DNA from: Macrocystis pyrifera
Taxonomy: Eukaryota; Sar; Phaeophyceae; Laminariales; Laminariaceae
Assembly (NCBI GenBank): GCA_031763025.1
Contig: JASSKH010000015.1
Coordinates: forward strand, 186,001 to 250,000
Direction: 5' to 3'
DNA: 64,000 nt
Below the pieces are notes generated by a model, which had not been told where the DNA came from, made no database searches, and saw only the letters and a program-made list of their open reading frames with translations. This document shows, piece by piece, positions 1-64,000 of the stretch (position 1 is the stretch's first letter; each line of letters begins with the position of its first letter). The translations under genes were made by a program, and so were the position numbers.

Positions 1-3000
1 TCCCTCTTGTGCGGAGGGAAGGTTCTTCCCGCACATAAATGGTCCAACTCGACCGCCAGCCGTGGTGACCGCCAAAAACCAAAAGAAACAAAAAATAGGT
101 ACCCTGGATGTCTAGCTCACGGGGGCAGGGGGGGGGGGGCGGGGGTACTCATTTGTTGCTTGCCTTAGTCATTCGACTATTGACCACGGGGGAGGGGGGT
201 GTACTCATTATGATGCATGGCCGTAGTCGTATGACCACGGGGGGGGCGCAGAGACGACACCAGTGAAGACGTGACCACTGCTACTCAGAAAGGCGCTAAG
301 GCTAAGCCCCCTACGAGCTTCCCTGGCATACGGACAACTTAAATACTAATATAACAGCAAACCCAAGAGGGGAAGGTTCACCTGTTAGCTCGCAAATAGG
401 TCCTCAGTTGTTCGGAGTCCTTAGAGGCAAACTGCTGAGAGCTTCCCACTGCCGTGAACTGCGCCCACCGGAAGCAGTAGGTACAGAAGGTGTGGCAGTA
501 CTGCGCCTCTGTCGGGAAAAACAGAACTGTCTCGCGATACTTGTGCTGCATTCCTTTCACCTAAGAGTCGTTGCACAAAACAGTTACATTACGGGCTTAG
601 CTTTGCTAACCGACGGGTCTGACGAACAGTGGAGCTAGCCCATTTGCAACATTATTGTTGTGCCCCAACAACTTGGTGGTACGCCAAACCCACGAGGTTT
701 TTCATGGCGTTTCTGCTGACGTTGCTGACTTTGTTTGGAAGCCACTTGTGGGGTGAGGTGTGGATACCCTCGTCTTGTTAGATCATAGGAGAATATCAAA
801 GAACAAGCCTTTTGGTCAATGAGTTCCAAAAGGAGAGGGGGCGCAGAGTCTGGCCCCACGGTGCATACTGGTTGGTCGATAGATAATCTCTCGCTCTTTC
901 GAACGATAGTGCTCCATGCCGATCGGGTGAATGGTTCACATAAAACATCCTACTAAAAGAAGTGCATTAAAACTGCCGTAGCATTGGCGGGAAGCACAAC
1001 TCTACCCTAGTTTGTCGGCAGTCTCAACGCATCCACCGCCGTGTCAGATTTTCAAAATGGGCAGACAACCGTCAACACACGGCCCAACCAGAATCGCAAC
1101 TTGTCATCGCTGGTTACTTGAAAGACATAATGTTGTCTGGTTTCAAGTATATGTAAAGTTGTCTGCTGTAGTTGCTTTGTAGCTGGCTCAGGTCAGGCAC
1201 TTAATTGCCTGTCTGAGTATAATACCGTAGACGTACAACAAAAATTAATACATGGAGTCGTCGGCGGGATGACGGTTTGGAACCGTTGGGCATCGTGTTA
1301 CCTTCGCCATACACGTTTTGAAAATACCCAAAAAACTGGGAATTACCGCATACCTGGTAATTAAAAGTAAGCAAAACATATTCTCGTTGTCGGTCTACAG
1401 AGATTCTTCAGACGTTCGGGCGAGCATGTCAACCCACAAGGCTCCGAAAACCCTGCTGACCAACACCAGAAACGCCTTGCCCACCACAACGTTTACCCCG
1501 CGAAATTTCTTACTCAACCCCTAACCTGTAACCGAGGGGTATAATGCCCGGTTGGAGCTCCAATCACCCACCAGAGGAGATTCAAGGCCCTGTGAGAATG
1601 CAAACACGTGTTTTCACCTGTTCACCCGCGTGGAAGGGAACGTTAAGTGTTTTTTGTCCGGCAGGGTGAGGGTTGAGGCCTCCTCGAATGCTTTCCATCT
1701 CTTCGCGTAACTTCGGTCCCGTACTACCTTTGTCGATGGCATCTATCTGTTGCCAAATCATTGCCCAAACGAAGCCGGTCAAAACGGAAAGGTTTAATGC
1801 AGAGGAGAGAGGGGATCACATGAGCCGGATTCATGCTGGAGCTGCTCGTTGACCAAATATCTGGCGGATCTGGTTCCTTACTACTCCTCGACCACATGTA
1901 TGACACACATTTTGACCGCCGAACAGATACAGTGGGGCGACAGGCCAACATATCGTCGGGAACCTACATCCTTGGGTTTTAAATTGTCGCAAGACCTTTT
2001 CGTAATGCACTCTATACGCACGTGATCGCCATCGGGGGCGATCGTCTGGATGCATAATAATGGTAAACACGGCGGGTTAGCCTGTATGTACGACGTACAG
2101 ATGTGCATAGCTAATCACCACGGACCGCGCATGATACCCGGGCCCACGTGATGTAAACGCCGAATGTGTTGTTTGCTTGTAGATTGTTTACACTTTCCCG
2201 GCGGATAGTAATCACATAGCAGGTGGATAGGATGACGACTTTTAGCCTTCTGTAGTAGCCGAGATTTGAACGCAAATCTATTGGACATGGCGTTGATTGC
2301 TATTTCGGACGGCAACGAGATCAACCCCCCTTCACAAGGAACTTTCGTTGTTGGTGATTACATTCCCCAGACTATTGACCATCAATAAACTCGTCTGAGA
2401 CAAATATATCCGCGGCATGCAGACATGCATGAGTACCAACTCACGGCGTATATATGGTATGTGTACTACTGCAGCTACTACTGCATCAAATTGTATGCGA
2501 CGCTTGTTTGTGAAACGTGGAGCATAACATGAATATCTTCAAGCATGTCCACGTTGCATATGCCGGTATTCAGTTGACAAAAGTATGGAATTAACATGGA
2601 TTGATTTATGGATCGTCTAGGCGACGTTGTGTAATGTATGAGTGTCGACTTAATGAAGTATATAGGCTTGACATATAGCGTGTGCCATCGTAATCCCAAC
2701 TGAACTTGAAAACATACATGACGTAACAAAAACATGTGTATACATTGATTGCGCTTCTAAAACACGACGACTGTGTCGGAAATACCTAAGGCGAATGGAA
2801 TGCGACGAGAACACACGGATACGCGATTTCATGAAAGAGTTCCCTCATTCTATGCCCGAGCTCGTGTAGTCATAGATCAGGTCGCCGACTCCCCTGGCAT
2901 GGCCTTCACCCTCGACTTGCCCCCTCCGCAGATATAATTATGCTTCTCGAAGCATTACCACCCAAACCTCAAACCAGGAAAGCTTGCGTTGTGTGTTTGG

Positions 3001-6000
3001 GCATAGCTATGGTTGAAGCGAAGGCCAAATGTAGACAGGTAGAGAGGCGAAACAGGCATCATTGCATGACACGCACATGCACACCACACGGTGACCGTGG
3101 ACATTGGCCCCTCCGGTCAGTTTTTCGGTGCGCCGATCCGCGCCGCCAAGCCTATATGGCGGTGCTCACTTCCTGTTGTCCAGGCCAGTCACACATTATT
3201 CCGTCCCAGACCAAGCATATACCAAGCACATTAAAGAGGTACCTCCATGTTCAACTGTCTAGACAAGAGTAGTAGTAGAGTAGCTCAAGCACAACACCGA
3301 GCGGCCGCGTGCCTCCCTTACAAAACGGCATGAAAGCACCTGGAGGGTGCGGCGTAACGCATACGTTCCATAGCGGTGCATATTGCAATGGAATAAGGTG
3401 GTGGTGGCTCAAATTAACAGCAATACAAAGACAAGTTGCGCGTTTGGCCCTGTACCGTCTGAACGAAACGACCTCGACGGCCCCCGCCCCAATCTAGCGA
3501 AAAGAAACAGCCACAATTAGACACCACTTATACCAATCACTATGAAACGTACAAACAAATTCTTGCGGGGATGCCCTTGCATATTCTCACCGCACGTTGG
3601 AGGTCATGAGGTGATAGCATGCCAGGCTGGGGGAACACCAGCTGGAACATGGGGTCGTCCGGAACACTGCGCCAGTCTATGAGCTCCTCTACCTACGTCA
3701 GGCATGTTCCGTTTAACGCAAACCAAAGCAAGGCAAGGCATAGCTAGTCAATGCTACGCGGTTCACCCGACTACGGCCCGACCGAAGGACGTGAAACATC
3801 CTGACACAAACCAAAAATGTGTGTCCTACTGAGCCTGTTCGCCTCTACAAACACCCCTGCAAAAAGCACACATAATACAATGAAGCCTTTTCTAACTTTG
3901 TGAGTATGATAAGGAACGACGGCGAGAATTACATCGAAACGAATTGCGTAACATACAGGAATGCAAAGCATATGTCAAGCGAGCCGGGGAGAAGAAATAC
4001 CAAAACATGAGCGAATATTGCAGGTGGTAATTGGTTCAATGGGCATGAAGAGGTTAGAAAGCTAAACCTACCGTCCAGCAACAACGCACCTACTCTCTGA
4101 AGTACGTAATATGATGCCACGCGGGCCTATATCACTGTTCTTGACGACCGATAGGCTACGTTCACATACACAGCAGCAGACGTTGAAACCTTCGAGAGCA
4201 TAAACATTAGGTTTACCTACATACCCGTCTGGGAATTGAAAGACCACCGTCGAGGTGTATGGCGTGCACATACGCATAAAGAAATATGTGTGGGAGGTCC
4301 GTTGTGCTCGACTGATCAGTTGGACACAGTGTGCATCGAAGCATCTTTCCTCGACGCCGAACACACTCAATTCCAAAGCACCGAAGTTAGTATAACCATC
4401 CCCAAGATAGCGCGCAGGTTCCCTATACTCCTTAGACATTCCTGGAACGCTTGTCGCGCACGCACTATGTTTGTACATTGCGCGAGAAAATGCGAAGGAA
4501 GATCCTGGAACCTACTTCAACTCGAATATATCATAATCTCAGCACGAGGTGTTCTACGGTAGAGGTTCACCCTATCTATTCTGTGGCTCCTATGTCCCCC
4601 AAATAATGCGGAATTCAACGGGGACAAACATATGAATAAGACTGGTGCTGCACGCGACTCGTACATCTACGTACGCATTATGCCCATCTAAGTAGAGCCC
4701 AAATTGCGTATTCATCCTTCAATTTGCGCCCAGTAAGGATGACTCAGATGTTTTGTTTCTAAATGTGACATCCCCGACGTAGAACGTCTCGCACCCGATG
4801 ATATCGTCTTTACGGTAGTAATGTTATTATGATTGCCTTCCGACAATATAGCGTAGATGCCGTTCCTATACAAACCGAATATCCTTCCGGAAATCAGTAG
4901 TATCCCTCATACGCTTCTCTGTCAGCCGTTTCCCGATTTCTATATACTGCATCAGTATCGATGGATTCGTATAGAATCGCAAGTGTCATTTAACAAATAT
5001 TTCATAGTTCTTCCAACAAGTGTCCAACACCTTTTCCCAACCACCAATGCACAGTCCCCCCCACCCCGCGCTTCCTGTCCGGCTGCCAACTTGGCCCATA
5101 ATCAGAACGCCAGGTTGCGGCCACCCTCCGACAAAAACCCCACAGTGTCTTTGTACAAAAGGTTTTGTTTCGGCCGTACCACGTAGGTGTTGGTGCGCAT
5201 CGGAAGAACACTCGCTGCGGCTATGTAAGGCCGATGGTCCAATCCACCGAGGCCGATGTGCGTGTCGAAGACGTCTTTGATGCGGCTCTTAGTGAGGATG
5301 CTGTACTCGCGGGGCTTGATGTCAAGACCTTCATATGCCGTTGAGATTGTGATCAAATTCGGTGACGTTTACACTTTTTAGAGCAATGATCAATCGATCG
5401 AACGGGCAGTCGCCAACGAATTACTAAAATAGGACAGTCTCCAAAATAATGTCAAACTTCCACAGGAAGCGGAGCGAGAGCGTAGCACATGAGAGTGTAT
5501 GAACCGTTCTGACATCCCAAGCTTGCATATGTTGTTAGGTCTGCTCCTTGCGTGTGTCTGACTCCGTTGCTGTCGACACGATTTCAGCCGGCTGGTGGCG
5601 AAGTCGTGGGTGTCGCATAAAATGGAGCCGGTGGCCATCTAGAGTTGTTGGGTGGACTGACTCATCTAAGTGGAGGCGGTGTCCGTTTAGAGTTGCTATA
5701 TACACTGACTACAGGCGGCGTCGGGTACCCGGAAAAGGGCAACTAGCAATGACAACCGGAACTAACATCATGGTCAACAACAACAAACAACCACAGAGTT
5801 GTAAAAACGCAGCAACGGTTGCAAAGCAGGCGGAGCAACGTAACACAACACGCCAACAGGCGACACCAACAAGTGGTGCCCGAATTTGGAGTGAATATGG
5901 CAGATCTAGCTTTCTGTACTGGGAAACGCCTTATTTACTGAGGGGCGTGCACGCGGGTCCCCTCGTCGTATCGCAGCTATCACAAATACTACGAGCTAGT

Positions 6001-7100
6001 GAGTTAGTGGACGAAAACAAAAAAAAGAACAATGTCGCGGGTTGGGTCCAACCTCGAGATATCCTAAGTGATCCAACGGTCGACTTCGTTTACTCAACCT
6101 TGAAAACCAAGAGAGGGTTGTGGTAAGTAGATGCAGGGTGGTGTGTAATACAGGCACAATTCAAATCAAGCCTTGGTATTCTTCCATGTTCACCCTCGTT
6201 GCGTGCTTGTGAGGAGTACATGGGAGCCGACGGCCGGCATATGGTAGCTGGTTTGCGATAAGCGCAAGAAATGTGGTCCAAAACAAGGGGTATGATACGC
6301 TAGCTCACTGACTTCAATTGCATCCCAGGCTAACGGGCGATCGATCGCCGTGTTATGCGCTCGTTGGAAGCGTCCTCACCTAGCCACATTGGAAATACTT
6401 TCGCCTCTGCCTTTGAACCAGACGCGACACCAGCCGACGGTAACATGCTGCCGCAGTGCTTTCGGTCGATTCCCATTTTGTCGCTCCGTGATTGCGGAGG
6501 GGCGGTGTCGTCCACTCTCGGCTCGGGAGTTGGACCGGACGCCATTTGACGGCGAACGGCCGGTGCGATGAAGCTCAACTTAGCACTGAATGATTTTCTC
6601 GTGACAATCATTGCTGCCTTTGATAAAAAGAAAACTGTTGTCGTCAGTGTGTCTGTCCAGAGGCCAGTCCAACGGTTTTATACCTGTGCCTGCTCCTCGT
6701 GAAACCTGGAAGAAACGGTGACACGGTCGGTGCGGGGGGTTTTTCTTGGTATGTGCCTGCAGGAAGGTGGCTACCAAACAGGCGGACGACAAAAATCAAC
6801 ATTCTGGTAAAATTGTTGTGCTGTACAAATAATGGAGACCGTACGGTCCTGTTATCCGCCTATGTTACTGTTGTTTTTAAACAAATCCAGAGTTGCCCAT
6901 GAAGAAGAGATTGCGTTAGGGGATTTAAGCTATTGTTGGTGGAAGTCCCGGTGATCGATAAAGGTTTACACGCCATTTTGTCCATTCCCGGAAAGCGCGA
7001 GAGCGTCATTGACCTAGTCTTGTTGGATGCCTGCGAATGATAGACTGTTGCGCTTTCTGCGCGATTAAAATCAAAAAGGATGTGCCACAATGGAAGAGGG
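1..7100. other. No convincing gene; unassigned sequence
   Basis: I see no supportable gene here. The longest open frame (5548-6126, plus, 192 codons) has no recognisable domain, and its first part overlaps a ~50-bp degenerate duplication near 5620-5710. A minus-strand frame at 4068-4478 (136 codons) is also unrecognised; reading on in that frame soon meets stops. No splice-site pattern, tRNA or LTR stands out. A decayed gene on the minus strand between about 4.0 and 5.4 kb cannot be excluded. Confidence 0.5.
121..252 (+). repeat. G-rich degenerate direct repeat
   Basis: Two or three diverged copies of a G-run followed by GTACTCATT and later GACCACGGGG. Runs of 7-12 G could form G-quadruplex structures. 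No function is visible. Confidence 0.5.
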
Positions 7101-7103
7101 ACT

Positions 7104-7740
7104 ACACCTGTGTCCATGGGGTGCCAGGAGAAGCGGGTGGAGCGATGGACCCTCGACAGTGGGACACCAAAAAGACTTTGTCCCTGTCGCCGCATGGCAC
7201 GTGCTATGGATCATTCGATGAAAACATGTTAAATCAGAGGGCCCATGGGACACTTCATCCATAGTTGACATGCACCATTGGAAAAGTCATGACCTCATGG
7301 CGTATACCATAATGTTCCACGGTGTAATGCACACCATGAAGTAGCCCACAAGATGGGAACATCCATGATGTATATTATTTATAGTGTAATCCACAGATAG
7401 TATATGGTGCGGTCCATGGGGTGTTCCATGAGGAACGCCATAGCCTAATCCTAACCGGAAATCGAACCATGGGGTATGCCGTGGTGTGTCCGATGGTGAA
7501 GCCGTGCTATCGATCATGGATATGTCCATGGGGTGAACCAGGACCCACCCCGTGGTCAATCGTGGCGTACTCCATGGATTAATTCATGTACTAGGCCATG
7601 GGTCGTCCCATGCTTTATCCATGAGACAAACCATGGTCGATCACGAATAAGCCATGGTCAACCATGGTCGACCACGGTATATGTCGTGTTCGATCATGAG
7701 TTGGCCCATTAACTAGCCCATTGACCGCCCAAGTAGTACA
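7104..7740. repeat. CATG/CCATGG degenerate minisatellite with 10-12 bp phase
   Basis: The stretch is crowded with CCATGG, CATGG, GTGG and ACGG words. Between about 7510 and 7705 the ATGG-like cores follow each other at 10, 11 or 12 bp almost without interruption, with variable filler. Upstream, from 7104 to 7500, the same words occur at wider spacing. The core is palindromic, so both strands look alike. This is not a coding repeat: the period is not a multiple of three. It looks like a decayed short-unit satellite with near-helical phasing. Confidence 0.7.
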
Positions 7741-10700
7741 ATAGAACTTGGGCTGTCCTCGGTGAATACCAGGTATACACGAGTACCTGGTATGTTCTTG
7801 GCTATCGTTTTAATGTCGCATCTCCGGGTGGGGCACGACGAGGATGCACAACTGAACCACCGCTGCCGACGAAGCACGGAAGACGCGGCATTGCCTTTGC
7901 CTTCTATAGTAGGTCTGGGATTTCTTTCGCTAAGGTTTGTTTCTCAGTGCAGCATATCCTCCGCTTTACCAGGTATGTGTTTGCCGTTTTTCATGCTAGA
8001 TTTAGTTTTTAGTATGAATTTTTCTTGCATGACATGTTGTTCCTATCTCTGTTTTGCATCTTAACTCGTTTCGTGTTGTCTCCGTGACGTAGGTCGCAAT
8101 GGTAGCGGTAGACGTCACTCTCACCCAAATACGATAAGGAAGCGGCAAACCACGTGCCCATGGTGCCAGTTGCAATAGTAACCTGGGTCGACTGCTGCAT
8201 CGAGTTATATTTCTTATCTACACTGCTCACGTTGTTTCCGTTTGTTCAAGAATATGCTGACTTGTTTCTATATGTTTCCTTTAATCCCTCCCAATGTTTT
8301 ACTTTCTCGGAGTACCTCCCTTCCCTCGTTGCATATCAATATTTCCTGAAGGCGTGGGGTAGGTTCGTTCCGCTCTATGATTTCTTGTCGTTTCATGTTA
8401 AAGACGAGATGAGGCTTTTTGTTTATGTTTGCGGGGTGCGTTCCTTTGTTTCTGTCCGTTTTTGCATCGTTGTTTGTTCTGTTGTCTTTCCATGGCTTTC
8501 GTTGTTTTGTCGTCCATGTTGTTTTTTGTAAATGCATAAAGGTGTGTGGATTCCTGGCGCGCGTATGTTTTGATTGCGGTACATACAACATTAACCAGTC
8601 CGATGGTATCATATTGCGTTGTCTGTTCTCCTTGCTGCATTCCAAGATAGTATGTCCGTGTCGTAGTAATAGTTGTGATACCACGGGTCCTGTGGAGTTT
8701 TCGAGGATAAAGTACAAACACGGACAGTACTAGGTGTGTTGGATTTCGACAAATATATTAACAGTTTCTTGTGAAGACGCCACGCTCATGTTACAATTGT
8801 TTTGGTGTACCATGAAAAGAGAGCCTGCTATAATATAATTCAGCATGTAAAAAGGGTTGAATCGCGTGATACACCATCCAGCCCTGAAAGAGGCGTCTCG
8901 GTCAAACGGTCTGAATGTTCTATGTTGGCGAACGAAACGTTTCGATCAATAGCGTACCAGGGGCCCGTGATAACCCTAACTGCTCTTCGTCTTGTGCGAG
9001 CTATGTATTAGAAATGCTTGCGCTTGGTGCTCGTCTATCTTCCGTTACAGCAGAATATATCATATCTCGCGAGGGAAAGATGGCGAAGTGAGTTGAACGT
9101 AGGTCACAGAATAGTAAATGTTGTTTTCGTGCGATGGACGCTAATTTCGGGTGCGTGATTGTACAGCGGTGCTACGCCTGTGCAGGTACGTAGTCCTGAT
9201 GAGTCCACACGACAAGACAGTCAATGGAACAGTGTCATCGCACAAACACTACTATTGTACACCACAACATGGAGATGCGCCACATACTTGCACTTGGACA
9301 TCCTGTACCGCGACCACATGCTAACAACAACAACGTTCGTCACTCTCGCCCGTTCTATATAGTTAGTCGTGGACTGACCATAAGCCATGTAGCTGTACCA
9401 GGCTGTTGTTGTTGCTGTTATGTAGAGCCTTCGGTTTTGAATCAAATGGCGAACTGCTTATATTTGATTACTTTTGTCTGCACTTGACGGTTGGCTGTGT
9501 GATGTCACATATAATGTTTCACTGTTTCACTGGATGTTGTGGTCAATAATTGACTTTCGCATGTATTCGATTATTTTAATTGTTTTACCTAATAATAATG
9601 AGTTGGTGAAGATACATTACCACATTGGGGACCACGAGATAAAGACCTAAGCACTGACAACTTTGGTGACGTCAACCGTCTACGTACGATATCCGCGTGG
9701 GAGCCCAGAATCACGGAATCGTGTTGCTACCCGTCCCTTGCATCGTAACTCGGAAACCGAGTTGAATCATCCTCCAAGTACGTGCAAATCGAGTTGAATC
9801 ATCCTCCAAGTACGGGCTTGTGCATGTAGGTATTATACTTACGAAACATAGGTCCTTTTGATATATGACAATGTTGTATCTGTGGATAGTAGTATTACAC
9901 TGTAGCTCATTATCTAGTTTTGGTATTTCGGTTGGGTCTTGCCTTTCGTGTTTCCCTCCTTCAATGTCCTTGGGTTCAAGCGCATGTATGTGTATACATG
10001 TTGTCCTTGTCTTATCCATACGACGGTCACCAGGGCATTGCCTACTCTCTTTGTGTTGTTCTTTGAAAATATAGTTCGTATATACTGCTGCTGGATCTCG
10101 TAGGATAAATAATCAGCGTGGACCACGGAGATTGGGTGTGGTGAATGCCGACAGGTACGTAGATGTAACGATTTTATGTTTAATGTGAAGAACACACACA
10201 GATGGACCGTGCCAGTCTATGCAGGCCTATGGATTATAAATGTATTTCAAGGGTCAGACCATCTAGATGCGGTAGACTAGACTCTAGATTGGTCACCCCG
10301 GCACACTACTAACTGTAGTATTCGTTGGGTTTGCCGTTGTGGTCGTGTATCGCCTTGCTTCCTGGGTTTTCGTATACTCGAGTTTTCTTCACCGCTGTAT
10401 TGAATATGAGTTAATCTGCAATCTCCACGTCCCTTAGACGAGAGCTCTGTCTGAGTGTGTCCACAATTTTGTCGAATACTGAGTGGTACCTCATATGCCC
10501 TCCTCCACAGCGCGGGACAGGTGGCATTCGTACGAGATGGTCCAGCTATAAAACGCGTTGTTTTGCAATTATTTCACTGCAGTTTGGTTCCAAATTCGAC
10601 ACCAAGATTCCTGAGCCCGCAGCACGTTTGCACAAGTTAGAGTTTTTGGAACCGGAGATACGTTTGTCGAGAAATGCAATGTCGAATAAATCCTGACACG

Positions 10701-12290
10701 TACGGGGTTGTATCTCCATTCTACGGTCTATGCAAAACATCGAAAAATCCGAAAAAGGTACTGCGGCTGACGCTTAATCCTCGTGTGAACACTCCTTCCA
10801 GCACGCCGGAATTATCCATGTCCTGCCCATCGCCTAATTCGCTGTCTATTGAGATAAATTAATTGCGCATGATCCGCCATACAAAGTCAAGATATTGCGA
10901 TGAGCGGCCCCAAATCCTGATTTCCCAGCTTAATATGTCGGGGTGTTTTGTCTGATCATGAGTTTACACGTCATTCACATCGCTCTCGTCAACACGCTAT
11001 CTATGGCTCCAGGTTTTGCACCCTTTTTCTACCTTTTTCGTTTGACAAAATGCCAACCGAGATTTTCTTGAAACGGTGATAGAATTCGCCCGACTCGAAA
11101 CAAAATATGTCATGATATGCATACTTACACATAACCCCCCCTCCCACCCCCCCCCCCTTTTTATGTTTGTATGTACATTTCACAACACGCTAATGTTGAT
11201 TTACAATATCTGATACGTGGTTCACGTTTGGAACTCAATTTGATTTGGATATCGGTATGGGCAATCTAACATATAACCCCCGCCCCCTGCCCGCCCTAAG
11301 CATGTATAAACTCATCATGATAAAATGTACAAACGTTTCGTGACGCACGTCCTTACTTGCCCCGCCCCCGACCCCTTTCCGTGTATGGAATACTCCAACA
11401 TTTTTACTAAAACACCCTGCTAACACCCTGGTATCTATTTCGACTACAAGACCTAGGAGAAGACCGAGTTTAAATTGCACGGTACCCAGGACTTCAGGTA
11501 TAAACAGCGGCGTTTAATTGTTCATCATCAAGACCACCCACAACAAAGACACGGGAGATACGACGTAGTAGACCCTCAAGCTTAGTTGGATGAGTTGATG
11601 GGTCGCCCAGCGAAACTCTTGCGAGAGGCATGTTCAAGACGTAGACAAGCAGTGAGAAATAACCTCCCTACATTATGGAAGATGTGGATAATTTGACAAG
11701 CATGGGTGGAGAAAAGTAACCAGTCCAGAGGGAACACCCCCCAGCGAGCTTCATGTCGACAAAAATCAAGAACTACAATTCCTGAATGGCGTATAGACCC
11801 AGGCGATGCCAGTTAATTCGCAGCAGCCGAAGTAAACCCTCGTTACATCTACGATATCCTCAAAAAATGGAAAAAAAAAAAAATGTTGGACGCACTATAA
11901 GGAACCCGTATGTTAGATTCCAGGAAAGTAGAAACTCGAGGGATCCGATGGTGGTATAATTTTAGAATGACGATACTAAATTTGTGGTATGGATTCTTGA
12001 AGCACTACAAAGTATTCACTTCTTTTGCGATAGATACTCCAGAATTCTGACTAGAACGGCAAAATCTTTCAGGAAAAGAGATAATTCATGCCTTCATAAA
12101 TTGAATACTCTGGTTTAATGGATTATATCTCAAACACAAGGAAAGATCGAAAGCACGTCACCCACCGTTACCTTCACGCGGATTAAGTGAAAGAACAGTG
12201 AAGCGGTCCCGAAAGAGAGCATTGACACCGAGGTGAAATGAAGGGTTCCAAAGCAGGAGGATGCTTTTGTCTAAAGACTCCATTCATCGG
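7741..12290. other. No gene; T/G-rich noncoding sequence
   Basis: No supportable gene. 8150-8530 is T-rich and gives a hydrophobic-looking open frame that I regard as compositional. A 26-bp direct repeat (…GAATCATCCTCCAAGTACG) occurs twice at about 9759-9816. Two TACCWGGTA motifs lie at 7767 and 7784. C-runs occur at 11138-11158. Confidence 0.5.
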
Positions 12291-12299
12291 CTGGACTAG

Positions 12300-12640
12300 C
12301 TAGTAATGTACCACGTATGGTTCAAGCATACATTTCCAAATTGCGATCCCGGCGAGCGTAAAAACGGAGAAGCTTCCGACAGTCGAATCTCGTGAAACAC
12401 TGCAATTCAGATTACAGAACTTGGGCTCATTAACCCCACACACCACTGTTTGTGCAAATAAACCAGTGTGCGAAAATTTCCAATTATGTTTCTTTTTCCG
12501 ACTCGATCTCGCCGATAAACGGCAAAAGCTCAAAAACACCAATTGCTTCACAAAAAAAAAAAAAAAATGATTGGGATCAAGACGAAATTTGCTCGTGACA
12601 TCGCTAAAGACACTAGGGTTAGGGTTACGAGAACATCGAT
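12300..12640. repeat. Old copy of repeat F (diverged)
   Basis: Matched blocks, in the same order, link this stretch to 30700-31010. They include TCTCGTGAAACACTGC near 12389, CGACTCGATCTCG near 12500, and a block around 12575 with a GATCA…GACGAAA…TTTGCTCGTG theme. Divergence is high, with gaps. The 30.7-kb copy has terminal inverted repeats; here the ends are not clear. An interrupted TTAGGG-like stretch (about two and a half units) follows at about 12615-12628. Confidence 0.5.
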
Positions 12641-12834
12641 GTTAAGGCAGGGGCGCCCCCAGACTGGAACATCATACCCCCCCCCCCCCCCGGAGGGGAC
12701 GAAAAAATATGTAATTGAAAGTTTTCTTTTTTATATTATTGTTGTCTGGCAGTACTGAGGTACTGAAAAGGCATACATCTCGTACAAAGGGTCGTACTCG
12801 GACAAAGGCGTCGTTTACCCTACTCGAATTCCTG

Positions 12835-13085
12835 GTATATGATACCAGGTGTAGATTACTTTGTACCAAATGGACTTTCTTTCCGGAATACTTTACATTT
12901 CTCGTCCGGCCGTGGATCTTGTCTCGCACTCCACTGTAGGCTGCGTGGCACACAGGGAGCCCGCGTTTACACCACGACGGAAATGCAAGCCCCGGCCAAC
13001 GTCCGTGGCGCGTGCTCTGGGCCTCCGAAGTAGGGAATTCTGGCAAGTAACTACGGGGAGTCATTCCGACCTGCTAGAGCCAAGC
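12835..13085 (+). repeat. Repeat G, copy 1
   Basis: Collinear with 34268-34500. Shared blocks include TACCAAATGG, TTCCGGAATA, TTTCTCGT…GGCCG and GGCAAG near the right end. Identity is roughly two-thirds by eye with several indels, so this is an old interspersed repeat. No coding capacity is evident. Confidence 0.6.
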
Positions 13086-13569
13086 AGGACAATGTAGACC
13101 CCACAAGGTTTAATGTTTTGTCTGCTGCTGGCTTCTGCCGTATCATGTCTGATCCCTCCGTCCCTTGAGCTATCTACAGAGACAGCCACGACACAGCAAC
13201 AGTCGTTCATCAAGCTCTCCTTTTTGTGGCGCCCACGGATAGCGCATATTTTGTGTGTGTGGGCCGTGATTCCTGTCGATCTAGGAAGTAGGAACGTAAC
13301 ACATACATAATCTCGAGAAAGGTACAACTACTTGGAATATGCGCAGGGGCAGGACGACGATTGGTACGAACTTCTTCCGTATTTCAAAGGCAACGCCCAG
13401 CCACGGAGCGCACTACAACAGCAGCAGCAGTACAGCAGCAGCAGGGCTCGTACAGTACGTGTGTGCAGTCTTCACCAGGTCGAACAACCGAGTGATCGTG
13501 GTCTCGTGTTCGTTTTTGCGGTGCAAAAGGCTGGGAAACCTACCCGGTCGTGGCGAGCAGTCAACAATA

Positions 13570-13830
13570 ATAACCAATCCCGCACGAGCATGAGAATTTC
13601 CTCTGCGTTGAAAATCTCAATAATTTTGAAATAGCCCGTTTTTAGTTATCAACCTCGCCCAGCAGCAGCAGATGCAGCAGCAGATACAGCAGCAGGAATA
13701 CACGTCTGTCGAGCTGTCGAGCGTCATACATGTTTCACCTGAGCCCTTTGACGTACACCACACACCTCACACCGAGCACGTACGTGAACACTAAACTGGC
13801 TCCCTCGGTCCGTCTGCCTCTGCATACTGC
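13570..13830 (+). repeat. Repeat H, copy 1
   Basis: The unit consists of a GTTGAAA…CTCAA block, a CAGCAGCAG-rich stretch, ACACGTCTGTCGAGC, then CACCTCACACCGAGCACGTAC and CTGGCTCCCTCGGT. The same order is found at about 15090-15250 and 15480-15740. It runs directly into repeat A on its right side. Confidence 0.65.
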
Positions 13831-14700
13831 TTCTACCTGGCCAATAGAAGCAGTAGTGGACATATGCCCTCAACCGTATCTAATACGTAGCCTGTACATT
13901 TTACAAAATCTTCAGGGGTTGTCGTAGTAGTATAGTATCAGGTAGTTTGTGGCATGCATGCTTCTACCTTTACTACAGTACCATCTGCGTAGTACTTGTG
14001 GTGTATATTAACAGTAACAGTGTAGTAGTCATGCCCCCAACTCATGGTACCACTTGCATGCTACGTCGCCGCTGTATCGAAGTTTTAGTATTCTAGTAAC
14101 AACAGTAGTAGTAGGTGTTGCAGTGAAATATTTACTCATGCTGCTTCTACCTGTACTGCATCTACGTATTACTGGTGGTGGTGTATATATAATAGTAACA
14201 GCAATACATATAGCAGCCATGCCCTAGTCCATGGTACCTTCTGGTTGTTCGACCTCTCTGAGGCTGTCTGTATATTGTATGAGCGTTTGGGCAGCAGTAG
14301 TACTTTATATATTGTAGGATATTTAGTAGTCGTAGTAGTACCGTAGTAGTAGTGTACCAGGTAGTATTTTGCAGAGTGTATGCTGCTTCTACCTTTACTA
14401 CACCTGCGTAGTATTAATAGTGGTAGTGGTGTATAGTGACGGTATATACAGTAGTCAACCCATGCTACCGCATGCATGTAGTAGTGTAATATCCGCCACA
14501 AAGAGTAGTACTTACTGTAGTTCTTGCCGACTACTAGTAACAATTAATACTCTTTCCTTCGAGCAAAACGCTAACCCATGGCTCCCGTGTCCGCCAAGAA
14601 TAGCTACACGGGTGTTACCTGTGACTCTCCCTTCTCGCCTTGCGACACCCGGGATTTCACGTTACCCACATCCCGAAGGGAAACCTTGTACCTGGTACGA
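13820..14700 (+). repeat. Repeat A, copy 1 (uninterrupted)
   Basis: This copy is the reference for family A. It contains repeated GCTGCTTCTACC words, TAG-rich stretches and several GTACCAGGTA motifs, and ends near CTCCCTTCTCGCCTTGCGAC and CACATCCCGAAGGG. The left part (13820-14032) matches 17066-17280. The middle (14029-14075) matches 30613-30665. The right part (14100-14700) matches 31397-31985. A fragment recurs at 63550-63635. It is a multi-copy element of unknown type with no clear terminal repeats. I see no coding potential in it. Confidence 0.75.
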
Positions 14701-15089
14701 TACATATATGTATTGTACCTGATAGTAGAGGTGTTTTGTTTATATATACCTGGTATACATGTGTATAAGACGCACTTATTGTGTTGTTGGCATGCTGCTC
14801 TCCGGCGGCCGATGATTCTTTCTCGCACCTTTTGCTGCGGGTCAAGCAAGGGGACCGTGGCTACATTACGTCGCTTGTCTGGATCCCGGCGGAGCACCGT
14901 GGCGGTACTCGTAACATTGAACGTCGCTGAGCTGGCTCCAAAAATTATGGGATTGCTGTCCGCCTCACCGAATCGAGTGCGTGACATGGACAACCCCACA
15001 TTTTGAATTTATTTTGTTTCAAAACTACACAGCCCACCCTCGAAAACTTTTGAAGCCCCCTCTGCTGTACATAGGTTTCCAACCTCAGA

Positions 15090-15430
15090 AGAAGAAGCGG
15101 TAGCAGCAGCAACAACAACAGCATACAGCAGCAACAGTTAACATCTGTCGGCCGTTGTATCTGTTGCACCAAGCCTGTTGACGGGTAGTGTACACCTAAT
15201 ACCGAGCACGTTCGTCCACATAACTGCCTCCCTCGGTCCATCTACCTGGGAGAAAATTCGGCACGGTATTGTCATACCTAGCTAGTTGTCCAGTTGCACG
15301 CTCTCAGCAGCAGGCAATCGCAACAGACAAGAGCAACAGAGCCAGGCCCATACTGCCTCCCGTCTCGATGTACTGTGTCCCGGTGTGGCATTTAGCACGG
15401 CCCACAATGCCCGACTGCCTGGCTGTTATC
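15090..15430 (+). repeat. Repeat H, copy 2
   Basis: Collinear with 15595-15915. It shares the ACCGAGCACGT and CCTCCCTCGGT blocks, then CTCTCAGCAGCAGG and an ACAGAGCC…CTGCC…TCGATG stretch. Together, copies 2 and 3 form a ~500-bp tandem duplication. Confidence 0.65.
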
Positions 15431-15479
15431 CTATTTGCACGATTAAAATGTCAGGGCACGTGTGATACGAGGCGCGGTA

Positions 15480-15915
15480 CGCACTTTCAACGAATATTAT
15501 CTCTGCTGAATTTTGTCTCCGTTGAAATTCTCAAAAAAAATTGAAGTCGACCGCTCCATTATCCGTCTACTCTTTTGTTTTTGATCAATCTCAGCAGCAG
15601 CAGATACAGCAGCAGCAATACACGTCTGTCGAGCGTCATATATGTTTCACCTCGCTGTTTGACTAACACCACGCACCTCACACCGAGCACGTACATGACC
15701 ACGAACCTGGCTCCCTCGGTTTGTCTACCTGAGGGAAATTGGTACCAGGAACCTAGTGTATATGTATACGAAATAGGTATCATGCCTAGATAGTTCTCCA
15801 GTCACACACTCTCAGCGGCAGGTAATCGCACCGGGCAATAGCCACAGAGCCCGGCTCATTCTGCCGTCCGTCCCTCTCTACTCTCCCTGTCTCGGTGTGC
15901 ATCCGGCATAGTCAT
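15480..15915 (+). repeat. Repeat H, copy 3
   Basis: It begins with the GTTGAAATTCTCAA block seen at 13608, followed by CAG-rich DNA, ACACGTCTGTCGAGCGTCAT, CTCACACCGAGCACGTAC, and the CTCTCAGCGGCAGG block that also follows copy 2. It ends where the TAG microsatellite starts. Confidence 0.65.
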
Positions 15916-16103
15916 AGCAGTAGTAGTGTTTAGTAGTAGCAGTAGTAGTAGGTAGTAGTAGTAGTATTGGTAGTAGCAGTAGTCGTAGTAGTCGTCGTGG
16001 TAGTTGCAGTAGTAGTAGTCGTGGTAGTAGCAGTAGCAGTGTTGAGAGTAAAAGTAGTAGTAGTAAAGTAGTAGTAGTAGTAGTAGTAGTGTGTGGTAAT
16101 AGC

Positions 16104-16179
<76 letters not shown>

Positions 16180-16183
16180 TAAA

Positions 16184-16227
<44 letters not shown>

Positions 16228-16359
16228 TTATAGTAGTAGCAGTAGTAGTAGTAGTCGTCGTGGTAGTTGCAGTAGTAGTAGTCGTGGTAGTAGCAGTAGC
16301 AGTAGTGAGAGTAAAAGTAGTAGTAGTAAAGTAGTAGTAGTGGTAGTGGTGGTAGTAGC

Positions 16360-16390
<31 letters not shown>

Positions 16391-16440
16391 GTAGTAGTAT
16401 AAATAGTAGTAGGTAGCAGTAGTAGTATAAATAGTAGTAG
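15905..16440 (+). repeat. (TAG)n microsatellite
   Basis: About 530 bp of TAG/GTA trinucleotides with interruptions (GCAG, TCG, TGG, AAATAG). The purest block is about 16103-16230. Its frames translate as poly-Ser, poly-Val or stops, so the apparent open frame is an artefact of composition. Sequence blocks inside it are themselves duplicated (GTAGTTGCAGTAGTAGTAG at about 15998 and 16263), which suggests array-level duplication. Confidence 0.95.
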
Positions 16441-17065
16441 GTATCATAGCGGTGCTGTTGCCCGAGTCTGGTGCTGTGGCCATGAGTATGTACTGTTTTT
16501 GACAGTCATTAATTCAAACAGTGGAGACAAACATTTTATGACAAATGCAGATATTTCATTTCCCCCTTAATCGTATGTAGATTGATGTGTACATTAATGA
16601 TTATAGCTGAGTTGCTGCCTATTGATAATAATAGTGCTACTGCTGTTGCCACGAGCTAGCTGTTGTTGCCGTGAGTACTAAGTTTACAGTCATTCGAAAC
16701 TTTGCATGACAAATGCAGACAAATTTTCATTATTACTAGGCTTGCCATCCGACAATGTGCAGCATGAGCTTCACCGTTGATCAATCAAAACATTACTGAA
16801 AAAATAAAATCCCCGGATACAAAAAAAAACTCTGTACAAGGTTTACCTATCTTCCATGTCTACATCGTGTACATGAATAAATACAAAGAAGCTGCTTCCT
16901 ACAGATGGTTATGTTTTGGTGTATCTGGCCTTCATGAACTTTTGACGCTGTATTTATAGATGTCGAGTGCGTGCTGCTTCTACAAATGCCTGTCCAATAG
17001 CAGTAGTAGTATCTGTACTATGAGTAGTAGCGATAGTCGTAGTCGTTGTGTTGTCAGCTATTGCT
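16441..17065. other. No gene; short noncoding stretch
   Basis: Nothing coding recognised. GCTGTTGCC and GACAAATGCAGA words occur twice (about 16450-16560 and 16630-16720), a weak ~180-bp duplication. Confidence 0.5.
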
Positions 17066-17280
17066 GTTGTTCGGTCTGCACGCTGCTTCTACCTGGCCAA
17101 TAGCAGTAGAAGCCCTCAACCGTACATACTATGACGCCTGTGCATTCACAAAATCATCAGTAGTCGTAGGAGTATAGTATTTCGTAGCATGCATGCTGAT
17201 TCTACGTTTATTTTTCAGTACACATATTTCATTAGTATAGTTGTAGTGGTGTATATTACAAGAAACAGTACATTCATCAT
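17066..17280 (+). repeat. Repeat A, copy 2, left part
   Basis: Matches 13820-14032 almost continuously, then stops exactly at the 5' LTR of retrotransposon 1. The match resumes at 30613 immediately after the 3' LTR, so the retrotransposon inserted into this repeat. Confidence 0.8.
17277..17280 (+). repeat. Target-site duplication, left (TCAT)
   Basis: TCAT precedes the 5' LTR and is repeated at 30613-30616 after the 3' LTR. In the uninterrupted repeat-A copy the matching position (14029-14032) holds a single TCAT. Confidence 0.85.
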
Positions 17281-17562
17281 TGTTAAGATATTGTCTTGTA
17301 TGAGATTGAAAGCCCGGTAACTACCTGGGGTCAGTCACTGGGAACGTATTCGTAGTACTTAGAAGGCCTATCTTAGATGGATGGAAAACCAGGGGTTTTC
17401 CAGAGGAGCACGAGCTTGGTCTCAGTCCCCGCGTGCACGAAAGGAATAAAACTGCTCTTCTTCTGTAGCTAAGCAAACAACACATGTGAGTACAATGTTT
17501 ACCGACTTAAAAGGCAGACCTGTCCAGGGATACAAAGTGTCCCGCAACCGTTGATCTTAACA
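17281..17562 (+). repeat. 5' LTR of retrotransposon 1
   Basis: 282 bp, starting TGTTAAGAT and ending ATCTTAACA, a perfect 9-bp terminal inverted repeat with the canonical TG…CA ends. AATAAA at about 17444-17449 is a candidate polyadenylation signal. Seven substitutions separate it from the 3' LTR. Confidence 0.95.
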
Positions 17563-17564
17563 AG

Positions 17565-17582
17565 TGGCGTCTTCGGCTTAGG
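17565..17582 (+). promoter_or_regulatory. Candidate tRNA primer-binding site
   Basis: Two bases after the LTR the sequence reads TGGCGTCTTCGG…, beginning with the TGG expected opposite a tRNA CCA end. I cannot name the tRNA. Confidence 0.45.
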
Positions 17583-17675
17583 ATTTTCCGCTTTTTTGTC
17601 GGTTTGCGTTGTTTCTCACTGTTTTGTTTTTTCTTTCCTACTGTTGTTGAGCAAGTTTGTTCCGGCCACTGCACG

Positions 17676-20600
17676 ATGGAGACTCAAGAGGTGGAAGGGT
17701 CTGCTTCCCCTCACGGTGGCCGAGCCACTGAGGCCCAGGGCCCCTCAGTGCCCCACCGCCCAAGGCCCGTCGATGTGGATCGAGCGCCTTGTACAACAGA
17801 CCAACAAGTGGAGCACGAGTCTAGGAACGAGCCCCATCAGAATGACGTGGATCGAGCGCCTTGTACAACAAACCATGAGGAGAAAGAGCTTCGACCGGAG
17901 CACCCGGACGGGGCCCGAGCAGCCTCCGCCAGACGGACCTCATCCAAAACCCCTTCTGTGCCTCGCTCGGCTGAGCGAGCTCTGGCGCCCAAGACAACTG
18001 GACGCCCCGCTCCTTAGAGCCCGTGACGCGCGCCACGAGCCAGGCCTTGGGTCTTGCAGCATTGTCTCCCCACTCGTGCCCTCTGCTGTCCAAGCCACCT
18101 GGAAGCCCCCGCTCCGCTGAGCGCGTACCCAGCCAGCCCATGGAGCCAGCTGCGTCTGCTCCGGGCCGGAGCACGTCGGACAAACCTGGACGCAGCGACC
18201 TGCAGGCATCCCAGTTGCGCTCTTCGCCGCTGGATCTACCTGCTTCTGGGCCAGATGAGAGAGTATTTCAAACTGTTGTTCCGCCTCGCATTCCACTGTT
18301 GTCCGACTCTGCTGGTACTCGTAGGATGACCACGAGTGATGCTGCCACTCCTGAATTTTTTTCCCGTGCCGCGGCCACACGATGGCACACTGGATTTCGT
18401 TGTCGAGCCTGCTTCCCGCGCTGCTCTATTAGGAGCTACAAACAGAGACCCTGGAAATTACAGTGCTGGTTCGAGTTTTCATGCTGCTGATAGAGGGAGC
18501 ATCACGGCCGCTCGCGAAATTTTTCCCGCTCCTCGTCCACAAGATGGCACACTGGATTTCAGTATTGCGTCCTTTTCGCTGCTGCTGTAACCACCCACGC
18601 CGATTCCGCTGGAAATTCCACTACTAATGCGAGTTTTAATACTGCTGTTAGTGAGGACGATGCTTTTGATAGACCCCCCAGTACCGGAGTGCCCGCTACT
18701 GTGGCTACCAGCGACGTTTCTGCTGAGCATTCTCGTCCTGATGCGTGTTTTAATACTGCCGCTAGAGAGGACGATGCTTTTGATAGGCCCTCTAGTACTG
18801 ACGTGCCTACTGCTGTAGCTACCCGCGGCGATCCGGTTGAGCATTCTCGTTCCGATGCGAGTTCTAATACTGCTGCTAGAGGGGACGAGGCTTTTGATAG
18901 GCCCTCCAGTATCGGGGGCGCGCCAACACCAACTACACTTGCTGTTAGTACGCATATAAACCGCGACAGCCGCCACCCTATCACGACACCACCTAGGGTC
19001 GAGGCCCGCTCCCCAAGTGCTCGTAGCGCCCGCCGAGTGGCGCGCCAGTCCTTGATCACAGCTATACAAGTTGCTGAAGCACAAGCTGCAGCTCCTGCCG
19101 CCGCTGTTTCTACCCGCCACGACCCTGAGAACCGATATTTCTCGTCCTACCCTGCCTCGGTGCCCCCCCCCTGCCCCGGTGTCGCCCTTTGCCCCGGTGT
19201 TTTCCGCCCGCCCCCGCCTCAGCATGTCGCGGGCAACAACAGCATGGGAGGGATAACCCAGCCCAGCCAGGTCTCCCAGCGGCCTGAGGATTTACGGCTC
19301 CTCCCCCTCTTCGGGAGCGAGGACACCCGAGCCCGCGGGCCCCACGACTCTGGACGACGAGGTGGACTTCGAGCCCCCTGACTCAGAGGACGAGCGGCTG
19401 GCTACCGAAAAGGACGCAGGACCGGCGGCCGAAGACCCGGGCAGTGCCCAGGCGCCCCCCCAACTACCTGGAGCGTGGACCTCCCTCTCGCCGCAGGAGA
19501 AGGCGATCGTGATCCATCCATCCGAGCCTCGACGCGGGGACAACCGCAGAACGCCCCGCGCCCGGCCTGGCCGACACTGCCGCGGCCGCATGGGCTCCGG
19601 GTTCCGCGGGCACCCACCCCCCCGACGCCCTCGCGGCCGAGCTGGCTTTGGCCACCGCCGAGACCCTTGGGGCTGCCTCAGCGACAACGGCTAGTCGTCG
19701 AGCGCAGACGCGTATGTCGGCCGAGCTCGCGGCTGAAGCAGCCGCTCGCGCCTCCACGGCCGCCGCCGCCGTCGCCACGGCTGCCGCCACGGCTTCCGAG
19801 GAAGCCGCTCGCTCCGCCACTTGCGCGCGAGACTCCATATCTCGAGCCAGTGAAGCGCTGCGGGCTGCCCGGGCGGCTGCTCCCTCCAAGACCAGTCGGG
19901 CCGCCGAGACGAGAGCCCCAGCGGAGAACCTTCCACTCGCCTCTTCCACAACAAAGGCCGCTCCAGCTCCCGGCCTTGGCCCCACGGATCCGTGTTCATG
20001 CACTGCAGGCGGCGGTCGCGCACCGCCCTCCAGGAGCCCTCCCTCCCTTACTCGGGACCGGAGGCTGGCGACCACCCCACCTCCCTCAGCGGACACCGGG
20101 GAGCTGACGACCACCCCGCCTCCTCCAGCCGACACCGGGGAGCTGGCGACAGCTCTGTAGCCGGAGACCGCTCTCGCTGCCGCGCTGGCGACCAGGCCCG
20201 CCAGCGCCCGAGGGTTGGAAGGGATTCGACCGGTCCGGACGGCAGGTTCCGCCGGGGCTCGGGCGGGGAAACGGGTGGCAGTTCGTCACGGCGCAACGGG
20301 GCTGGACGGCGAAGAAACCGGGAGAAGGGGAAGGAGCGATCGGGTGACGGCCGGTACGGCTCACGGGGCAACTCTGGTCGAGCTACTTCCACCAGCTCTT
20401 CCTCGGACGGCGACACCAGAGCCCCCGTTCCAACGAAGCACGCAACCAGCAATAGGCAAGTGATTCCTTCGCTGACTGAGATTGCTTCTTCCGCCGCGCG
20501 TCTTGGTCGTTTGACCATGCCCGATGACCGCGCCTTACCTGTGTCATCTAACCTTACTCACGACCGAACTTTGGCGATCGACTCCGCCGCCGCCACCGCC

Positions 20601-20894
20601 GCAAAACAGCACACTGCCGACGTACAACGGGCGTACAAACGCCTGGGACTGAAGGATATTTCGCGCATTTCTGTCTTGCCTTTCCCCTCCTCGATCGACC
20701 CTTGCGAGGTCGCGCAGCAACTCATGCGTTCGGTCAAGGCCTCCGCCTCTGATATTCTCATTATGTGCAACGATGGCAGCCATGAAGGCCTTAGTTCTAC
20801 TAACTGGACCCCGGTTGGGAGTACCCTCTCAAGAAATCCTTCGCGCGCGCCATCACGCCTGACAAGCCTACGACCGTCCCTGTCACTACCTTGA
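17676..20894 (+). pseudogene. Gag N-terminal region, low-complexity, frameshifted
   Basis: The first good start in the element is the ATG at 17676. The reading then moves between all three frames, giving Ala/Pro/Arg/Ser-rich protein up to the capsid-like part. A short duplication (DVDRAPCTT…) occurs at about 17772 and 17847. A 114-bp (38-residue) tandem repeat occupies about 18600-18930, with units starting near 18627, 18741 and 18855 and a core like EDDAFDRPSS. 19640-19960 is an Ala-rich, coiled-coil-like stretch; 20160-20440 is Arg/Gly/Ser-rich. Such disordered basic N-termini are usual for RNA-binding Gag. No enzyme domain is recognised. The antisense frames over this GC-rich stretch are shadows. 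Confidence 0.6.
18600..18935 (+). repeat. 114-bp coding tandem repeat in gag
   Basis: Nearly three copies of a 38-residue unit (HSRPDA…NTAAREDDAFDRPSS). The phase is conserved in multiples of three, so the array expanded while the frame was translated. The units differ by several substitutions. Confidence 0.8.
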
Positions 20895-21655
20895 TGGATG
20901 ATTTTTTTGGACAGGTGTCCCGCGCGCTCGCAGCTGGATCATCGGGACCGGAGGCGTTCATGCTCCTCCTGAGGTTGCTGAGCAACCACTTCGACCGCAC
21001 CAACACGGGGGCCAGCTACAACAAGTTGCATAATTTTGGCGTGGCTAGCGGGACCCCTTTTTGCGATTTTGGTCGTGCACTGCGAGGGGTGGTGTCCACA
21101 GCGACGGGGACTGAGCGTGTTTTGGCACCGGGAGTGGAGGTTGTTTTGGAGGTAGTTCGGATGGCAGTGAACGAGCACTACCCCAGCTTGATTTCGACGC
21201 TGTACCCGGGAGTTTTGGTTACGGTATTGAGGCCGTTCGGCACTTTGGACGCCATGTGGTTAGCTTTCGAGACTCTAGCGAATAATAAGACACCTGCCGC
21301 GAACGGCGAAAAATATTTTTCTTTGCCTGCTTCTTCGACGGGTGCGCGGTCATCCACCCCGTCGGGGCCCCGGCCCGCCAATATTGGTCGCGGCCAGGGC
21401 CGGACGCTTCCCCAGTCGCCTTCTTGGCAGACGGGATCGCGCAATAATCCGCTTGTAATGAATGCCCACAAATCCATCCCTTCGACCCGTGGCTTGACAC
21501 CTCTTCCAACTGCTGGCCCCTTGAAGAACACCACTATGCCGAAGTTCACGCCGTTTGCATGTCCATCCAGACCGAGGCCCCTCCCCTCTGGAGCGGCCTA
21601 CTTTCATCGTCCGCTCGCGCAGCCACCCTCAGCGAAAACCGAGGACGCTGTTTAA
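20891..21655 (+). pseudogene. Gag capsid-like domain
   Basis: A 254-codon open stretch starting MMDDFFGQ. It is helical in character, with leucine-rich segments such as FMLLLRLLSNHF and VEVVLEVVRMAV, and lies directly before the zinc knuckle, where Ty3 capsid domains sit. The C-terminal third is Pro/Ser/Thr-rich. The frame ends in TAA at 21653, and translation must shift frame to enter the zinc knuckle. Capsid identity rests on position and helical content, not on a conserved motif. It overlaps the preceding frame by a few bases. Confidence 0.55.
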
Positions 21656-21873
21656 ACTGTCACGAAGACACACACTCTCTTCGACAGTGTAGACACCCCT
21701 TTTTAAACCTTAGTGGTATCTTGAACCCCGACCTCGGAACGCTCGGCGACGACGGCGAGGCGTTCCGTCGTTGGCAAGAACGCATGATCAGACACCGCCG
21801 CGAGAACAATTCACGACCGAACAAATACAACCAGAAGAAACACAGGCGTCGTCCCGGCCCCTCGCGTGGGTAA
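21559..21873 (+). pseudogene. Gag nucleocapsid with CCHC zinc knuckle
   Basis: The motif CLNCHEDTHSLRQC at 21649-21690 fits C-x2-C-x4-H-x4-C exactly, the retroviral-type nucleic-acid-binding zinc knuckle. It is followed by a conserved-looking LNPDLGTLGDDGEAFRRW block and a basic tail (KYNQKKHRRRPG) ending at a TAA at 21871. This part would package element RNA. It is in a different frame from the capsid part. Confidence 0.85.
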
Positions 21874-22134
21874 CACCACGGCCAGGGTCAGCAACACAGA
21901 CAAGGTGATGGCTACAACACACACGCGGCACGTGGACACCATCAGTCTCACTCCAGCCATCATGGTGGTTCGACCGCCCCTACCTTTTCCGCCCCGGCTC
22001 CCGTCTCGGGGGTTCGCTACGGTGCCTCGCATACCTCGGGCGGAAACCCGAATGGACGCCAGCCAGGCACCTTCCGCGCCGGTAACTAACAGGTCGACGG
22101 TGGTTCGGCTTCTCCTGGCCGCCCACCGCCAGCA

Positions 22135-23104
22135 TTGTCAGGAGACAAAACCTTGATTTCACTAGATGCTCGCGTCCCAGGCTCGCTCAGTACTCCGCTC
22201 CCGCCCCGCGCGTTACGCCGTACTTCGGACCGACGCAGCGATTCAGCTCCACTGATTTTTCCGGGGAGCCCTCGGGCGCCTTCCCCGACATCGGGAGCCC
22301 GCGCCTCAAACGCCGCTCCCCTCAACCTGGGCACGAGAGCAGGCGCGATAAACGCCTCTCTCCCAAACCATGCACCGCGCAACACGACGGGTGTCGCGCC
22401 GTCGCGTCGTTTTATTCAGCGAGGGTGTCCCCCTCCTACACCTCCCGGCCATGCGGTGGCGGTCGGTTTGAGGTGCGGGAACGCAAACACCGAGACCCCG
22501 AGATCTCGGTTGAAGCTCGACTCGGCGTTTCCTCGCAATAACGGTGGCCGCTCCACCCCTTTTCCTATTAAGGAGGAGTCGACAAGATTAGCTACCTCGT
22601 CCCCCTTCCCTACCAGGTCTACAGGACGGAAGCCCTCTCCGGTGGACCCTTTGTTGCCCTCCACCCGAGCGCCTTTCTTGAAGACGTCTACAGGGTCTTC
22701 AGGCCCTCTTTCGTCTTCGCGCACGCCACTCCACGTGCGCAGCGCTCTTTTGGCTCCAGTGGAACAGGAAAAACCTGGCACTGCCCGTCGAGCCAGTGGT
22801 GACTCCACGACCTCCGGTCAGATCAACCGGACAGCATACCCGTTAAATTCGGAAGAATCGCAGCTCTCGTCACGCAGAACGGGCTCAGAGCCCCCTGCCC
22901 CCTTTGGTCCAGGACAGAGATCATCGGGCGCAGCAAGAGAACCTTCTGGCAATTTTGGTGACACAGAGCCAGTATACGTGGAACCGGACTCGTCGCGTGC
23001 ACCAGGGGCTCAGTGTTCTCAGAGAAGCACACTCCCCCCCCCACACGCCGCAACTGCGGCCACCGACGACTCGGCACCGTCGGGTTTTGACCCTACTCTC
23101 GAGT
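22135..23104 (+). pseudogene. Pol N-terminal linker, Ser/Pro-rich
   Basis: Open but low-complexity sequence linking the Gag zinc knuckle to the NADAR domain. It is rich in Ser, Pro, Arg and Thr, with no domain that I recognise. It probably forms a flexible spacer of the polyprotein. Confidence 0.5.
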
Positions 23105-23605
23105 ATACAACGGAGTGGGTGGTCCTGTTTTGGCAGCCCCCCCCCCTCTTATTTTTCGCAGTGGTCTCCCTCGTCTTTTGTCGTCGACGATGTATCATAT
23201 TCCTGCGCGCGGAGCAGTATATGATGGCTGAAAAGGCTCGCCTTTTCCAGGAGCACGGCACAGCGGAGCGTATTATGGCCTCGCCAGACCCACGCGAGCA
23301 TAAACGCCACGGTCGAGGCGTGCATAACTTCGACTGCGCTATCTGGGACCGTGTTCGGGGAGACGCCATCCTTGCTGGTAATTTTGCCAAATTCTCGCAG
23401 ACCCCGGTCATGAAGCAGCACCTATTGAGCACTGGCACCAAACGTTTGGCTAAGCCAGCCCTTTTGATGCTGTGTGGGGCATCGGTCTGCGGGCAGACGA
23501 CCCCCAAGCTTACGACCCCTCTCGGTGGCATGGAAAAAGTTTGCTCGGTAAAGCTCTTTCCGCCGTTCGCGACACCCTCCGATCAAGTGAGGCCGGGTTG
23601 GCACA
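23105..23605 (+). pseudogene. NADAR (YbiA/RibX, DUF1768) domain captured in Pol
   Basis: The family's landmarks appear in the right order over ~165 codons. An FSQWSPSSF block (about 23155-23181) comes first, then AEQYMMAEKARLF from about 23210. PDPREHKRHGRGVHNFD (about 23287-23337), a W…R…I…NFAKFSQTP block (about 23345-23405) and a LLSTG block follow. The domain ends with DAVWGIGLRADDP…SRW (about 23468-23530) and LLGKALSAVRDTLR. Family knowledge: YbiA/RibX cleaves an N-glycosidic bond in riboflavin-pathway intermediates, and some NADAR proteins remove ADP-ribose from guanine in DNA. The domain lies between the Gag zinc knuckle and the protease. This copy is broken by a C-run frameshift near 23140, a 2-bp insertion near 23208 and a 1-bp loss near 23452, so no active enzyme is made here. 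Confidence 0.9.
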
Positions 23606-23829
23606 CCCCGCCTCCTCTCAACAATTCTGCACCCCAACCAGACCTGACAGAATTCATGAGATTACACCAGCGCCGCCCCGCCCTTTGGCCGTGGCCCGCG
23701 CTTGCCCAGGTCCTCTTTTGGAGTTTTCGACCTATTTTTCTGACGCGCCGGCTGATCACAGCCCCGAGATTTTGGCTGTCGCACCTAGTGTCGACCCCTT
23801 CCTCGCGCTGCCAGAACACGGCCCTTGCC

Positions 23830-24260
23830 TCGTCGGGGGCACCATTGCCCTCGATGACGCCTCTTTTACAACGAAAATCGCGATTCACAGCGGAGCTGGC
23901 GTTCTTGCACCTTTTGGTTGCGTGGCGCTTCTTGACACTGGCTCCCCGCAGACTTTCATCCGACGAGATGTTTTGGATCGCATGCACTCGGTTGGTGCGG
24001 CATCCCTCGCGTGCGAGCAGAAAGGCGCCCCTCGTTCTTGGGGGGGTTCGGCGAATCGGTCCCTCTGAAGACTTCGACGAGTGTGCGCCTGAGCGTCCAA
24101 TTTGTTCGAGAAAATGAGCCTACTTGCTCCCTCGCAGTTTGGGCCTGCGTGGTCCCCCCCTCGGTGATGCAGCATGCTGTACTATTGGGACGTGACAGCT
24201 GGATGCGCTTTAATAGCCGCTCCTACTGCTCTCTGCCACCTCGGCCGTCTGATCAACGCG
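23830..24260 (+). pseudogene. pol: Retropepsin-like aspartic protease
   Basis: ALLDTGSPQTFI carries the active-site Asp-Thr-Gly (codons 23934-23942) followed by the usual hydrophobic strand. The second half of the fold, with VLLGRDSWMRF near 24180, lies in another frame. The switch falls at a run of seven G at 24039-24045, a typical homopolymer indel. The enzyme would act as a dimer to cut the Gag-Pol polyprotein. The first part shares a frame with the end of the NADAR domain, so NADAR and protease belong to one polyprotein. Confidence 0.85.
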
Positions 24261-24949
24261 TTTTTGGCGAGCTGGAGTTAGTTCACCACGCCCCGACAGG
24301 CATGTCCGTGTACGCCATCGACTCCGCCGCTTCGGGTGGAGGCTTCCATCTACGCTACGAGGGCGCAGCCGGCGTCACCCTGTCAGACGATCCCCAGCTG
24401 CTTGCTGTTAATTTGGTTCGAAGCGATGGCTCCCCGGCCCTCCCTGGACACTACTTGGTCGACATGATGCCCCAGCCCGACCTACCCTCGGTTGAGGAGC
24501 ACTTCATCTCCTCCGGACGACAGGTTCTTCTCCTCGTTGGAGTGGCGGCTCTCGAGCCGGGGGATGTCCTCGGCGTCGCCCACGCCCCATTGCTGAGCGT
24601 TCCGCTGGACGTTTTGCAGCAGGACAACCGAGCCCCCACCCCCCCCTCCGGACTAGCTGAGGTGTGTCCGGTTTCAGCAGTTACTGCCCCCCCCCTCGCA
24701 GCTCCAGCCTCGCCCTCGCCTGCACTGCTTGAGTGTTTGACCTCAGAACAGCGCGCTTCGTTCCTGCGCGTCTGGGCACGCTTGCCAACACATCTGAGGG
24801 ATGTGGCTTTTGATCTCCACGGCGCAGGCTGGACCCCTGCGGTCATTGAACAGCTGGGGGACGTTCTCTGCGAATTTCCTGACGTTTTCTCGAAATCCAA
24901 GTCGGATTTTGGTTCCTGCTCGTTGATGCCTTTCGTGATCTCGGTCTCG

Positions 24950-25816
24950 GAAGGAAGTGCTCCTGTCACGTCCAGGTCGCACCGCATCAACCCCATCCTG
25001 GCCAAGGAAGTGGAGGCCACCTTGCATCAGTACCTAGCGGCAGGTCTGATCCAGCACTCGACTTCCCCGTACTCGAGCCCGCTGGTGGTCATCCCGAAGA
25101 AGTCTGGAGGCGTTTGGATCACCGTGAACTACAAAAACCTCCACCAGATCAGCAAACTCAGCCAGCTGCTTATCCCTCGCGTGGACCAAGTCCTCGACTC
25201 CCTGGGGAAGGGACGGGTGTTTTCCCTCTTCGACTTGGTCTCCTCGTTCCACCAGATTACCGCGCACAAGGACACCGTCCCTCTTACGGCGTTCTGCACC
25301 CCCACGGGCCTTTACGAGTGGCTCGTCATGCCCCAAGGTAGCACTGCTTCGCCCGGCTGGTTCGTCAAAGTGATTAACGAAGGCATTAAAGACCTGACAC
25401 AAGTGGCGGCCTACCTTGATGTGATCGTTTTCGACTCTGACCCGACGGCCCACGTCAAGACGATACGAGCCCTCTTCGAACGCCTGCGCAAACCCAACCT
25501 CAAGCTCTCCCCCTCAAAGGCTCGCCTCGGCGCCACGGACGCCAATTTTCTGGGCCACTCTATTTCGCCCGCGGGTGTAAGCCCTAATGGGGAAAACGTT
25601 TCGGCCTTGCCGAAAATGCCCATGCCCAAGAACCTCAAGCAGGTCCGCGCCCTGATGGGCGGCGTAGGATATTATCGCAAATTCCTGCCCGACCTGTCTA
25701 AACGGATGCGTCCTCTTACCGCCCTTCTCCGGAAGGGGGTCAAGTACGTCTTCACGCCGGCTCTGGAAGTTATCGTCCGCCAGATCCTCGCCCCCACCGA
25801 TTTTGGACTTCCCTGA
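24950..25816 (+). pseudogene. pol: Reverse transcriptase, Ty3/gypsy type, YxDD damaged
   Basis: Fingers/palm motifs run in order: INPILAKEVEATLHQYLAAG, SPYSSPLVVIPKKSGG, the VNYKNLHQI block (normally V-D-Y-R), FSLFDLVSSFHQI with the motif A Asp at 25232, and LYEWLVMPQG. The catalytic YxDD box (25412-25423) reads YLDV followed by IVF, where Y-x-D-D-hydrophobic is expected. One Asp is missing, most simply through loss of a GAT triplet. The thumb contains LMGGVGYYRKFLPDLSK. The frame ends in TGA at 25814 just as RNase H begins; a frameshift near 25785 separates them. Confidence 0.9.
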
Positions 25817-26200
25817 CTGGGATGCCGTAGCCAACGGCTCCTGCCCCTTCCACATCGACGGTTTCGGTGCCGCGCTCGGGCAAGAACAACCGGACGGCTC
25901 GGTACGGCCCATTGCTTATATCAGCCGCGCTACCCTCGATTCTGAAAGGCACTGGACACCGTTGGACCTGGAAGCTGGCAGCATTGTCTGGGCTATCAAA
26001 CGACTCCGAGGTTACCTGTGGGGCACGAAGTTTCGAATATTTTTCGGATCACAAAGCACTTGAGAGTATCGCCAAAGTAGGGGACCACAACGCGCGAGTC
26101 CAGCGGTGGCTCGAGTTCCTCACCGCGTTCGACTACACCCTCGAGTACCGCAAGGGCAGCGCCAACGGAAATGCTGACTTTCTCTCCCGCTTGCCAGAGC
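25785..26200 (+). pseudogene. pol: RNase H domain, first catalytic Asp missing
   Basis: FPDWDAV is followed by PFHIDGFGAALGQEQPDGS, then AYISRATLDSERHWTPLDLE with the second acidic site, SDHKALESI with the third, and ANGNADFLSRL. Ty3/gypsy RNase H normally has a C/T-D-A-S stretch right before the D-G-x-G-A segment. Here those residues are absent, which looks like a short in-frame deletion near 25853. A further +1 frameshift sits in a T-run at about 26038-26044. RNA-strand degradation after reverse transcription is thus probably lost. Confidence 0.85.
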
Positions 26201-26568
26201 CCGCCACAGAACACGACCGCAGTGGGTCTAGCTGCCTCAACCCCGTCGAGGACGGTGGTATCTTCCTCATCCGAGCCTGCGGGCTTCGCACTCGCTCTTC
26301 GCCGACCCCTGGTGTCGGTTTGGGTGGGCTGGTGTCCCGCCGTGAAAGTGCCGTCTTGGGTGGGCTACCTCTCGCCTCTTCGGATGTTCGCGATTTTCGC
26401 ACACACGGGCCACGTATGAGGATTGACGACCTCTCTGCTCTTTCGGGGAGATTCGTCGCTCGTGTATCTGCCTCCGTCGCCACCGTCGACCGCCGTCCTG
26501 ACTTGGGGGATTTCTCACCCCCCGCCAACGCCGCTTTCGCTTCGGTTTTTGTCGTACATTCCGGGGGC

Positions 26569-27198
26569 GACCAGGGCTCTGCAGACGCCCCTGCTGCAGC
26601 GACGATTGTCGCCCAGCGTGCTCCTCTCCCGACGAGCACTTTACAGGTCGAATATTCCGTCGTGAGCACTGCTCCGGCCGCGTCTTCCCTCTCAGGCCAG
26701 GGCTCTGCAAAAGCCCCCGCTGCAGCGATGATTGCCGCCCAGCGCGCTCCTCCCCCGACGAGCACTTTACAGGTCGACGATTCCGTCATGAGCACTGCTC
26801 CGGCCGCGTCTTCCCTCTTAGGCCAAGGCTCTGCAACAGCCCCCGCTGCAGCGATGATTGTCGCCCAGCCCGCTCCTCTCCCGACGAGCACTTTACAGGT
26901 CGACGATTCCGTCGTGAGCACTGCTCCGGCCGCGTCTTCCCTCTTAGGCCAAGGCTCTGCAACAGCCCCCGCTGCAGCGATGATTGTCGCCCAGCGCGCT
27001 CCGCCCCCGACGAGCATTTTACAGGTCGAAGATTCCGTCGTGAGCACTGCTCCGGCCACGTCTTCCCTTTCATGCCAGGGTTCTGCGGAAGCCCCCGCTG
27101 CAGCGACGATTGTCGCCCAGCATGCTCCTCCCCCGACGAGCACTTTACAGGTCGAAGATTCCGCCGTGATCACTGATCCGGCCGCGTCTACCCCATCG
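26569..27198 (+). repeat. 126-bp coding tandem repeat (42 residues x5) in Pol linker
   Basis: Five units start near 26569, 26695, 26821, 26947 and 27073. The core is STAPAASSLLGQGSA…APAAAMIVAQ…PTSTLQV. The period is 126 bp, exactly 42 codons, and units differ by a few percent. The array lies between RNase H and the integrase zinc finger, where these elements usually have a short tether. It would make a long Ala/Pro/Ser-rich flexible spacer. Confidence 0.9.
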
Positions 27199-28465
27199 CC
27201 GCCTGGCAACCCGGCGCCTCCGAACGTTTTGCCGTCTTTAGGCCACATCTCATCGCGGACGCGCCGACGAACAGCCGCCGCCGCTGGCGCCGTGCCGCCT
27301 GCTGTTGATTACGGCTTCGGGCCCGGCGGGACCCCTAGACCATCAGCCCGGCGTGATACCACCCCGCTGCGAGCCCCACGGCCACGACCGCCCGCACCCG
27401 TCTTTTTGGCCCCGACTCCTACCGCCTCGTCCGTCCCGACGGTACCCATCCCGTCCGGCCGCGACCGCACCGAGCCCGTGGGAACTCCTCTTTTACGACT
27501 TCCGCCGCCAACTGACGCACCTCCCGTCACCTCGACCGACGTGGACGCCCTGGGCGCAGCTGCCGAGTTTCAGTTCGGTGATTCCGCAGCGCGCTATTCG
27601 CACGCCGACTGGGCTCGGGAACAACAGGCTGAGCCCGCGTTCAATGCCGCCATGCGCTACATAGCCCTTGGCCGACCGGAAGTTTTGCCAGACGACTTTT
27701 TATCAGGTTTCCCTTCCCACCAGCGCCCTCCCTTTTCGGAAGTTCAAGAGCTGGCCACCAAAGGCCGCTTGCACACCACTGACGCGGGCATCGTTCTACT
27801 TGTCCGACAGCCGTCTCCCCCCCCCCGCGTTGGATACGCCACGCCCGGTGGGTCGTACGGCCTGCTTATTGAACGACGAGCCTATTCGCATTTATGTTCC
27901 GCTGCTCATGCGCCCCTGGGTCATGCAGTCTTGCCATTCTACGGCTTCCTTCCACCTAGGAACCGCGCGCACCCTACGTATGCTCGAACGTTTGTATTGG
28001 TGGATTAGCATGAGTATCTGCACCCGGTGGTGGCTACGCAACTGCTTAAAGTGCCAGGCACGGAAAACGTCGCGGCAGACAGTCCGGTGGCCCTCCATCA
28101 CGTTGCCCTTGCCAGATAGCCCCGGCATCGCCGTCAGCATCGACTATTTCGGCCCCCTCCCGATGACGCCTCGAGGTAATACCTACATCTTGCTTTTCAC
28201 TGATCGTTTCAGCCGCCGAGCTGACATGTACGCCGTCCCAGCGGCCAAGTTCACCGCTGACGGCACGGCTAACATTCTCATCAACCGGTATATCCCTCTT
28301 TGGGGGTGCCCGCGCAGCATCCTCTCAGACAACGGCCTCCAGTTCTGCTCCAAGCTTTCGCACGCCGTTTATCAGCCTCTCGGGGTTCGAACAATTGCCA
28401 CCACCTCCTACCACCCAAACGGCCACGGTGGGGCGGAACGTGTAAACCACACGATGGCCCAGATG
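27199..28465 (+). pseudogene. pol: Integrase: HHCC zinc finger and DD35E core
   Basis: The N-terminal zinc finger is intact as H-x5-H-x29-C-x2-C (His codons 27935 and 27953, Cys codons 28043 and 28052). The catalytic core has Asp in SIDYFGPLP (28142), Asp in LSDNGLQF (28328) and Glu in GGAERVNHT (28436), with exactly 35 residues between the last two. A C-run near 27818-27830 shifts frame just before the zinc finger, and another indel near 28470 follows the core. All catalytic residues are present, in contrast to RT and RNase H of the same element. The role is strand transfer of the cDNA into host chromatin. Confidence 0.92.
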
Positions 28466-29799
28466 TTGGCAATATGGTCGTCAACGAGCTCCAAAACAAC
28501 TGGGATGAACAGCTCCCTCACGTCGAATTTGCGTACAACAATTCCGTCAGTGCCGCCACGGGTCTGGCTCCCAACGAGGTACATATGGGTTGGCTCCCAC
28601 GCCTCCCACTCACGATTTTCGAACGTGCTGGAGTCGCCGGCCACCAGAGCTTGGCGCGCGACCACCTCGCCTACTGCGACTTGGCGACGGACCGCCAGCA
28701 GCGCGCGTACGAAATCGTTCGAGAACACCACGCCCTCACTGTCGCTCGCGTGAACCGCCGCAACTCCGCCCTGTCCGACGCTCTGCGTCCGGTCCCCAAA
28801 TTTGACGTTGGTGGTTGGGTGTGGGTGTACAATACGGCGGCCACCATCCGTCAGGGCGCGAAACCAGACACGGACGCCAAGGTCCTCAAGGCCAAACTCT
28901 CACTCAACTGGACGGGCCCCTACAAAGTTCTCGCAGTTGGCCCCTGCTCCTCAGCGGACACCCCGGATGGATCTCCTCTCGGATCAAAGCTCCTGTATTT
29001 GGATCTTCTTTCCGATATACCCGGCGCCGAGGCTCGCCGGCGCGTATCTGTTCAACGCTGCAAGCCCTGTGCCAACCCCTACGACCGTGGCGACATGTCG
29101 AAGTATTTGCCGGCGGGGTTGACGCAATACGTGCTCAACAATTTCTCCAAGAAATCCCCTCCGTACCACGTCACCGAGGACGACGTTTCGACCGCTCTTG
29201 AACGACTCAAAGTGGAAAAGATTGCTGGACATCAATCGGTTAGAGGTCGAGGTGGCGTCATCGCGGTGATGTACGAGACGCACTGGAAGGGACTTTCCCG
29301 GCCATCCTGGGAACGGGAAATGGACCTTCAGCTTTGTCGCCACGCAATTTTGCGCTACTGGGCCGGCACCCCGAACCAACACCGCCAAACCAACCGCCTG
29401 TACCGCCGAATGAGAATTGGCGCGGCACAACGGGAGCTTTCTCGGATTAACGGCGAGCGGTTTCTTGCACCCGGCTATGGTTGCGTATCGCACGCCGATT
29501 GGCTCCGCCGCTACAGCAACACTGTACTTCCCAACGGGGCCCACTTTTGGTACAAGGGCGACGACGGTCTTTGGTGGCTCGGGAAAACCAGCGAAACTAC
29601 ACCGACGGATGGAGTATATTTGGTTCGATTTTTGGACGACCGAGGACCAATCAAGCTTCCTCTTTCTCCGGCGCGCTACACGACTTCGACGAGAGCTGTA
29701 CGAGGTTCTTGGTGTCTGCAAATTCACTTGGCTAGCGTTTTTACACGGGGGGTCCAGCGTAACGTAGATGAATCTCGAGGTGCCGCCGTGGATAGCTGA
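28466..29799 (+). pseudogene. pol: Integrase C-terminus: GPY/F, chromodomain-like and Tudor-like modules
   Basis: After the core the frame is open to the TGA at 29797. It contains NNWDEQLPHVEFAYNNS (end of the core), then LNWTGPYKVLAVG near 28907, the GPY/F module typical of Ty3/gypsy integrases. Around 29240-29330 a chromodomain-like stretch reads YETHWKGLSRPSWEREMDLQ, which in chromoviruses targets modified histones. Near 29545-29700 a second module, FWYKGDDGLWWLGKTSE…YLVRFLDDRG, has the Trp/Tyr-rich beta pattern of Tudor/Agenet-type readers. The Tudor-like call is inferred from pattern only. This is the longest undamaged part of Pol (about 445 codons). Confidence 0.8.
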
Positions 29800-30330
29800 A
29801 TTTCGCTTCTTGACCGCACTCGTTATTTAGTTATTTTTTGTCGTCTTCCTGGGCCTTGGGGGATGAATTTTTGTCTGTCCGATATGTTTCTGGTGTGTTT
29901 TCTTTCTTTTTTTGGACTGGTTTGAGGATGTTTTTTGGCGTATTCTGTCCTGTCTACCCCCCCCGCTCAATTACGGCCCAGGACGCGCTTTCAGAGTCGT
30001 GGACTGGGTTCAGGTGGTTCTTGCCGTCTTCCGTGATATTGCTTCTTTTCGTTCCCGTACTCACTTTTCGCTTTTCCGTGCATCTTCCTCGCCCCCCCCC
30101 CCCGTGCGGGCGGCATGGCGATGGCGTTCATCGACGATTTCTTCCTGACCCTTAAGGCTAGGTCTTCCCTTTATTTTTTAAGTAATTTGCCGGCTTCGTT
30201 GCCTCGCCGTTCAGAGGTGTGGGAGTGGGTTTTGAGGAGCCGCATCTTCGACTCATGTTCTAGTTCGTGGAATCGGGGTCTCCACGAATTTCCCATATTT
30301 CTGCGTATACGGCTCATCAGAGTGGGTTAG
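29800..30330 (+). other. 3' untranslated region of retrotransposon 1
   Basis: No coding domain. T-rich with a 12-C run near 30093. The bases just before the 3' LTR (CAGAGTGGGTTAG) are purine-rich and are the only candidate polypurine tract; it is weak. Confidence 0.6.
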
Positions 30331-30612
30331 TGTTAAGATATTGTCTTGTATGAGTTTGAAAGCCCGGTAACTACCTGGGTTCAGTCACTGGGAACGTATT
30401 TGTAGTACTTGGAAGGCGTATCTTAGATGGATGGAAAACCAGGGGTTTTCCAGAGGAGCACGAGCTTGGTCTCAGTCTCCGCGTGCACGAAAGGAATAAA
30501 ACTGCTCTTCTTCTGTAGCTAAGCAAACAACACATGTGAGCACAATGTTTACCGACTTAAAAGGCAGACCTGTCCAGGGATACAAAGTGTCCCGCAACCG
30601 TTGATCTTAACA
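30331..30612 (+). repeat. 3' LTR of retrotransposon 1
   Basis: 282 bp with the same TGTTAAGAT…ATCTTAACA ends as the 5' LTR. It differs from that copy by seven substitutions and no indel. Confidence 0.95.
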
Positions 30613-30681
30613 TCATGCCCCCAACTCATGTTACCGATTGCATGCTACGTTGCCGTTGTATATAGCAGTTATTAATATGTA
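30613..30681 (+). repeat. Repeat A, copy 2, middle part
   Basis: Begins with TCATGCCCCCAACTCATG, matching 14029-14075. It carries on the repeat-A copy interrupted by retrotransposon 1 and is itself interrupted at about 30680 by the MITE. Confidence 0.75.
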
Positions 30682-31394
30682 CGAGCTGGGCCAGCCAAAG
30701 AGTGGATAAACCGTCGGCACGTCTTATCTCGTGAACCACTGCGAATTAGGACTTGGAATTTTGAGGCTTTTGAGGCACTTATATTACCCTGACACAACAC
30801 TGTACGCGCAAAAATAAAAGTATATTAAAATGAAGACATTTTTATATTTCGACTCGATCTCGACGAGATATTAGCGAAAAACTAAAAAAACAACTTTCAA
30901 CACAAAAATCGTAAGAAAATCGTCGTTCCCGATCAGGGCGAAACTTGGTGGAAACATAGCTGAAGACTCTGCGAGCAGACCGATATTAGTTTCAGTGCCC
31001 AATTCGCCACCCATCAAGAGATATCGCCAAAATACGCTTTCTATAAATAACACAACAAGTAATCACGACAATTTTTTGTTTGTCTGCGATGCCACGTTCA
31101 AATTTGCGAGTTCCGATCCGAAAAATTAACCTCGTACGAAGTATTTGCAGAAATACCCAGTATGCAAACAAACGGAAAGCGAGCCTTTTCTTTGCAGATA
31201 AGATACGGCCGCCTTTGTATTTTTCCGGATCTTTTTATCGGCCCTATATTTTGAACAAAAAAAAAGGGGCTCGCTTTCCATTGATGGGTTGGTGCATGAT
31301 CAACACCGTGTAAAAAAATCGCATCCAAATACGTAGTATTGAGCGGGGCGTGGACAATCATCCGATTTCGCAGCATCTTAGCTGGCCTAGCTCG
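30682..31394. mobile_element. MITE-like DNA element F with terminal inverted repeats
   Basis: The left end TACGAGCTGGGCCAGC (30680-30695) and right end GCTGGCCTAGCTCGTA (31381-31396) are reverse complements at 15 of 16 positions. Taking the outer TA as the target duplication gives a 713-bp element. Its borders coincide with the point where repeat-A homology stops (30665-30680) and resumes (about 31397). The interior is AT-rich with no transposase. Diverged internal blocks recur at 12.39-12.62 kb. TA duplication suggests mobilisation by a Tc1/mariner-type transposase; that is inference. Confidence 0.7.
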
Positions 31395-31396
31395 TA

Positions 31397-31985
31397 GCAG
31401 TAGTAGGTAGTAGTGTAGAAGTAGTATTTAATCATGCTGCTCCTACTATACGTATATCCACGTATTTCTGGTAGTGGTATAGTAACAGCAGTATACCTGG
31501 TATTAATAGCAATGCCCCAACCCATGGTGCCGGGTGGTTTTTTCACCTCTCCGCTTTATAGTATGTATTGTATTGTATAAGCGTTTGGTCATGCTCCGGC
31601 AGTAGTAGTTAACTTAGTAGTAGCATAATTAGTGGTTGTAGTAGGAGGGTGTACCAGGTAATGTTTTGTAGAGTACATGATTTTCTACCTTTACCTCATA
31701 TGCGTAGTAGTGGTAGTTGTGTAGAGTAACAGTACAGAGCAGCAGTCAACCCATGGTACCGCGTACATGTAGTAGTGTAGCAACACGGAAAGAACAGTAC
31801 CAGATATCCAGCTCCTGCTGACTACTGCTATTACTCTTTCCTTCGAGCAATACGCTAACCTATGGCCAACGTTTCCGCCAAGAACAGGTAGACGTGTGAC
31901 ACCTGTGACTCCCTTTTCGCCTTGCGACGTCCCCGGGATTTCATGTTACACACATCCCGCAAAGGAACCTGGTACCTGATACTAC
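31397..31985 (+). repeat. Repeat A, copy 2, right part
   Basis: Collinear with 14100-14700: TAG-rich start, ATCATGCTGCT, ACCTCTC, GTATAAGCGTTTGG, GTACCAGGTA, CTCTTTCCTTCGAGCAA, and the CTCCCTTTTCGCCTTGCGAC and CACATCCCG end. Three TACCWGGTA-type motifs lie in or near it. Confidence 0.8.
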
Positions 31986-32177
31986 TTGGTGGAAACAACT
32001 CAGTACATGTCATGCCATGTTCCCGAGATAGCAGGTGGCTCGCGCAATGCAGCGTCCACTCACACACGTCGCCAAGTCACATACCCAGCAACGAACGGTT
32101 CGCAGTGTTCTACTGCTGGAGCGCTGGGAACGAGTATACACTCTTGACATTTACACACAGCAGCAGTGCAGCATATA

Positions 32178-32288
32178 CTATTAGGGGGGTCCATAGTTAA
32201 TAGGACCTATGGTATACATAAAAACCTATATATTTACCTATTTTTACGAACAAAATTTGGTCCCGTTAACTATGGACCCCCGTAATAG
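32178..32288. mobile_element. 115-bp MITE with ~20-bp inverted repeats
   Basis: Left end CTATTAGGGGGGTCCATAG and right end CTATGGACCCCCGTAATAG are near-perfect inverted repeats, continuing inward to TTAA and GGACC/GGTCC. TA flanks both sides (32176-32177 and 32289-32290). The AT-rich core has no coding capacity. The structure fits a short TA-inserting MITE or a foldback hairpin. Confidence 0.7.
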
Positions 32289-32639
32289 TAATTGGTGGTA
32301 ATGAGGCGCGACCTCAGTAATACTTGCAGTAGTCATATGCTGTATCTGCGATGCGTCATGCTGGGCGAATACGGATTATTCTGTTTTGTTGTGAAGAACC
32401 AACACGAACGAACATATACTATACCTACTATAAATACCTATACGCCGTCGTTCGTGAATCTCATAATCGTAAATATTCTTGGCCTCTCCTGCTCTTAAAG
32501 ACTTCTTGATGAAGTATGAAAAACACAGACAGCACAGCAGTACGCATACACCTGTATCAAATACCAGGTACTGGATTTTGTCGTGTGTATCTGGTATTTC
32601 CACCTCGAAATCCGGAATAAGAATTTCAAGACGAAAAAC

Positions 32640-32775
32640 ATGTACTGCCGTGTACCACAGAACTTACTACTTGTATTCGTATCGTATCTCTCGGGAATTC
32701 AAGAATCGGCACGGACACTGACGGGTGGTGCTGGATGTCGACAAGTAGAAAGAACAAGAAGACAAATAAACACAC
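32640..32775 (+). repeat. Repeat B, copy 1
   Basis: Shares TACCACAGAACTT…TATCTCTC, then AAGAATCGGCACGGACACTG and GTGCTGGATGTCGAC…AGTAGAAAGAAC with the inverted-repeat locus at 56.4-56.9 kb and partly with 57284-57360. Confidence 0.7.
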
Positions 32776-32830
32776 ACCTGAAATGTTTTTTTTTTTTTTT
32801 TTTCCAACAGCGGTAGTGTTTTCTGTTTGA

Positions 32831-33740
32831 AATTCGGCATAATTTGAAGACGAAAAATCTGCATCTGAAATGATTTGTCCAACAGAAAGAGTTTTCTTTC
32901 TCGTAGCAGGTGCCGCCAATACTATTTGCTTGTACTGATCTACGACATCTAAAGCTAGCAGCAGTGTTTCTCCAGCAACAAAACAGCAGCAGCACTAGCA
33001 GTAGGACGCACGAGGCCAGGGTCAGCGTCGCTGTACGCTCGGCGGTTCGGCTTGTCAATCTAACCCTTGAACCCTTTGTACACGTACTCGATTTTGTCTG
33101 GTATTGGATTGAACTTAAAATTCGGCGTAATAATTTGAAGACGAAAAATCTGCACCGACATGCTCTGTCGAGCAGAGAGAACTTCTCGTAGCAGGCAGCA
33201 GGTGCCACCACTACTACTTGCTTGTACTGATGTACGATATCTACAGCAAGTGTGTCTCCAGCAACAAAACAGCAGCAGCAGTAGCAGTAGGGCACACGAG
33301 GCCAGGGTCAGCGTCGCTGTACGCTCGGCTTGTCAATCTAACCCTTGAACCCTTTGTGCACCTAGTCGATTTTGTCCTGTGTTGGTTTGGAACAAGAAAT
33401 TCGGTATAATAATTTGAAGACGAAAAATCTGCACCGGACATGCTCTGTCGAACAGATAGAACTTCTCGTAGCAGGTAGCAGGTGTGTCACCGCTACTACT
33501 GATGTACGACATCTAAAGCAGAGCTTCTCCAGAAGCAAAACAGCAGCAGCAGTAGCAGTACGACACACGAGGCCAGTGTCAGCGTCGCAGTACGCTCGGC
33601 TTGTGTGTGAACCCTTCGTACATGTGTTTCCTGGTTCCAAACTCGTATTTTGAAGACGAAAAATCTACAACCTGACGTGTGTCCAACAGAGCTTCTAGCA
33701 GTGCCACCACTACTACTACTGCTGTACAACAACTACAGCA
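32831..33740 (+). repeat. ~280-bp tandem array (repeat C), about 3.5 units
   Basis: Units start at the ATTCGG…ATAATTTGAAGACG block near 32831, 33118 and 33398, with a shorter fourth from about 33640. Each holds GACGAAAAATCTGCA, a GAACTTCTCGTAGCAGG block, CAGCAACAAAACAGCAGCAGC, CACGAGGCCAGGGTCAGCGT and a CCCTTGAACCCTTTG…TCGATTTTGTC tail. Spacing is 287, 280 and about 244 bp. A poly-T run (about 32786-32804) lies just before the first unit. No unit encodes a recognisable protein. Confidence 0.85.
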
Positions 33741-34267
33741 GATCTTCTCCTGTTTCTTCTCCGTCCCCCCCTCATCAGTAGGAGGGTGGGCCTGATAATT
33801 CCACCTGCAGCATGTCTCGGGGACATGGCCCGAACGCTCGTTGCTGTGGACAGGCACAGTCTGCCTACGAGTACTCGTAGAGCTGGGTTTCGTTAGGTAG
33901 AACTCAAAAGCAAAATATTGGTGTTTGGTTGGTTTCGTGTTTTTTCAACATGGCCCAGCACAAACATGTGCCTACACACGTTGTCGCACGTAGCTCGACC
34001 AACTGTGTTCGACCTACCACCGCACCAGCACGAGAAGGTTTCGTTTGAGTGTGTGCGTGCACAGAGCCCGCTGGGACTGGAATTGGTGCTGTGTGCGTTG
34101 AGCGCGGTGGTCAATCGTGGACCAAAAAAATGTTGAATCACACACACATACAGAGAAACTCAAAACAAGGCACCCTGCCCTCGACCGAGTCGCTATGAAG
34201 AGGCTTTTTTGTCCTTGGAAAAACCCCCCAAAAAAAGGTTCGCACGCTCTGCGCGCTTCGCGAGCCT

Positions 34268-34500
34268 CACTATTATATAGTACCAAATGGCCGTTTTTTC
34301 CGGAATAGTTCACTTTTCTCGTTTGGCCGCGGGTCTTTTCTCGTGCTTCCTGCTGCGGGGCCCACAGGGGGGCGGCATGCACAGTACGGTGCAAGCGTTG
34401 GCTCCGGCCGGGCTCCATGGCACATGCTCTAGGTGGTCAAAGTCACGTGAGCTGGCAAGAAACCCAGGGGATGGGGTCCCACTTCCGAATAGCCATCTAG
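34268..34500 (+). repeat. Repeat G, copy 2
   Basis: Collinear with 12835-13085: ACCAAATGG, TTCCGGAATAGTT, TTTTCTCGT, GGCCGCGGGTCTT, and the GGCAAGAAACCC end. The T/A-rich lead-in at 34200-34235 is unassigned. Confidence 0.6.
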
Positions 34501-34559
34501 GGGTTTGGAAACCTACCCGGATCTTCGCATTTTTAGCTGCAAACATTTTGTTCTTCTCG

Positions 34560-35010
34560 CTTCTTGCTGCAACTGCAACAACACGCAGCAGTGCTGCTCG
34601 AGCTCGTGCTGCTCGAGCTGCAGCAGTAAAACTACAGCAAAAATAGGCGTACGAGTGTCGCTGGGTGCCGCTGCTCTGCTGTTGAGTGCTCGTGTGCCCA
34701 TGGCTGCTTGGCCACGTCGTGCTCGTGTGTTCGTCTCGTGCGTTGCGCTTGAGCAATCGAGTGGTCGTTGTCCCGTGTCTTTTTTTTTAGATGCAATAAA
34801 GGCTTCGAAACCTACTCATGACGCTCGTGCGCTCGAGTGCTGCTCGAGCAATACGCAGCAGTACAAGAACAGCAACAACAGGCGTACGAGTGCTGCTCGA
34901 ATCGAGTGTTGCTCGAGTGCTGCTGAGTGTTGCTGCTGCTGCTGCTGCTGCTGCTGAGTGCTGCTGCTGCTGCTGCTGAGTGCTCGTGTGCTCGTGCTTG
35001 GTCACAAGAC
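34560..35010. repeat. CTG- and CTCGAG-rich low-complexity block, duplicated
   Basis: Many GCTGCTCGAG, GTGCTCGTG and CAGCAG words. The part from about 34520 (GAAACCTACC) to 34740 is echoed from about 34808 (GAAACCTACTC) to 35010, a degenerate ~285-bp duplication. The CTG run near 34930-34980 is the purest. Antisense and sense poly-Ser, poly-Leu and poly-Cys frames are compositional. Confidence 0.65.
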
Positions 35011-35046
35011 GTGAGAAAAAATGCTGAGCCACCATGTACGTACATA

Positions 35047-35521
35047 TGTTACGGTGGTAATCCAAGGACCCGAGGGGTTTCCAAACGTGGACACGGCATG
35101 TTGGCATAATGGGAGAATGCGAATTGAACCCGGAGACTGGGGGGATGTGAGCAGACGGTCACAACCCTTTTCCACCCCTTCAGCTTCTTATATAGCTCAT
35201 CCTGCTGCCGACAGTGCCCCCCTACACCAGAGGAGTACCGACTGAGACAGCTAGGAGATGGCTCAGGCGTATGTTCCGCAAGCGAGGTGGAACGACGGGA
35301 ATACAGGTGGCAGTCTTTGCATCGAACTGGAAGAGCTTGAGTGTGTGCATGTGTGACGGACGGCCTAACGGCCCTGTTTGTTCTGAGAACGAATTAATAC
35401 ATGCTGTTTTGGCGGTGGGTATATCTGAGCAGCTTTTCGAGGAATATAAGCTATCTCGGCCGGAGAGCCCGACGAGATTACGCCATCATGCATAACACTC
35501 GCACCGCGCGACTCTATGACA
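35047..35521 (+). repeat. Repeat D, uninterrupted copy (possible solo LTR)
   Basis: 475 bp starting TGTTACGG and ending CTCTATGACA. Apart from the retrotransposon, it matches 42643-42833 joined to 53816-54099. A TATATA box-like stretch (CTTCTTATATAGC near 35187) and TG…CA ends would fit a solo LTR, but I see no target-site duplication and no internal region. The empty site for retrotransposon 2 is CCAGAGGAGTACCGACTGAG near 35228. Confidence 0.7.
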
Positions 35522-36800
35522 TGGTGGCCAATCCGGTAGCATAGTCTGTGCCTGCAAACGACCGTGAGCGCCTAAAGGAGAACCCTCTTTGCAGGCTGTC
35601 GAATATATCTTGCTCCCCCTGATTGATGTTGCTCCTGCTGATTGATGCTGCACCTGCTGGTCGGGGTTTCTCCTGAAGTGTGCGGGGGTTCTTGGGTACT
35701 TTCCTTCTCACCTGAATCACCATACTGTGTAGACTCGTACCGGGTATCTCTCTATACACTACAGCCGATAAGTAGCGACTCCACTAGAGAAACATTACAC
35801 TCACGAACGGGACATGGTAGAGCGGGCAATCGGCCACTACGGCCTCCGGCATGCGGCGGGTTTGCTCCCCGTCCGCGTGTCGCTCGGCGCCGTGGCTCCC
35901 GAGTTTTCACAGAAGATATGATAGCACAGTACCTACGGAGGGTGGCCACCGCAGAGGTGATGACTAGCCCCGAATCCGTAGGCTGTGCTGTGAGAGGTGT
36001 AGCACGAGTGAACGAGGGCTGAGTCCACACCCCTCAAGATAGGGCCGCGTGATAGGAATCGTTCAGCAGAGTCCGTCCTCTGCTGAGCTTCGGTATGCAC
36101 GAGTGTAGTAGTCTCACGCACATCTCACACGCGTTCGACGGGATTCTGTTAGATGGATTTTTCCGGCATCCCGTGCATCGCATCATATTTCTGCGCCGTG
36201 TTTCGGCACCAAGCCCTCTCTGATAGATTCAGACGGGGGCGAGGTTGCTCTTGGTTCTCTATGCCGAATCCTAGACTAATACGCTCATAGACGCACCACG
36301 GCGTAAACAGCAGCAGTGAACCCTAGCTTTGAGCAAAGAGATCGACGGTACGTGCAGCGGGGAGGTCGTGACTGAGTCCATCGTTCAGAGGAACCTTCGG
36401 TAGGTCACGATCGGTTCGCACCACGGTCCCCAAGCGGGACCGCGGGCGGACACCGTGTGTCTTGCGGCTGCACGCCGTGGGAGGTTTACTGTGGGGTGAA
36501 CGAGAGCCGACTCCGTCCCTTCGCGAGGGGGGGTGGCTTACGCCTCGTTTAGCAGAGTCCGTCCTCTGCTGAGCTTCGGTATGCGTGAGTGTAGTAGCCC
36601 CACACACTCCTTTCATGTGTTCAACGCAAGGTCTGTTTAGTAGATGGAGGTATCCTGCAGTCTGCCGCGGCACATAGTCTCGTTTTAATGCGCAGCCCCT
36701 ACCCCTCGTCACATGTGAGCTTTGCAAACTCAGGCGAGGGAGGGGGGGCTAGTCGCGACGCCCCGCTAGATGAAATAATGTCCCCAGACGGATCTTACTA
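35522..36800. repeat. Unassigned stretch with a ~180-bp spaced duplication
   Basis: No gene found. 36005-36190 and 36490-36680 are diverged copies sharing a 34-bp identical core (AGCAGAGTCCGTCCTCTGCT and then GAGCTTCGGTATGC). The first 20 bases fold as a hairpin with a 7-bp stem (AGCAGAG/CTCTGCT). Both cores are followed by GAGTGTAGTAG. Two GTTGCTCCTGCTGATTGATG-like words are repeated at about 35625-35655. Confidence 0.6.
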
Positions 36801-38180
36801 AATCATATAAACCGGGTATAAAGCATATGGAGAAGACAGCACCCGAGCAGTGAACCACACGCTCATTAATAATACAGGCACCGTATTAAATACAACAGCA
36901 ATTTATACAAAAAAATACATATTACGCTAACCAGAAACAACGCAGACAATCTTCGTACACGAGGCATGAGAGCAGCCCCCTCCGTACGCCAGCGGGGGAC
37001 CGATGGGACAGGGCAGGGAGGTGAGAGGAGTCGGTGAAAGGCCGCACCGCCGGTTTTCTCGCCAGAGGGCCCGCAGAGACAAGCAGGGGGACGAGAAGAG
37101 ACGAATATGATCCGCTGCTGACGGCACCACCTACCGCATGAACGTCGCTAACCCCGTCCACAAGCTGCATATTTCGTATCCATACTTAATGCCCACTCCC
37201 ATACGGAAGCGCTCGCAGTCCTACAGTAACCCGTAGCATGCGAGATAGCTTATCGGTACTTAGGTATCACGCGGCTGCAAGGACGGGTCGATGTCGCTTG
37301 CCATTTTAGTGATTCGATGTTTGACGGTCATGTAGATACGCAGGCAGTCATGCTCGGGATACGCATCGACTCTACAGCAGTAGCATTAATAGGACTCGGC
37401 GTGTTTTACCAACTTTCGTTGTCAGAACTCGTTAGCCGCATGTGCGGTCTAGTTAGAAACTTACCGTCATGCTGCGCAATTTGCAACAACGTCCAGTGTT
37501 GCACTTGTCTCCAACATACACCGGCATGCTGCACGAAATTTCAACAATTGGCTACGTAGTACTGCATTGGTAATAATGTACCGGCTAACGAACACTCAAC
37601 GACGTACTCACGCATGGATAACTTGTTAGCCGCGTGTTCGATCTAGTCCGAGACACGCGTTTGCACGCACTGGGGATCGTTCTACGCGTCCCACTCGGTT
37701 TTGTTTTTTCACGGTGCGGGACCCTGAGATCTCTCTGGGTTTTATGCACACGAGGATACGTACAGCAGTAGCATATGATACTTGCTGCTGTGCTGTTGTA
37801 ATACAGCAGTATTTTAATAGTCCCGCTGTTTTGGTTTTTTAAGTTGTTGTCGTGGTTCTCACTTTCAACTCATCGCCGTGGTCAGGGCACGAGAATACCT
37901 CGGTAAAGTACTTGTTAATTATTACTCAAGTATACAGCGGTATAGACCAACCACATGAATAAGAACCTGACAGAAACAACTTGGGGCTCACTTTGTTTAG
38001 GGACGCCAAGAAATTGCATGGAGATGAGGCGCTCCGCGGAGAGTACGTCTTCAAAAATAGCATTATACCCGGCACCTGGTATGTGTTGTGGTTTGTTGTT
38101 TGGGGTTCTATTTGTTTCATGTTGTGTTTTGTGTCCTCGTTTTTCGCGTTATACCTTTATGCCCTCATGGTGTCAGAAAA
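36801..38180. other. No gene; unassigned sequence
   Basis: No convincing open frame or repeat of note beyond two weakly similar GTTAGCCGC…TGTGCG/TTCGATCTAG words (about 37431 and 37627). Short CAG and CTG clusters lie near 37763-37810. Confidence 0.45.
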
Positions 38181-38880
38181 GAGAGATAGGTCAGTGCCTC
38201 GTGGAAAGCGAATAGCCTCGTCAACTAAGCTTACACGGGGTCTGTACCAGTCTTACCTGTACTTGCATTATGATGGACTAAACGAGATGGGCCTGTACCT
38301 CGTGGGAATGGTAGTGATGTATTTTCAGTCGTGGGAGACAACCACGAGCTTCCACGAGGTCTGCGCCTATCCTACCTATCTGGCGTGCGTTTTGTTTTTC
38401 TTGGAGATGGGTCTGTGCCTTGACATAGTTTTGGCCTTGAACCGAGCCCCCACAAGGTCTGTGCCTGTCCTACCTGTACCTGTTGTTGGGATGGGCCTGT
38501 GCCTTGTGGGGACATAGTTATGGTCTTGAACCAAACCTCCACAAGGTTGGTGCCTGTTCTACCTGTACCTGTTGTTGGAATGGGTCTGTGCCTTGTGGGG
38601 ACATAGTTATGGTCTTGAACCGAGCCTCCACAAGGTCTGTGCCTATCCTACCTGTACCTGTTGTTGAGGTGGGTCTGTGCCTTGTGGGGACATGGCTATG
38701 ATCTTGAACCGAGCCTCCACAGAGTCTGTGCCTGTCCTACCTGTGCCTGTTTATTACTGTATACCACTGGTAGAAGAGATAGGTATGTGCCTCTTGGGAG
38801 TGGTGCTGTGTCTTTACCCGTCGTGGGAGACAGAAACGAACTTCCACGAGGTCTGCGCCTGTCCTACCTACACGGTCTGT
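38180..38880 (+). repeat. ~89-bp tandem minisatellite, 4 good and several degenerate units
   Basis: The good units start with ATGGG(T/C)CTGTGCCTTG at 38407, 38491, 38580 and 38669 (spacing 84, 89 and 89). Each carries GACATAGTTATGGTCTTGAA, CGAGCCTCCACAAGG and CTACCTGTACCTG. Degenerate relatives extend to about 38180 on the left and 38880 on the right. The open frame across the left half is a by-product of the repeat. Confidence 0.85.
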
Positions 38881-39319
38881 TAATATGCTCTCTACAATTT
38901 TCCTTCGTTTATCTTGTGGGTGCATGCATAGCGTATGGGTTTGTCTCAGTCTGGGAGGACTGTTGTTGCTGTCCCCATCCGGCAAATAGATAGCAACAAG
39001 GTCTCTGGAATACTGAAATATTCGGCTGATATACCCCGCCGCTTTCAGCATGCTGTGCGGGCCGCAAAAGATGAACACACTCTCGAATACCGCGTATATT
39101 AATGTGCTTACCAGCTGCTAATTTGCCGACGTCCCGGGTTCCACTGTACGCGTTCTTTATCTTATCTTGACAGTCGCTTGCCATTTCCCTGTCTGCGTAT
39201 CCGCTGCTGTCGCGACGCGTGGCTCTGCGTCGCTGCGAACGCGGCACCTCTTGTTTCATGTTATGTGTTGGTTGTTTTCGTTTGTCCGTATGTTTGACTG
39301 TTTGCTCATTTCTCGAATA
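38881..39319. other. No gene
   Basis: Unassigned sequence between two arrays; nothing recognised. Confidence 0.45.
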
Positions 39320-39730
39320 GAGAGTGGATGTCCAGAGTGGTTGGGTCTGCGCCTATTGGCACCGTTGTTGCTGCCTCCCATGCTAAAGGGAGACGGCAAC
39401 CAGGCCCCTCTAAGTCTGTGCCTTAGCCAAGGGGCTTTTGCCTGTTTTGTTTTGCTTTGGTTTGTTTGTTTCGTTTTCTTTTGTTTGTATGCTCGCTTGT
39501 TTCCTTCTTGAGGCGGGGTGAATGCCCAGAATGGTCGAGGCTGTACTTATTGGGACCGCTATTGCTGTCGCTCATGCTAAACAAAGACAGCAACCAGGCC
39601 CCTCTAGGTCTGAGCCTTGTCACGGGGCTTGCTGCCTGTTTGTCGTTTAGTTTTATATCGTTCGTCCGTTTGTTTTGTTTGCTCCTCTGTTTGTTTTTGT
39701 TTGTTCTGTTCGCTTTTGTTGTTTGTTTGG
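39320..39730 (+). repeat. ~206-bp tandem duplication with T/G-rich spacer
   Basis: GAGTGGATGTCCAGAGTGGTT at about 39320 and GGTGAATGCCCAGAATGGTCG at about 39526 start two units. Each continues with a CATGCTAAA…GACGGCAACCAGGCCCCTCTA-type block and a TTTGTTTGTTT-rich tail. Confidence 0.8.
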
Positions 39731-40888
39731 TCGTTTGTTTGCTTGTGTATTTGTTTGCGGCCAACCAGCTTGCCCGTGCATCCGACCGCACTGGCTGTAA
39801 CCTTTACTGGCGCCCGTACTCCGTCGCCTGTGTCCGGCAGTTCACTGCCGTCCCGTGTCCCCTGTGCGTGCGTGTCCATCGTGGTTATTGTTGTTCCTTA
39901 TCACTATGTTATTTTCTCTTCATTTTTTGGCGGGTGAGGGACACATCAAGGAAAATATTGCCCTGATATGTGTCTTATAGACTGGACCTGACTATTAGGC
40001 TCGCCAGTTGCGTAGACCTGACTGTCAGGCTCTCCAGTTCTCTTTGTTCCTCCCCTTCGCTTCCTTTTTCGTTTCCACTCTCGTTGGCGGGGGGAGGGCG
40101 ACGCGTTTGTCAGAAGCCTGCGACAGCATAAAATCATCGAGATCAACCTAGGGGCTCAGATATCAGATATCACCGCCATTTCCACTTATACCCAGCATTG
40201 CCCGTTCGCAGTGTTATCGTGTCCGCTGTGCCTCCCCATTTAGTACCACATCGTGTAACCGTGGCAGCCACGTTTTGCAATGCAGTGTTGCCTCACCCTG
40301 CCGGAACTTCCCAATGCACGGTAATCATATTGTTCCCCTGTAGCGCGCGATTTGTTTTTTAATACTATTTTCAACACGGTACCTGCATGATGTGCAAACC
40401 CTTCCAGATGTACCGACCCGTAATTAGTGTTTGGGTGTTGCAATGTTCTCGCGCTCATACGGGCTGAATAACTCCGGTTCAGAGATGGGCATACAGGGTC
40501 GAGAAACTAGTAGTTGGTCGAGACATCATCATCCAGTCCACATATGTAGGTATTTTACAACCGATACCGCGTGTTCGTGCTCTCCCTTGAGTAGGTAGTG
40601 CACAATGAGGGGTGGCGAGTATGGCTAGATTAGCGAGTACAAGAATATGTAGAAGGGACAGCCGAGCGGCGGTTATACTCTGATAGCTACGGCAACAAGA
40701 CTTTTCATGACATGAATCGCCTTACTCTTAATCGACTCGACCGCCCAGTAACTTTTCATGAGAGTCACGATCACGCCGCACGCCACCGAACCATGCTCGC
40801 AGAAACCACTCATGCTGAGACCACGCCCGCCCCCTGCACCCTCGCCGCTTGGAGCCCTTGCTGACAGCATCCCTCAGACTCATCTCGG
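39731..40888. other. No gene; unassigned sequence
   Basis: Two short GACCTGACTRTYAGGCTC…CCAGTT words occur 29-30 bp apart near 39990-40040. Nothing else is recognised. Confidence 0.4.
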
Positions 40889-41033
40889 CACCGTCTCCCT
40901 TCAGGCACCTGGGGAAGGGGGCTTTACTGACAAACAGCTGGGCACCCTCACGGTTCACGACACCCCGTCTCCCGTTGGACATCTGGGGAAGGGGGCTTGA
41001 CTGAAAGACAGCTGGGCACCCTCGCGTTTCCCG
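40889..41033 (+). repeat. 72-bp direct duplication
   Basis: Two adjacent units share CCGTCTCCC, CTGGGGAAGGGGGCTT, ACTGA and AGACAGCTGGGCACCCTC. They differ at about ten positions. The neighbouring sequence is GC-rich, like the retroelement interiors. Confidence 0.75.
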
Positions 41034-41354
41034 AAGGGCTTGCCGTCATGCTCGGGGCTTGCCACGGTAGGGATGGCCACGCCAGCGATGACGCTTCGGT
41101 GATTAGCACGGGCGTGCGCGCCGTCCGTGTGGCCCCGACCACGTGACTCGAGTGGTGCGGGCACCTCGGGCGGCGGCCCCAGCCCTTCTATTCCGCACGG
41201 CGTCGGCGCGTTCGCCGTCGACGGGGGTGGACGGGCAGCGTCCAAGAGGAGGCGGCGATGCAGAGAAGCAGGCGTCGTCAGCGGTGTCGCCAACGGGTGG
41301 TGGGATGACCACAGCAGTACCCTGGGGTAGCTCGGTTGGACCCCCCAGTTCGTG

Positions 41355-41860
41355 CAGATGGCGTGGGGAGCGGACCTGGGGCTCGGAGGGCACTCGACCA
41401 CAGCAGCACCAAGGTACATGCTACTGCACAGGAGGGTGGTCAGCGCTACCGGGGTCGCGAGATGGGGGTACCGCGGCGGGTACCTCGACGGGGAGGCGTC
41501 ACTGGGTCTCGGAGGCGGAGTCACTGGACAAGCTTCACTCCGCTGCAGGTTGACACGTTTCAAGCGTGGTGGAACTTGTACGATCCGAGCAGCGAGCGGA
41601 GCCACCCCGCAGCCCGAGACGAGGGGGCGATAAGACGCCCCGTGCTGAGTGGAAAGGAGGCGCTCAGAAAGTTCGCGATCGGCACGAAAGTCAGTCGGTC
41701 GAGGGCGGAAAGGGGCGCGCGGGGCGCCCCGGGCAGGTCTACGACTATACTCGCCGTATTGGCGCGTCCGCTTCGCCGACAACGCTTGAGAAGAGCTGAC
41801 GGCATCAGAAATGAGGGGATTCGGAGTGGGAAGGCGAGGGTGGGGCCGCGGGCGCGCCGT
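41355..41860 (+). pseudogene. Decayed 3' Pol fragment of a retrotransposon-2 relative
   Basis: Across shifting frames the stretch matches the C-terminal tail of retrotransposon 2 Pol. AWGADLGLGGHSTTAA and RRVVSATG…WGYRGGYLDGE correspond to the chromodomain-like part. SFTPLQVDTFQAWWNLY corresponds to SFTPLQLDVFHALWEVY. The Tudor-like core is VYDYSPYWRVRFADNA followed by a stop and EELTASEM, where element 2 has PYWRVRYPDGDWEELN. The Trp of that core is now TGA. It lacks RT and integrase core, so it is a truncated relict. G-rich stretches at 41950-42060 could be an old polypurine tract; no matching LTR is recognised. Confidence 0.8.
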
Positions 41861-42642
41861 TGCGAAGATCGAGCAGCTCGTCCGGGGTCCATCTTCGAGT
41901 ACAGCCGCGCGCAACACCACTCACCTGTCTTGGTGGTGTCGGCTTCGGAGCTTCGGGGGGGTTGATGGACGAGGATCGTCTTACACTATTGCTCCGGGGG
42001 GGCGATTCTGGAAGCGCTCGTTCTAAGCGGGGGGGGATGAGCGGGATGCCGCTGGGGGGGGTTGTTCTAGGCCAGCGGCACTTTGGAAAAACTAACCCAC
42101 ATAGCTCGGCAACAGCACTACGAATTTGCAGGAGTTCATTGTTTTGGTAGGCGCCAGGTGAATGCTAGGTTGGAGCCATGCAAAAAAAAAAACCCTGTCA
42201 TCTCGCATTACCGTCGCGATCTGTGTACCTATGGCGGGAGTAGGGGGCAATAGGAGACTATTGTCCGAAAGAACGGGGTTCCTTGCGATCTCTGACATTC
42301 TGTTTTTGCCTAGTTTTCACCTCGGAGGTGCGACGATTGTGATCTTGCTTATCGAAAGGCACAATAGCGTTAGGTGGTACAGGTATTGTACGTCGGGGGA
42401 ACTGCAGGGAGTTTAGGAGTCAAGCGAGCATTCAGGAACGTAGTTGGAGGGGGGGTAACAGTGTACGCCGCGTTAAGAGAACAACGCGACGCAGGTAGTG
42501 TGCGTCTTGGGGGAGGCCTTCCCTATCGGAAAAAACAAATAGCCGGGTTTTCTTCCCTCAGTTTGGCGGGCATAGAATACCTCGGGTCCACCGTCTAGGA
42601 TATCGCGTGGCTTGCCTTATCCGGCAAAACCAGCTGGGGAGG
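41861..42642. other. No gene; possible remains of the same relict
   Basis: G-rich to 42065, then ordinary composition. GGGGGGG followed by TTGTTCTAGG near 42055-42068 resembles a polypurine tract/LTR border but I cannot confirm an LTR. Confidence 0.35.
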
Positions 42643-42833
42643 ACGTTACGGTGGTAATCCAAGGATCCGAGGGGTTTTCCGGAGTGGACACGGCATGTAG
42701 GCAAAAGGGGAAAATGCGAATTGAACCCGGAGACTGGGGGGATGTGAGCAGACGGTCACAACCCTTTTCCACCCCTTCAGCTTCTTATATAGCTCATCCT
42801 GATGCCGGCAGTGCCCCCCTATACCAGAGGAGT
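42643..42833 (+). repeat. Repeat D, interrupted copy, left part
   Basis: Matches 35048-35231 closely (for example GTTACGGTGGTAATCCAAGG, GAATTGAACCCGGAGACTGG). It ends at GAGT, the left target-site duplication of retrotransposon 2. Confidence 0.85.
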
Positions 42834-43352
42834 TGTTGCAGCGCCGACAGTGCTTCGAAGAGGATAATACGGCGTGAGACAGCTGTTCTGATCAGTGTCA
42901 CGCGTCGGGTCTATTCGATAGGCAGAGCGCAAGCTTTGATTAGCATCCTCTGGGCGGATCTTATAGGGGCAGGGAGGATCCCCGGTGTGGGAACGCCTTC
43001 GGTCTCGGGTACAGAGCCAGTAATGAGGTTCCGGGACCACCCGGTGTTTACTCGACACCACAAGTGAAGAAAGAAAGTCAAAGCCAAGTGATCTGTGATA
43101 CCTGTCCTATCGACCCCCAGCCCCTTGGGCCCTGCCGTGCCCGTCGTGCCCGTCATCGTGTCTGTGGTGCTTCGTTGCTGTTCACGCTGACTGCTTGCAT
43201 CTACCGCATTGCATCGATCCACGTTTTGCGTGACCCGATCATTACTGCTTGAAGGCACTTCCTCGAACTCCCAAACAACAGGTGAGCCGGCCTCAGAGAT
43301 CTAACGAGCGCAGGTCCTTCTTAGGGTCTGAGAGCTGTACCCTGCTGTAACA
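42834..43352 (+). repeat. 5' LTR of retrotransposon 2
   Basis: 519 bp, TGTTGCAGC…GCTGTAACA, an imperfect terminal inverted repeat. It differs from the 3' LTR by about nine substitutions, a ~9-bp indel in a GTGCCCGTC repeat near 43135, and a 1-bp indel near 43050. The next bases (TGATGAACCC) are not a standard primer-binding site. Confidence 0.95.
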
Positions 43353-44291
43353 TGATGAACCCAGGCTGATCGAAGTGCATTGCAGGAGATCGGAGTGTCT
43401 GCAAAACAGTGATCGGAGTGGCTGCAAAACAGTTGCAGGGGATCCGAAGAGTTTGAAAAATCGGGGGAATGATGCTATCATGTATGCTCAGGCGTCACCT
43501 CACATTGATCTCGTATATTAGTCACACACACTCTTGGACACCCACATTCGTATGCATTTGAAAACCCGCATGTTTTTGTTTTGCCCGCCTGGCATTATGG
43601 CCATACGTGCAATGCTGTTATGTGTGCACGCTGCCAATGGCGCTTCGCCTGTTCGTTCTGTATTGCTTTGAAGATATGTGCTCGGTCAATGCATGCAGGC
43701 ATACTCGTTGCTCGTGCTCTGTCTGCCTGTTGCCCGTGCTCGTTTGCCTGCTCATTGTACATGTTCACACACATGCACGTTCGTTAATAAATGACTGCAT
43801 GCTATTTACCACATATCATCTTCAAAAACAAATGCACACGACAGGTGTCGACAGATCAAAGGCGCCGTACGTACTGATACACGCATAGTCTCGTATGCCG
43901 TTCGCCCGGGTTAGGTGACACCGGTAACTAATCATGTAGAACCTATTGCTGTACTGATGCCGTCCAAGAGCGAGGTCATTTATAACACATTTGTTTTTTG
44001 ACGAACACGTAACTCGCTTTCAGGCCAAGCATGGACCAAGAATTTTAAAACACTATCACTATTGTTATTTTTCAGGACAAGTCTGTCCACCTGACACGCA
44101 GACAATCTCAAACAACACAAGGGCTGTGAACGATGCTGACCGCATGTGAATATATGTTCAAAACACAACCAGATACATGTGTCCTCTCCTTTTCTTTTTT
44201 TTTCTGTGCTGTCATACAATGCCCCGAGCGTACACGCAGGGTACACCGTACAGCAGACCGCAGAAAGGAAAGGGAAGGAAATTGGAGAAAC
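43353..44291 (+). other. 5' leader of retrotransposon 2, including repeat E
   Basis: No coding domain. The segment 43849-43960 (AAAGGCGCCGTACGTACTG…, TTAGGTGACACCGGTAACTAA) closely matches 54243-54350 outside the element, so part of the leader also exists as separate sequence. Confidence 0.6.
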
Positions 44292-45091
44292 ATGGACGAC
44301 CGCCACGCCACCAACGAGGACGACCGTTCCGGCGAAGGAGGCAGCACGCGGGGCGACGAACCATTTCGTAGCAGCAGCGACCGGGGGAGCGACAACGACC
44401 AGGACCGCGGTGGTAACCGCAGCAACAGCGGTCATCCTCTCGAACGCGTCCACAGCGTAGGAGGGGGGGGCATGGGCGAACCCTGCCCATCTAGCAACTA
44501 CGGCCGTGGTCGCGACCAGGAGCGGGAGGATAGCGGTCCTCGTAGCCGTGGCCGCCGCTCTAGCAGCGGGCATGAGCGGCGCGACAGCAGCGAGCGCCGC
44601 AGCCGCCGAGGCCGGGGCAGCGACGGCAAAACACGCAGCGGCCGCCGTGGCCACAGCCGCGATAGCCAAGAACGCCGCCGTCGTCACCACAGTCGCCGCC
44701 GCGACCACAAGGAACGCCGACGCAGCCGTAGCCGCGACAGCAGCGAGCGCCGCAGCCGCCGAGGCCGGGGCAGCGACGGAAACAAACGCAGCGGCCGCCG
44801 TGGTCACAGCCGCGATAGCCAAGAACGCCGCCGACTTCACCACGGCCGCAACCGCGAAAGCAAGGAACGAAGCCGCCACCGCAGTCGCGGCCGCGACCAC
44901 GAGGCACGCCGTCGCTGCCAAAGCCAGGACAGCAGCCACGGCAGTGCACCCCGGGAGAGCCGCCGCCCCAGCAAGAAGGGGAGGTCGGTACGGAGCCCGC
45001 AACAGTCCCCGTCGCTAGAACATCAAAGGGAACGGCCGTCGTCGCTCTCACAACAGAGGCAACAGCTGCCACAGCAGCAGCAGCAGCTGCC

Positions 45092-45124
<33 letters not shown>

Positions 45125-45184
45125 CCAACACAGCACCAGCACCAGCAGCAGGAGCAGGAGCAGCAGCAGCAGCAGCACCAGCAG

Positions 45185-45225
<41 letters not shown>

Positions 45226-45560
45226 CCAGCAGCACCAGTAACAACGGGTGTCGGCGCAACCCCTACGCCCGGTACCGGCAACAAGCCTGGCACCACACCC
45301 GATTGGCTACGCAGCGTATCCATGGAGTCTGGGTAACATGGGGGGGGGTATTCTCGCGCACACTACTCGCCCGCGCAGGTGCCCCAGGCGCAAACGTTCC
45401 GCCAGCCTCAGCCCGCACCATCAGCATACGTCGGGCAGCATGGAGCACGATACCAGCACTACCCCCGTCCTACCCCCTGGATCTGGTAGTCGAGCCAAAA
45501 CGCACAGACGCCCCAACCGACGGGGGTAGCACCACCACAGACCGCAACCCACCAGGGGGC
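44292..45560 (+). pseudogene. gag: Gag N-terminal RS-domain and poly-Gln/Ser region
   Basis: The ATG at 44292 opens MDDRHATNEDD…. From about 44560 to 44940 the protein is built of Arg-Ser, Arg-Asp and Ser-Arg dipeptides, such as RDSSERRSRRGRGSDG, resembling RS domains of splicing factors. A 153-bp (51-residue) duplication has starts at 44581 and 44734. A CAG-rich tract at about 45060-45240 gives poly-Gln then poly-Ser/Thr. The frame then shifts into the capsid part. RS domains in host proteins are phosphorylated and bind RNA or splicing partners; here a role in RNA binding or nuclear localisation is inference. The antisense frames over this low-complexity DNA are shadows. Confidence 0.7.
45060..45240 (+). 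repeat. (CAG)n-rich tract inside gag
   Basis: About 180 bp of CAG with ACA and CAC interruptions. It is translated as Gln then Ser/Thr runs. Confidence 0.9.
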
Positions 45561-46663
45561 ATTGGAACCCAGCGGTTCGAAAGAGGCCCAAAGGGTCGTG
45601 AGCAAGATCGTAGGCGACATGGGACTGATAAAAGGCCAATATGGTTTCGTGGGACTGGTTGTGGCACCGCAGGGCGAGCTCTCATGGAGGAACGATCCAG
45701 TGCTGTTTGCCGACAAGCTTACTAAGATCATGTCACAGGTCGAGGGGGCGGCGTGGGCCATGCCCCAAGACCAGTTCTCCACCGATGGGATCAATCCTGC
45801 CCGGCCCCGAGCAGATAGGCTGACGCCGTGGAGAGTCGAGTGCTTTGGAAAGCTCATCGCGGACACCCTGGCGACACGCGATCTGATGCGCCCGCACTCT
45901 ACGGTGGAGGTACCTCTCGTACAAGGGGGGTTTTGCCACATTCCCTTCGAGGAAGTCACGACAAAGGAGTGGTGCCGGATCCTGGTAGCCGAGGTAGCCC
46001 ATTCAGGGCAGGCGCAGAAGAGGGCTGAGGCGGCACTCACGGAGATAAAGCTCATCCAAGGGGAGTCGTGGATGGCCGCAGCCCGCCGGCTGGTGCTGCA
46101 TGTTCGCGCGGCAACAGCAGATGAGGCGAGGCCGCACACGTCGGAAGAAGGTCCACTTTTGGAGGTACGTGTCGGGGAGGAAGGTGGCAGAGCTCTGTGA
46201 ACGAGCGGCAAATCTATTCTTTACCAGCGCCTCCGATCGCAATGGGATGGAATCCCTCCTTATCCAGGTGGGAACTGAGGTTAAGCAATATCTTACTCCA
46301 GTACACGTGGACGCTGGTAAACCTCTGAATCCGTACATGGTACACCGCGGAGAAGTCTCTCACGGCATATTCTACGGCTTGATCAATGCACTGCTCACCC
46401 GGTGCAGTCGTTACCCCCTAGCCGTGGCACGCCTGACGGGACGGAGCCGAGGCAGCGTAACGGGGCTAACACAGAGTCAGCGGCTGCCCCTGGGGCAGAA
46501 CGAGACGAGGGGGTTTCCGTCGAGGGAGGAATGGGAGGAAAGAGGTAAACAGCGCACCAGGGAACTACCCAAGGCGTGGAGGAAGAAGGTAGAGGCGCTC
46601 CGGGACAGCGCGTGCGCGGCGCTGGCTGCGGTAGACGGGGAATTATCCTCTGAAGGCGAGTAG
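45561..46663 (+). pseudogene. gag: Gag capsid-like region
   Basis: Two overlapping open stretches, 45562-46200 and about 46160-46663, joined by a frameshift near 46160. The first contains GDMGLIKGQYGFVGLVV and ALTEIKLIQGESWMAAARRL; the second contains VAELCERAANLFFTSASDR and LINALLTRCSRYPLAVARL. Helix-rich content and position between a basic N-terminus and a zinc finger fit capsid. I recognise no catalytic motif. The second stretch ends at an in-frame TAG (46661), after which the same frame continues. Confidence 0.6.
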
Positions 46664-47147
46664 GAAGAGGGGAAGGACGTGGAGGAGGAAGCTGTCGACG
46701 ATCGCTCAAACGTCGCGCCCTTTTCCAACGTCCGCGCTTCCACCCCGGGTGCACATGGAACCCCGTTTGTAAGCCGCAAAGGTGACAGAAACGACCGCCC
46801 GGGCAGTAGGAACCGAGAAACAACGGACCGCAGGGAGGAATGGGACGAGCTACCGAGCCCGGATGCCGAAGTCAAGGTGATTGTCGACGCTTTGCGCCAG
46901 CGAAGAGTCTGAGTTTTTCATGCGAGGGGTTCCGACTGCCCCCACAAGAGCGCTGCCGGTGGAGGAAGGTGCCGCTTCTCGCACGAGGACGTCGTGCCGT
47001 ACGGATTGTACCCCCGCAAGACCACCCCGACGCAAGCCCTGCAGCTAGAGCCTGGTATGCTTACGGCACTCGAAATGCTGAGCGCGTACACGGCCGAGGA
47101 AGGCGGGGCCGCCGCAGGCGCCTCGCGTGTCTTGCGGGCTTGAAGAC
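46664..47147 (+). pseudogene. gag: Gag C-terminal region with CCCH-like finger broken by a stop
   Basis: In the same frame as the capsid end, the protein continues acidic and basic by turns to an in-frame TGA at 46910. Directly after come Cys (46937), Cys (46970) and His (46982): C-x10-C-R-F-S-H, with CRFSH typical of CCCH zinc fingers. The TGA lies exactly where a first Cys eight residues upstream would sit, and TGC to TGA is a single change. No CCHC knuckle is found in this element. The CCCH reading is an inference from spacing; the x10 interval is longer than usual. Confidence 0.5.
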
Positions 47148-47317
47148 GCGCCCCAGGAGGTTCTCTCCTGGGGAACAGCAGCCAAAGTGAGCAACAAACG
47201 CGGGGTCGGCAGGAAGAGGAGGCGAGACGCAGTACCTACGACGTCGCTTCGACAAACAGCGGGGGGGGCGCTAACAACGACGAGGTCGTCCCGGCGCAGC
47301 AGTACAGCAACTTCGCG

Positions 47318-47924
47318 TTGAGCGCCCTAGATGTGGACACCCCAAGCAGCGTGGCAGCCGTGGGAGCTGGGGCTAAGCAGGTGTGGGTGCGCGCATTCGT
47401 GTGGCACCACACCAGAACCAGTTGCCGCATTCCAGTGGAGGTGCTGGTCGACACGGGGGCAGGGGGTGGAAATTACTCTTCCGCGGCATCCGTACGCTCC
47501 GTCGAACGCAGTGATAGGGGGGGCAATCGATGGTGAGCCCGAGGGGACAGGGGTGGTTGAGGGCAGCCAACCTCACGGGCAGCGCAGTCCCGCCAATGAA
47601 ATTGTCCGGGTGTGCGAGCTCCAGCTGGTGTTCAGCCCGGAGGACAGGGTGCGCAAGGTATTAGCGCGGGTGGTGGAGGATCTCCCGTACGGCCTTATCA
47701 TAGGAGCGGCGTTCCTGAGAAAAAATGGCAGCACTATCAGCTTCGCGGCCGGGAGAGGTTTCAAACCGGCACCAGAGTCACCTTCAGTGCCCTTCATCTC
47801 GTCAACAGGAGCCTCCTCGTCAAAGGTGGCGGAGCTGAAGGCGGTGAGCTGGCATGCGTCTGTCCAACCGAGCAGAGCAGAAGTGGAGCCAGTGGCGACC
47901 GGGAACACGGCAACGTGGGAGTAA
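47318..47924 (+). pseudogene. pol: Retropepsin-like aspartic protease
   Basis: RIPVEVLVDTGAGG carries the active-site DTG (Asp codon 47450). Just after it the frame changes near 47475, and the second half (ELQLVFSPEDRVRK…LPYGLIIGAAFLRKNGSTI) shows the hydrophobic LIIG block before the helix of retropepsins. The frame ends at TAA (47922), but the RT region continues in the same frame from 47925, so protease and RT were once continuous. Confidence 0.85.
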
Positions 47925-47969
47925 TTTTGCGCCGTCAAGCCACCCTGTGGAGAGGGAGAGCCGGCGGAA

Positions 47970-49480
47970 ATGACCGAGCCGCGCACACAACTAAGCGAGG
48001 GCTCAGCGGCCTGGGAGGACGATGGCACCCTACAGTGGGAACTACGTCCAGCCCGACATACGGTGGTACCGGGTTTCGTCAGCGCGCAGGTGGACGCTTA
48101 TGCCAAGGGAGTCCAACCCCAAGACAGGCAGCTGGTGGTAGTGGAACCGAAGGCTTCATACGACATGGAGACGGGGGCAGAGTTGGGGATCGCGCGCGGG
48201 GCGCAGTGGTGGCACCCCGGAACGCCGCTCCAGTGCAAGGTGGTGAACCGTTCCAAAGTACCCTTAGCGCTGAAGCAGGGCGGGGTCGTTGCTCGGATTT
48301 ACGCCGTCAACACGAGGGACAAGGAACGTATGCGGATGCTATTAGACCCCGTCGTTCAGGCAGACGGCACATCGGAGATGAAGGAACAGTCAGTGCTGGT
48401 GGTGCCGGAGGAACGCGCGGGTGAGGGGGCGGACGCCGGCGGGGTGGACTTGTCGTTGGCCAACATCGATCAGACGAGTGCCCCAGTGAAGAAAGCCCTG
48501 ATTCGAGCGTTGGAGAAGTACCGCCATGTGTTCCCGGTGAACCCGAAGATTGTCCCGGCCTGCAATCGAGCTAAGTTGCAGCTTCCGCTGACTGACAACA
48601 GCTGCACGCCCCACGCAGAAAAACAGCGACGGTATTCGCCGGATGAAACGGCCATGATCCAGAGCGAGGTGGCGAAGCAACAGAAAGCGGGGACGATTCG
48701 CCGGTCGCAGTCAGCGTGGGCAGCAAACTGCGTCGGTGTGGCAAAAATGGATGGCACGGCGAGGGTCTGTCAGGATTATCGAGGGCTGAACGCGCTGCTG
48801 GAGTCCAATTTAGGAGGGCTGGGGGATATCGCAAGTATCTTCGACAACATGAGGGGCGCCACGTCAGGTTTCGCCCAGTTGGAAATTGCCGAGGAAGACA
48901 AGCACAAGACCGCGTTTCGTGACGCCCATGGGGAGCTGTGGGAATTCAAGAGGTGCGGGTTTGGGCTGAAGACCCTTCCTTCCGGCTTCGCGGCCTATTT
49001 GGGGGAGGCTCTGGGCCCGCTAAAAGGAAAAGGCGTGCAGAATTGGCTTGACGACATCATCATCCACACCAAACACGTCGAGGGACATGTGGACCTGGTG
49101 GAGAAGGTGCTGGCGCGGCTCCAGCAATTTGGGTTGTCGGTGAACCTGGCCAAATCGACTTGGTGCGCTCCGCAGCAGGAGTTCGTCGGCATGGTTGTCA
49201 GCAGACTGGGCGTACAATCGTCAAAAACGAAGATAAAAGCGGTAGCCAGACTCTCTCGCGCTAGCACGGTAGAGGAGGTCAGGTCACGTTTGGGCATGGG
49301 CAGCTACCTCAGGAAGTTTGTTCCCGGATACAGCTCGATCGTGGCGCCTATCTCGGACCTACTCAGGGACAAGCGGTTCGCGTTAAAAAAGGCAAGGAGG
49401 CTCCGGGTGCCGTGGGGGGTGGAGCAGGACAAGGCTCTGAAGGCGCTGATCGAGCTCCTCACATCGCCATTGATTTTGGC
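47970..49480 (+). pseudogene. pol: Reverse transcriptase, motif A deleted
   Basis: Open from 47970. Motifs: YSPDETAMIQSEVAKQQKAG, SAWAANCVGVAKMDG, ARVCQDYRGLNALLES, SGFAQLEIAEEDKHKTAF, LWEFKRCGFGLKTLPSGFAA, and an intact catalytic WLDD (49044-49055). Between MRGAT and SGFAQLEI (junction 48863) the usual hydrophobic F-x-x-L-D-L stretch is absent. Motif A and its catalytic Asp are therefore missing through an in-frame deletion of roughly 8-10 codons. The thumb has SRLGMGSYLRKFVPGYSS. The open frame is otherwise long and well conserved, continuing into RNase H. Without motif A it cannot polymerise. Confidence 0.9.
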
Positions 49481-49900
49481 GTTGCCCAATTGGGAGGCCA
49501 CGTTTCAACTGCATACGGACGCCAGCGAGCTGGGTGCGGGAGCGGCGCTTACGCAGGACACCAGGGGGGAGGAACGTGTCGTTGGATACGCGAGCCACCG
49601 GTGGTCAAGGACGGATGCCAAACGGGCCGCAACTGAACTAGAGGTGATGGCAGTGTTGTGGGCCATCCAGCATTTCAGACCGTATTTGTGGGGAAGGAGA
49701 TTCGTTCTGTTCACCGACTGCTCCGCGCTCACGTGGCTGTTCAAGAGCCAGGCCCTCTCGTCGAAACTCCACCGGTGGGCGCTCAGGTTGATGGAGCACC
49801 ACACCGACCTCCAGTGGCGGCCGGGGGCAAACCACCAGCTGCCGGACGCCCTCTCGAGGCTGCCGCCGAACGACGCGCCGCGCACGGACGTCGATGACTC
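49481..49900 (+). CDS. pol: RNase H domain, catalytic residues present (in the same frame as RT)
   Basis: FQLHTDASELGAGAALTQ holds the first Asp (49518). ATELEVMAVLWAIQHFRPYLW holds the Glu, FVLFTDCSALTWLFKSQ the next Asp, and HQLPDALSRLPP the last. All four Ty3-type RNase H positions are therefore present and in one frame with RT (47970-50081). The domain itself looks intact, but the polyprotein around it is not. Confidence 0.88.
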
Positions 49901-50089
49901 CTTCCCAGACGATCCCTCCACGAGGACCACGTACCGGGGCCCCAAGGGACCGGTGCTCGACGGCGTACTGCTCAGCGAACTTGGGGCAGACGAGGTGAAC
50001 AAGCCAACGGGAAAAAAAAAACGCGGCGGTTGCGGCAAGCGTAATTTTTACCCCAGGCGGAGCCGTCGACGCAGACACTGAGAGAGCCG

Positions 50090-51000
50090 CCACAACGTCC
50101 GCAGCCGAGGAGCATCCAGTCGCCGTGGTGCTCTGCTGCGAGGGGGGGAGGTGGTCTCATGGCGGCGAAGGAGATGGTCGCAGTCAAGGGTGCCACCGAC
50201 CACGACTGGAGAGCGCTCGAGTGCGTTAGGGAGAACGAGTTGGACCAAGGAGTTCCACTGGTGAGAGCGGAACCAGGGGGGGAAGATTGCAATAGGCTCT
50301 TGAACGACTTGAGCCCGAGCGTCGTGATGGGAGATGCATCCAGAAAGTCAGGCCAGCGGGGGCCCGGTGGAGCAGCAACCTTGGCAACGAATATCGTGAG
50401 GGCCTTCATTGATACGACGGCCAGGGTTCTCCTGCTGGAATGCTACCCGAATCTACTTCGGTCGACGGAGTGGGGGCAGGTAGTGCTGCCTGCGTTGAAG
50501 GAAGCGGCGTGTACGGTGTAGACAGTCGAAATGGCGGCGGACATCGTGGGGGTTCCGTCGGGGAAGAGGAAGGCGTTCGCTGTCGGCGTGAGGAGCGGGA
50601 GGCCCGAAAGGGAAGGTGAGAGGCTAAGGGAGTGGAGGAGGGATATAGAAAGGCGCGACCCAGGGTGCACACCTCTAGGTAGATTCTTGGGGAGGAGGGG
50701 AACCTACTTCCTCAAGCGAGGCGTGGAAGAGAGGGGGGTCTTTTCTTTTGATGATCCAATCATTTCCATCACTCGAACGCACATCATGGGAGAGAAACCT
50801 CCCGAAGGAACGTACATATTGCACCCTTCGGACGCAAGCGATATCGAACAAGCAGACGAGCTGACTTTTGCGGAATACAAAAAACTCGCCACCGGACGAG
50901 CGGACTACCGAGTGCCCCCAACCGTCAGCAGGGGAGCAGCGGCCGCGATATTGGCGGACTTTTCATTGCCACCTATGGCGAGAGAGGCCTTGTCGGGGTT
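50090..51000 (+). pseudogene. C5 cytosine DNA methyltransferase domain captured in Pol
   Basis: The signature order of 5-methylcytosine methyltransferases is visible over ~300 codons. Motif I: VVLCCEGG, then GGLMAAKEMVAVKG after a +1 shift in the G-run 50142-50148. An acidic motif II-like TDHDWRALECVRENE follows. The motif IV position reads VVMGDASRKSGQRG (about 50320-50361), where the catalytic Pro-Cys is missing. Motif VI-like: VLLLECYPNLL (canonically ENV). Motif VIII-like: VGVPSGKRKAFAVGVR near 50549. Towards the end are FSFDDPIISITR, LTFAEYKKLATG and VPPTVSRGAAAAIL, fitting motifs IX-X. An in-frame TAG interrupts it at 50519. Family role: transfer of a methyl group from S-adenosylmethionine to cytosine C5. 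It lies between RNase H and integrase. Without motif IV Cys it is catalytically dead here. Confidence 0.85.
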
Positions 51001-53179
51001 GTGGGCAAAGGGGCTGTTGATAGAAAAAGCCAGGGGGGGGCAGCGTCACGGAACTAAATCGCTGGAAGGCTTGCAGGCGCTCTTCGAGGAGGACATAGCC
51101 GAAGTAACGCCGGCGGTCACGAGGTCCAGAGCGGGCGTAGCGGGAGGAAGGTCAACAGAGCAGCATGCGCAGGTGCCAAGGCCGCTTGTTACACAGTCGA
51201 CCCCGACAGCACTGCCGTCGGCATCGCAGGTACAACCCACAGAAAACTTGCCGCCACAGTCCAGAGCACAGCCCCAGCCGAGGCGGCGAGCACCGAGAGT
51301 GGAATACTTGGAATACCCGGGACCCCTTCCTTCCATGGTCGACCAGGTAGCGGACGTGCTGCGTGATAAGCCACGACTGGTGCAACGGCAACGGGAGGAC
51401 GCGCGACTTGGCCCCATTTGGGGCCGATTGCGAGGAAGAGGTGACAGGCAGTCACCGGAAGGGACGGCGAACTACGTTCTCGACGACAACGACTTATTGT
51501 GGAGAGCGCCTCGGGGGGAGGCACCAAAGTTGGCCATTCCGAGAGCATTAGTGCCAGGGGTGCTGGCACTCGTGCACAGTACCTACGGCCACCCGGGAGT
51601 TGCGCGGACCCTGCTTCTGATTAGGGGCTAGTACGGATGGCCGACAGTAGCCCAGGACGTCAGGGAGTACGTACTGTCGTGCGGTTGCAGGAGGAGAAAA
51701 AGAGCCCGGAGCCAACGCGTGACCATGATGCCTGCTCGGTTATTGTGGTCTTGGGAAGTGCTTGAGATGGACCTCCAGGACATGAAGCAGGTATCCAGTG
51801 CAGGGAGTAGGTACCTGCTGGTAGTGGTGGATCGGGCCAGCCGGTTCCTGTTTGCGTACCCGCTGGAATCTAAGGATTCGGTGAGAGTGGCGAGGAAACT
51901 CCTGGAGCTGTTGCTCACGTTTGGCGTGCCGCTGTCGATTAGGAGCGATGCCGGGGGGGAGTTCACCGCTAAGGTGGTCGCCCACCTGTGCCAGTGGCTC
52001 AGGGTGGAGCTGGATCATGGTCCTGCGGACCACCCTCATAGTCAAGGAGCCGTGGAAAGGATGGGGGGTTGGCTTCAGGAGGTCTTGGCGGAGCTTTGCA
52101 GATCTTGGCCGGCAAGGTGGGACGAATATGTAAGCGCGGCTTGCTGGATTCAAAGGACTACGCCGGACCCACGTCTCCCGTCAGGTGGGACGCCCTTCAA
52201 GCTTCTGTTTGGCCGTGATGCGCGCACAAACTTGGATGCTCTTACTCCTGCGCTGGACGGTGAAAATTTCCGCACTGGGCTCGACAATTTCGTGGCGGAG
52301 AGACACCAGACGTTCATGGAACTGCGGGCAATGCTGAAGAAGCGTCAGGAGGACAAGAACAAGCGACGCGTACGCCACAATGCGGCCATTAGGCGACACT
52401 CCCCAGGCGAAGGGGCGCGAGTGGGAGACCTGATGCTGGTAAAGGAGGCAGACAGCAAGATGGCGCGGGAGGGCACTCACGTCAAACCAGTACACGAACA
52501 CTGGACGGGGCCGTGGCGGGTGACGGCCATTGCACAGCCGGGTATCAGCTACCAGGCGACAATGAGCGGCCGCCGGACCCGGAGGAGAACGGTTTCGGCT
52601 GCCAACATTAAGGAATTTCACGTGCGGCCGGAGCATCTGCGCCATGCCTTCGAGGACGAATTCGCGCATCTGGCATGGGGCGCGGACTTGGGGTTGGCAG
52701 ACACCTCGACGGTGGCGGTGCCGCTCTATACCCTGACGGACCGGCGAGCCATGGAGAGCACGGGGACTGGGTGGGAATGGCAGTACCGAGGCCGATACCA
52801 AAGTGGGGTGGAGTCAGAGTGGCTACCTGAACAGGAAGTGAGGGACAGCTTCACCCCTCTGCAACTCGACGTCTTCCATGCCCTCTGGGAAGTGTACAAG
52901 GGAAAGGACTGCCGCCCCCGGCCGCCGGAACCACTCCCGAAGGAAGAGCGTGACCAGGGGGTGCGAACGAGAGCGCTGCAGGACGTTCCGACGGGGACGC
53001 AGGTCAGGCGGTCGTTTGCTGGAGCTGATGGGGTGAGTCCAGCTGCGGTAGGAAAGGTGTACGACTTTAGGGAGCCGTATTGGCGAGTAAGATACCCTGA
53101 CGGAGATTGGGAGGAGCTAAACCGCAGCGACGTGACTCGCGGGGTCGAGGAACACCGGAGCGCCGCGGGCCAGAGATGA
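51001..53179 (+). pseudogene. pol: Integrase with DD35E core, chromodomain-like and Tudor-like tail
   Basis: A linker leads to the zinc finger: H-x4-H (51575, 51590), then Cys 51680 and 51686 as C-x1-C, one residue short of the usual C-x2-C. A TAG at 51629 interrupts it. From 51719 the frame is open to the TGA at 53177. The core has Asp in LEMDLQDM (51770), Asp in IRSDAGGEF (51947) and Glu in GAVERMGG (52055), exactly D-35-E. HWTGPWRVTAI (near 52500) is a GPY/F-like module. TLTDRRAMESTG…WEWQYRGRY…EWLPEQEV is chromodomain-like, and GKVYDFREPYWRVRYPDGDW followed by EELN is Tudor-like. The last 480 codons are undamaged. Confidence 0.9.
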
Positions 53180-53300
53180 CCCCCGTCAGCAACAGGCGGG
53201 GAACGGAAGCGGTGAGCCGATTAGCATGGGGGGAGAAGAAGCATTCGGCTGCTGGGGGGGCCCGTTTTGCTCCGGCGCATGCTGCGTCGGGCAGGGGGGG
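53180..53300 (+). promoter_or_regulatory. 3' leader and polypurine tract of retrotransposon 2
   Basis: A short noncoding stretch ending GTCGGGCAGGGGGGG directly against the 3' LTR, a good primer for plus-strand synthesis. The same GTCGGGAAGGGGGGG precedes the LTR at 62986. Confidence 0.85.
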
Positions 53301-53811
53301 TGTTGCAGCGCCGACAGTGCTTCAAGAAGGATAATACGGCGTGAGACAGCTGTTCTGATCAGGGTCACGCGTCGGGTCTATTCGATAGGCAGAGGGCAAG
53401 CTTTGATTAGCATCTTCTGGGCGGATCTTACAGGGGCAGGGAGGATCCCCGGTGAGGGAACGCCTTCGGTCTCGGGTACAGAGCCAGTAATGAGGTTCCG
53501 GGACCACCCGGTGTTTACTCGACACCACCAAGTGAAGAAAGAAAGTCAAAGCCAAGTGATCTGTGATACCTGTCCTATCGACCCCCAGCCCCTTGGGCCC
53601 CGTCGTGCCCGTCATCGTGTCTGTGGTGCTTCGTTGCTGTTCACGCTGACTGCTTGCATCTACCGCATTGCATCGATCCACGTTTTGCGTGACCCGATCA
53701 TTACTGCTTGAAGGCACTTCCTCGAACTCCCAAACAGCAGGTGAGCCGGCCTCAGAGATCTAACGAGCGCAGGTCCTTCTTAGGGTCTGAGAGCTGTACC
53801 CTGATGTAACA
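53301..53811 (+). repeat. 3' LTR of retrotransposon 2
   Basis: 511 bp, TGTTGCAGC…CTGATGTAACA. About 98% identical to the 5' LTR. Followed by GAGT, the right target duplication. Confidence 0.95.
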
Positions 53812-54099
53812 GAGTACCGACTGAGACAGCTAAGAGATGGCTCAGGTGTATGTCCCGCAAGCGGGGTGGAACGACGGGAATGCAGGTGGCGGTCGTTGCA
53901 TCGAACTGAAAGAGCTTGAGTGTGTGCATTTGTGACGGACGGCCTAACGGCCCTGTTTGTTCTGAGAACGAATTAATCCATGATGTTTTGGAGGTGGGTA
54001 TATCTGAGCAGCTATTAAAGGAAAATAAGCTATCTCGGCCGGAGAGCCCGACGAGATTACGCCATCATGCATCATACGTGCACCGCTCGACTCTATGAC
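53812..54099 (+). repeat. Repeat D, interrupted copy, right part
   Basis: Begins with GAGTACCGACTGAGACAG and matches 35232-35521. Joined to 42643-42833 it rebuilds the same repeat as at 35.0 kb. Confidence 0.85.
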
Positions 54100-56350
54100 A
54101 CACTCCTGGTGGCATAATTTTGGTATCTCGGTGCGATTCATCATTTATCGGATCTTTGCCCTAAACATTGCGTTGCGTGTAATAGCCGAGTTTTCACTGC
54201 CCTTTGTACAATGTGCCGGTGCTACACGGTTTCCTTATTTTTCTGCTACGATACAAGCCAAAGGTGCCATACGTACTAATGCACGCATGCTCTCGTGTAC
54301 CGTTTGCCTGGTTAGGTGATACCGGAAACTAACAACGTTGAGCCTTACGCCGTTTGGGCGTACGTAACCCTATAGAACCATGAACCCCTGGACAACACCG
54401 TGCATTGTCGGCTGGCAAACACAGAACTTTCAAGAAAACCACGTACATTTTGGTGACTAGTATTCTTGCCGCGATGCTTGTAGACTACATCGGTAGTAAT
54501 AGACCAATCGCCGTATTATGCACACCAAGTGGAAAGTCCGATGCACATTTGACCCTCTTCGATGTCTCCGGTCGTACCATTTTCTGTGTTGTATACCAAC
54601 CGAGCGTTGCGCTCGAGTATCAGGTACAACACCTGGAGGACTGAAAGCCAAGTACAAGAGGAAAAGCCAAAACAAAACTGGAGCAGATGAAGATCGGCTA
54701 CGCAAGCCCTCGGGGGGCACGGGTCACACGGGGTGAGATAGTTTCAGCTGGACGATGACGAGCTCGCACACAACGGAGGAAGGTGTGGCTTGCTGTGTCC
54801 GGAGGTTCGGGCTGGATGACAGATATACGATGCAGCCCAACCTGATTAGTACCAGGCCAACAGGTATGGAGCGGGCGAAACACAACCGTGGTGATCCTTC
54901 TCTTTTTCCGATGTCGTATCCACAATAAAAAATGCTGATATTTTTCTTGCTGTGTATAATTCCTCGAGCGCAAGAAAAAACTCGGGGGGGGGCAGGCTGT
55001 GTCGCCCTGATTGACTTAAACTTCAAGTCACACACCAAAGCTAGGAAACTCGCGCAGCGCATGCCGTAATATGCTGGACCACCGACGTAAGACCAGGGAC
55101 ATGGGCCCAACGAGATACCGGTAGCAAGCATGACATGGCGCATACCAGTGCCGAGCTGCCCGATGTGTTCGGAAATGCATGCAATCTGAGTAGTAAATTA
55201 TTGATGTGCTGTATCCATTTAGACTACCATGGAAAGTATTGCTGTGGGTTGTCAATATATGTACGACTCTATAAGTCAGCCCAACCTGATCAATTGTCAG
55301 TGCCAGGTATTTTCGTTGTCACATATCACATGACATGTACTGGTGTTGAAGAATATCTCGCTGCTGGTATCGAAACAGCAGTAAGTAGTAGGGAGTACTT
55401 TTCAATATCATTGCGGGATGAGCCCATAGATGGTTCTAAGGGTGAAGCTGGACGGAGTTACTGCTGAGCCTAACATGCAACGAACACATGTCTACTGCCG
55501 CCCGGATCAAAGGCGCCTCAACTCGGAATTACACAGAAGAGCCGTATATCCGTCTCTACAATGCTATCAGTGGTCTAAACACTACGCACGATGCTCAAGA
55601 GGATAAAAAGAATAGTACTGACGACCTGCACTGCCGTACACGATTACTATTAGTATTCATATTAGAGTAGTACATGTAATTTGGAAAAAAACATACAGGA
55701 ACCATACTGCTGCTGTACGCTGTACCTGCAGTTTTTATTTATTTATTTCCCGAAGAAGGATGATTTATTGATATACGGGGTTGGTTGATACCATACCACA
55801 AGCGTACAGGGGGGGGTGGCTCGCAGTACCTGGTATGCTTTTTGCACATACGTACGTACATACTACTCGTACCACCAACTGGTGCAGCTGGTTCGAACGT
55901 GGTCTTCCTTTGTCTTCCTGTTGTTTTTGTTTTATTTTTAGTTCATTTTATTGTCTTCTTTGAGGTGACCCTATGTGATTTTCATTTCTCTTCCTTTCTC
56001 CGATTGATAAGCCTTATTGAAGGAGTCGTGTGGCGTGGGTGGATGACGAGCCTGCTTTGCTTGTTTCGTACTGTCTGACGCCGAGGGGCCGGGCATAGTT
56101 GACGAACGCTGGACGATGGCGGCAGACAGGGTAGCAAGGTACCAGGCGGGCCAGCAGGGAGACCCTGGCTGTGCTACTCGTACCATAAACTGCTGCCGCT
56201 ACCTGGAGCGTGCCTTGTGCATTGTTTGGTTTGCCTGTTAATTTTCCCTTGGTTCTTAGTCTTACTCTGTTGACGACTAGTGGTGTTTTCTTCTTTTTCT
56301 TTTTTTTCCAGCTCGTTCTTTTCAAGTGTCTGCCACGTCCCCTACGCGGG
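54100..56350. other. No gene; includes repeat E (54243-54350)
   Basis: The segment 54243-54350 (AAAGGTGCCATACGTACT, GTTAGGTGATACCGGAAACTAAC) matches the leader of retrotransposon 2. A short related piece (CGGATCAAAGGCGCC) is at about 55502. No convincing open frame. A TACCTGGTA motif lies at 55827. Confidence 0.5.
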
Positions 56351-56352
56351 GG

Positions 56353-56889
56353 TGTTGTTGTTGTTGTTTTCTTCACATTAAACCGTTCTTTCTACGCGTC
56401 GACATCCAGCACAACCAGTGTCCGTGCCGATTCTTCAAACCTAGAGAGATACAAGTTCTGTGGTCACAAAGCTACGCCACAGAGATACTACGTTGCCACG
56501 TATGTAATGCAATGCCATGTCATCATACTGCGTACGACAGGTACGATGGTTTGTTGCTATACTGAAGTATATTATACTGAAGTATATACATATACCAGGT
56601 ATATTTTTGTTTCTTTTTTTTTGTTTCTTTTCTCTTTCGAATTGTCTTTGTTTTGGTTTTTGTTTTTTCTCTTTGTTTCGTTTTTGTTTCTCTAGGTCAT
56701 GGAATGGGTATGTCGTGCCTGTCGTACGCAGTATGAGGACATGGCGTTGCAATGCATACGTGGCAACGTAGTATCTCTGTGGCGTAGCTTTGTGACCACA
56801 GAACTTGTATCTCTCCAGGTTTGAAGAATCGGCACGGACACTGGTTGTGCTGGATGTCGACGCGTAGAAAGAACGGTTTAATGTGAAGA

Positions 56890-56939
<50 letters not shown>

Positions 56940-56945
56940 CACAGA
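56353..56945. repeat. Large inverted repeat (repeat B arms, ~190 bp)
   Basis: The left arm (56353-56546) and right arm (56711-56905) are reverse complements with only a few mismatches. Landmarks run outside to inside: GTT/CAA runs, TTCTTCACATTAAACCG, TTCTACGCGTCGACATCCAG, CCGTGCCGATTCTTC, GTATCTCT/AGAGATAC, and CGTACGACAGG. The spacer is ~165 bp, T-rich, with a TACCAGGTA motif. The outer right side ends in a (CAA)n run at about 56889-56938. A transcript would fold into a long hairpin. Single repeat-B pieces also lie at 32640 and 57284. Confidence 0.9.
56889..56939 (+). repeat. (CAA)n microsatellite
   Basis: About 16 perfect CAA/ACA trinucleotides at the outer end of the right arm; the left arm has a short GTT counterpart. 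Confidence 0.95.
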
Positions 56946-57250
56946 GGACGTATACAACAGATATATCCAAAATACTAAAACTAACTGTATGGCAAGATCC
57001 CGAGGGACCCTTGAGCGTATCTCTCTTCCCATCTTGACGAGTTACCATGTTGACTCATTGAAACAGCACCTACACAGCAGTTTTTGCTCGCAGTATGCTT
57101 TTAGCACATACGCACATAGAGGACGTATACAATATATCCATGATACTAAAACTGTATGGCAAGATCCCGAGGGACCCTCTCTCTTACTATCTTGACGAGT
57201 TATCATGTTGAATCAGTGAAACAGCACCTACACAGCAGTATCTGCTGGAT
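56941..57250 (+). repeat. ~175-bp tandem duplication
   Basis: AGAGGACGTATACAA starts at 56943 and 57118. Both units carry TGGCAAGATCCCGAGGGACC, CATCTTGACGAGTTA or its ACTATC variant, and GAAACAGCACCTACACAGCAG. Confidence 0.9.
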
Positions 57251-57283
57251 GCACTACACAACACCCGTACGTATATATCTAGG

Positions 57284-57365
57284 GTGGAGAATCAGCACGG
57301 CCACTATTGCTGGACATCGACGAGTAGAAGAACGGTTTAATGTGAAGAACACACACATACACCAT
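57284..57365 (+). repeat. Repeat B, partial copy
   Basis: AATCAGCACGGCCACT…GCTGGACATCGACG…AGAACGGTTTAATGTGAAG, a diverged copy of the right-arm sequence of the inverted repeat, followed by ACACACACA. Confidence 0.75.
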
Positions 57366-58572
57366 AATCACACGGGGCATACTTGATGAAGCTGGATGAA
57401 CAGTAAATCTGGGTAGAAAAGACGTTGGTCTAAAAAGTCAAGACAACAACCTGGAGGATGTATCTATATATTTGGGTAATACTACGTATAGGTCGTACTT
57501 GGCCTTACGATAGTTGTCCCTTACTGCCGCAGGAAAGTATCAACACCGCTGGCTCCCGGCATGAAGTACTGCAGTGAAGCCGGTCGGCTGTCCAGTATTA
57601 TAGCAACCAGATTTTTATTTGGCTGAAAGCACCGCATGAAAGCTACGTTGAAACTGAGAACTATACAACGTACTGTATTCTCGTACCCGGTACGTTGGCA
57701 ATTCACTTGCTTTACCCGGTACTCGCTGGCATTTCCCCTGCTTTCTTGCTTTACTCATTGCTTTGTCAGCAAATGATAATAAATCAGAACGGACACTGGG
57801 TTGTCCTGATGTAGTTGGGTATAAAGAACGGTATGGCACACCCATACATGGGGAGTTACGTACTCCTACGACTCAAATCCGTGGGGTCTCCATACATCAT
57901 ACATCCAGTAGTATTTTAGAAGGGTTTCTACATCCGTACGATGGCACATTATTTATGCTGACTGCGAAGTATGTTATCTTCATTCATATTCTATTATATA
58001 CAGTATCTTCAGCATAAAGAGTGGTATCACACAGCCTCAGTTTACTCTTGGCAGATTCCCCGTATAATTATGTCCACTACGGCGAGGAAGTGAGCAATGA
58101 GATAATTAGATAAAAATAATGTCCGCACAGAAACACAAAATATTAGATTTATCAGGGTTCGACGTTCAATATTCTTAATATACTTACACTCGATCTGGGT
58201 CGTGCCCTGAAAGGGTTTCATTGGTTTTGATCATGGGTGACGTATTCCATTCATCTAAAGGCCCGTGTGGTCTATTAATAGTGTATCTCTTCTGTTTTTA
58301 GCGTTGAACCATGGAGCTCGAATCTCAAGATGTCTGAGGCGGGGATTTATGCAATATATACAATAAAAAGGTGTGGAATCAACTGCTCAGATCGCCGAAC
58401 GAGTGTAGGCGCAACGAAGGATTGAAGTTTTTCCGCAATAGAAACCCAAGGCACAGACCACATCGGGGAGGGGAATAAAGAGCTTGCTCCGTGACACCGG
58501 GTGTCTATACGTAGGATAGAGAAAAAAAAAGGCGAAGATAACAAATGAGATGGAAATCAATGATATGTACGT
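57366..58572. other. No gene; unassigned sequence
   Basis: No convincing open frame or repeat recognised. Confidence 0.45.
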
Positions 58573-58573
58573 T

Positions 58574-58918
58574 TGTTTGTTTGTTTGTTTGTTTGTTTGT
58601 TTTTTTTTCCATCACTTTTACTTTCCAGCCCACTCGTAGGAGGTTTTACCCTCGACGATCTTCTGGACAAGCCGTGGTCACAGGTGTCGTCCCTTCTCCC
58701 CCCCGGTACGTGCCTTTATTTTTTGTCGCGCATAGGGTTCAGCATTCCCACTGCTCGTCGATTTTCATCGAATATAGCCAACTCACGCTTTCGCGCTTTC
58801 CGCTTATCAAATTGTTATGCAAGAAAACGTCCCTATGAGCATGCACTCGGTGATACTTGAACCCACGAAATTGATCTTGACAGGCACGCGGACCACCTAC
58901 CATGCCACCGGGGACGCC
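58574..58918 (-). mobile_element. tRNA-derived SINE, minus-strand copy
   Basis: Read on the minus strand it starts GGCGTCCCCGGTGGCATGG (58918 downward). It has an A-box-like TGGCATGGTAGGTGG and a B-box-like GGGTTCAAGTATC (last bases changed), then a body matching 60080-60320, and ends in an A-rich tail seen on the plus strand as (GTTT)n and T8. The two copies match over almost their whole length. No clear target-site duplication. The A box and B box are internal RNA polymerase III promoter elements. Confidence 0.85.
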
Positions 58919-60009
58919 AGTGTATTGTACCTGGTACATACATAGCTAGACGTACGAAAAATGAATATAATGTTTGAAAAATCAGCAAACGAGTACGAAG
59001 AAACACTGCATGGTCGGTGGGCGTCGAGGGATTTCAAGATCGGTTTGTTTGAAGAATACACTGCCACTACCTACCTGTTGTTAGGTCCATACCTTGCGTA
59101 AGTATCATCTGAAGATTGGGTTGTCCGAGAACGAATCTGGCCAACAGGTAAACGCTGCTGTAACTCCGAGTGTGGGGTGGTCAAATACATGCTGTTGTAG
59201 CGCGCATTTCGTGTGATGTTCCCACACTATAACAATTGCTCAAACTCCTGAAATCCCGCCCGTCGTCACAAAATGGGCTGTAAGAACAAAATTCATCGCG
59301 ACTGGAGAAAACAAACACGTACGAAATAGTGCCGAACCGGTAGGTGAGAGAAACGGTATTAACGACCTGTCCGATATGGTATGTACATCCCGCATCAATT
59401 GCAAATGAATAACACCATGAACGAACGTGTCCATGCTATTACATGTACACCCAGCATAGAGCATATAGCGGGCAAGAACTTTGGATATCGTGCCGAAAGG
59501 ACCCCGGAGCGTCGCCTCCTATCATGAGTGCTTTGACTGCAGGAATTGCGACTGCTCTCCCAGAACTGATGCATGCATCCTAAGCGGTGGATTCGAGATA
59601 CGCTACTCAAACCAGACTGAGCAGAGAAAACCTGGCCTTCTCCGATAGTAAAAGCCATCCCCAGGACACATACACTCATTCACCGCCTTACTCACTAGCG
59701 CGGTGAACAGAAAGTCAATCGATCTTGACGCTGTTTAAGTATCTGACACGGTTCCCAATGTCGACTGGGCATGTTACAGTAGTGCTGCACTACTGTTGCT
59801 ATAAATGTACCTAAGTTTGACCCTAATTCCAAGTGTTTCGTCCGCGCAATGGAAGGGCAGTTCTGAAGGCCACATGCCAAATGCCCAAACGAGAGGTTCC
59901 CTGAATGTCAAAAACAAAACGCTAACGGCGCGCGAGTTTGCGAACGCGAGCGTGTAGGTGTTGAGCGTACCACGCATCCCTGTTATATTTGTCCGTATCC
60001 AAGTAAGCC
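58919..60009. other. No gene; unassigned sequence
   Basis: Nothing coding recognised. A TACCTGGTA motif lies at 58928, ten bases beyond the SINE start. Confidence 0.45.
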
Positions 60010-60345
60010 GGCGTCCCCGGTGGCTTGGTAGGTGGTCCGCGTGCCTGTCAAGATCAATTTCGTGGGTTCAAGTCCCACCGAGTGCATGCTCATAGGGACT
60101 TTTTCTTGCATAAAAAGATTGATAAGCGGAAAGCGCGAAAGCGTGAGTTGGCTACATTCGATGAAAAACGACGAGCAGTGGGAATGCTGAACCCTATGCG
60201 CGACAAAAAATAAAGGCACGTAGCGGGGGGGAGAAGGGACGACACCTGTGACCACGGCCTGTCCAGAAGATCGTCGAGGGTAAAACCTCCTACGAGTGGC
60301 CTGGAAAGTAAAAGTGATGGATAAAAAAAAAAAAAAAAAAAAAAA
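60010..60345 (+). mobile_element. tRNA-derived SINE, plus-strand copy with poly(A) tail
   Basis: The head 60010-60085 resembles a tRNA: an A-box-like TGGCTTGGTAGGTGG at 60021, a CCTGTCAA anticodon-loop-like stretch (GTC, tRNA-Asp-like), and a perfect B box GGTTCAAGTCC at 60065-60075 inside a GTGGG/CCCAC T-stem. The acceptor ends do not pair well, so it is not a working tRNA gene. A ~240-bp unrelated body follows, then 23 A at 60323-60345. This is the classic SINE plan: transcription by polymerase III and retroposition by a partner LINE not seen here. Confidence 0.88.
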
Positions 60346-60960
60346 GTAGCGAATGATCTGCCTGATGAGACAGGAATGTTTGAAGAGACACTCAATTGCA
60401 TGGCACCGAATGCCGAGAAACATGTTGGGATCATACTGCTGCTTTCCAGGTGACTATCTTTGATCGCAACGATGGCACAATAACAGTAGTGACAGTTGCA
60501 TAAGAGGCAAGTCGACACGGAACCCCTGCTACGAGAAGGGTATAGCTGGATATGCCCAAGCATCTATTACGACCGACCAATCTCCTTAACTCAATACCAG
60601 TGGGATACAGACCATCAGTGTTTTGCTATACTTTTTCGTGATAATACCTGGCCTTTGGGATTGTTACACAGATTCAATTGATTTACAGATACTCGATGTC
60701 AGGCGCACAGGACGTAGATGAGAATGCTTACACCAGGTATCATAATGTTTGAATGCCCACATGTAGGAGGGAACGAATGTATGTGAAAGTTGCCACACCA
60801 CGCACAGGTACACATTTGTGAGACGCTAAACCGAGATAGAACGTGACGAGCTTTGGTATGATCTGCGCAACTGAACAGGATACTATTTTCGCTCCAAGTA
60901 AAGTGGCCGGGTGTTGAAGGAACGAATCGATAGGTGTGATTGGAATGCCAGTAGGCGGTA
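60346..60960. other. No gene
   Basis: Unassigned; nothing recognised. Confidence 0.4.
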
Positions 60961-61254
60961 GGCAGTTTCTGTTCTGGGGGGGTGTTTGTCTCCACCTTGC
61001 TGCAACTACTTCCACAAAAACAGTTATACGAGGGGTACGATTTGGAAGTTGGTCTGGAGGCAGTTTCTGTTCTGGGGGGGTGTTTGTCTCCACCTTGCTG
61101 CAACTACTTTCACAAAAACAGTTATACGAGGGGTACGATTTGGAAGTAGGTCTGGAGGCAGTTTCTGTTCTGGGGGGGTGTTAGTCTCCACCTTGCTGCA
61201 ACTACGTCCACAAAAGCAGTTATACGAGGGGTACGATTTGGAAGTAGGTCTGGA
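60961..61254 (+). repeat. 98-bp tandem repeat, three copies
   Basis: Units start at 60961, 61059 and 61157 with GGCAGTTTCTGTTCTGGGGG, then TTGTCTCCACCTTGCTGCAA and CAGTTATACGAGGGGTACG. They differ by only a few bases. 98 is not a multiple of three, so the open frames across it are incidental. Confidence 0.95.
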
Positions 61255-61338
61255 CGAATGTCGTTTTAAGACGCGTGATTGATTTTAGCACGAACAAGTT
61301 GCACGAGTGGACAGTGTCCGTGCTGGGGGGGGGGGGCT

Positions 61339-61580
61339 AAACGTCAGTACCTTCAAACACTTTTTAACTCGGAATCAAATATTTACCTTGGCTAGCGCCA
61401 GTAAGTCGATGTGGAGTACCTTGAAACGACCTAGGTCACTCGAATAAAGGTGGCATAAACGCCAGCAGCTTCAAACACTTACTTAACTCGGAATCAAATA
61501 TTTACTTTGGCTAGTGCCAGCAAGTCGATGTGGTGTGAACGTCAGTACCTTGAAACGACCTAAGTCACTCGAATAATAAT
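61339..61580 (+). repeat. ~118-bp tandem duplication
   Basis: Two units share TTCAAACACTT, AACTCGGAATCAAATATTTA, TTGGCTAG, AGTCGATGTGG and ACCTTGAAACGACCTA…GTCACTCGAATAA. Confidence 0.9.
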
Positions 61581-62454
61581 TTTGGTCCGGAGTAGAAAGA
61601 ACTCATGAACTTCCTACAGCCCGTGATGAACGTATACATAAAACGACCTCAACATTCGCAAGGAATGCCTACTTTCAATGCAGAGAAGTTTGAGATCATC
61701 ACCAAACGAAAGGCCTATATAAAATCTAAAACGCGTGATACGCGCGACCGAAGTATCACACACAGCTTGCAAAGGACTAGCGTGGAAGCTGGCAAAGATG
61801 AGCTTGGACGAAATCTTCCATCTCTTAGCTGTTGCTTTTGTTCTGTCAATATATCAAAATGTGGTATCCATACCAAGAAACTAGAGATATCTGGACAAAC
61901 TTCAGAACGGCAGGTGGATTCAAACTTACGTAGAAACAATTGTTGAAGGAAGGGACAGTGCGAAACGTCTGGCGAAGGTAAGTGAATGGTGGCAGCATCG
62001 ACATAGTCCACTGCGCACGCTGAAACGTGACAAAGGTACGGTAAGTTTTGCCACATCGATACAACCAAGTACGTGAGTATATTGGAATACTGATCGGTGA
62101 ACCGTTATAACAGGTTTGACAAGTCAAACCCGCAGATATACATATAGAGGGGCAAAGTGGACAGCCACCGCAGCGTCTCATTAGTGTGGCCACGTATAAC
62201 CATACGACAAAGGACTGACAGAATTCTCTGAAGTCCCAGTTAAAGGTGAGGTGGTGGGGTAGGACGATGTTAGCTTTCAGTGGAATGTATGTCTGGCCAA
62301 ACGCTTGAACGTGTAGGTTGTTGTCAAAGTGCAGACGTAGGCCTTCGAGAGGAACCCCCACCTTAGATGCGGGTCAGACAGGAAGAAACCATGTTTTTTG
62401 CAGATGAGTACATGCTCCGAGCGTGTTAGACAGATGTGGCGCTGGCAGATGCAA
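61581..62454. other. No recognised gene
   Basis: A minus-strand open frame at 61846-62361 (171 codons) has no domain I recognise and shares the stretch with plus-strand frames; I do not call it a gene. Confidence 0.4.
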
Positions 62455-62822
62455 GTGAAGACTGTACGAGGGTCAGGTCCGCCGCTCTTCTCAACACCGT
62501 CCAAGGTCAGCACCGCGGGAACAAGAGGCGCTGCAACATTGGGCCGACGGCGGTAGACGGGGGATAGACGGGGGAGGAAGGCTGAAGAACATCCGGACCA
62601 AGGTCAGGACCGCTCTTCTTCTTACCACCGTCCAAGGGCAACACCGAGGAAAGGAAGGGCGCTGCAACAAAGGGCCGACGTCAACGGATGGAAGAGGAAT
62701 GCTGAAGAACGTCTGGACGAAGGTCAGGACCGTCGCTCTTCTTACCACCGTCTGAGAGCAGCACTAAGGGAAGGAGAGGAGCTGCAACATCGAGCCGACG
62801 GCGAGGTGCAGAGGTGGAAGGC
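62455..62822. repeat. ~120-bp tandem repeat, three diverged copies
   Basis: Units start near 62455, 62582 and 62702 (TGAAGA…). Each has GGTCAGGACCG…CTCTTCTTACCACCGTC, then GGCGCTGCAACA…GGCCGACG. The period is about 120-127 bp. Minus-strand frames over it give Ser/Pro/Arg-rich repeats (VLTFVQTFFS / VLTLVRMFFS), so it could once have been coding, but it is not an evident gene. Confidence 0.85.
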
Positions 62823-62968
62823 GCAGGCGCTGCAGCGGTCCATGATGGTAATACCCGCTGGGCACCGTCGCTCATATGCGCCGGTCTGGGGGGGTGTCCG
62901 AGGAGGAAAGCGCACACGCTGCCGCCGGGCTAGCACTGGGGAGCCGGCTTTGTGCCGACAATGGTTAT

Positions 62969-62985
62969 GTGTCGGGAAGGGGGGG
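62969..62985 (+). promoter_or_regulatory. Polypurine tract of a truncated retrotransposon-2 relative
   Basis: GTGTCGGGAAGGGGGGG ends at the LTR border, as in retrotransposon 2. It shows that the following LTR is a 3' LTR whose element has been truncated upstream, not a solo LTR. Confidence 0.75.
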
Positions 62986-63545
62986 TGTTACAGCGGGTGG
63001 CGCCAGGGAGGGAGGTTCATAACGCTGTGACTGTCGTGACCAGCGCTATGGGGAGGATAATACGGCGCGAGACCACTGTCCTGATCAGGGTCACGCGTCG
63101 GGTCTATTCGATAGGCAGAGGGCAAGCTTTGGGTAGCATCATCTGGGCGGATCTTATAGGGCAGGGAGGATCCTCGGTGTGGGAACGCCTTCGGTCTCGG
63201 GTACAGAGCCAGTAACGAGGTTCCGGGACCACCCGGTGCTTACTAAACACCACCAAGTGAAGAAGGAATGTCAAAGCCAAGTGATCTGTGATACCTGTCC
63301 TATCGACCCCCAGCCCTTGGGCCCTTCCTTGCCCGTCGTGCCCGTCATCGTGTCTGTGGTGCTTCGTTGAGTGTTCATGCTGACTGCTTGCATCTATCGC
63401 ATTGCATCGATCCATGTTCTGCGTAACCTGATCATTACTGCTTGAAGGCACTTTCTCGAACTCCCAAACAACAGGTGAGCCGGCCTCAGAGATCTAACGA
63501 GCGCAGGTCCTTCTTACGGTCTGAGAGCTGTACCCTGCTGTAATA
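62986..63545 (+). repeat. 3' LTR of a retrotransposon-2 relative
   Basis: About 560 bp, starting TGTTACAGC and ending GCTGTAATA (final CA changed to TA). It follows the retrotransposon-2 LTR from the GAGGATAATACGGCG block on, with an extra ~45 bp near its start. It is more diverged from the two other LTRs than they are from each other, so it is an older or sister insertion. Confidence 0.9.
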
Positions 63546-63640
63546 TTTATCTGCGTCTCCCTTTTCAACTTGCGGCACCCCTCGGATTTCATACCACCCA
63601 CATCCCGAAGGGGAACCTTGTACATACATAAAAAATTAAG
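63546..63640 (+). repeat. Repeat A fragment
   Basis: CTCCCTTTTCAACTTGCGGC, CGGATTTCATACC and CACATCCCGAAGGGGAACC match the right end of repeat A (14610-14690 and 31900-31980). The LTR to its left borders it directly. Confidence 0.75.
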
Positions 63641-64000
63641 TCAGCAGCAGGCCTCTTAGCAGTGCAATATGCAGTAGTGCCTTGTAGTTACTACCGGAAC
63701 CACCAGGGTAGCGCGGGGCCAACTACCTTTACAAGTGTTACTAATATAATATGTTACTGTCCTCAGTAAGTGGCTCAACCCGCAGCAGTAGGAGCCTCGT
63801 GTGTTTCGGCATCGAAGTCCCCGCCCAGCGGCAACACAAACACACACCCAACGTCTCGTAGTGTTCGATTGCTGTAGCTGCGGGAACGTACTGCTGCTGA
63901 CGTGCCGAGATTCACCTGTACCAGCATGAATGTCTCTGCAGCTCGGCCGAAAGGAGAAAGGGAGGCAAATCAATGCTAATACGTACTGGTATGTACTTCC
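63641..64000. other. No gene; window end
   Basis: Repeat-A-like GCAGCAG and TAG words only; nothing coding recognised. Confidence 0.4.

What the first reader, a model, noticed from the sequence alone, without database searches (positions are those of the whole stretch)
23105..23605. NADAR (YbiA/RibX-type) domain inside a Ty3/gypsy polyprotein
Seen: AEQYMMAEKARLF, RGVHNFD, NFAKFSQ, VWGIGLRADDP and LLGKALSAVRD follow each other in the order of NADAR proteins, between a Gag zinc knuckle and a DTG protease, and share a frame with the protease. Known: NADAR proteins act on N-glycosidic bonds and some reverse guanine ADP-ribosylation of DNA. Inference: the element captured a cellular or viral NADAR gene and may have used it to protect its cDNA or to counter host ADP-ribosylation. 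I do not know of a described retrotransposon with this cargo at this position.
Basis: partly seen in the sequence, partly recalled or inferred. Interest (0 to 1): 0.92.

Follow-up and report, generated by a model that had tools for sequence, protein, structure and literature searches.

The report
NADAR enzyme domain in kelp retrotransposons
A large family of jumping genes in what is almost certainly the giant kelp genome carries, fused to its replication enzymes, a well-preserved bacterial-type enzyme domain that in other organisms strips ADP-ribose off DNA; the same fusion was already reported in 2025 from another brown alga, so this is a new and amplified member of a known kind.

Summary
Confirmed. 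The window holds a 13.3-kb Ty3/Gypsy element (17281-30612; 282-bp LTRs 97.5% identical, TCAT duplications). A NADAR domain (PF08719, 6e-22 and 3e-10) lies at 23147-23582, between a Gag zinc knuckle and a DTG protease motif; this copy is frameshifted. The genome (537 Mb, 223 contigs, matching giant kelp) gave 1264 NADAR candidates; all 150 scored passed Pfam's cut-off. NADAR is the N-terminal module of Pol: one natural frame holds NADAR, RT and integrase, and 20 of 20 flank-checked copies keep NADAR before the protease. Four diverged lineages (A-D) were found. Of 13 ADP-ribose-contact positions, 12 are identical across A, B and C (51 of 137 elsewhere). Six of 9 lineage-B stretches share a deletion of RT but keep NADAR. 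Best non-element relatives are myxobacterial and brown-algal stand-alone proteins. The novelty claim fails: PMC12477816 (2025) describes NADAR at the N-terminus of Pol in one Ectocarpus Gypsy lineage. Protection of cDNA against ADP-ribosylation is plausible but untested.

The parts
17277..17280 (.). target-site duplication TCAT, left copy
   Evidence: read by eye; same four bases at 30613-30616
17281..17562 (+). 5' LTR, 282 bp, TG...CA
   Evidence: 97.5% identical (7 mismatches, no gap) to 30331-30612
20804..21655 (+). Gag piece (no Pfam hit; recurs upstream of NADAR in other copies)
   Evidence: its first 200 aa, used as tblastn query, were found in 13 of 20 stretches (11 of 11 of lineage A, 2 of 9 of B)
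21649..21690 (+). Gag zinc knuckle CLNCHEDTHSLRQC
   Evidence: same motif in other copies
22087..22089 (+). in-frame stop (TAA here) between the zinc-knuckle frame and the NADAR-bearing ORF; another stop lies at 21871 in the same frame
   Evidence: TGA at the same Gag-end motif in the 5 other copies looked at
23147..23206 (+). NADAR domain, first part, frame of ORF 22847-23224
   Evidence: translation, by eye, matches other copies; no Pfam hit on its own
23191..23451 (+). NADAR domain, middle part, frame of ORF 22090-24117 (holds the first catalytic Glu and Lys)
   Evidence: Pfam PF08719 6.3e-22, profile 34-120
23454..23582 (+). NADAR domain, last part, frame of ORF 23454-24068
   Evidence: Pfam PF08719 3.3e-10, profile 122-163
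23808..24436 (+). aspartic protease region, LLDTGS near 23930
   Evidence: tblastn with the protease region of L049; motif; no Pfam hit
24974..25684 (+). reverse transcriptase
   Evidence: RVT_1 1.3e-19; tblastn 72% to the L049 RT
25694..26043 (+). RNase H, in two frames
   Evidence: PF17917 7e-4, under its cut-off
27872..28474 (+). integrase (H2C2 zinc finger and rve core)
   Evidence: 3.7e-13, and 2.6e-07 just under the rve cut-off
29158..29394 (+). chromodomain-like C-terminal region
   Evidence: PF00385 7.3e-4, under its cut-off
30331..30612 (+). 3' LTR
30613..30616 (.). target-site duplication TCAT, right copy
   Evidence: read by eye

Best explanation
The feature is a YbiA-subfamily NADAR domain, carried as the N-terminal module of Pol by an amplified Ty3/Gypsy lineage of a brown alga. 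SHOWN: its place, its fusion in one reading frame to RT and integrase, four lineages, the kept active site, and amplification. INFERRED: Pol is made by reading through the in-frame stop after Gag, so NADAR is packed into the particle beside RT; there it acts as an enzyme that removes ADP-ribose (most likely guanine-linked) from the element's RNA or cDNA, or clears related ADP-ribose adducts, so that reverse transcription and integration are not blocked. The domain was taken once from a bacterial-type (myxobacterium-like) or algal stand-alone NADAR gene before the lineages split.
For: Fusion: natural 2326-aa frame in L049 with NADAR 7e-44, RVT_1 1.7e-25, H2C2 1.1e-11 and rve 1.9e-6 in order. 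Constant place: NADAR before protease on one strand in 20 of 20 stretches. Active site: the nearest solved relative by sequence is 8bau (5e-17), which I take to be the oomycete enzyme of PMC11543638 because all thirteen residues named there (section 12) fit its sequence with one offset. Over 43 copies of A-C: E43 43/43, K50 42/43, K75 43/43, E125 43/43; 12 of 13 contact positions identical in A, B and C against 51 of 137 others, Fisher p 1.3e-4. Constraint between lineages, one copy each: dN 0.34-0.47 with dS 2.3-2.8 or saturated. Stop: the same Gag-end motif, then TGA and CA(A/G), in the frame of NADAR in 5 of 5 copies looked at, lineages A and B. One capture: NADAR, integrase, chromo and C-terminal identities rank A-C > A-B > B-C alike; one clade not rejected (p 0.128 and 0.174); 5 of 5 sampled RT loci without a listed NADAR carry one.
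Against: No activity, expression or particle data. No DarT match in the genome and one PARP exon hit, so no guanine ADP-ribosylating enzyme of the host is identified. The D86 position is not kept (C, Y, R, E or L). After the TGA the frame runs unbroken to NADAR in only 1 of the 5 copies (L038), and in L049 the frame after Gag breaks off before NADAR. Trees do not recover one element clade: B falls with the metagenome protein P0124 (99/93), and P0124 and five stand-alone rows fall among the element domains (weak branch). RT identities do not follow the NADAR ranking (75.6, 74.0, 76.4), and D is nearer to C in RT (79-81%) than A is while NADAR puts C nearer A (59% against 51%): swapping or uneven rates. 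Within copies selection is weakly seen (replacement to silent per site: A singletons 0.51 plus 3 stops, A shared 0.34, B singletons 0.39 plus 1 stop, B shared 0.86; small counts). Retention in an RT-less derivative would also suit a passenger.
Confidence: 0.4

Rival explanations
1. NADAR processes the RNA intermediate itself (for example ADP-ribose-bearing or NAD-capped RNA ends, or products of RNA repair), not DNA damage or host defence. RNA-intermediate processing is the suggestion of the Ectocarpus paper; the examples are mine.
For: NADAR in RNA viruses lies in polyproteins with the polymerase, and the domain is linked to RNA repair (PMC9503650, passages); proposed for Ectocarpus elements (PMC12477816, section 5 part 1).
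Against: The activity shown for NADARs in the passages that I read is on guanine-ADP-ribose in DNA and on riboflavin intermediates; no test on RNA ends was seen there.
Confidence: 0.2
2. NADAR counters a host immune signal: it destroys soluble ADP-ribose derivatives or host ADP-ribosylation that would silence or block the element.
For: Proposed for viral NADAR domains (PMC9503650, passages); amplification in the genome.
Against: No such defence is known to me in brown algae (recall, not searched); one PARP exon hit and no DarT found.
Confidence: 0.15
3. The domain is kept as a binding or structural part of Gag-Pol (nucleic-acid or nucleotide binding) without catalysis.
For: Retained in the RT-less derivative together with protease and integrase.
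Against: Catalytic Glu and Lys are kept in 42-43 of 43 copies and across lineages that are only 49-59% identical.
Confidence: 0.13
4. Neutral passenger, or a metabolic enzyme of no use to the element.
For: Within-lineage replacement to silent ratios are not very low (B shared 0.86).
Against: Four lineages keep full-length domains at near-saturated silent divergence; no NADAR-less member found in 5 of 5 checked.
Confidence: 0.07
5. Chance similarity, contamination or a one-copy insertion.
For: The window copy alone is frameshifted.
Against: 150 of 150 scored candidates pass the cut-off; 20 of 20 lie in the same element context.
Confidence: 0.01

Closest known systems
NADAR-bearing Gypsy lineage of Ectocarpus sp. 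7 (e.g. Gypsy-12_Ec32; PMC12477816)
   Same: [quoted passage not shown] C-terminal chromodomain behind integrase in Gypsy-12_Ec32; all families of that lineage carry NADAR (section 5 part 1).
   Different: Another brown alga (a kelp). Here: four diverged sub-lineages, 1264 candidates, an RT-deleted derivative that keeps NADAR, a stop at the gag/pol border. I did not see the figures or supplements, and Ectocarpus element sequences were not held, so direct kinship was not tested.
NADAR of PDB 8bau, taken to be that of Phytophthora nicotianae, a guanine-ADP-ribose hydrolase (PMC11543638)
   Same: 5e-17 by sequence; E43, K50, K75, G78, R79, V81, W89, R93, E125, D130 and W133 equivalents kept in the majority of A, B and C copies.
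   Different: A separate protein, not part of a Pol; Y84 is F in 43 of 43 and D86 is C, Y, R, E or L in the kelp elements.
Stand-alone YbiA-type NADARs of Nannocystis and other Myxococcota
   Same: Nannocystis 61-62% identity to lineage A, including an FWQPP start.
   Different: Separate bacterial genes; in two Nannocystis loci no ADP-ribosyltransferase among 10 neighbouring ORFs (five each, some overlapping) by Pfam.
Stand-alone brown-algal NADARs (Ectocarpus, Pylaiella, Scytosiphon; P0011, P0034, P0040, P0069)
   Same: 57-62% identity to lineage A for P0011, P0040 and P0069; P0034 60%; fall among element NADARs in the tree (86/83).
   Different: 227-252 aa proteins with a Cys-rich N-terminal part and little after NADAR; no kelp match to that N-terminal part among 150 scored hits of 1351 candidates.
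NADAR in ORF1 of Tx1 LINEs of Crassostrea gigas
   Same: A NADAR domain in a retrotransposon (reported in PMC12477816).
   Different: Non-LTR element and a divergent domain by that paper's account; a separate capture is my inference.

Membership tests
NADAR superfamily (PF08719) | Profile match over the cut-off | tested here: met
   150 of 150 scored genome candidates; window copy in two pieces; lineage C in L049. Lineage D was recognised by alignment and tree only
YbiA subfamily of NADAR | Glu at the E125 position (Asp in the DarT1-linked subfamily, His in phage) | tested here: met
   Glu in 43 of 43 copies of A-C; definition from PMC11125620 and PMC11543638
YbiA subfamily of NADAR | Hydrolysis of guanine-linked ADP-ribose | not testable with these tools
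   needs purified protein
DarT1-NADAR toxin-antitoxin | Asp at the E125 position and a neighbouring DarT | tested here: not met
   Glu in 43 of 43 copies; no DarT match in the genome
Ty3/Gypsy (Metaviridae) LTR retrotransposon | LTRs with TG...CA, target duplication, order protease-RT-RNaseH-integrase | tested here: met
   protease by motif only; no RT tree against known Gypsy clades was made
Ectocarpus NADAR-Gypsy lineage | NADAR at the N-terminus of Pol | tested here: met
   L049; L038: the frame after the Gag stop holds NADAR and the DTG motif
Ectocarpus NADAR-Gypsy lineage | Chromodomain behind integrase | tested here: inconclusive
   PF00385 7.3e-4 in the window and 0.031 in L049, both under the cut-off; the region itself recurs in 18 of 20 stretches
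Ectocarpus NADAR-Gypsy lineage | RT groups with Gypsy-12_Ec32 | not tested
   Ectocarpus element sequences are not held here

The most novel reading that the evidence does not exclude
The element's NADAR is an active ADP-ribosyl hydrolase packed in the particle that keeps the element's cDNA or RNA free of guanine ADP-ribose: a self-borne anti-restriction enzyme of a eukaryotic retrotransposon, taken from a bacterial gene of the kind that serves as antitoxin in some bacteria, and later passed on to the algal host as a stand-alone gene in Ectocarpales.
Probability: 0.15. Interest if true: 0.88.

Novelty: new member of a known kind. Interest (0 to 1): 0.5.

Why it matters
ADP-ribosylation of nucleic acids is a known weapon and antidote system in bacteria, but its role in eukaryotes is open. 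A retrotransposon lineage that has kept a full NADAR active site through near-saturated silent divergence, in two brown algae if the published Ectocarpus lineage is the same one, suggests that such a modification, or a related ADP-ribose adduct, matters to reverse transcription in these cells. The domain is small and could be assayed directly, so the question is testable.

Tried and rejected
A NADAR-less sister lineage: 0 of 20 RT hits at 79-84% identity had a NADAR in my lists (242 NADAR places copied by hand), which looked like a refutation; fetching upstream DNA of 5 of these 20, chosen by hand, showed NADAR in 5 of 5, two in one frame (L158, L161) and three in broken frames. Long-protein homologue search with a lineage-B ORF: 414 candidates, none significant. 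Viral donor: 27 viral loci, 42-56% identity, not closer than bacteria. Toxin-antitoxin neighbourhood of the Nannocystis gene: no transferase by Pfam. A kelp orthologue of the stand-alone algal gene: not found among 150 scored hits; a gene split by introns, or one outside the 150, could be missed. One search misfiled L030 as lineage A; corrected. Structure prediction was not run.

Rows dropped: of 142 proteins and 11 kelp domains, 130 passed a crude motif filter, and one search used 87 of them (51 of 94 'other' proteins); one search dropped 5 long rows (82 left); one search dropped two more long rows, thinned the rest and added two D rows (56). One search left L045 and L047 out and used 20 of 25 lineage-A rows (full length) for the variant count. 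The copies come from the best-scoring hits, so conservation is overstated.

Full report
What is there. The window lies in an assembly of 537,376,219 bases in 223 contigs. That matches the giant kelp Macrocystis pyrifera assembly: 537 Mb, 35 scaffolds plus 188 contigs, 223 in all (PMC10498591, passages). The identification is an inference from size and contig number. A Ty3/Gypsy element fills 17281-30612: LTRs of 282 bp with 7 mismatches and TCAT duplications, Gag with a zinc knuckle, NADAR, a DTG protease motif, RT (1.3e-19), RNase H, integrase and a weak chromodomain. RNase H, rve and chromo are under their Pfam cut-offs in this copy, and no Pfam protease was hit. NADAR runs 23147-23582 but is read in three frames, so this copy is broken, or the assembly (PacBio, Canu, Racon) has small errors.

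Beyond this copy. PF08719 finds 1264 candidates in the genome; the 150 that were scored all pass the cut-off, by my count 126 without a stop inside. The other candidates were not scored. I fetched 10 kb around every fourth of the first 77 hits (20 stretches). In 20 of 20, NADAR stands before the protease on the same strand. Gag was found in 13 of 20, RT in 14 of 20, integrase in 19 of 20 and the chromo region in 18 of 20; in L029 the element runs off the end of the stretch. A natural open frame of 2326 aa in L049 holds NADAR (7e-44), RT, H2C2 and rve in that order. The gag/pol border fits this: in the 5 copies that I read (3 of lineage A, 2 of B) Gag ends in the same motif before a TGA followed by CA(A/G), in the frame of NADAR. 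The frame then runs unbroken to NADAR in L038 only; the other four have further stops, and in L049 the frame after Gag breaks off before NADAR. The window has TAA there, and its next ORF runs into the middle part of NADAR. Stop readthrough is an inference.

Lineages. The domains fall into A (the window's), B, C and D, 49-59% identical to each other. C was found by searching with a Scytosiphon protein, D by following RT hits that had no NADAR in my lists. I did not check the other 15 RT loci of that group, nor the rest of the 84 of 150 RT hits without a listed NADAR. The unrelated Gypsy element at 42825-53811 in the same window gave no NADAR match, so the domain is not a trait of all Gypsy elements here.

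A derivative without RT. Six of the 9 lineage-B stretches share one deletion that takes nearly all of RT and part of RNase H. They are 94-98% identical to each other and keep NADAR, protease and integrase. They would have to borrow RT; why NADAR stays is open.

The active site. Sequence search puts 8bau first and E. coli YbiA (2b3w) second. The listing does not name the organism of 8bau; I take it for the P. nicotianae enzyme because the thirteen ADP-ribose-contact residues of PMC11543638, section 12, all fit its sequence, read by eye from the printed alignment, with an offset of two. In the kelp copies E43, K75, G78, R79, W89, R93, E125, D130 and W133 are kept in 43 of 43, K50 in 42 and V81 in 41; Y84 is F in all; D86 is not kept. 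Twelve of 13 positions are the same in A, B and C, against 51 of 137 others; 11 of these 12 also match 8bau. The Glu at E125 files the domain under the YbiA subfamily. Between lineages, with one copy each, dN is 0.34-0.47 and dS 2.3-2.8 or saturated, so dN/dS is at most about 0.2. Within lineages the signal is weak and mixed, and the sample is biased to high-scoring copies.

Origin. The best matches outside elements are myxobacterial (Nannocystis 61%; the first four hits of the genome scan are all Myxococcota, 56-61%) and stand-alone brown-algal proteins (57-62%). Several metagenome proteins at 63-79% carry element-like flanks. Trees join A and C, place the algal stand-alone proteins near them, and leave B and D poorly placed. 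One clade of element domains is not rejected (p 0.128, 0.174), nor one clade of element plus stand-alone algal domains (p 0.183, 0.0997). NADAR, integrase, chromo and C-terminal identities rank the pairs alike, which favours one capture; RT does not follow that ranking, and the D-C discordance speaks for swapping or uneven rates. Whether the host gene gave the domain or got it back is open.

Literature. PMC12477816 (passages; section 5 part 1 of 2) already reports the same architecture in Ectocarpus, with almost only bacterial blastp hits, and NADAR in oyster Tx1 LINEs. My searches for NADAR with retrotransposon (20 of 104 listed), with Gypsy and LTR (8 of 18), YbiA with transposable element (2 of 2) and NADAR with brown alga (6 of 80) showed no other such report and none from kelp; many hits of a short word like NADAR are likely unrelated, and I did not open them. 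So the finding is real and large, but a new member of a known kind. What the domain does is unanswered there and here.

Noticed in passing
window 42825-53811: A second, unrelated Gypsy element on the + strand (direct repeats at both ends, 95% and 99% identical in two pieces; RT, RNase H, rve) with a weak C-terminal Tudor hit (PF21743, 6.5e-4, under its cut-off) and no NADAR match; resembles the Tudor-bearing Gypsy-10 lineage described from Ectocarpus.
   Followed up: partly
G000 contig C200 (22.0 Mb): 26 of the 150 scored NADAR hits lie on this contig (6.1 expected by length, p 5e-10), 19 of them beyond 11 Mb. By size it may be scaffold 2, whose second half holds female sex-region markers (PMC10498591, passage); the identity of the contig is a guess.
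   Followed up: partly
L025, L028, L030, L035, L036, L040: Lineage-B copies sharing one deletion of nearly all of RT and part of RNase H, yet with NADAR, protease and integrase kept.
   Followed up: partly
window 26445-27326: Array of about seven 126-bp tandem repeat units between RNase H and integrase of the NADAR element.
   Followed up: no
P0011, P0034, P0040, P0069: Stand-alone NADAR proteins of Ectocarpus, Pylaiella and Scytosiphon with a Cys-rich, zinc-finger-like N-terminal part; Pfam gave no family for that part in the two scanned, P0011 and P0069.
   Followed up: partly
window 15934-16400: Long trinucleotide (GTA-type) repeat tract upstream of the element.
   Followed up: no
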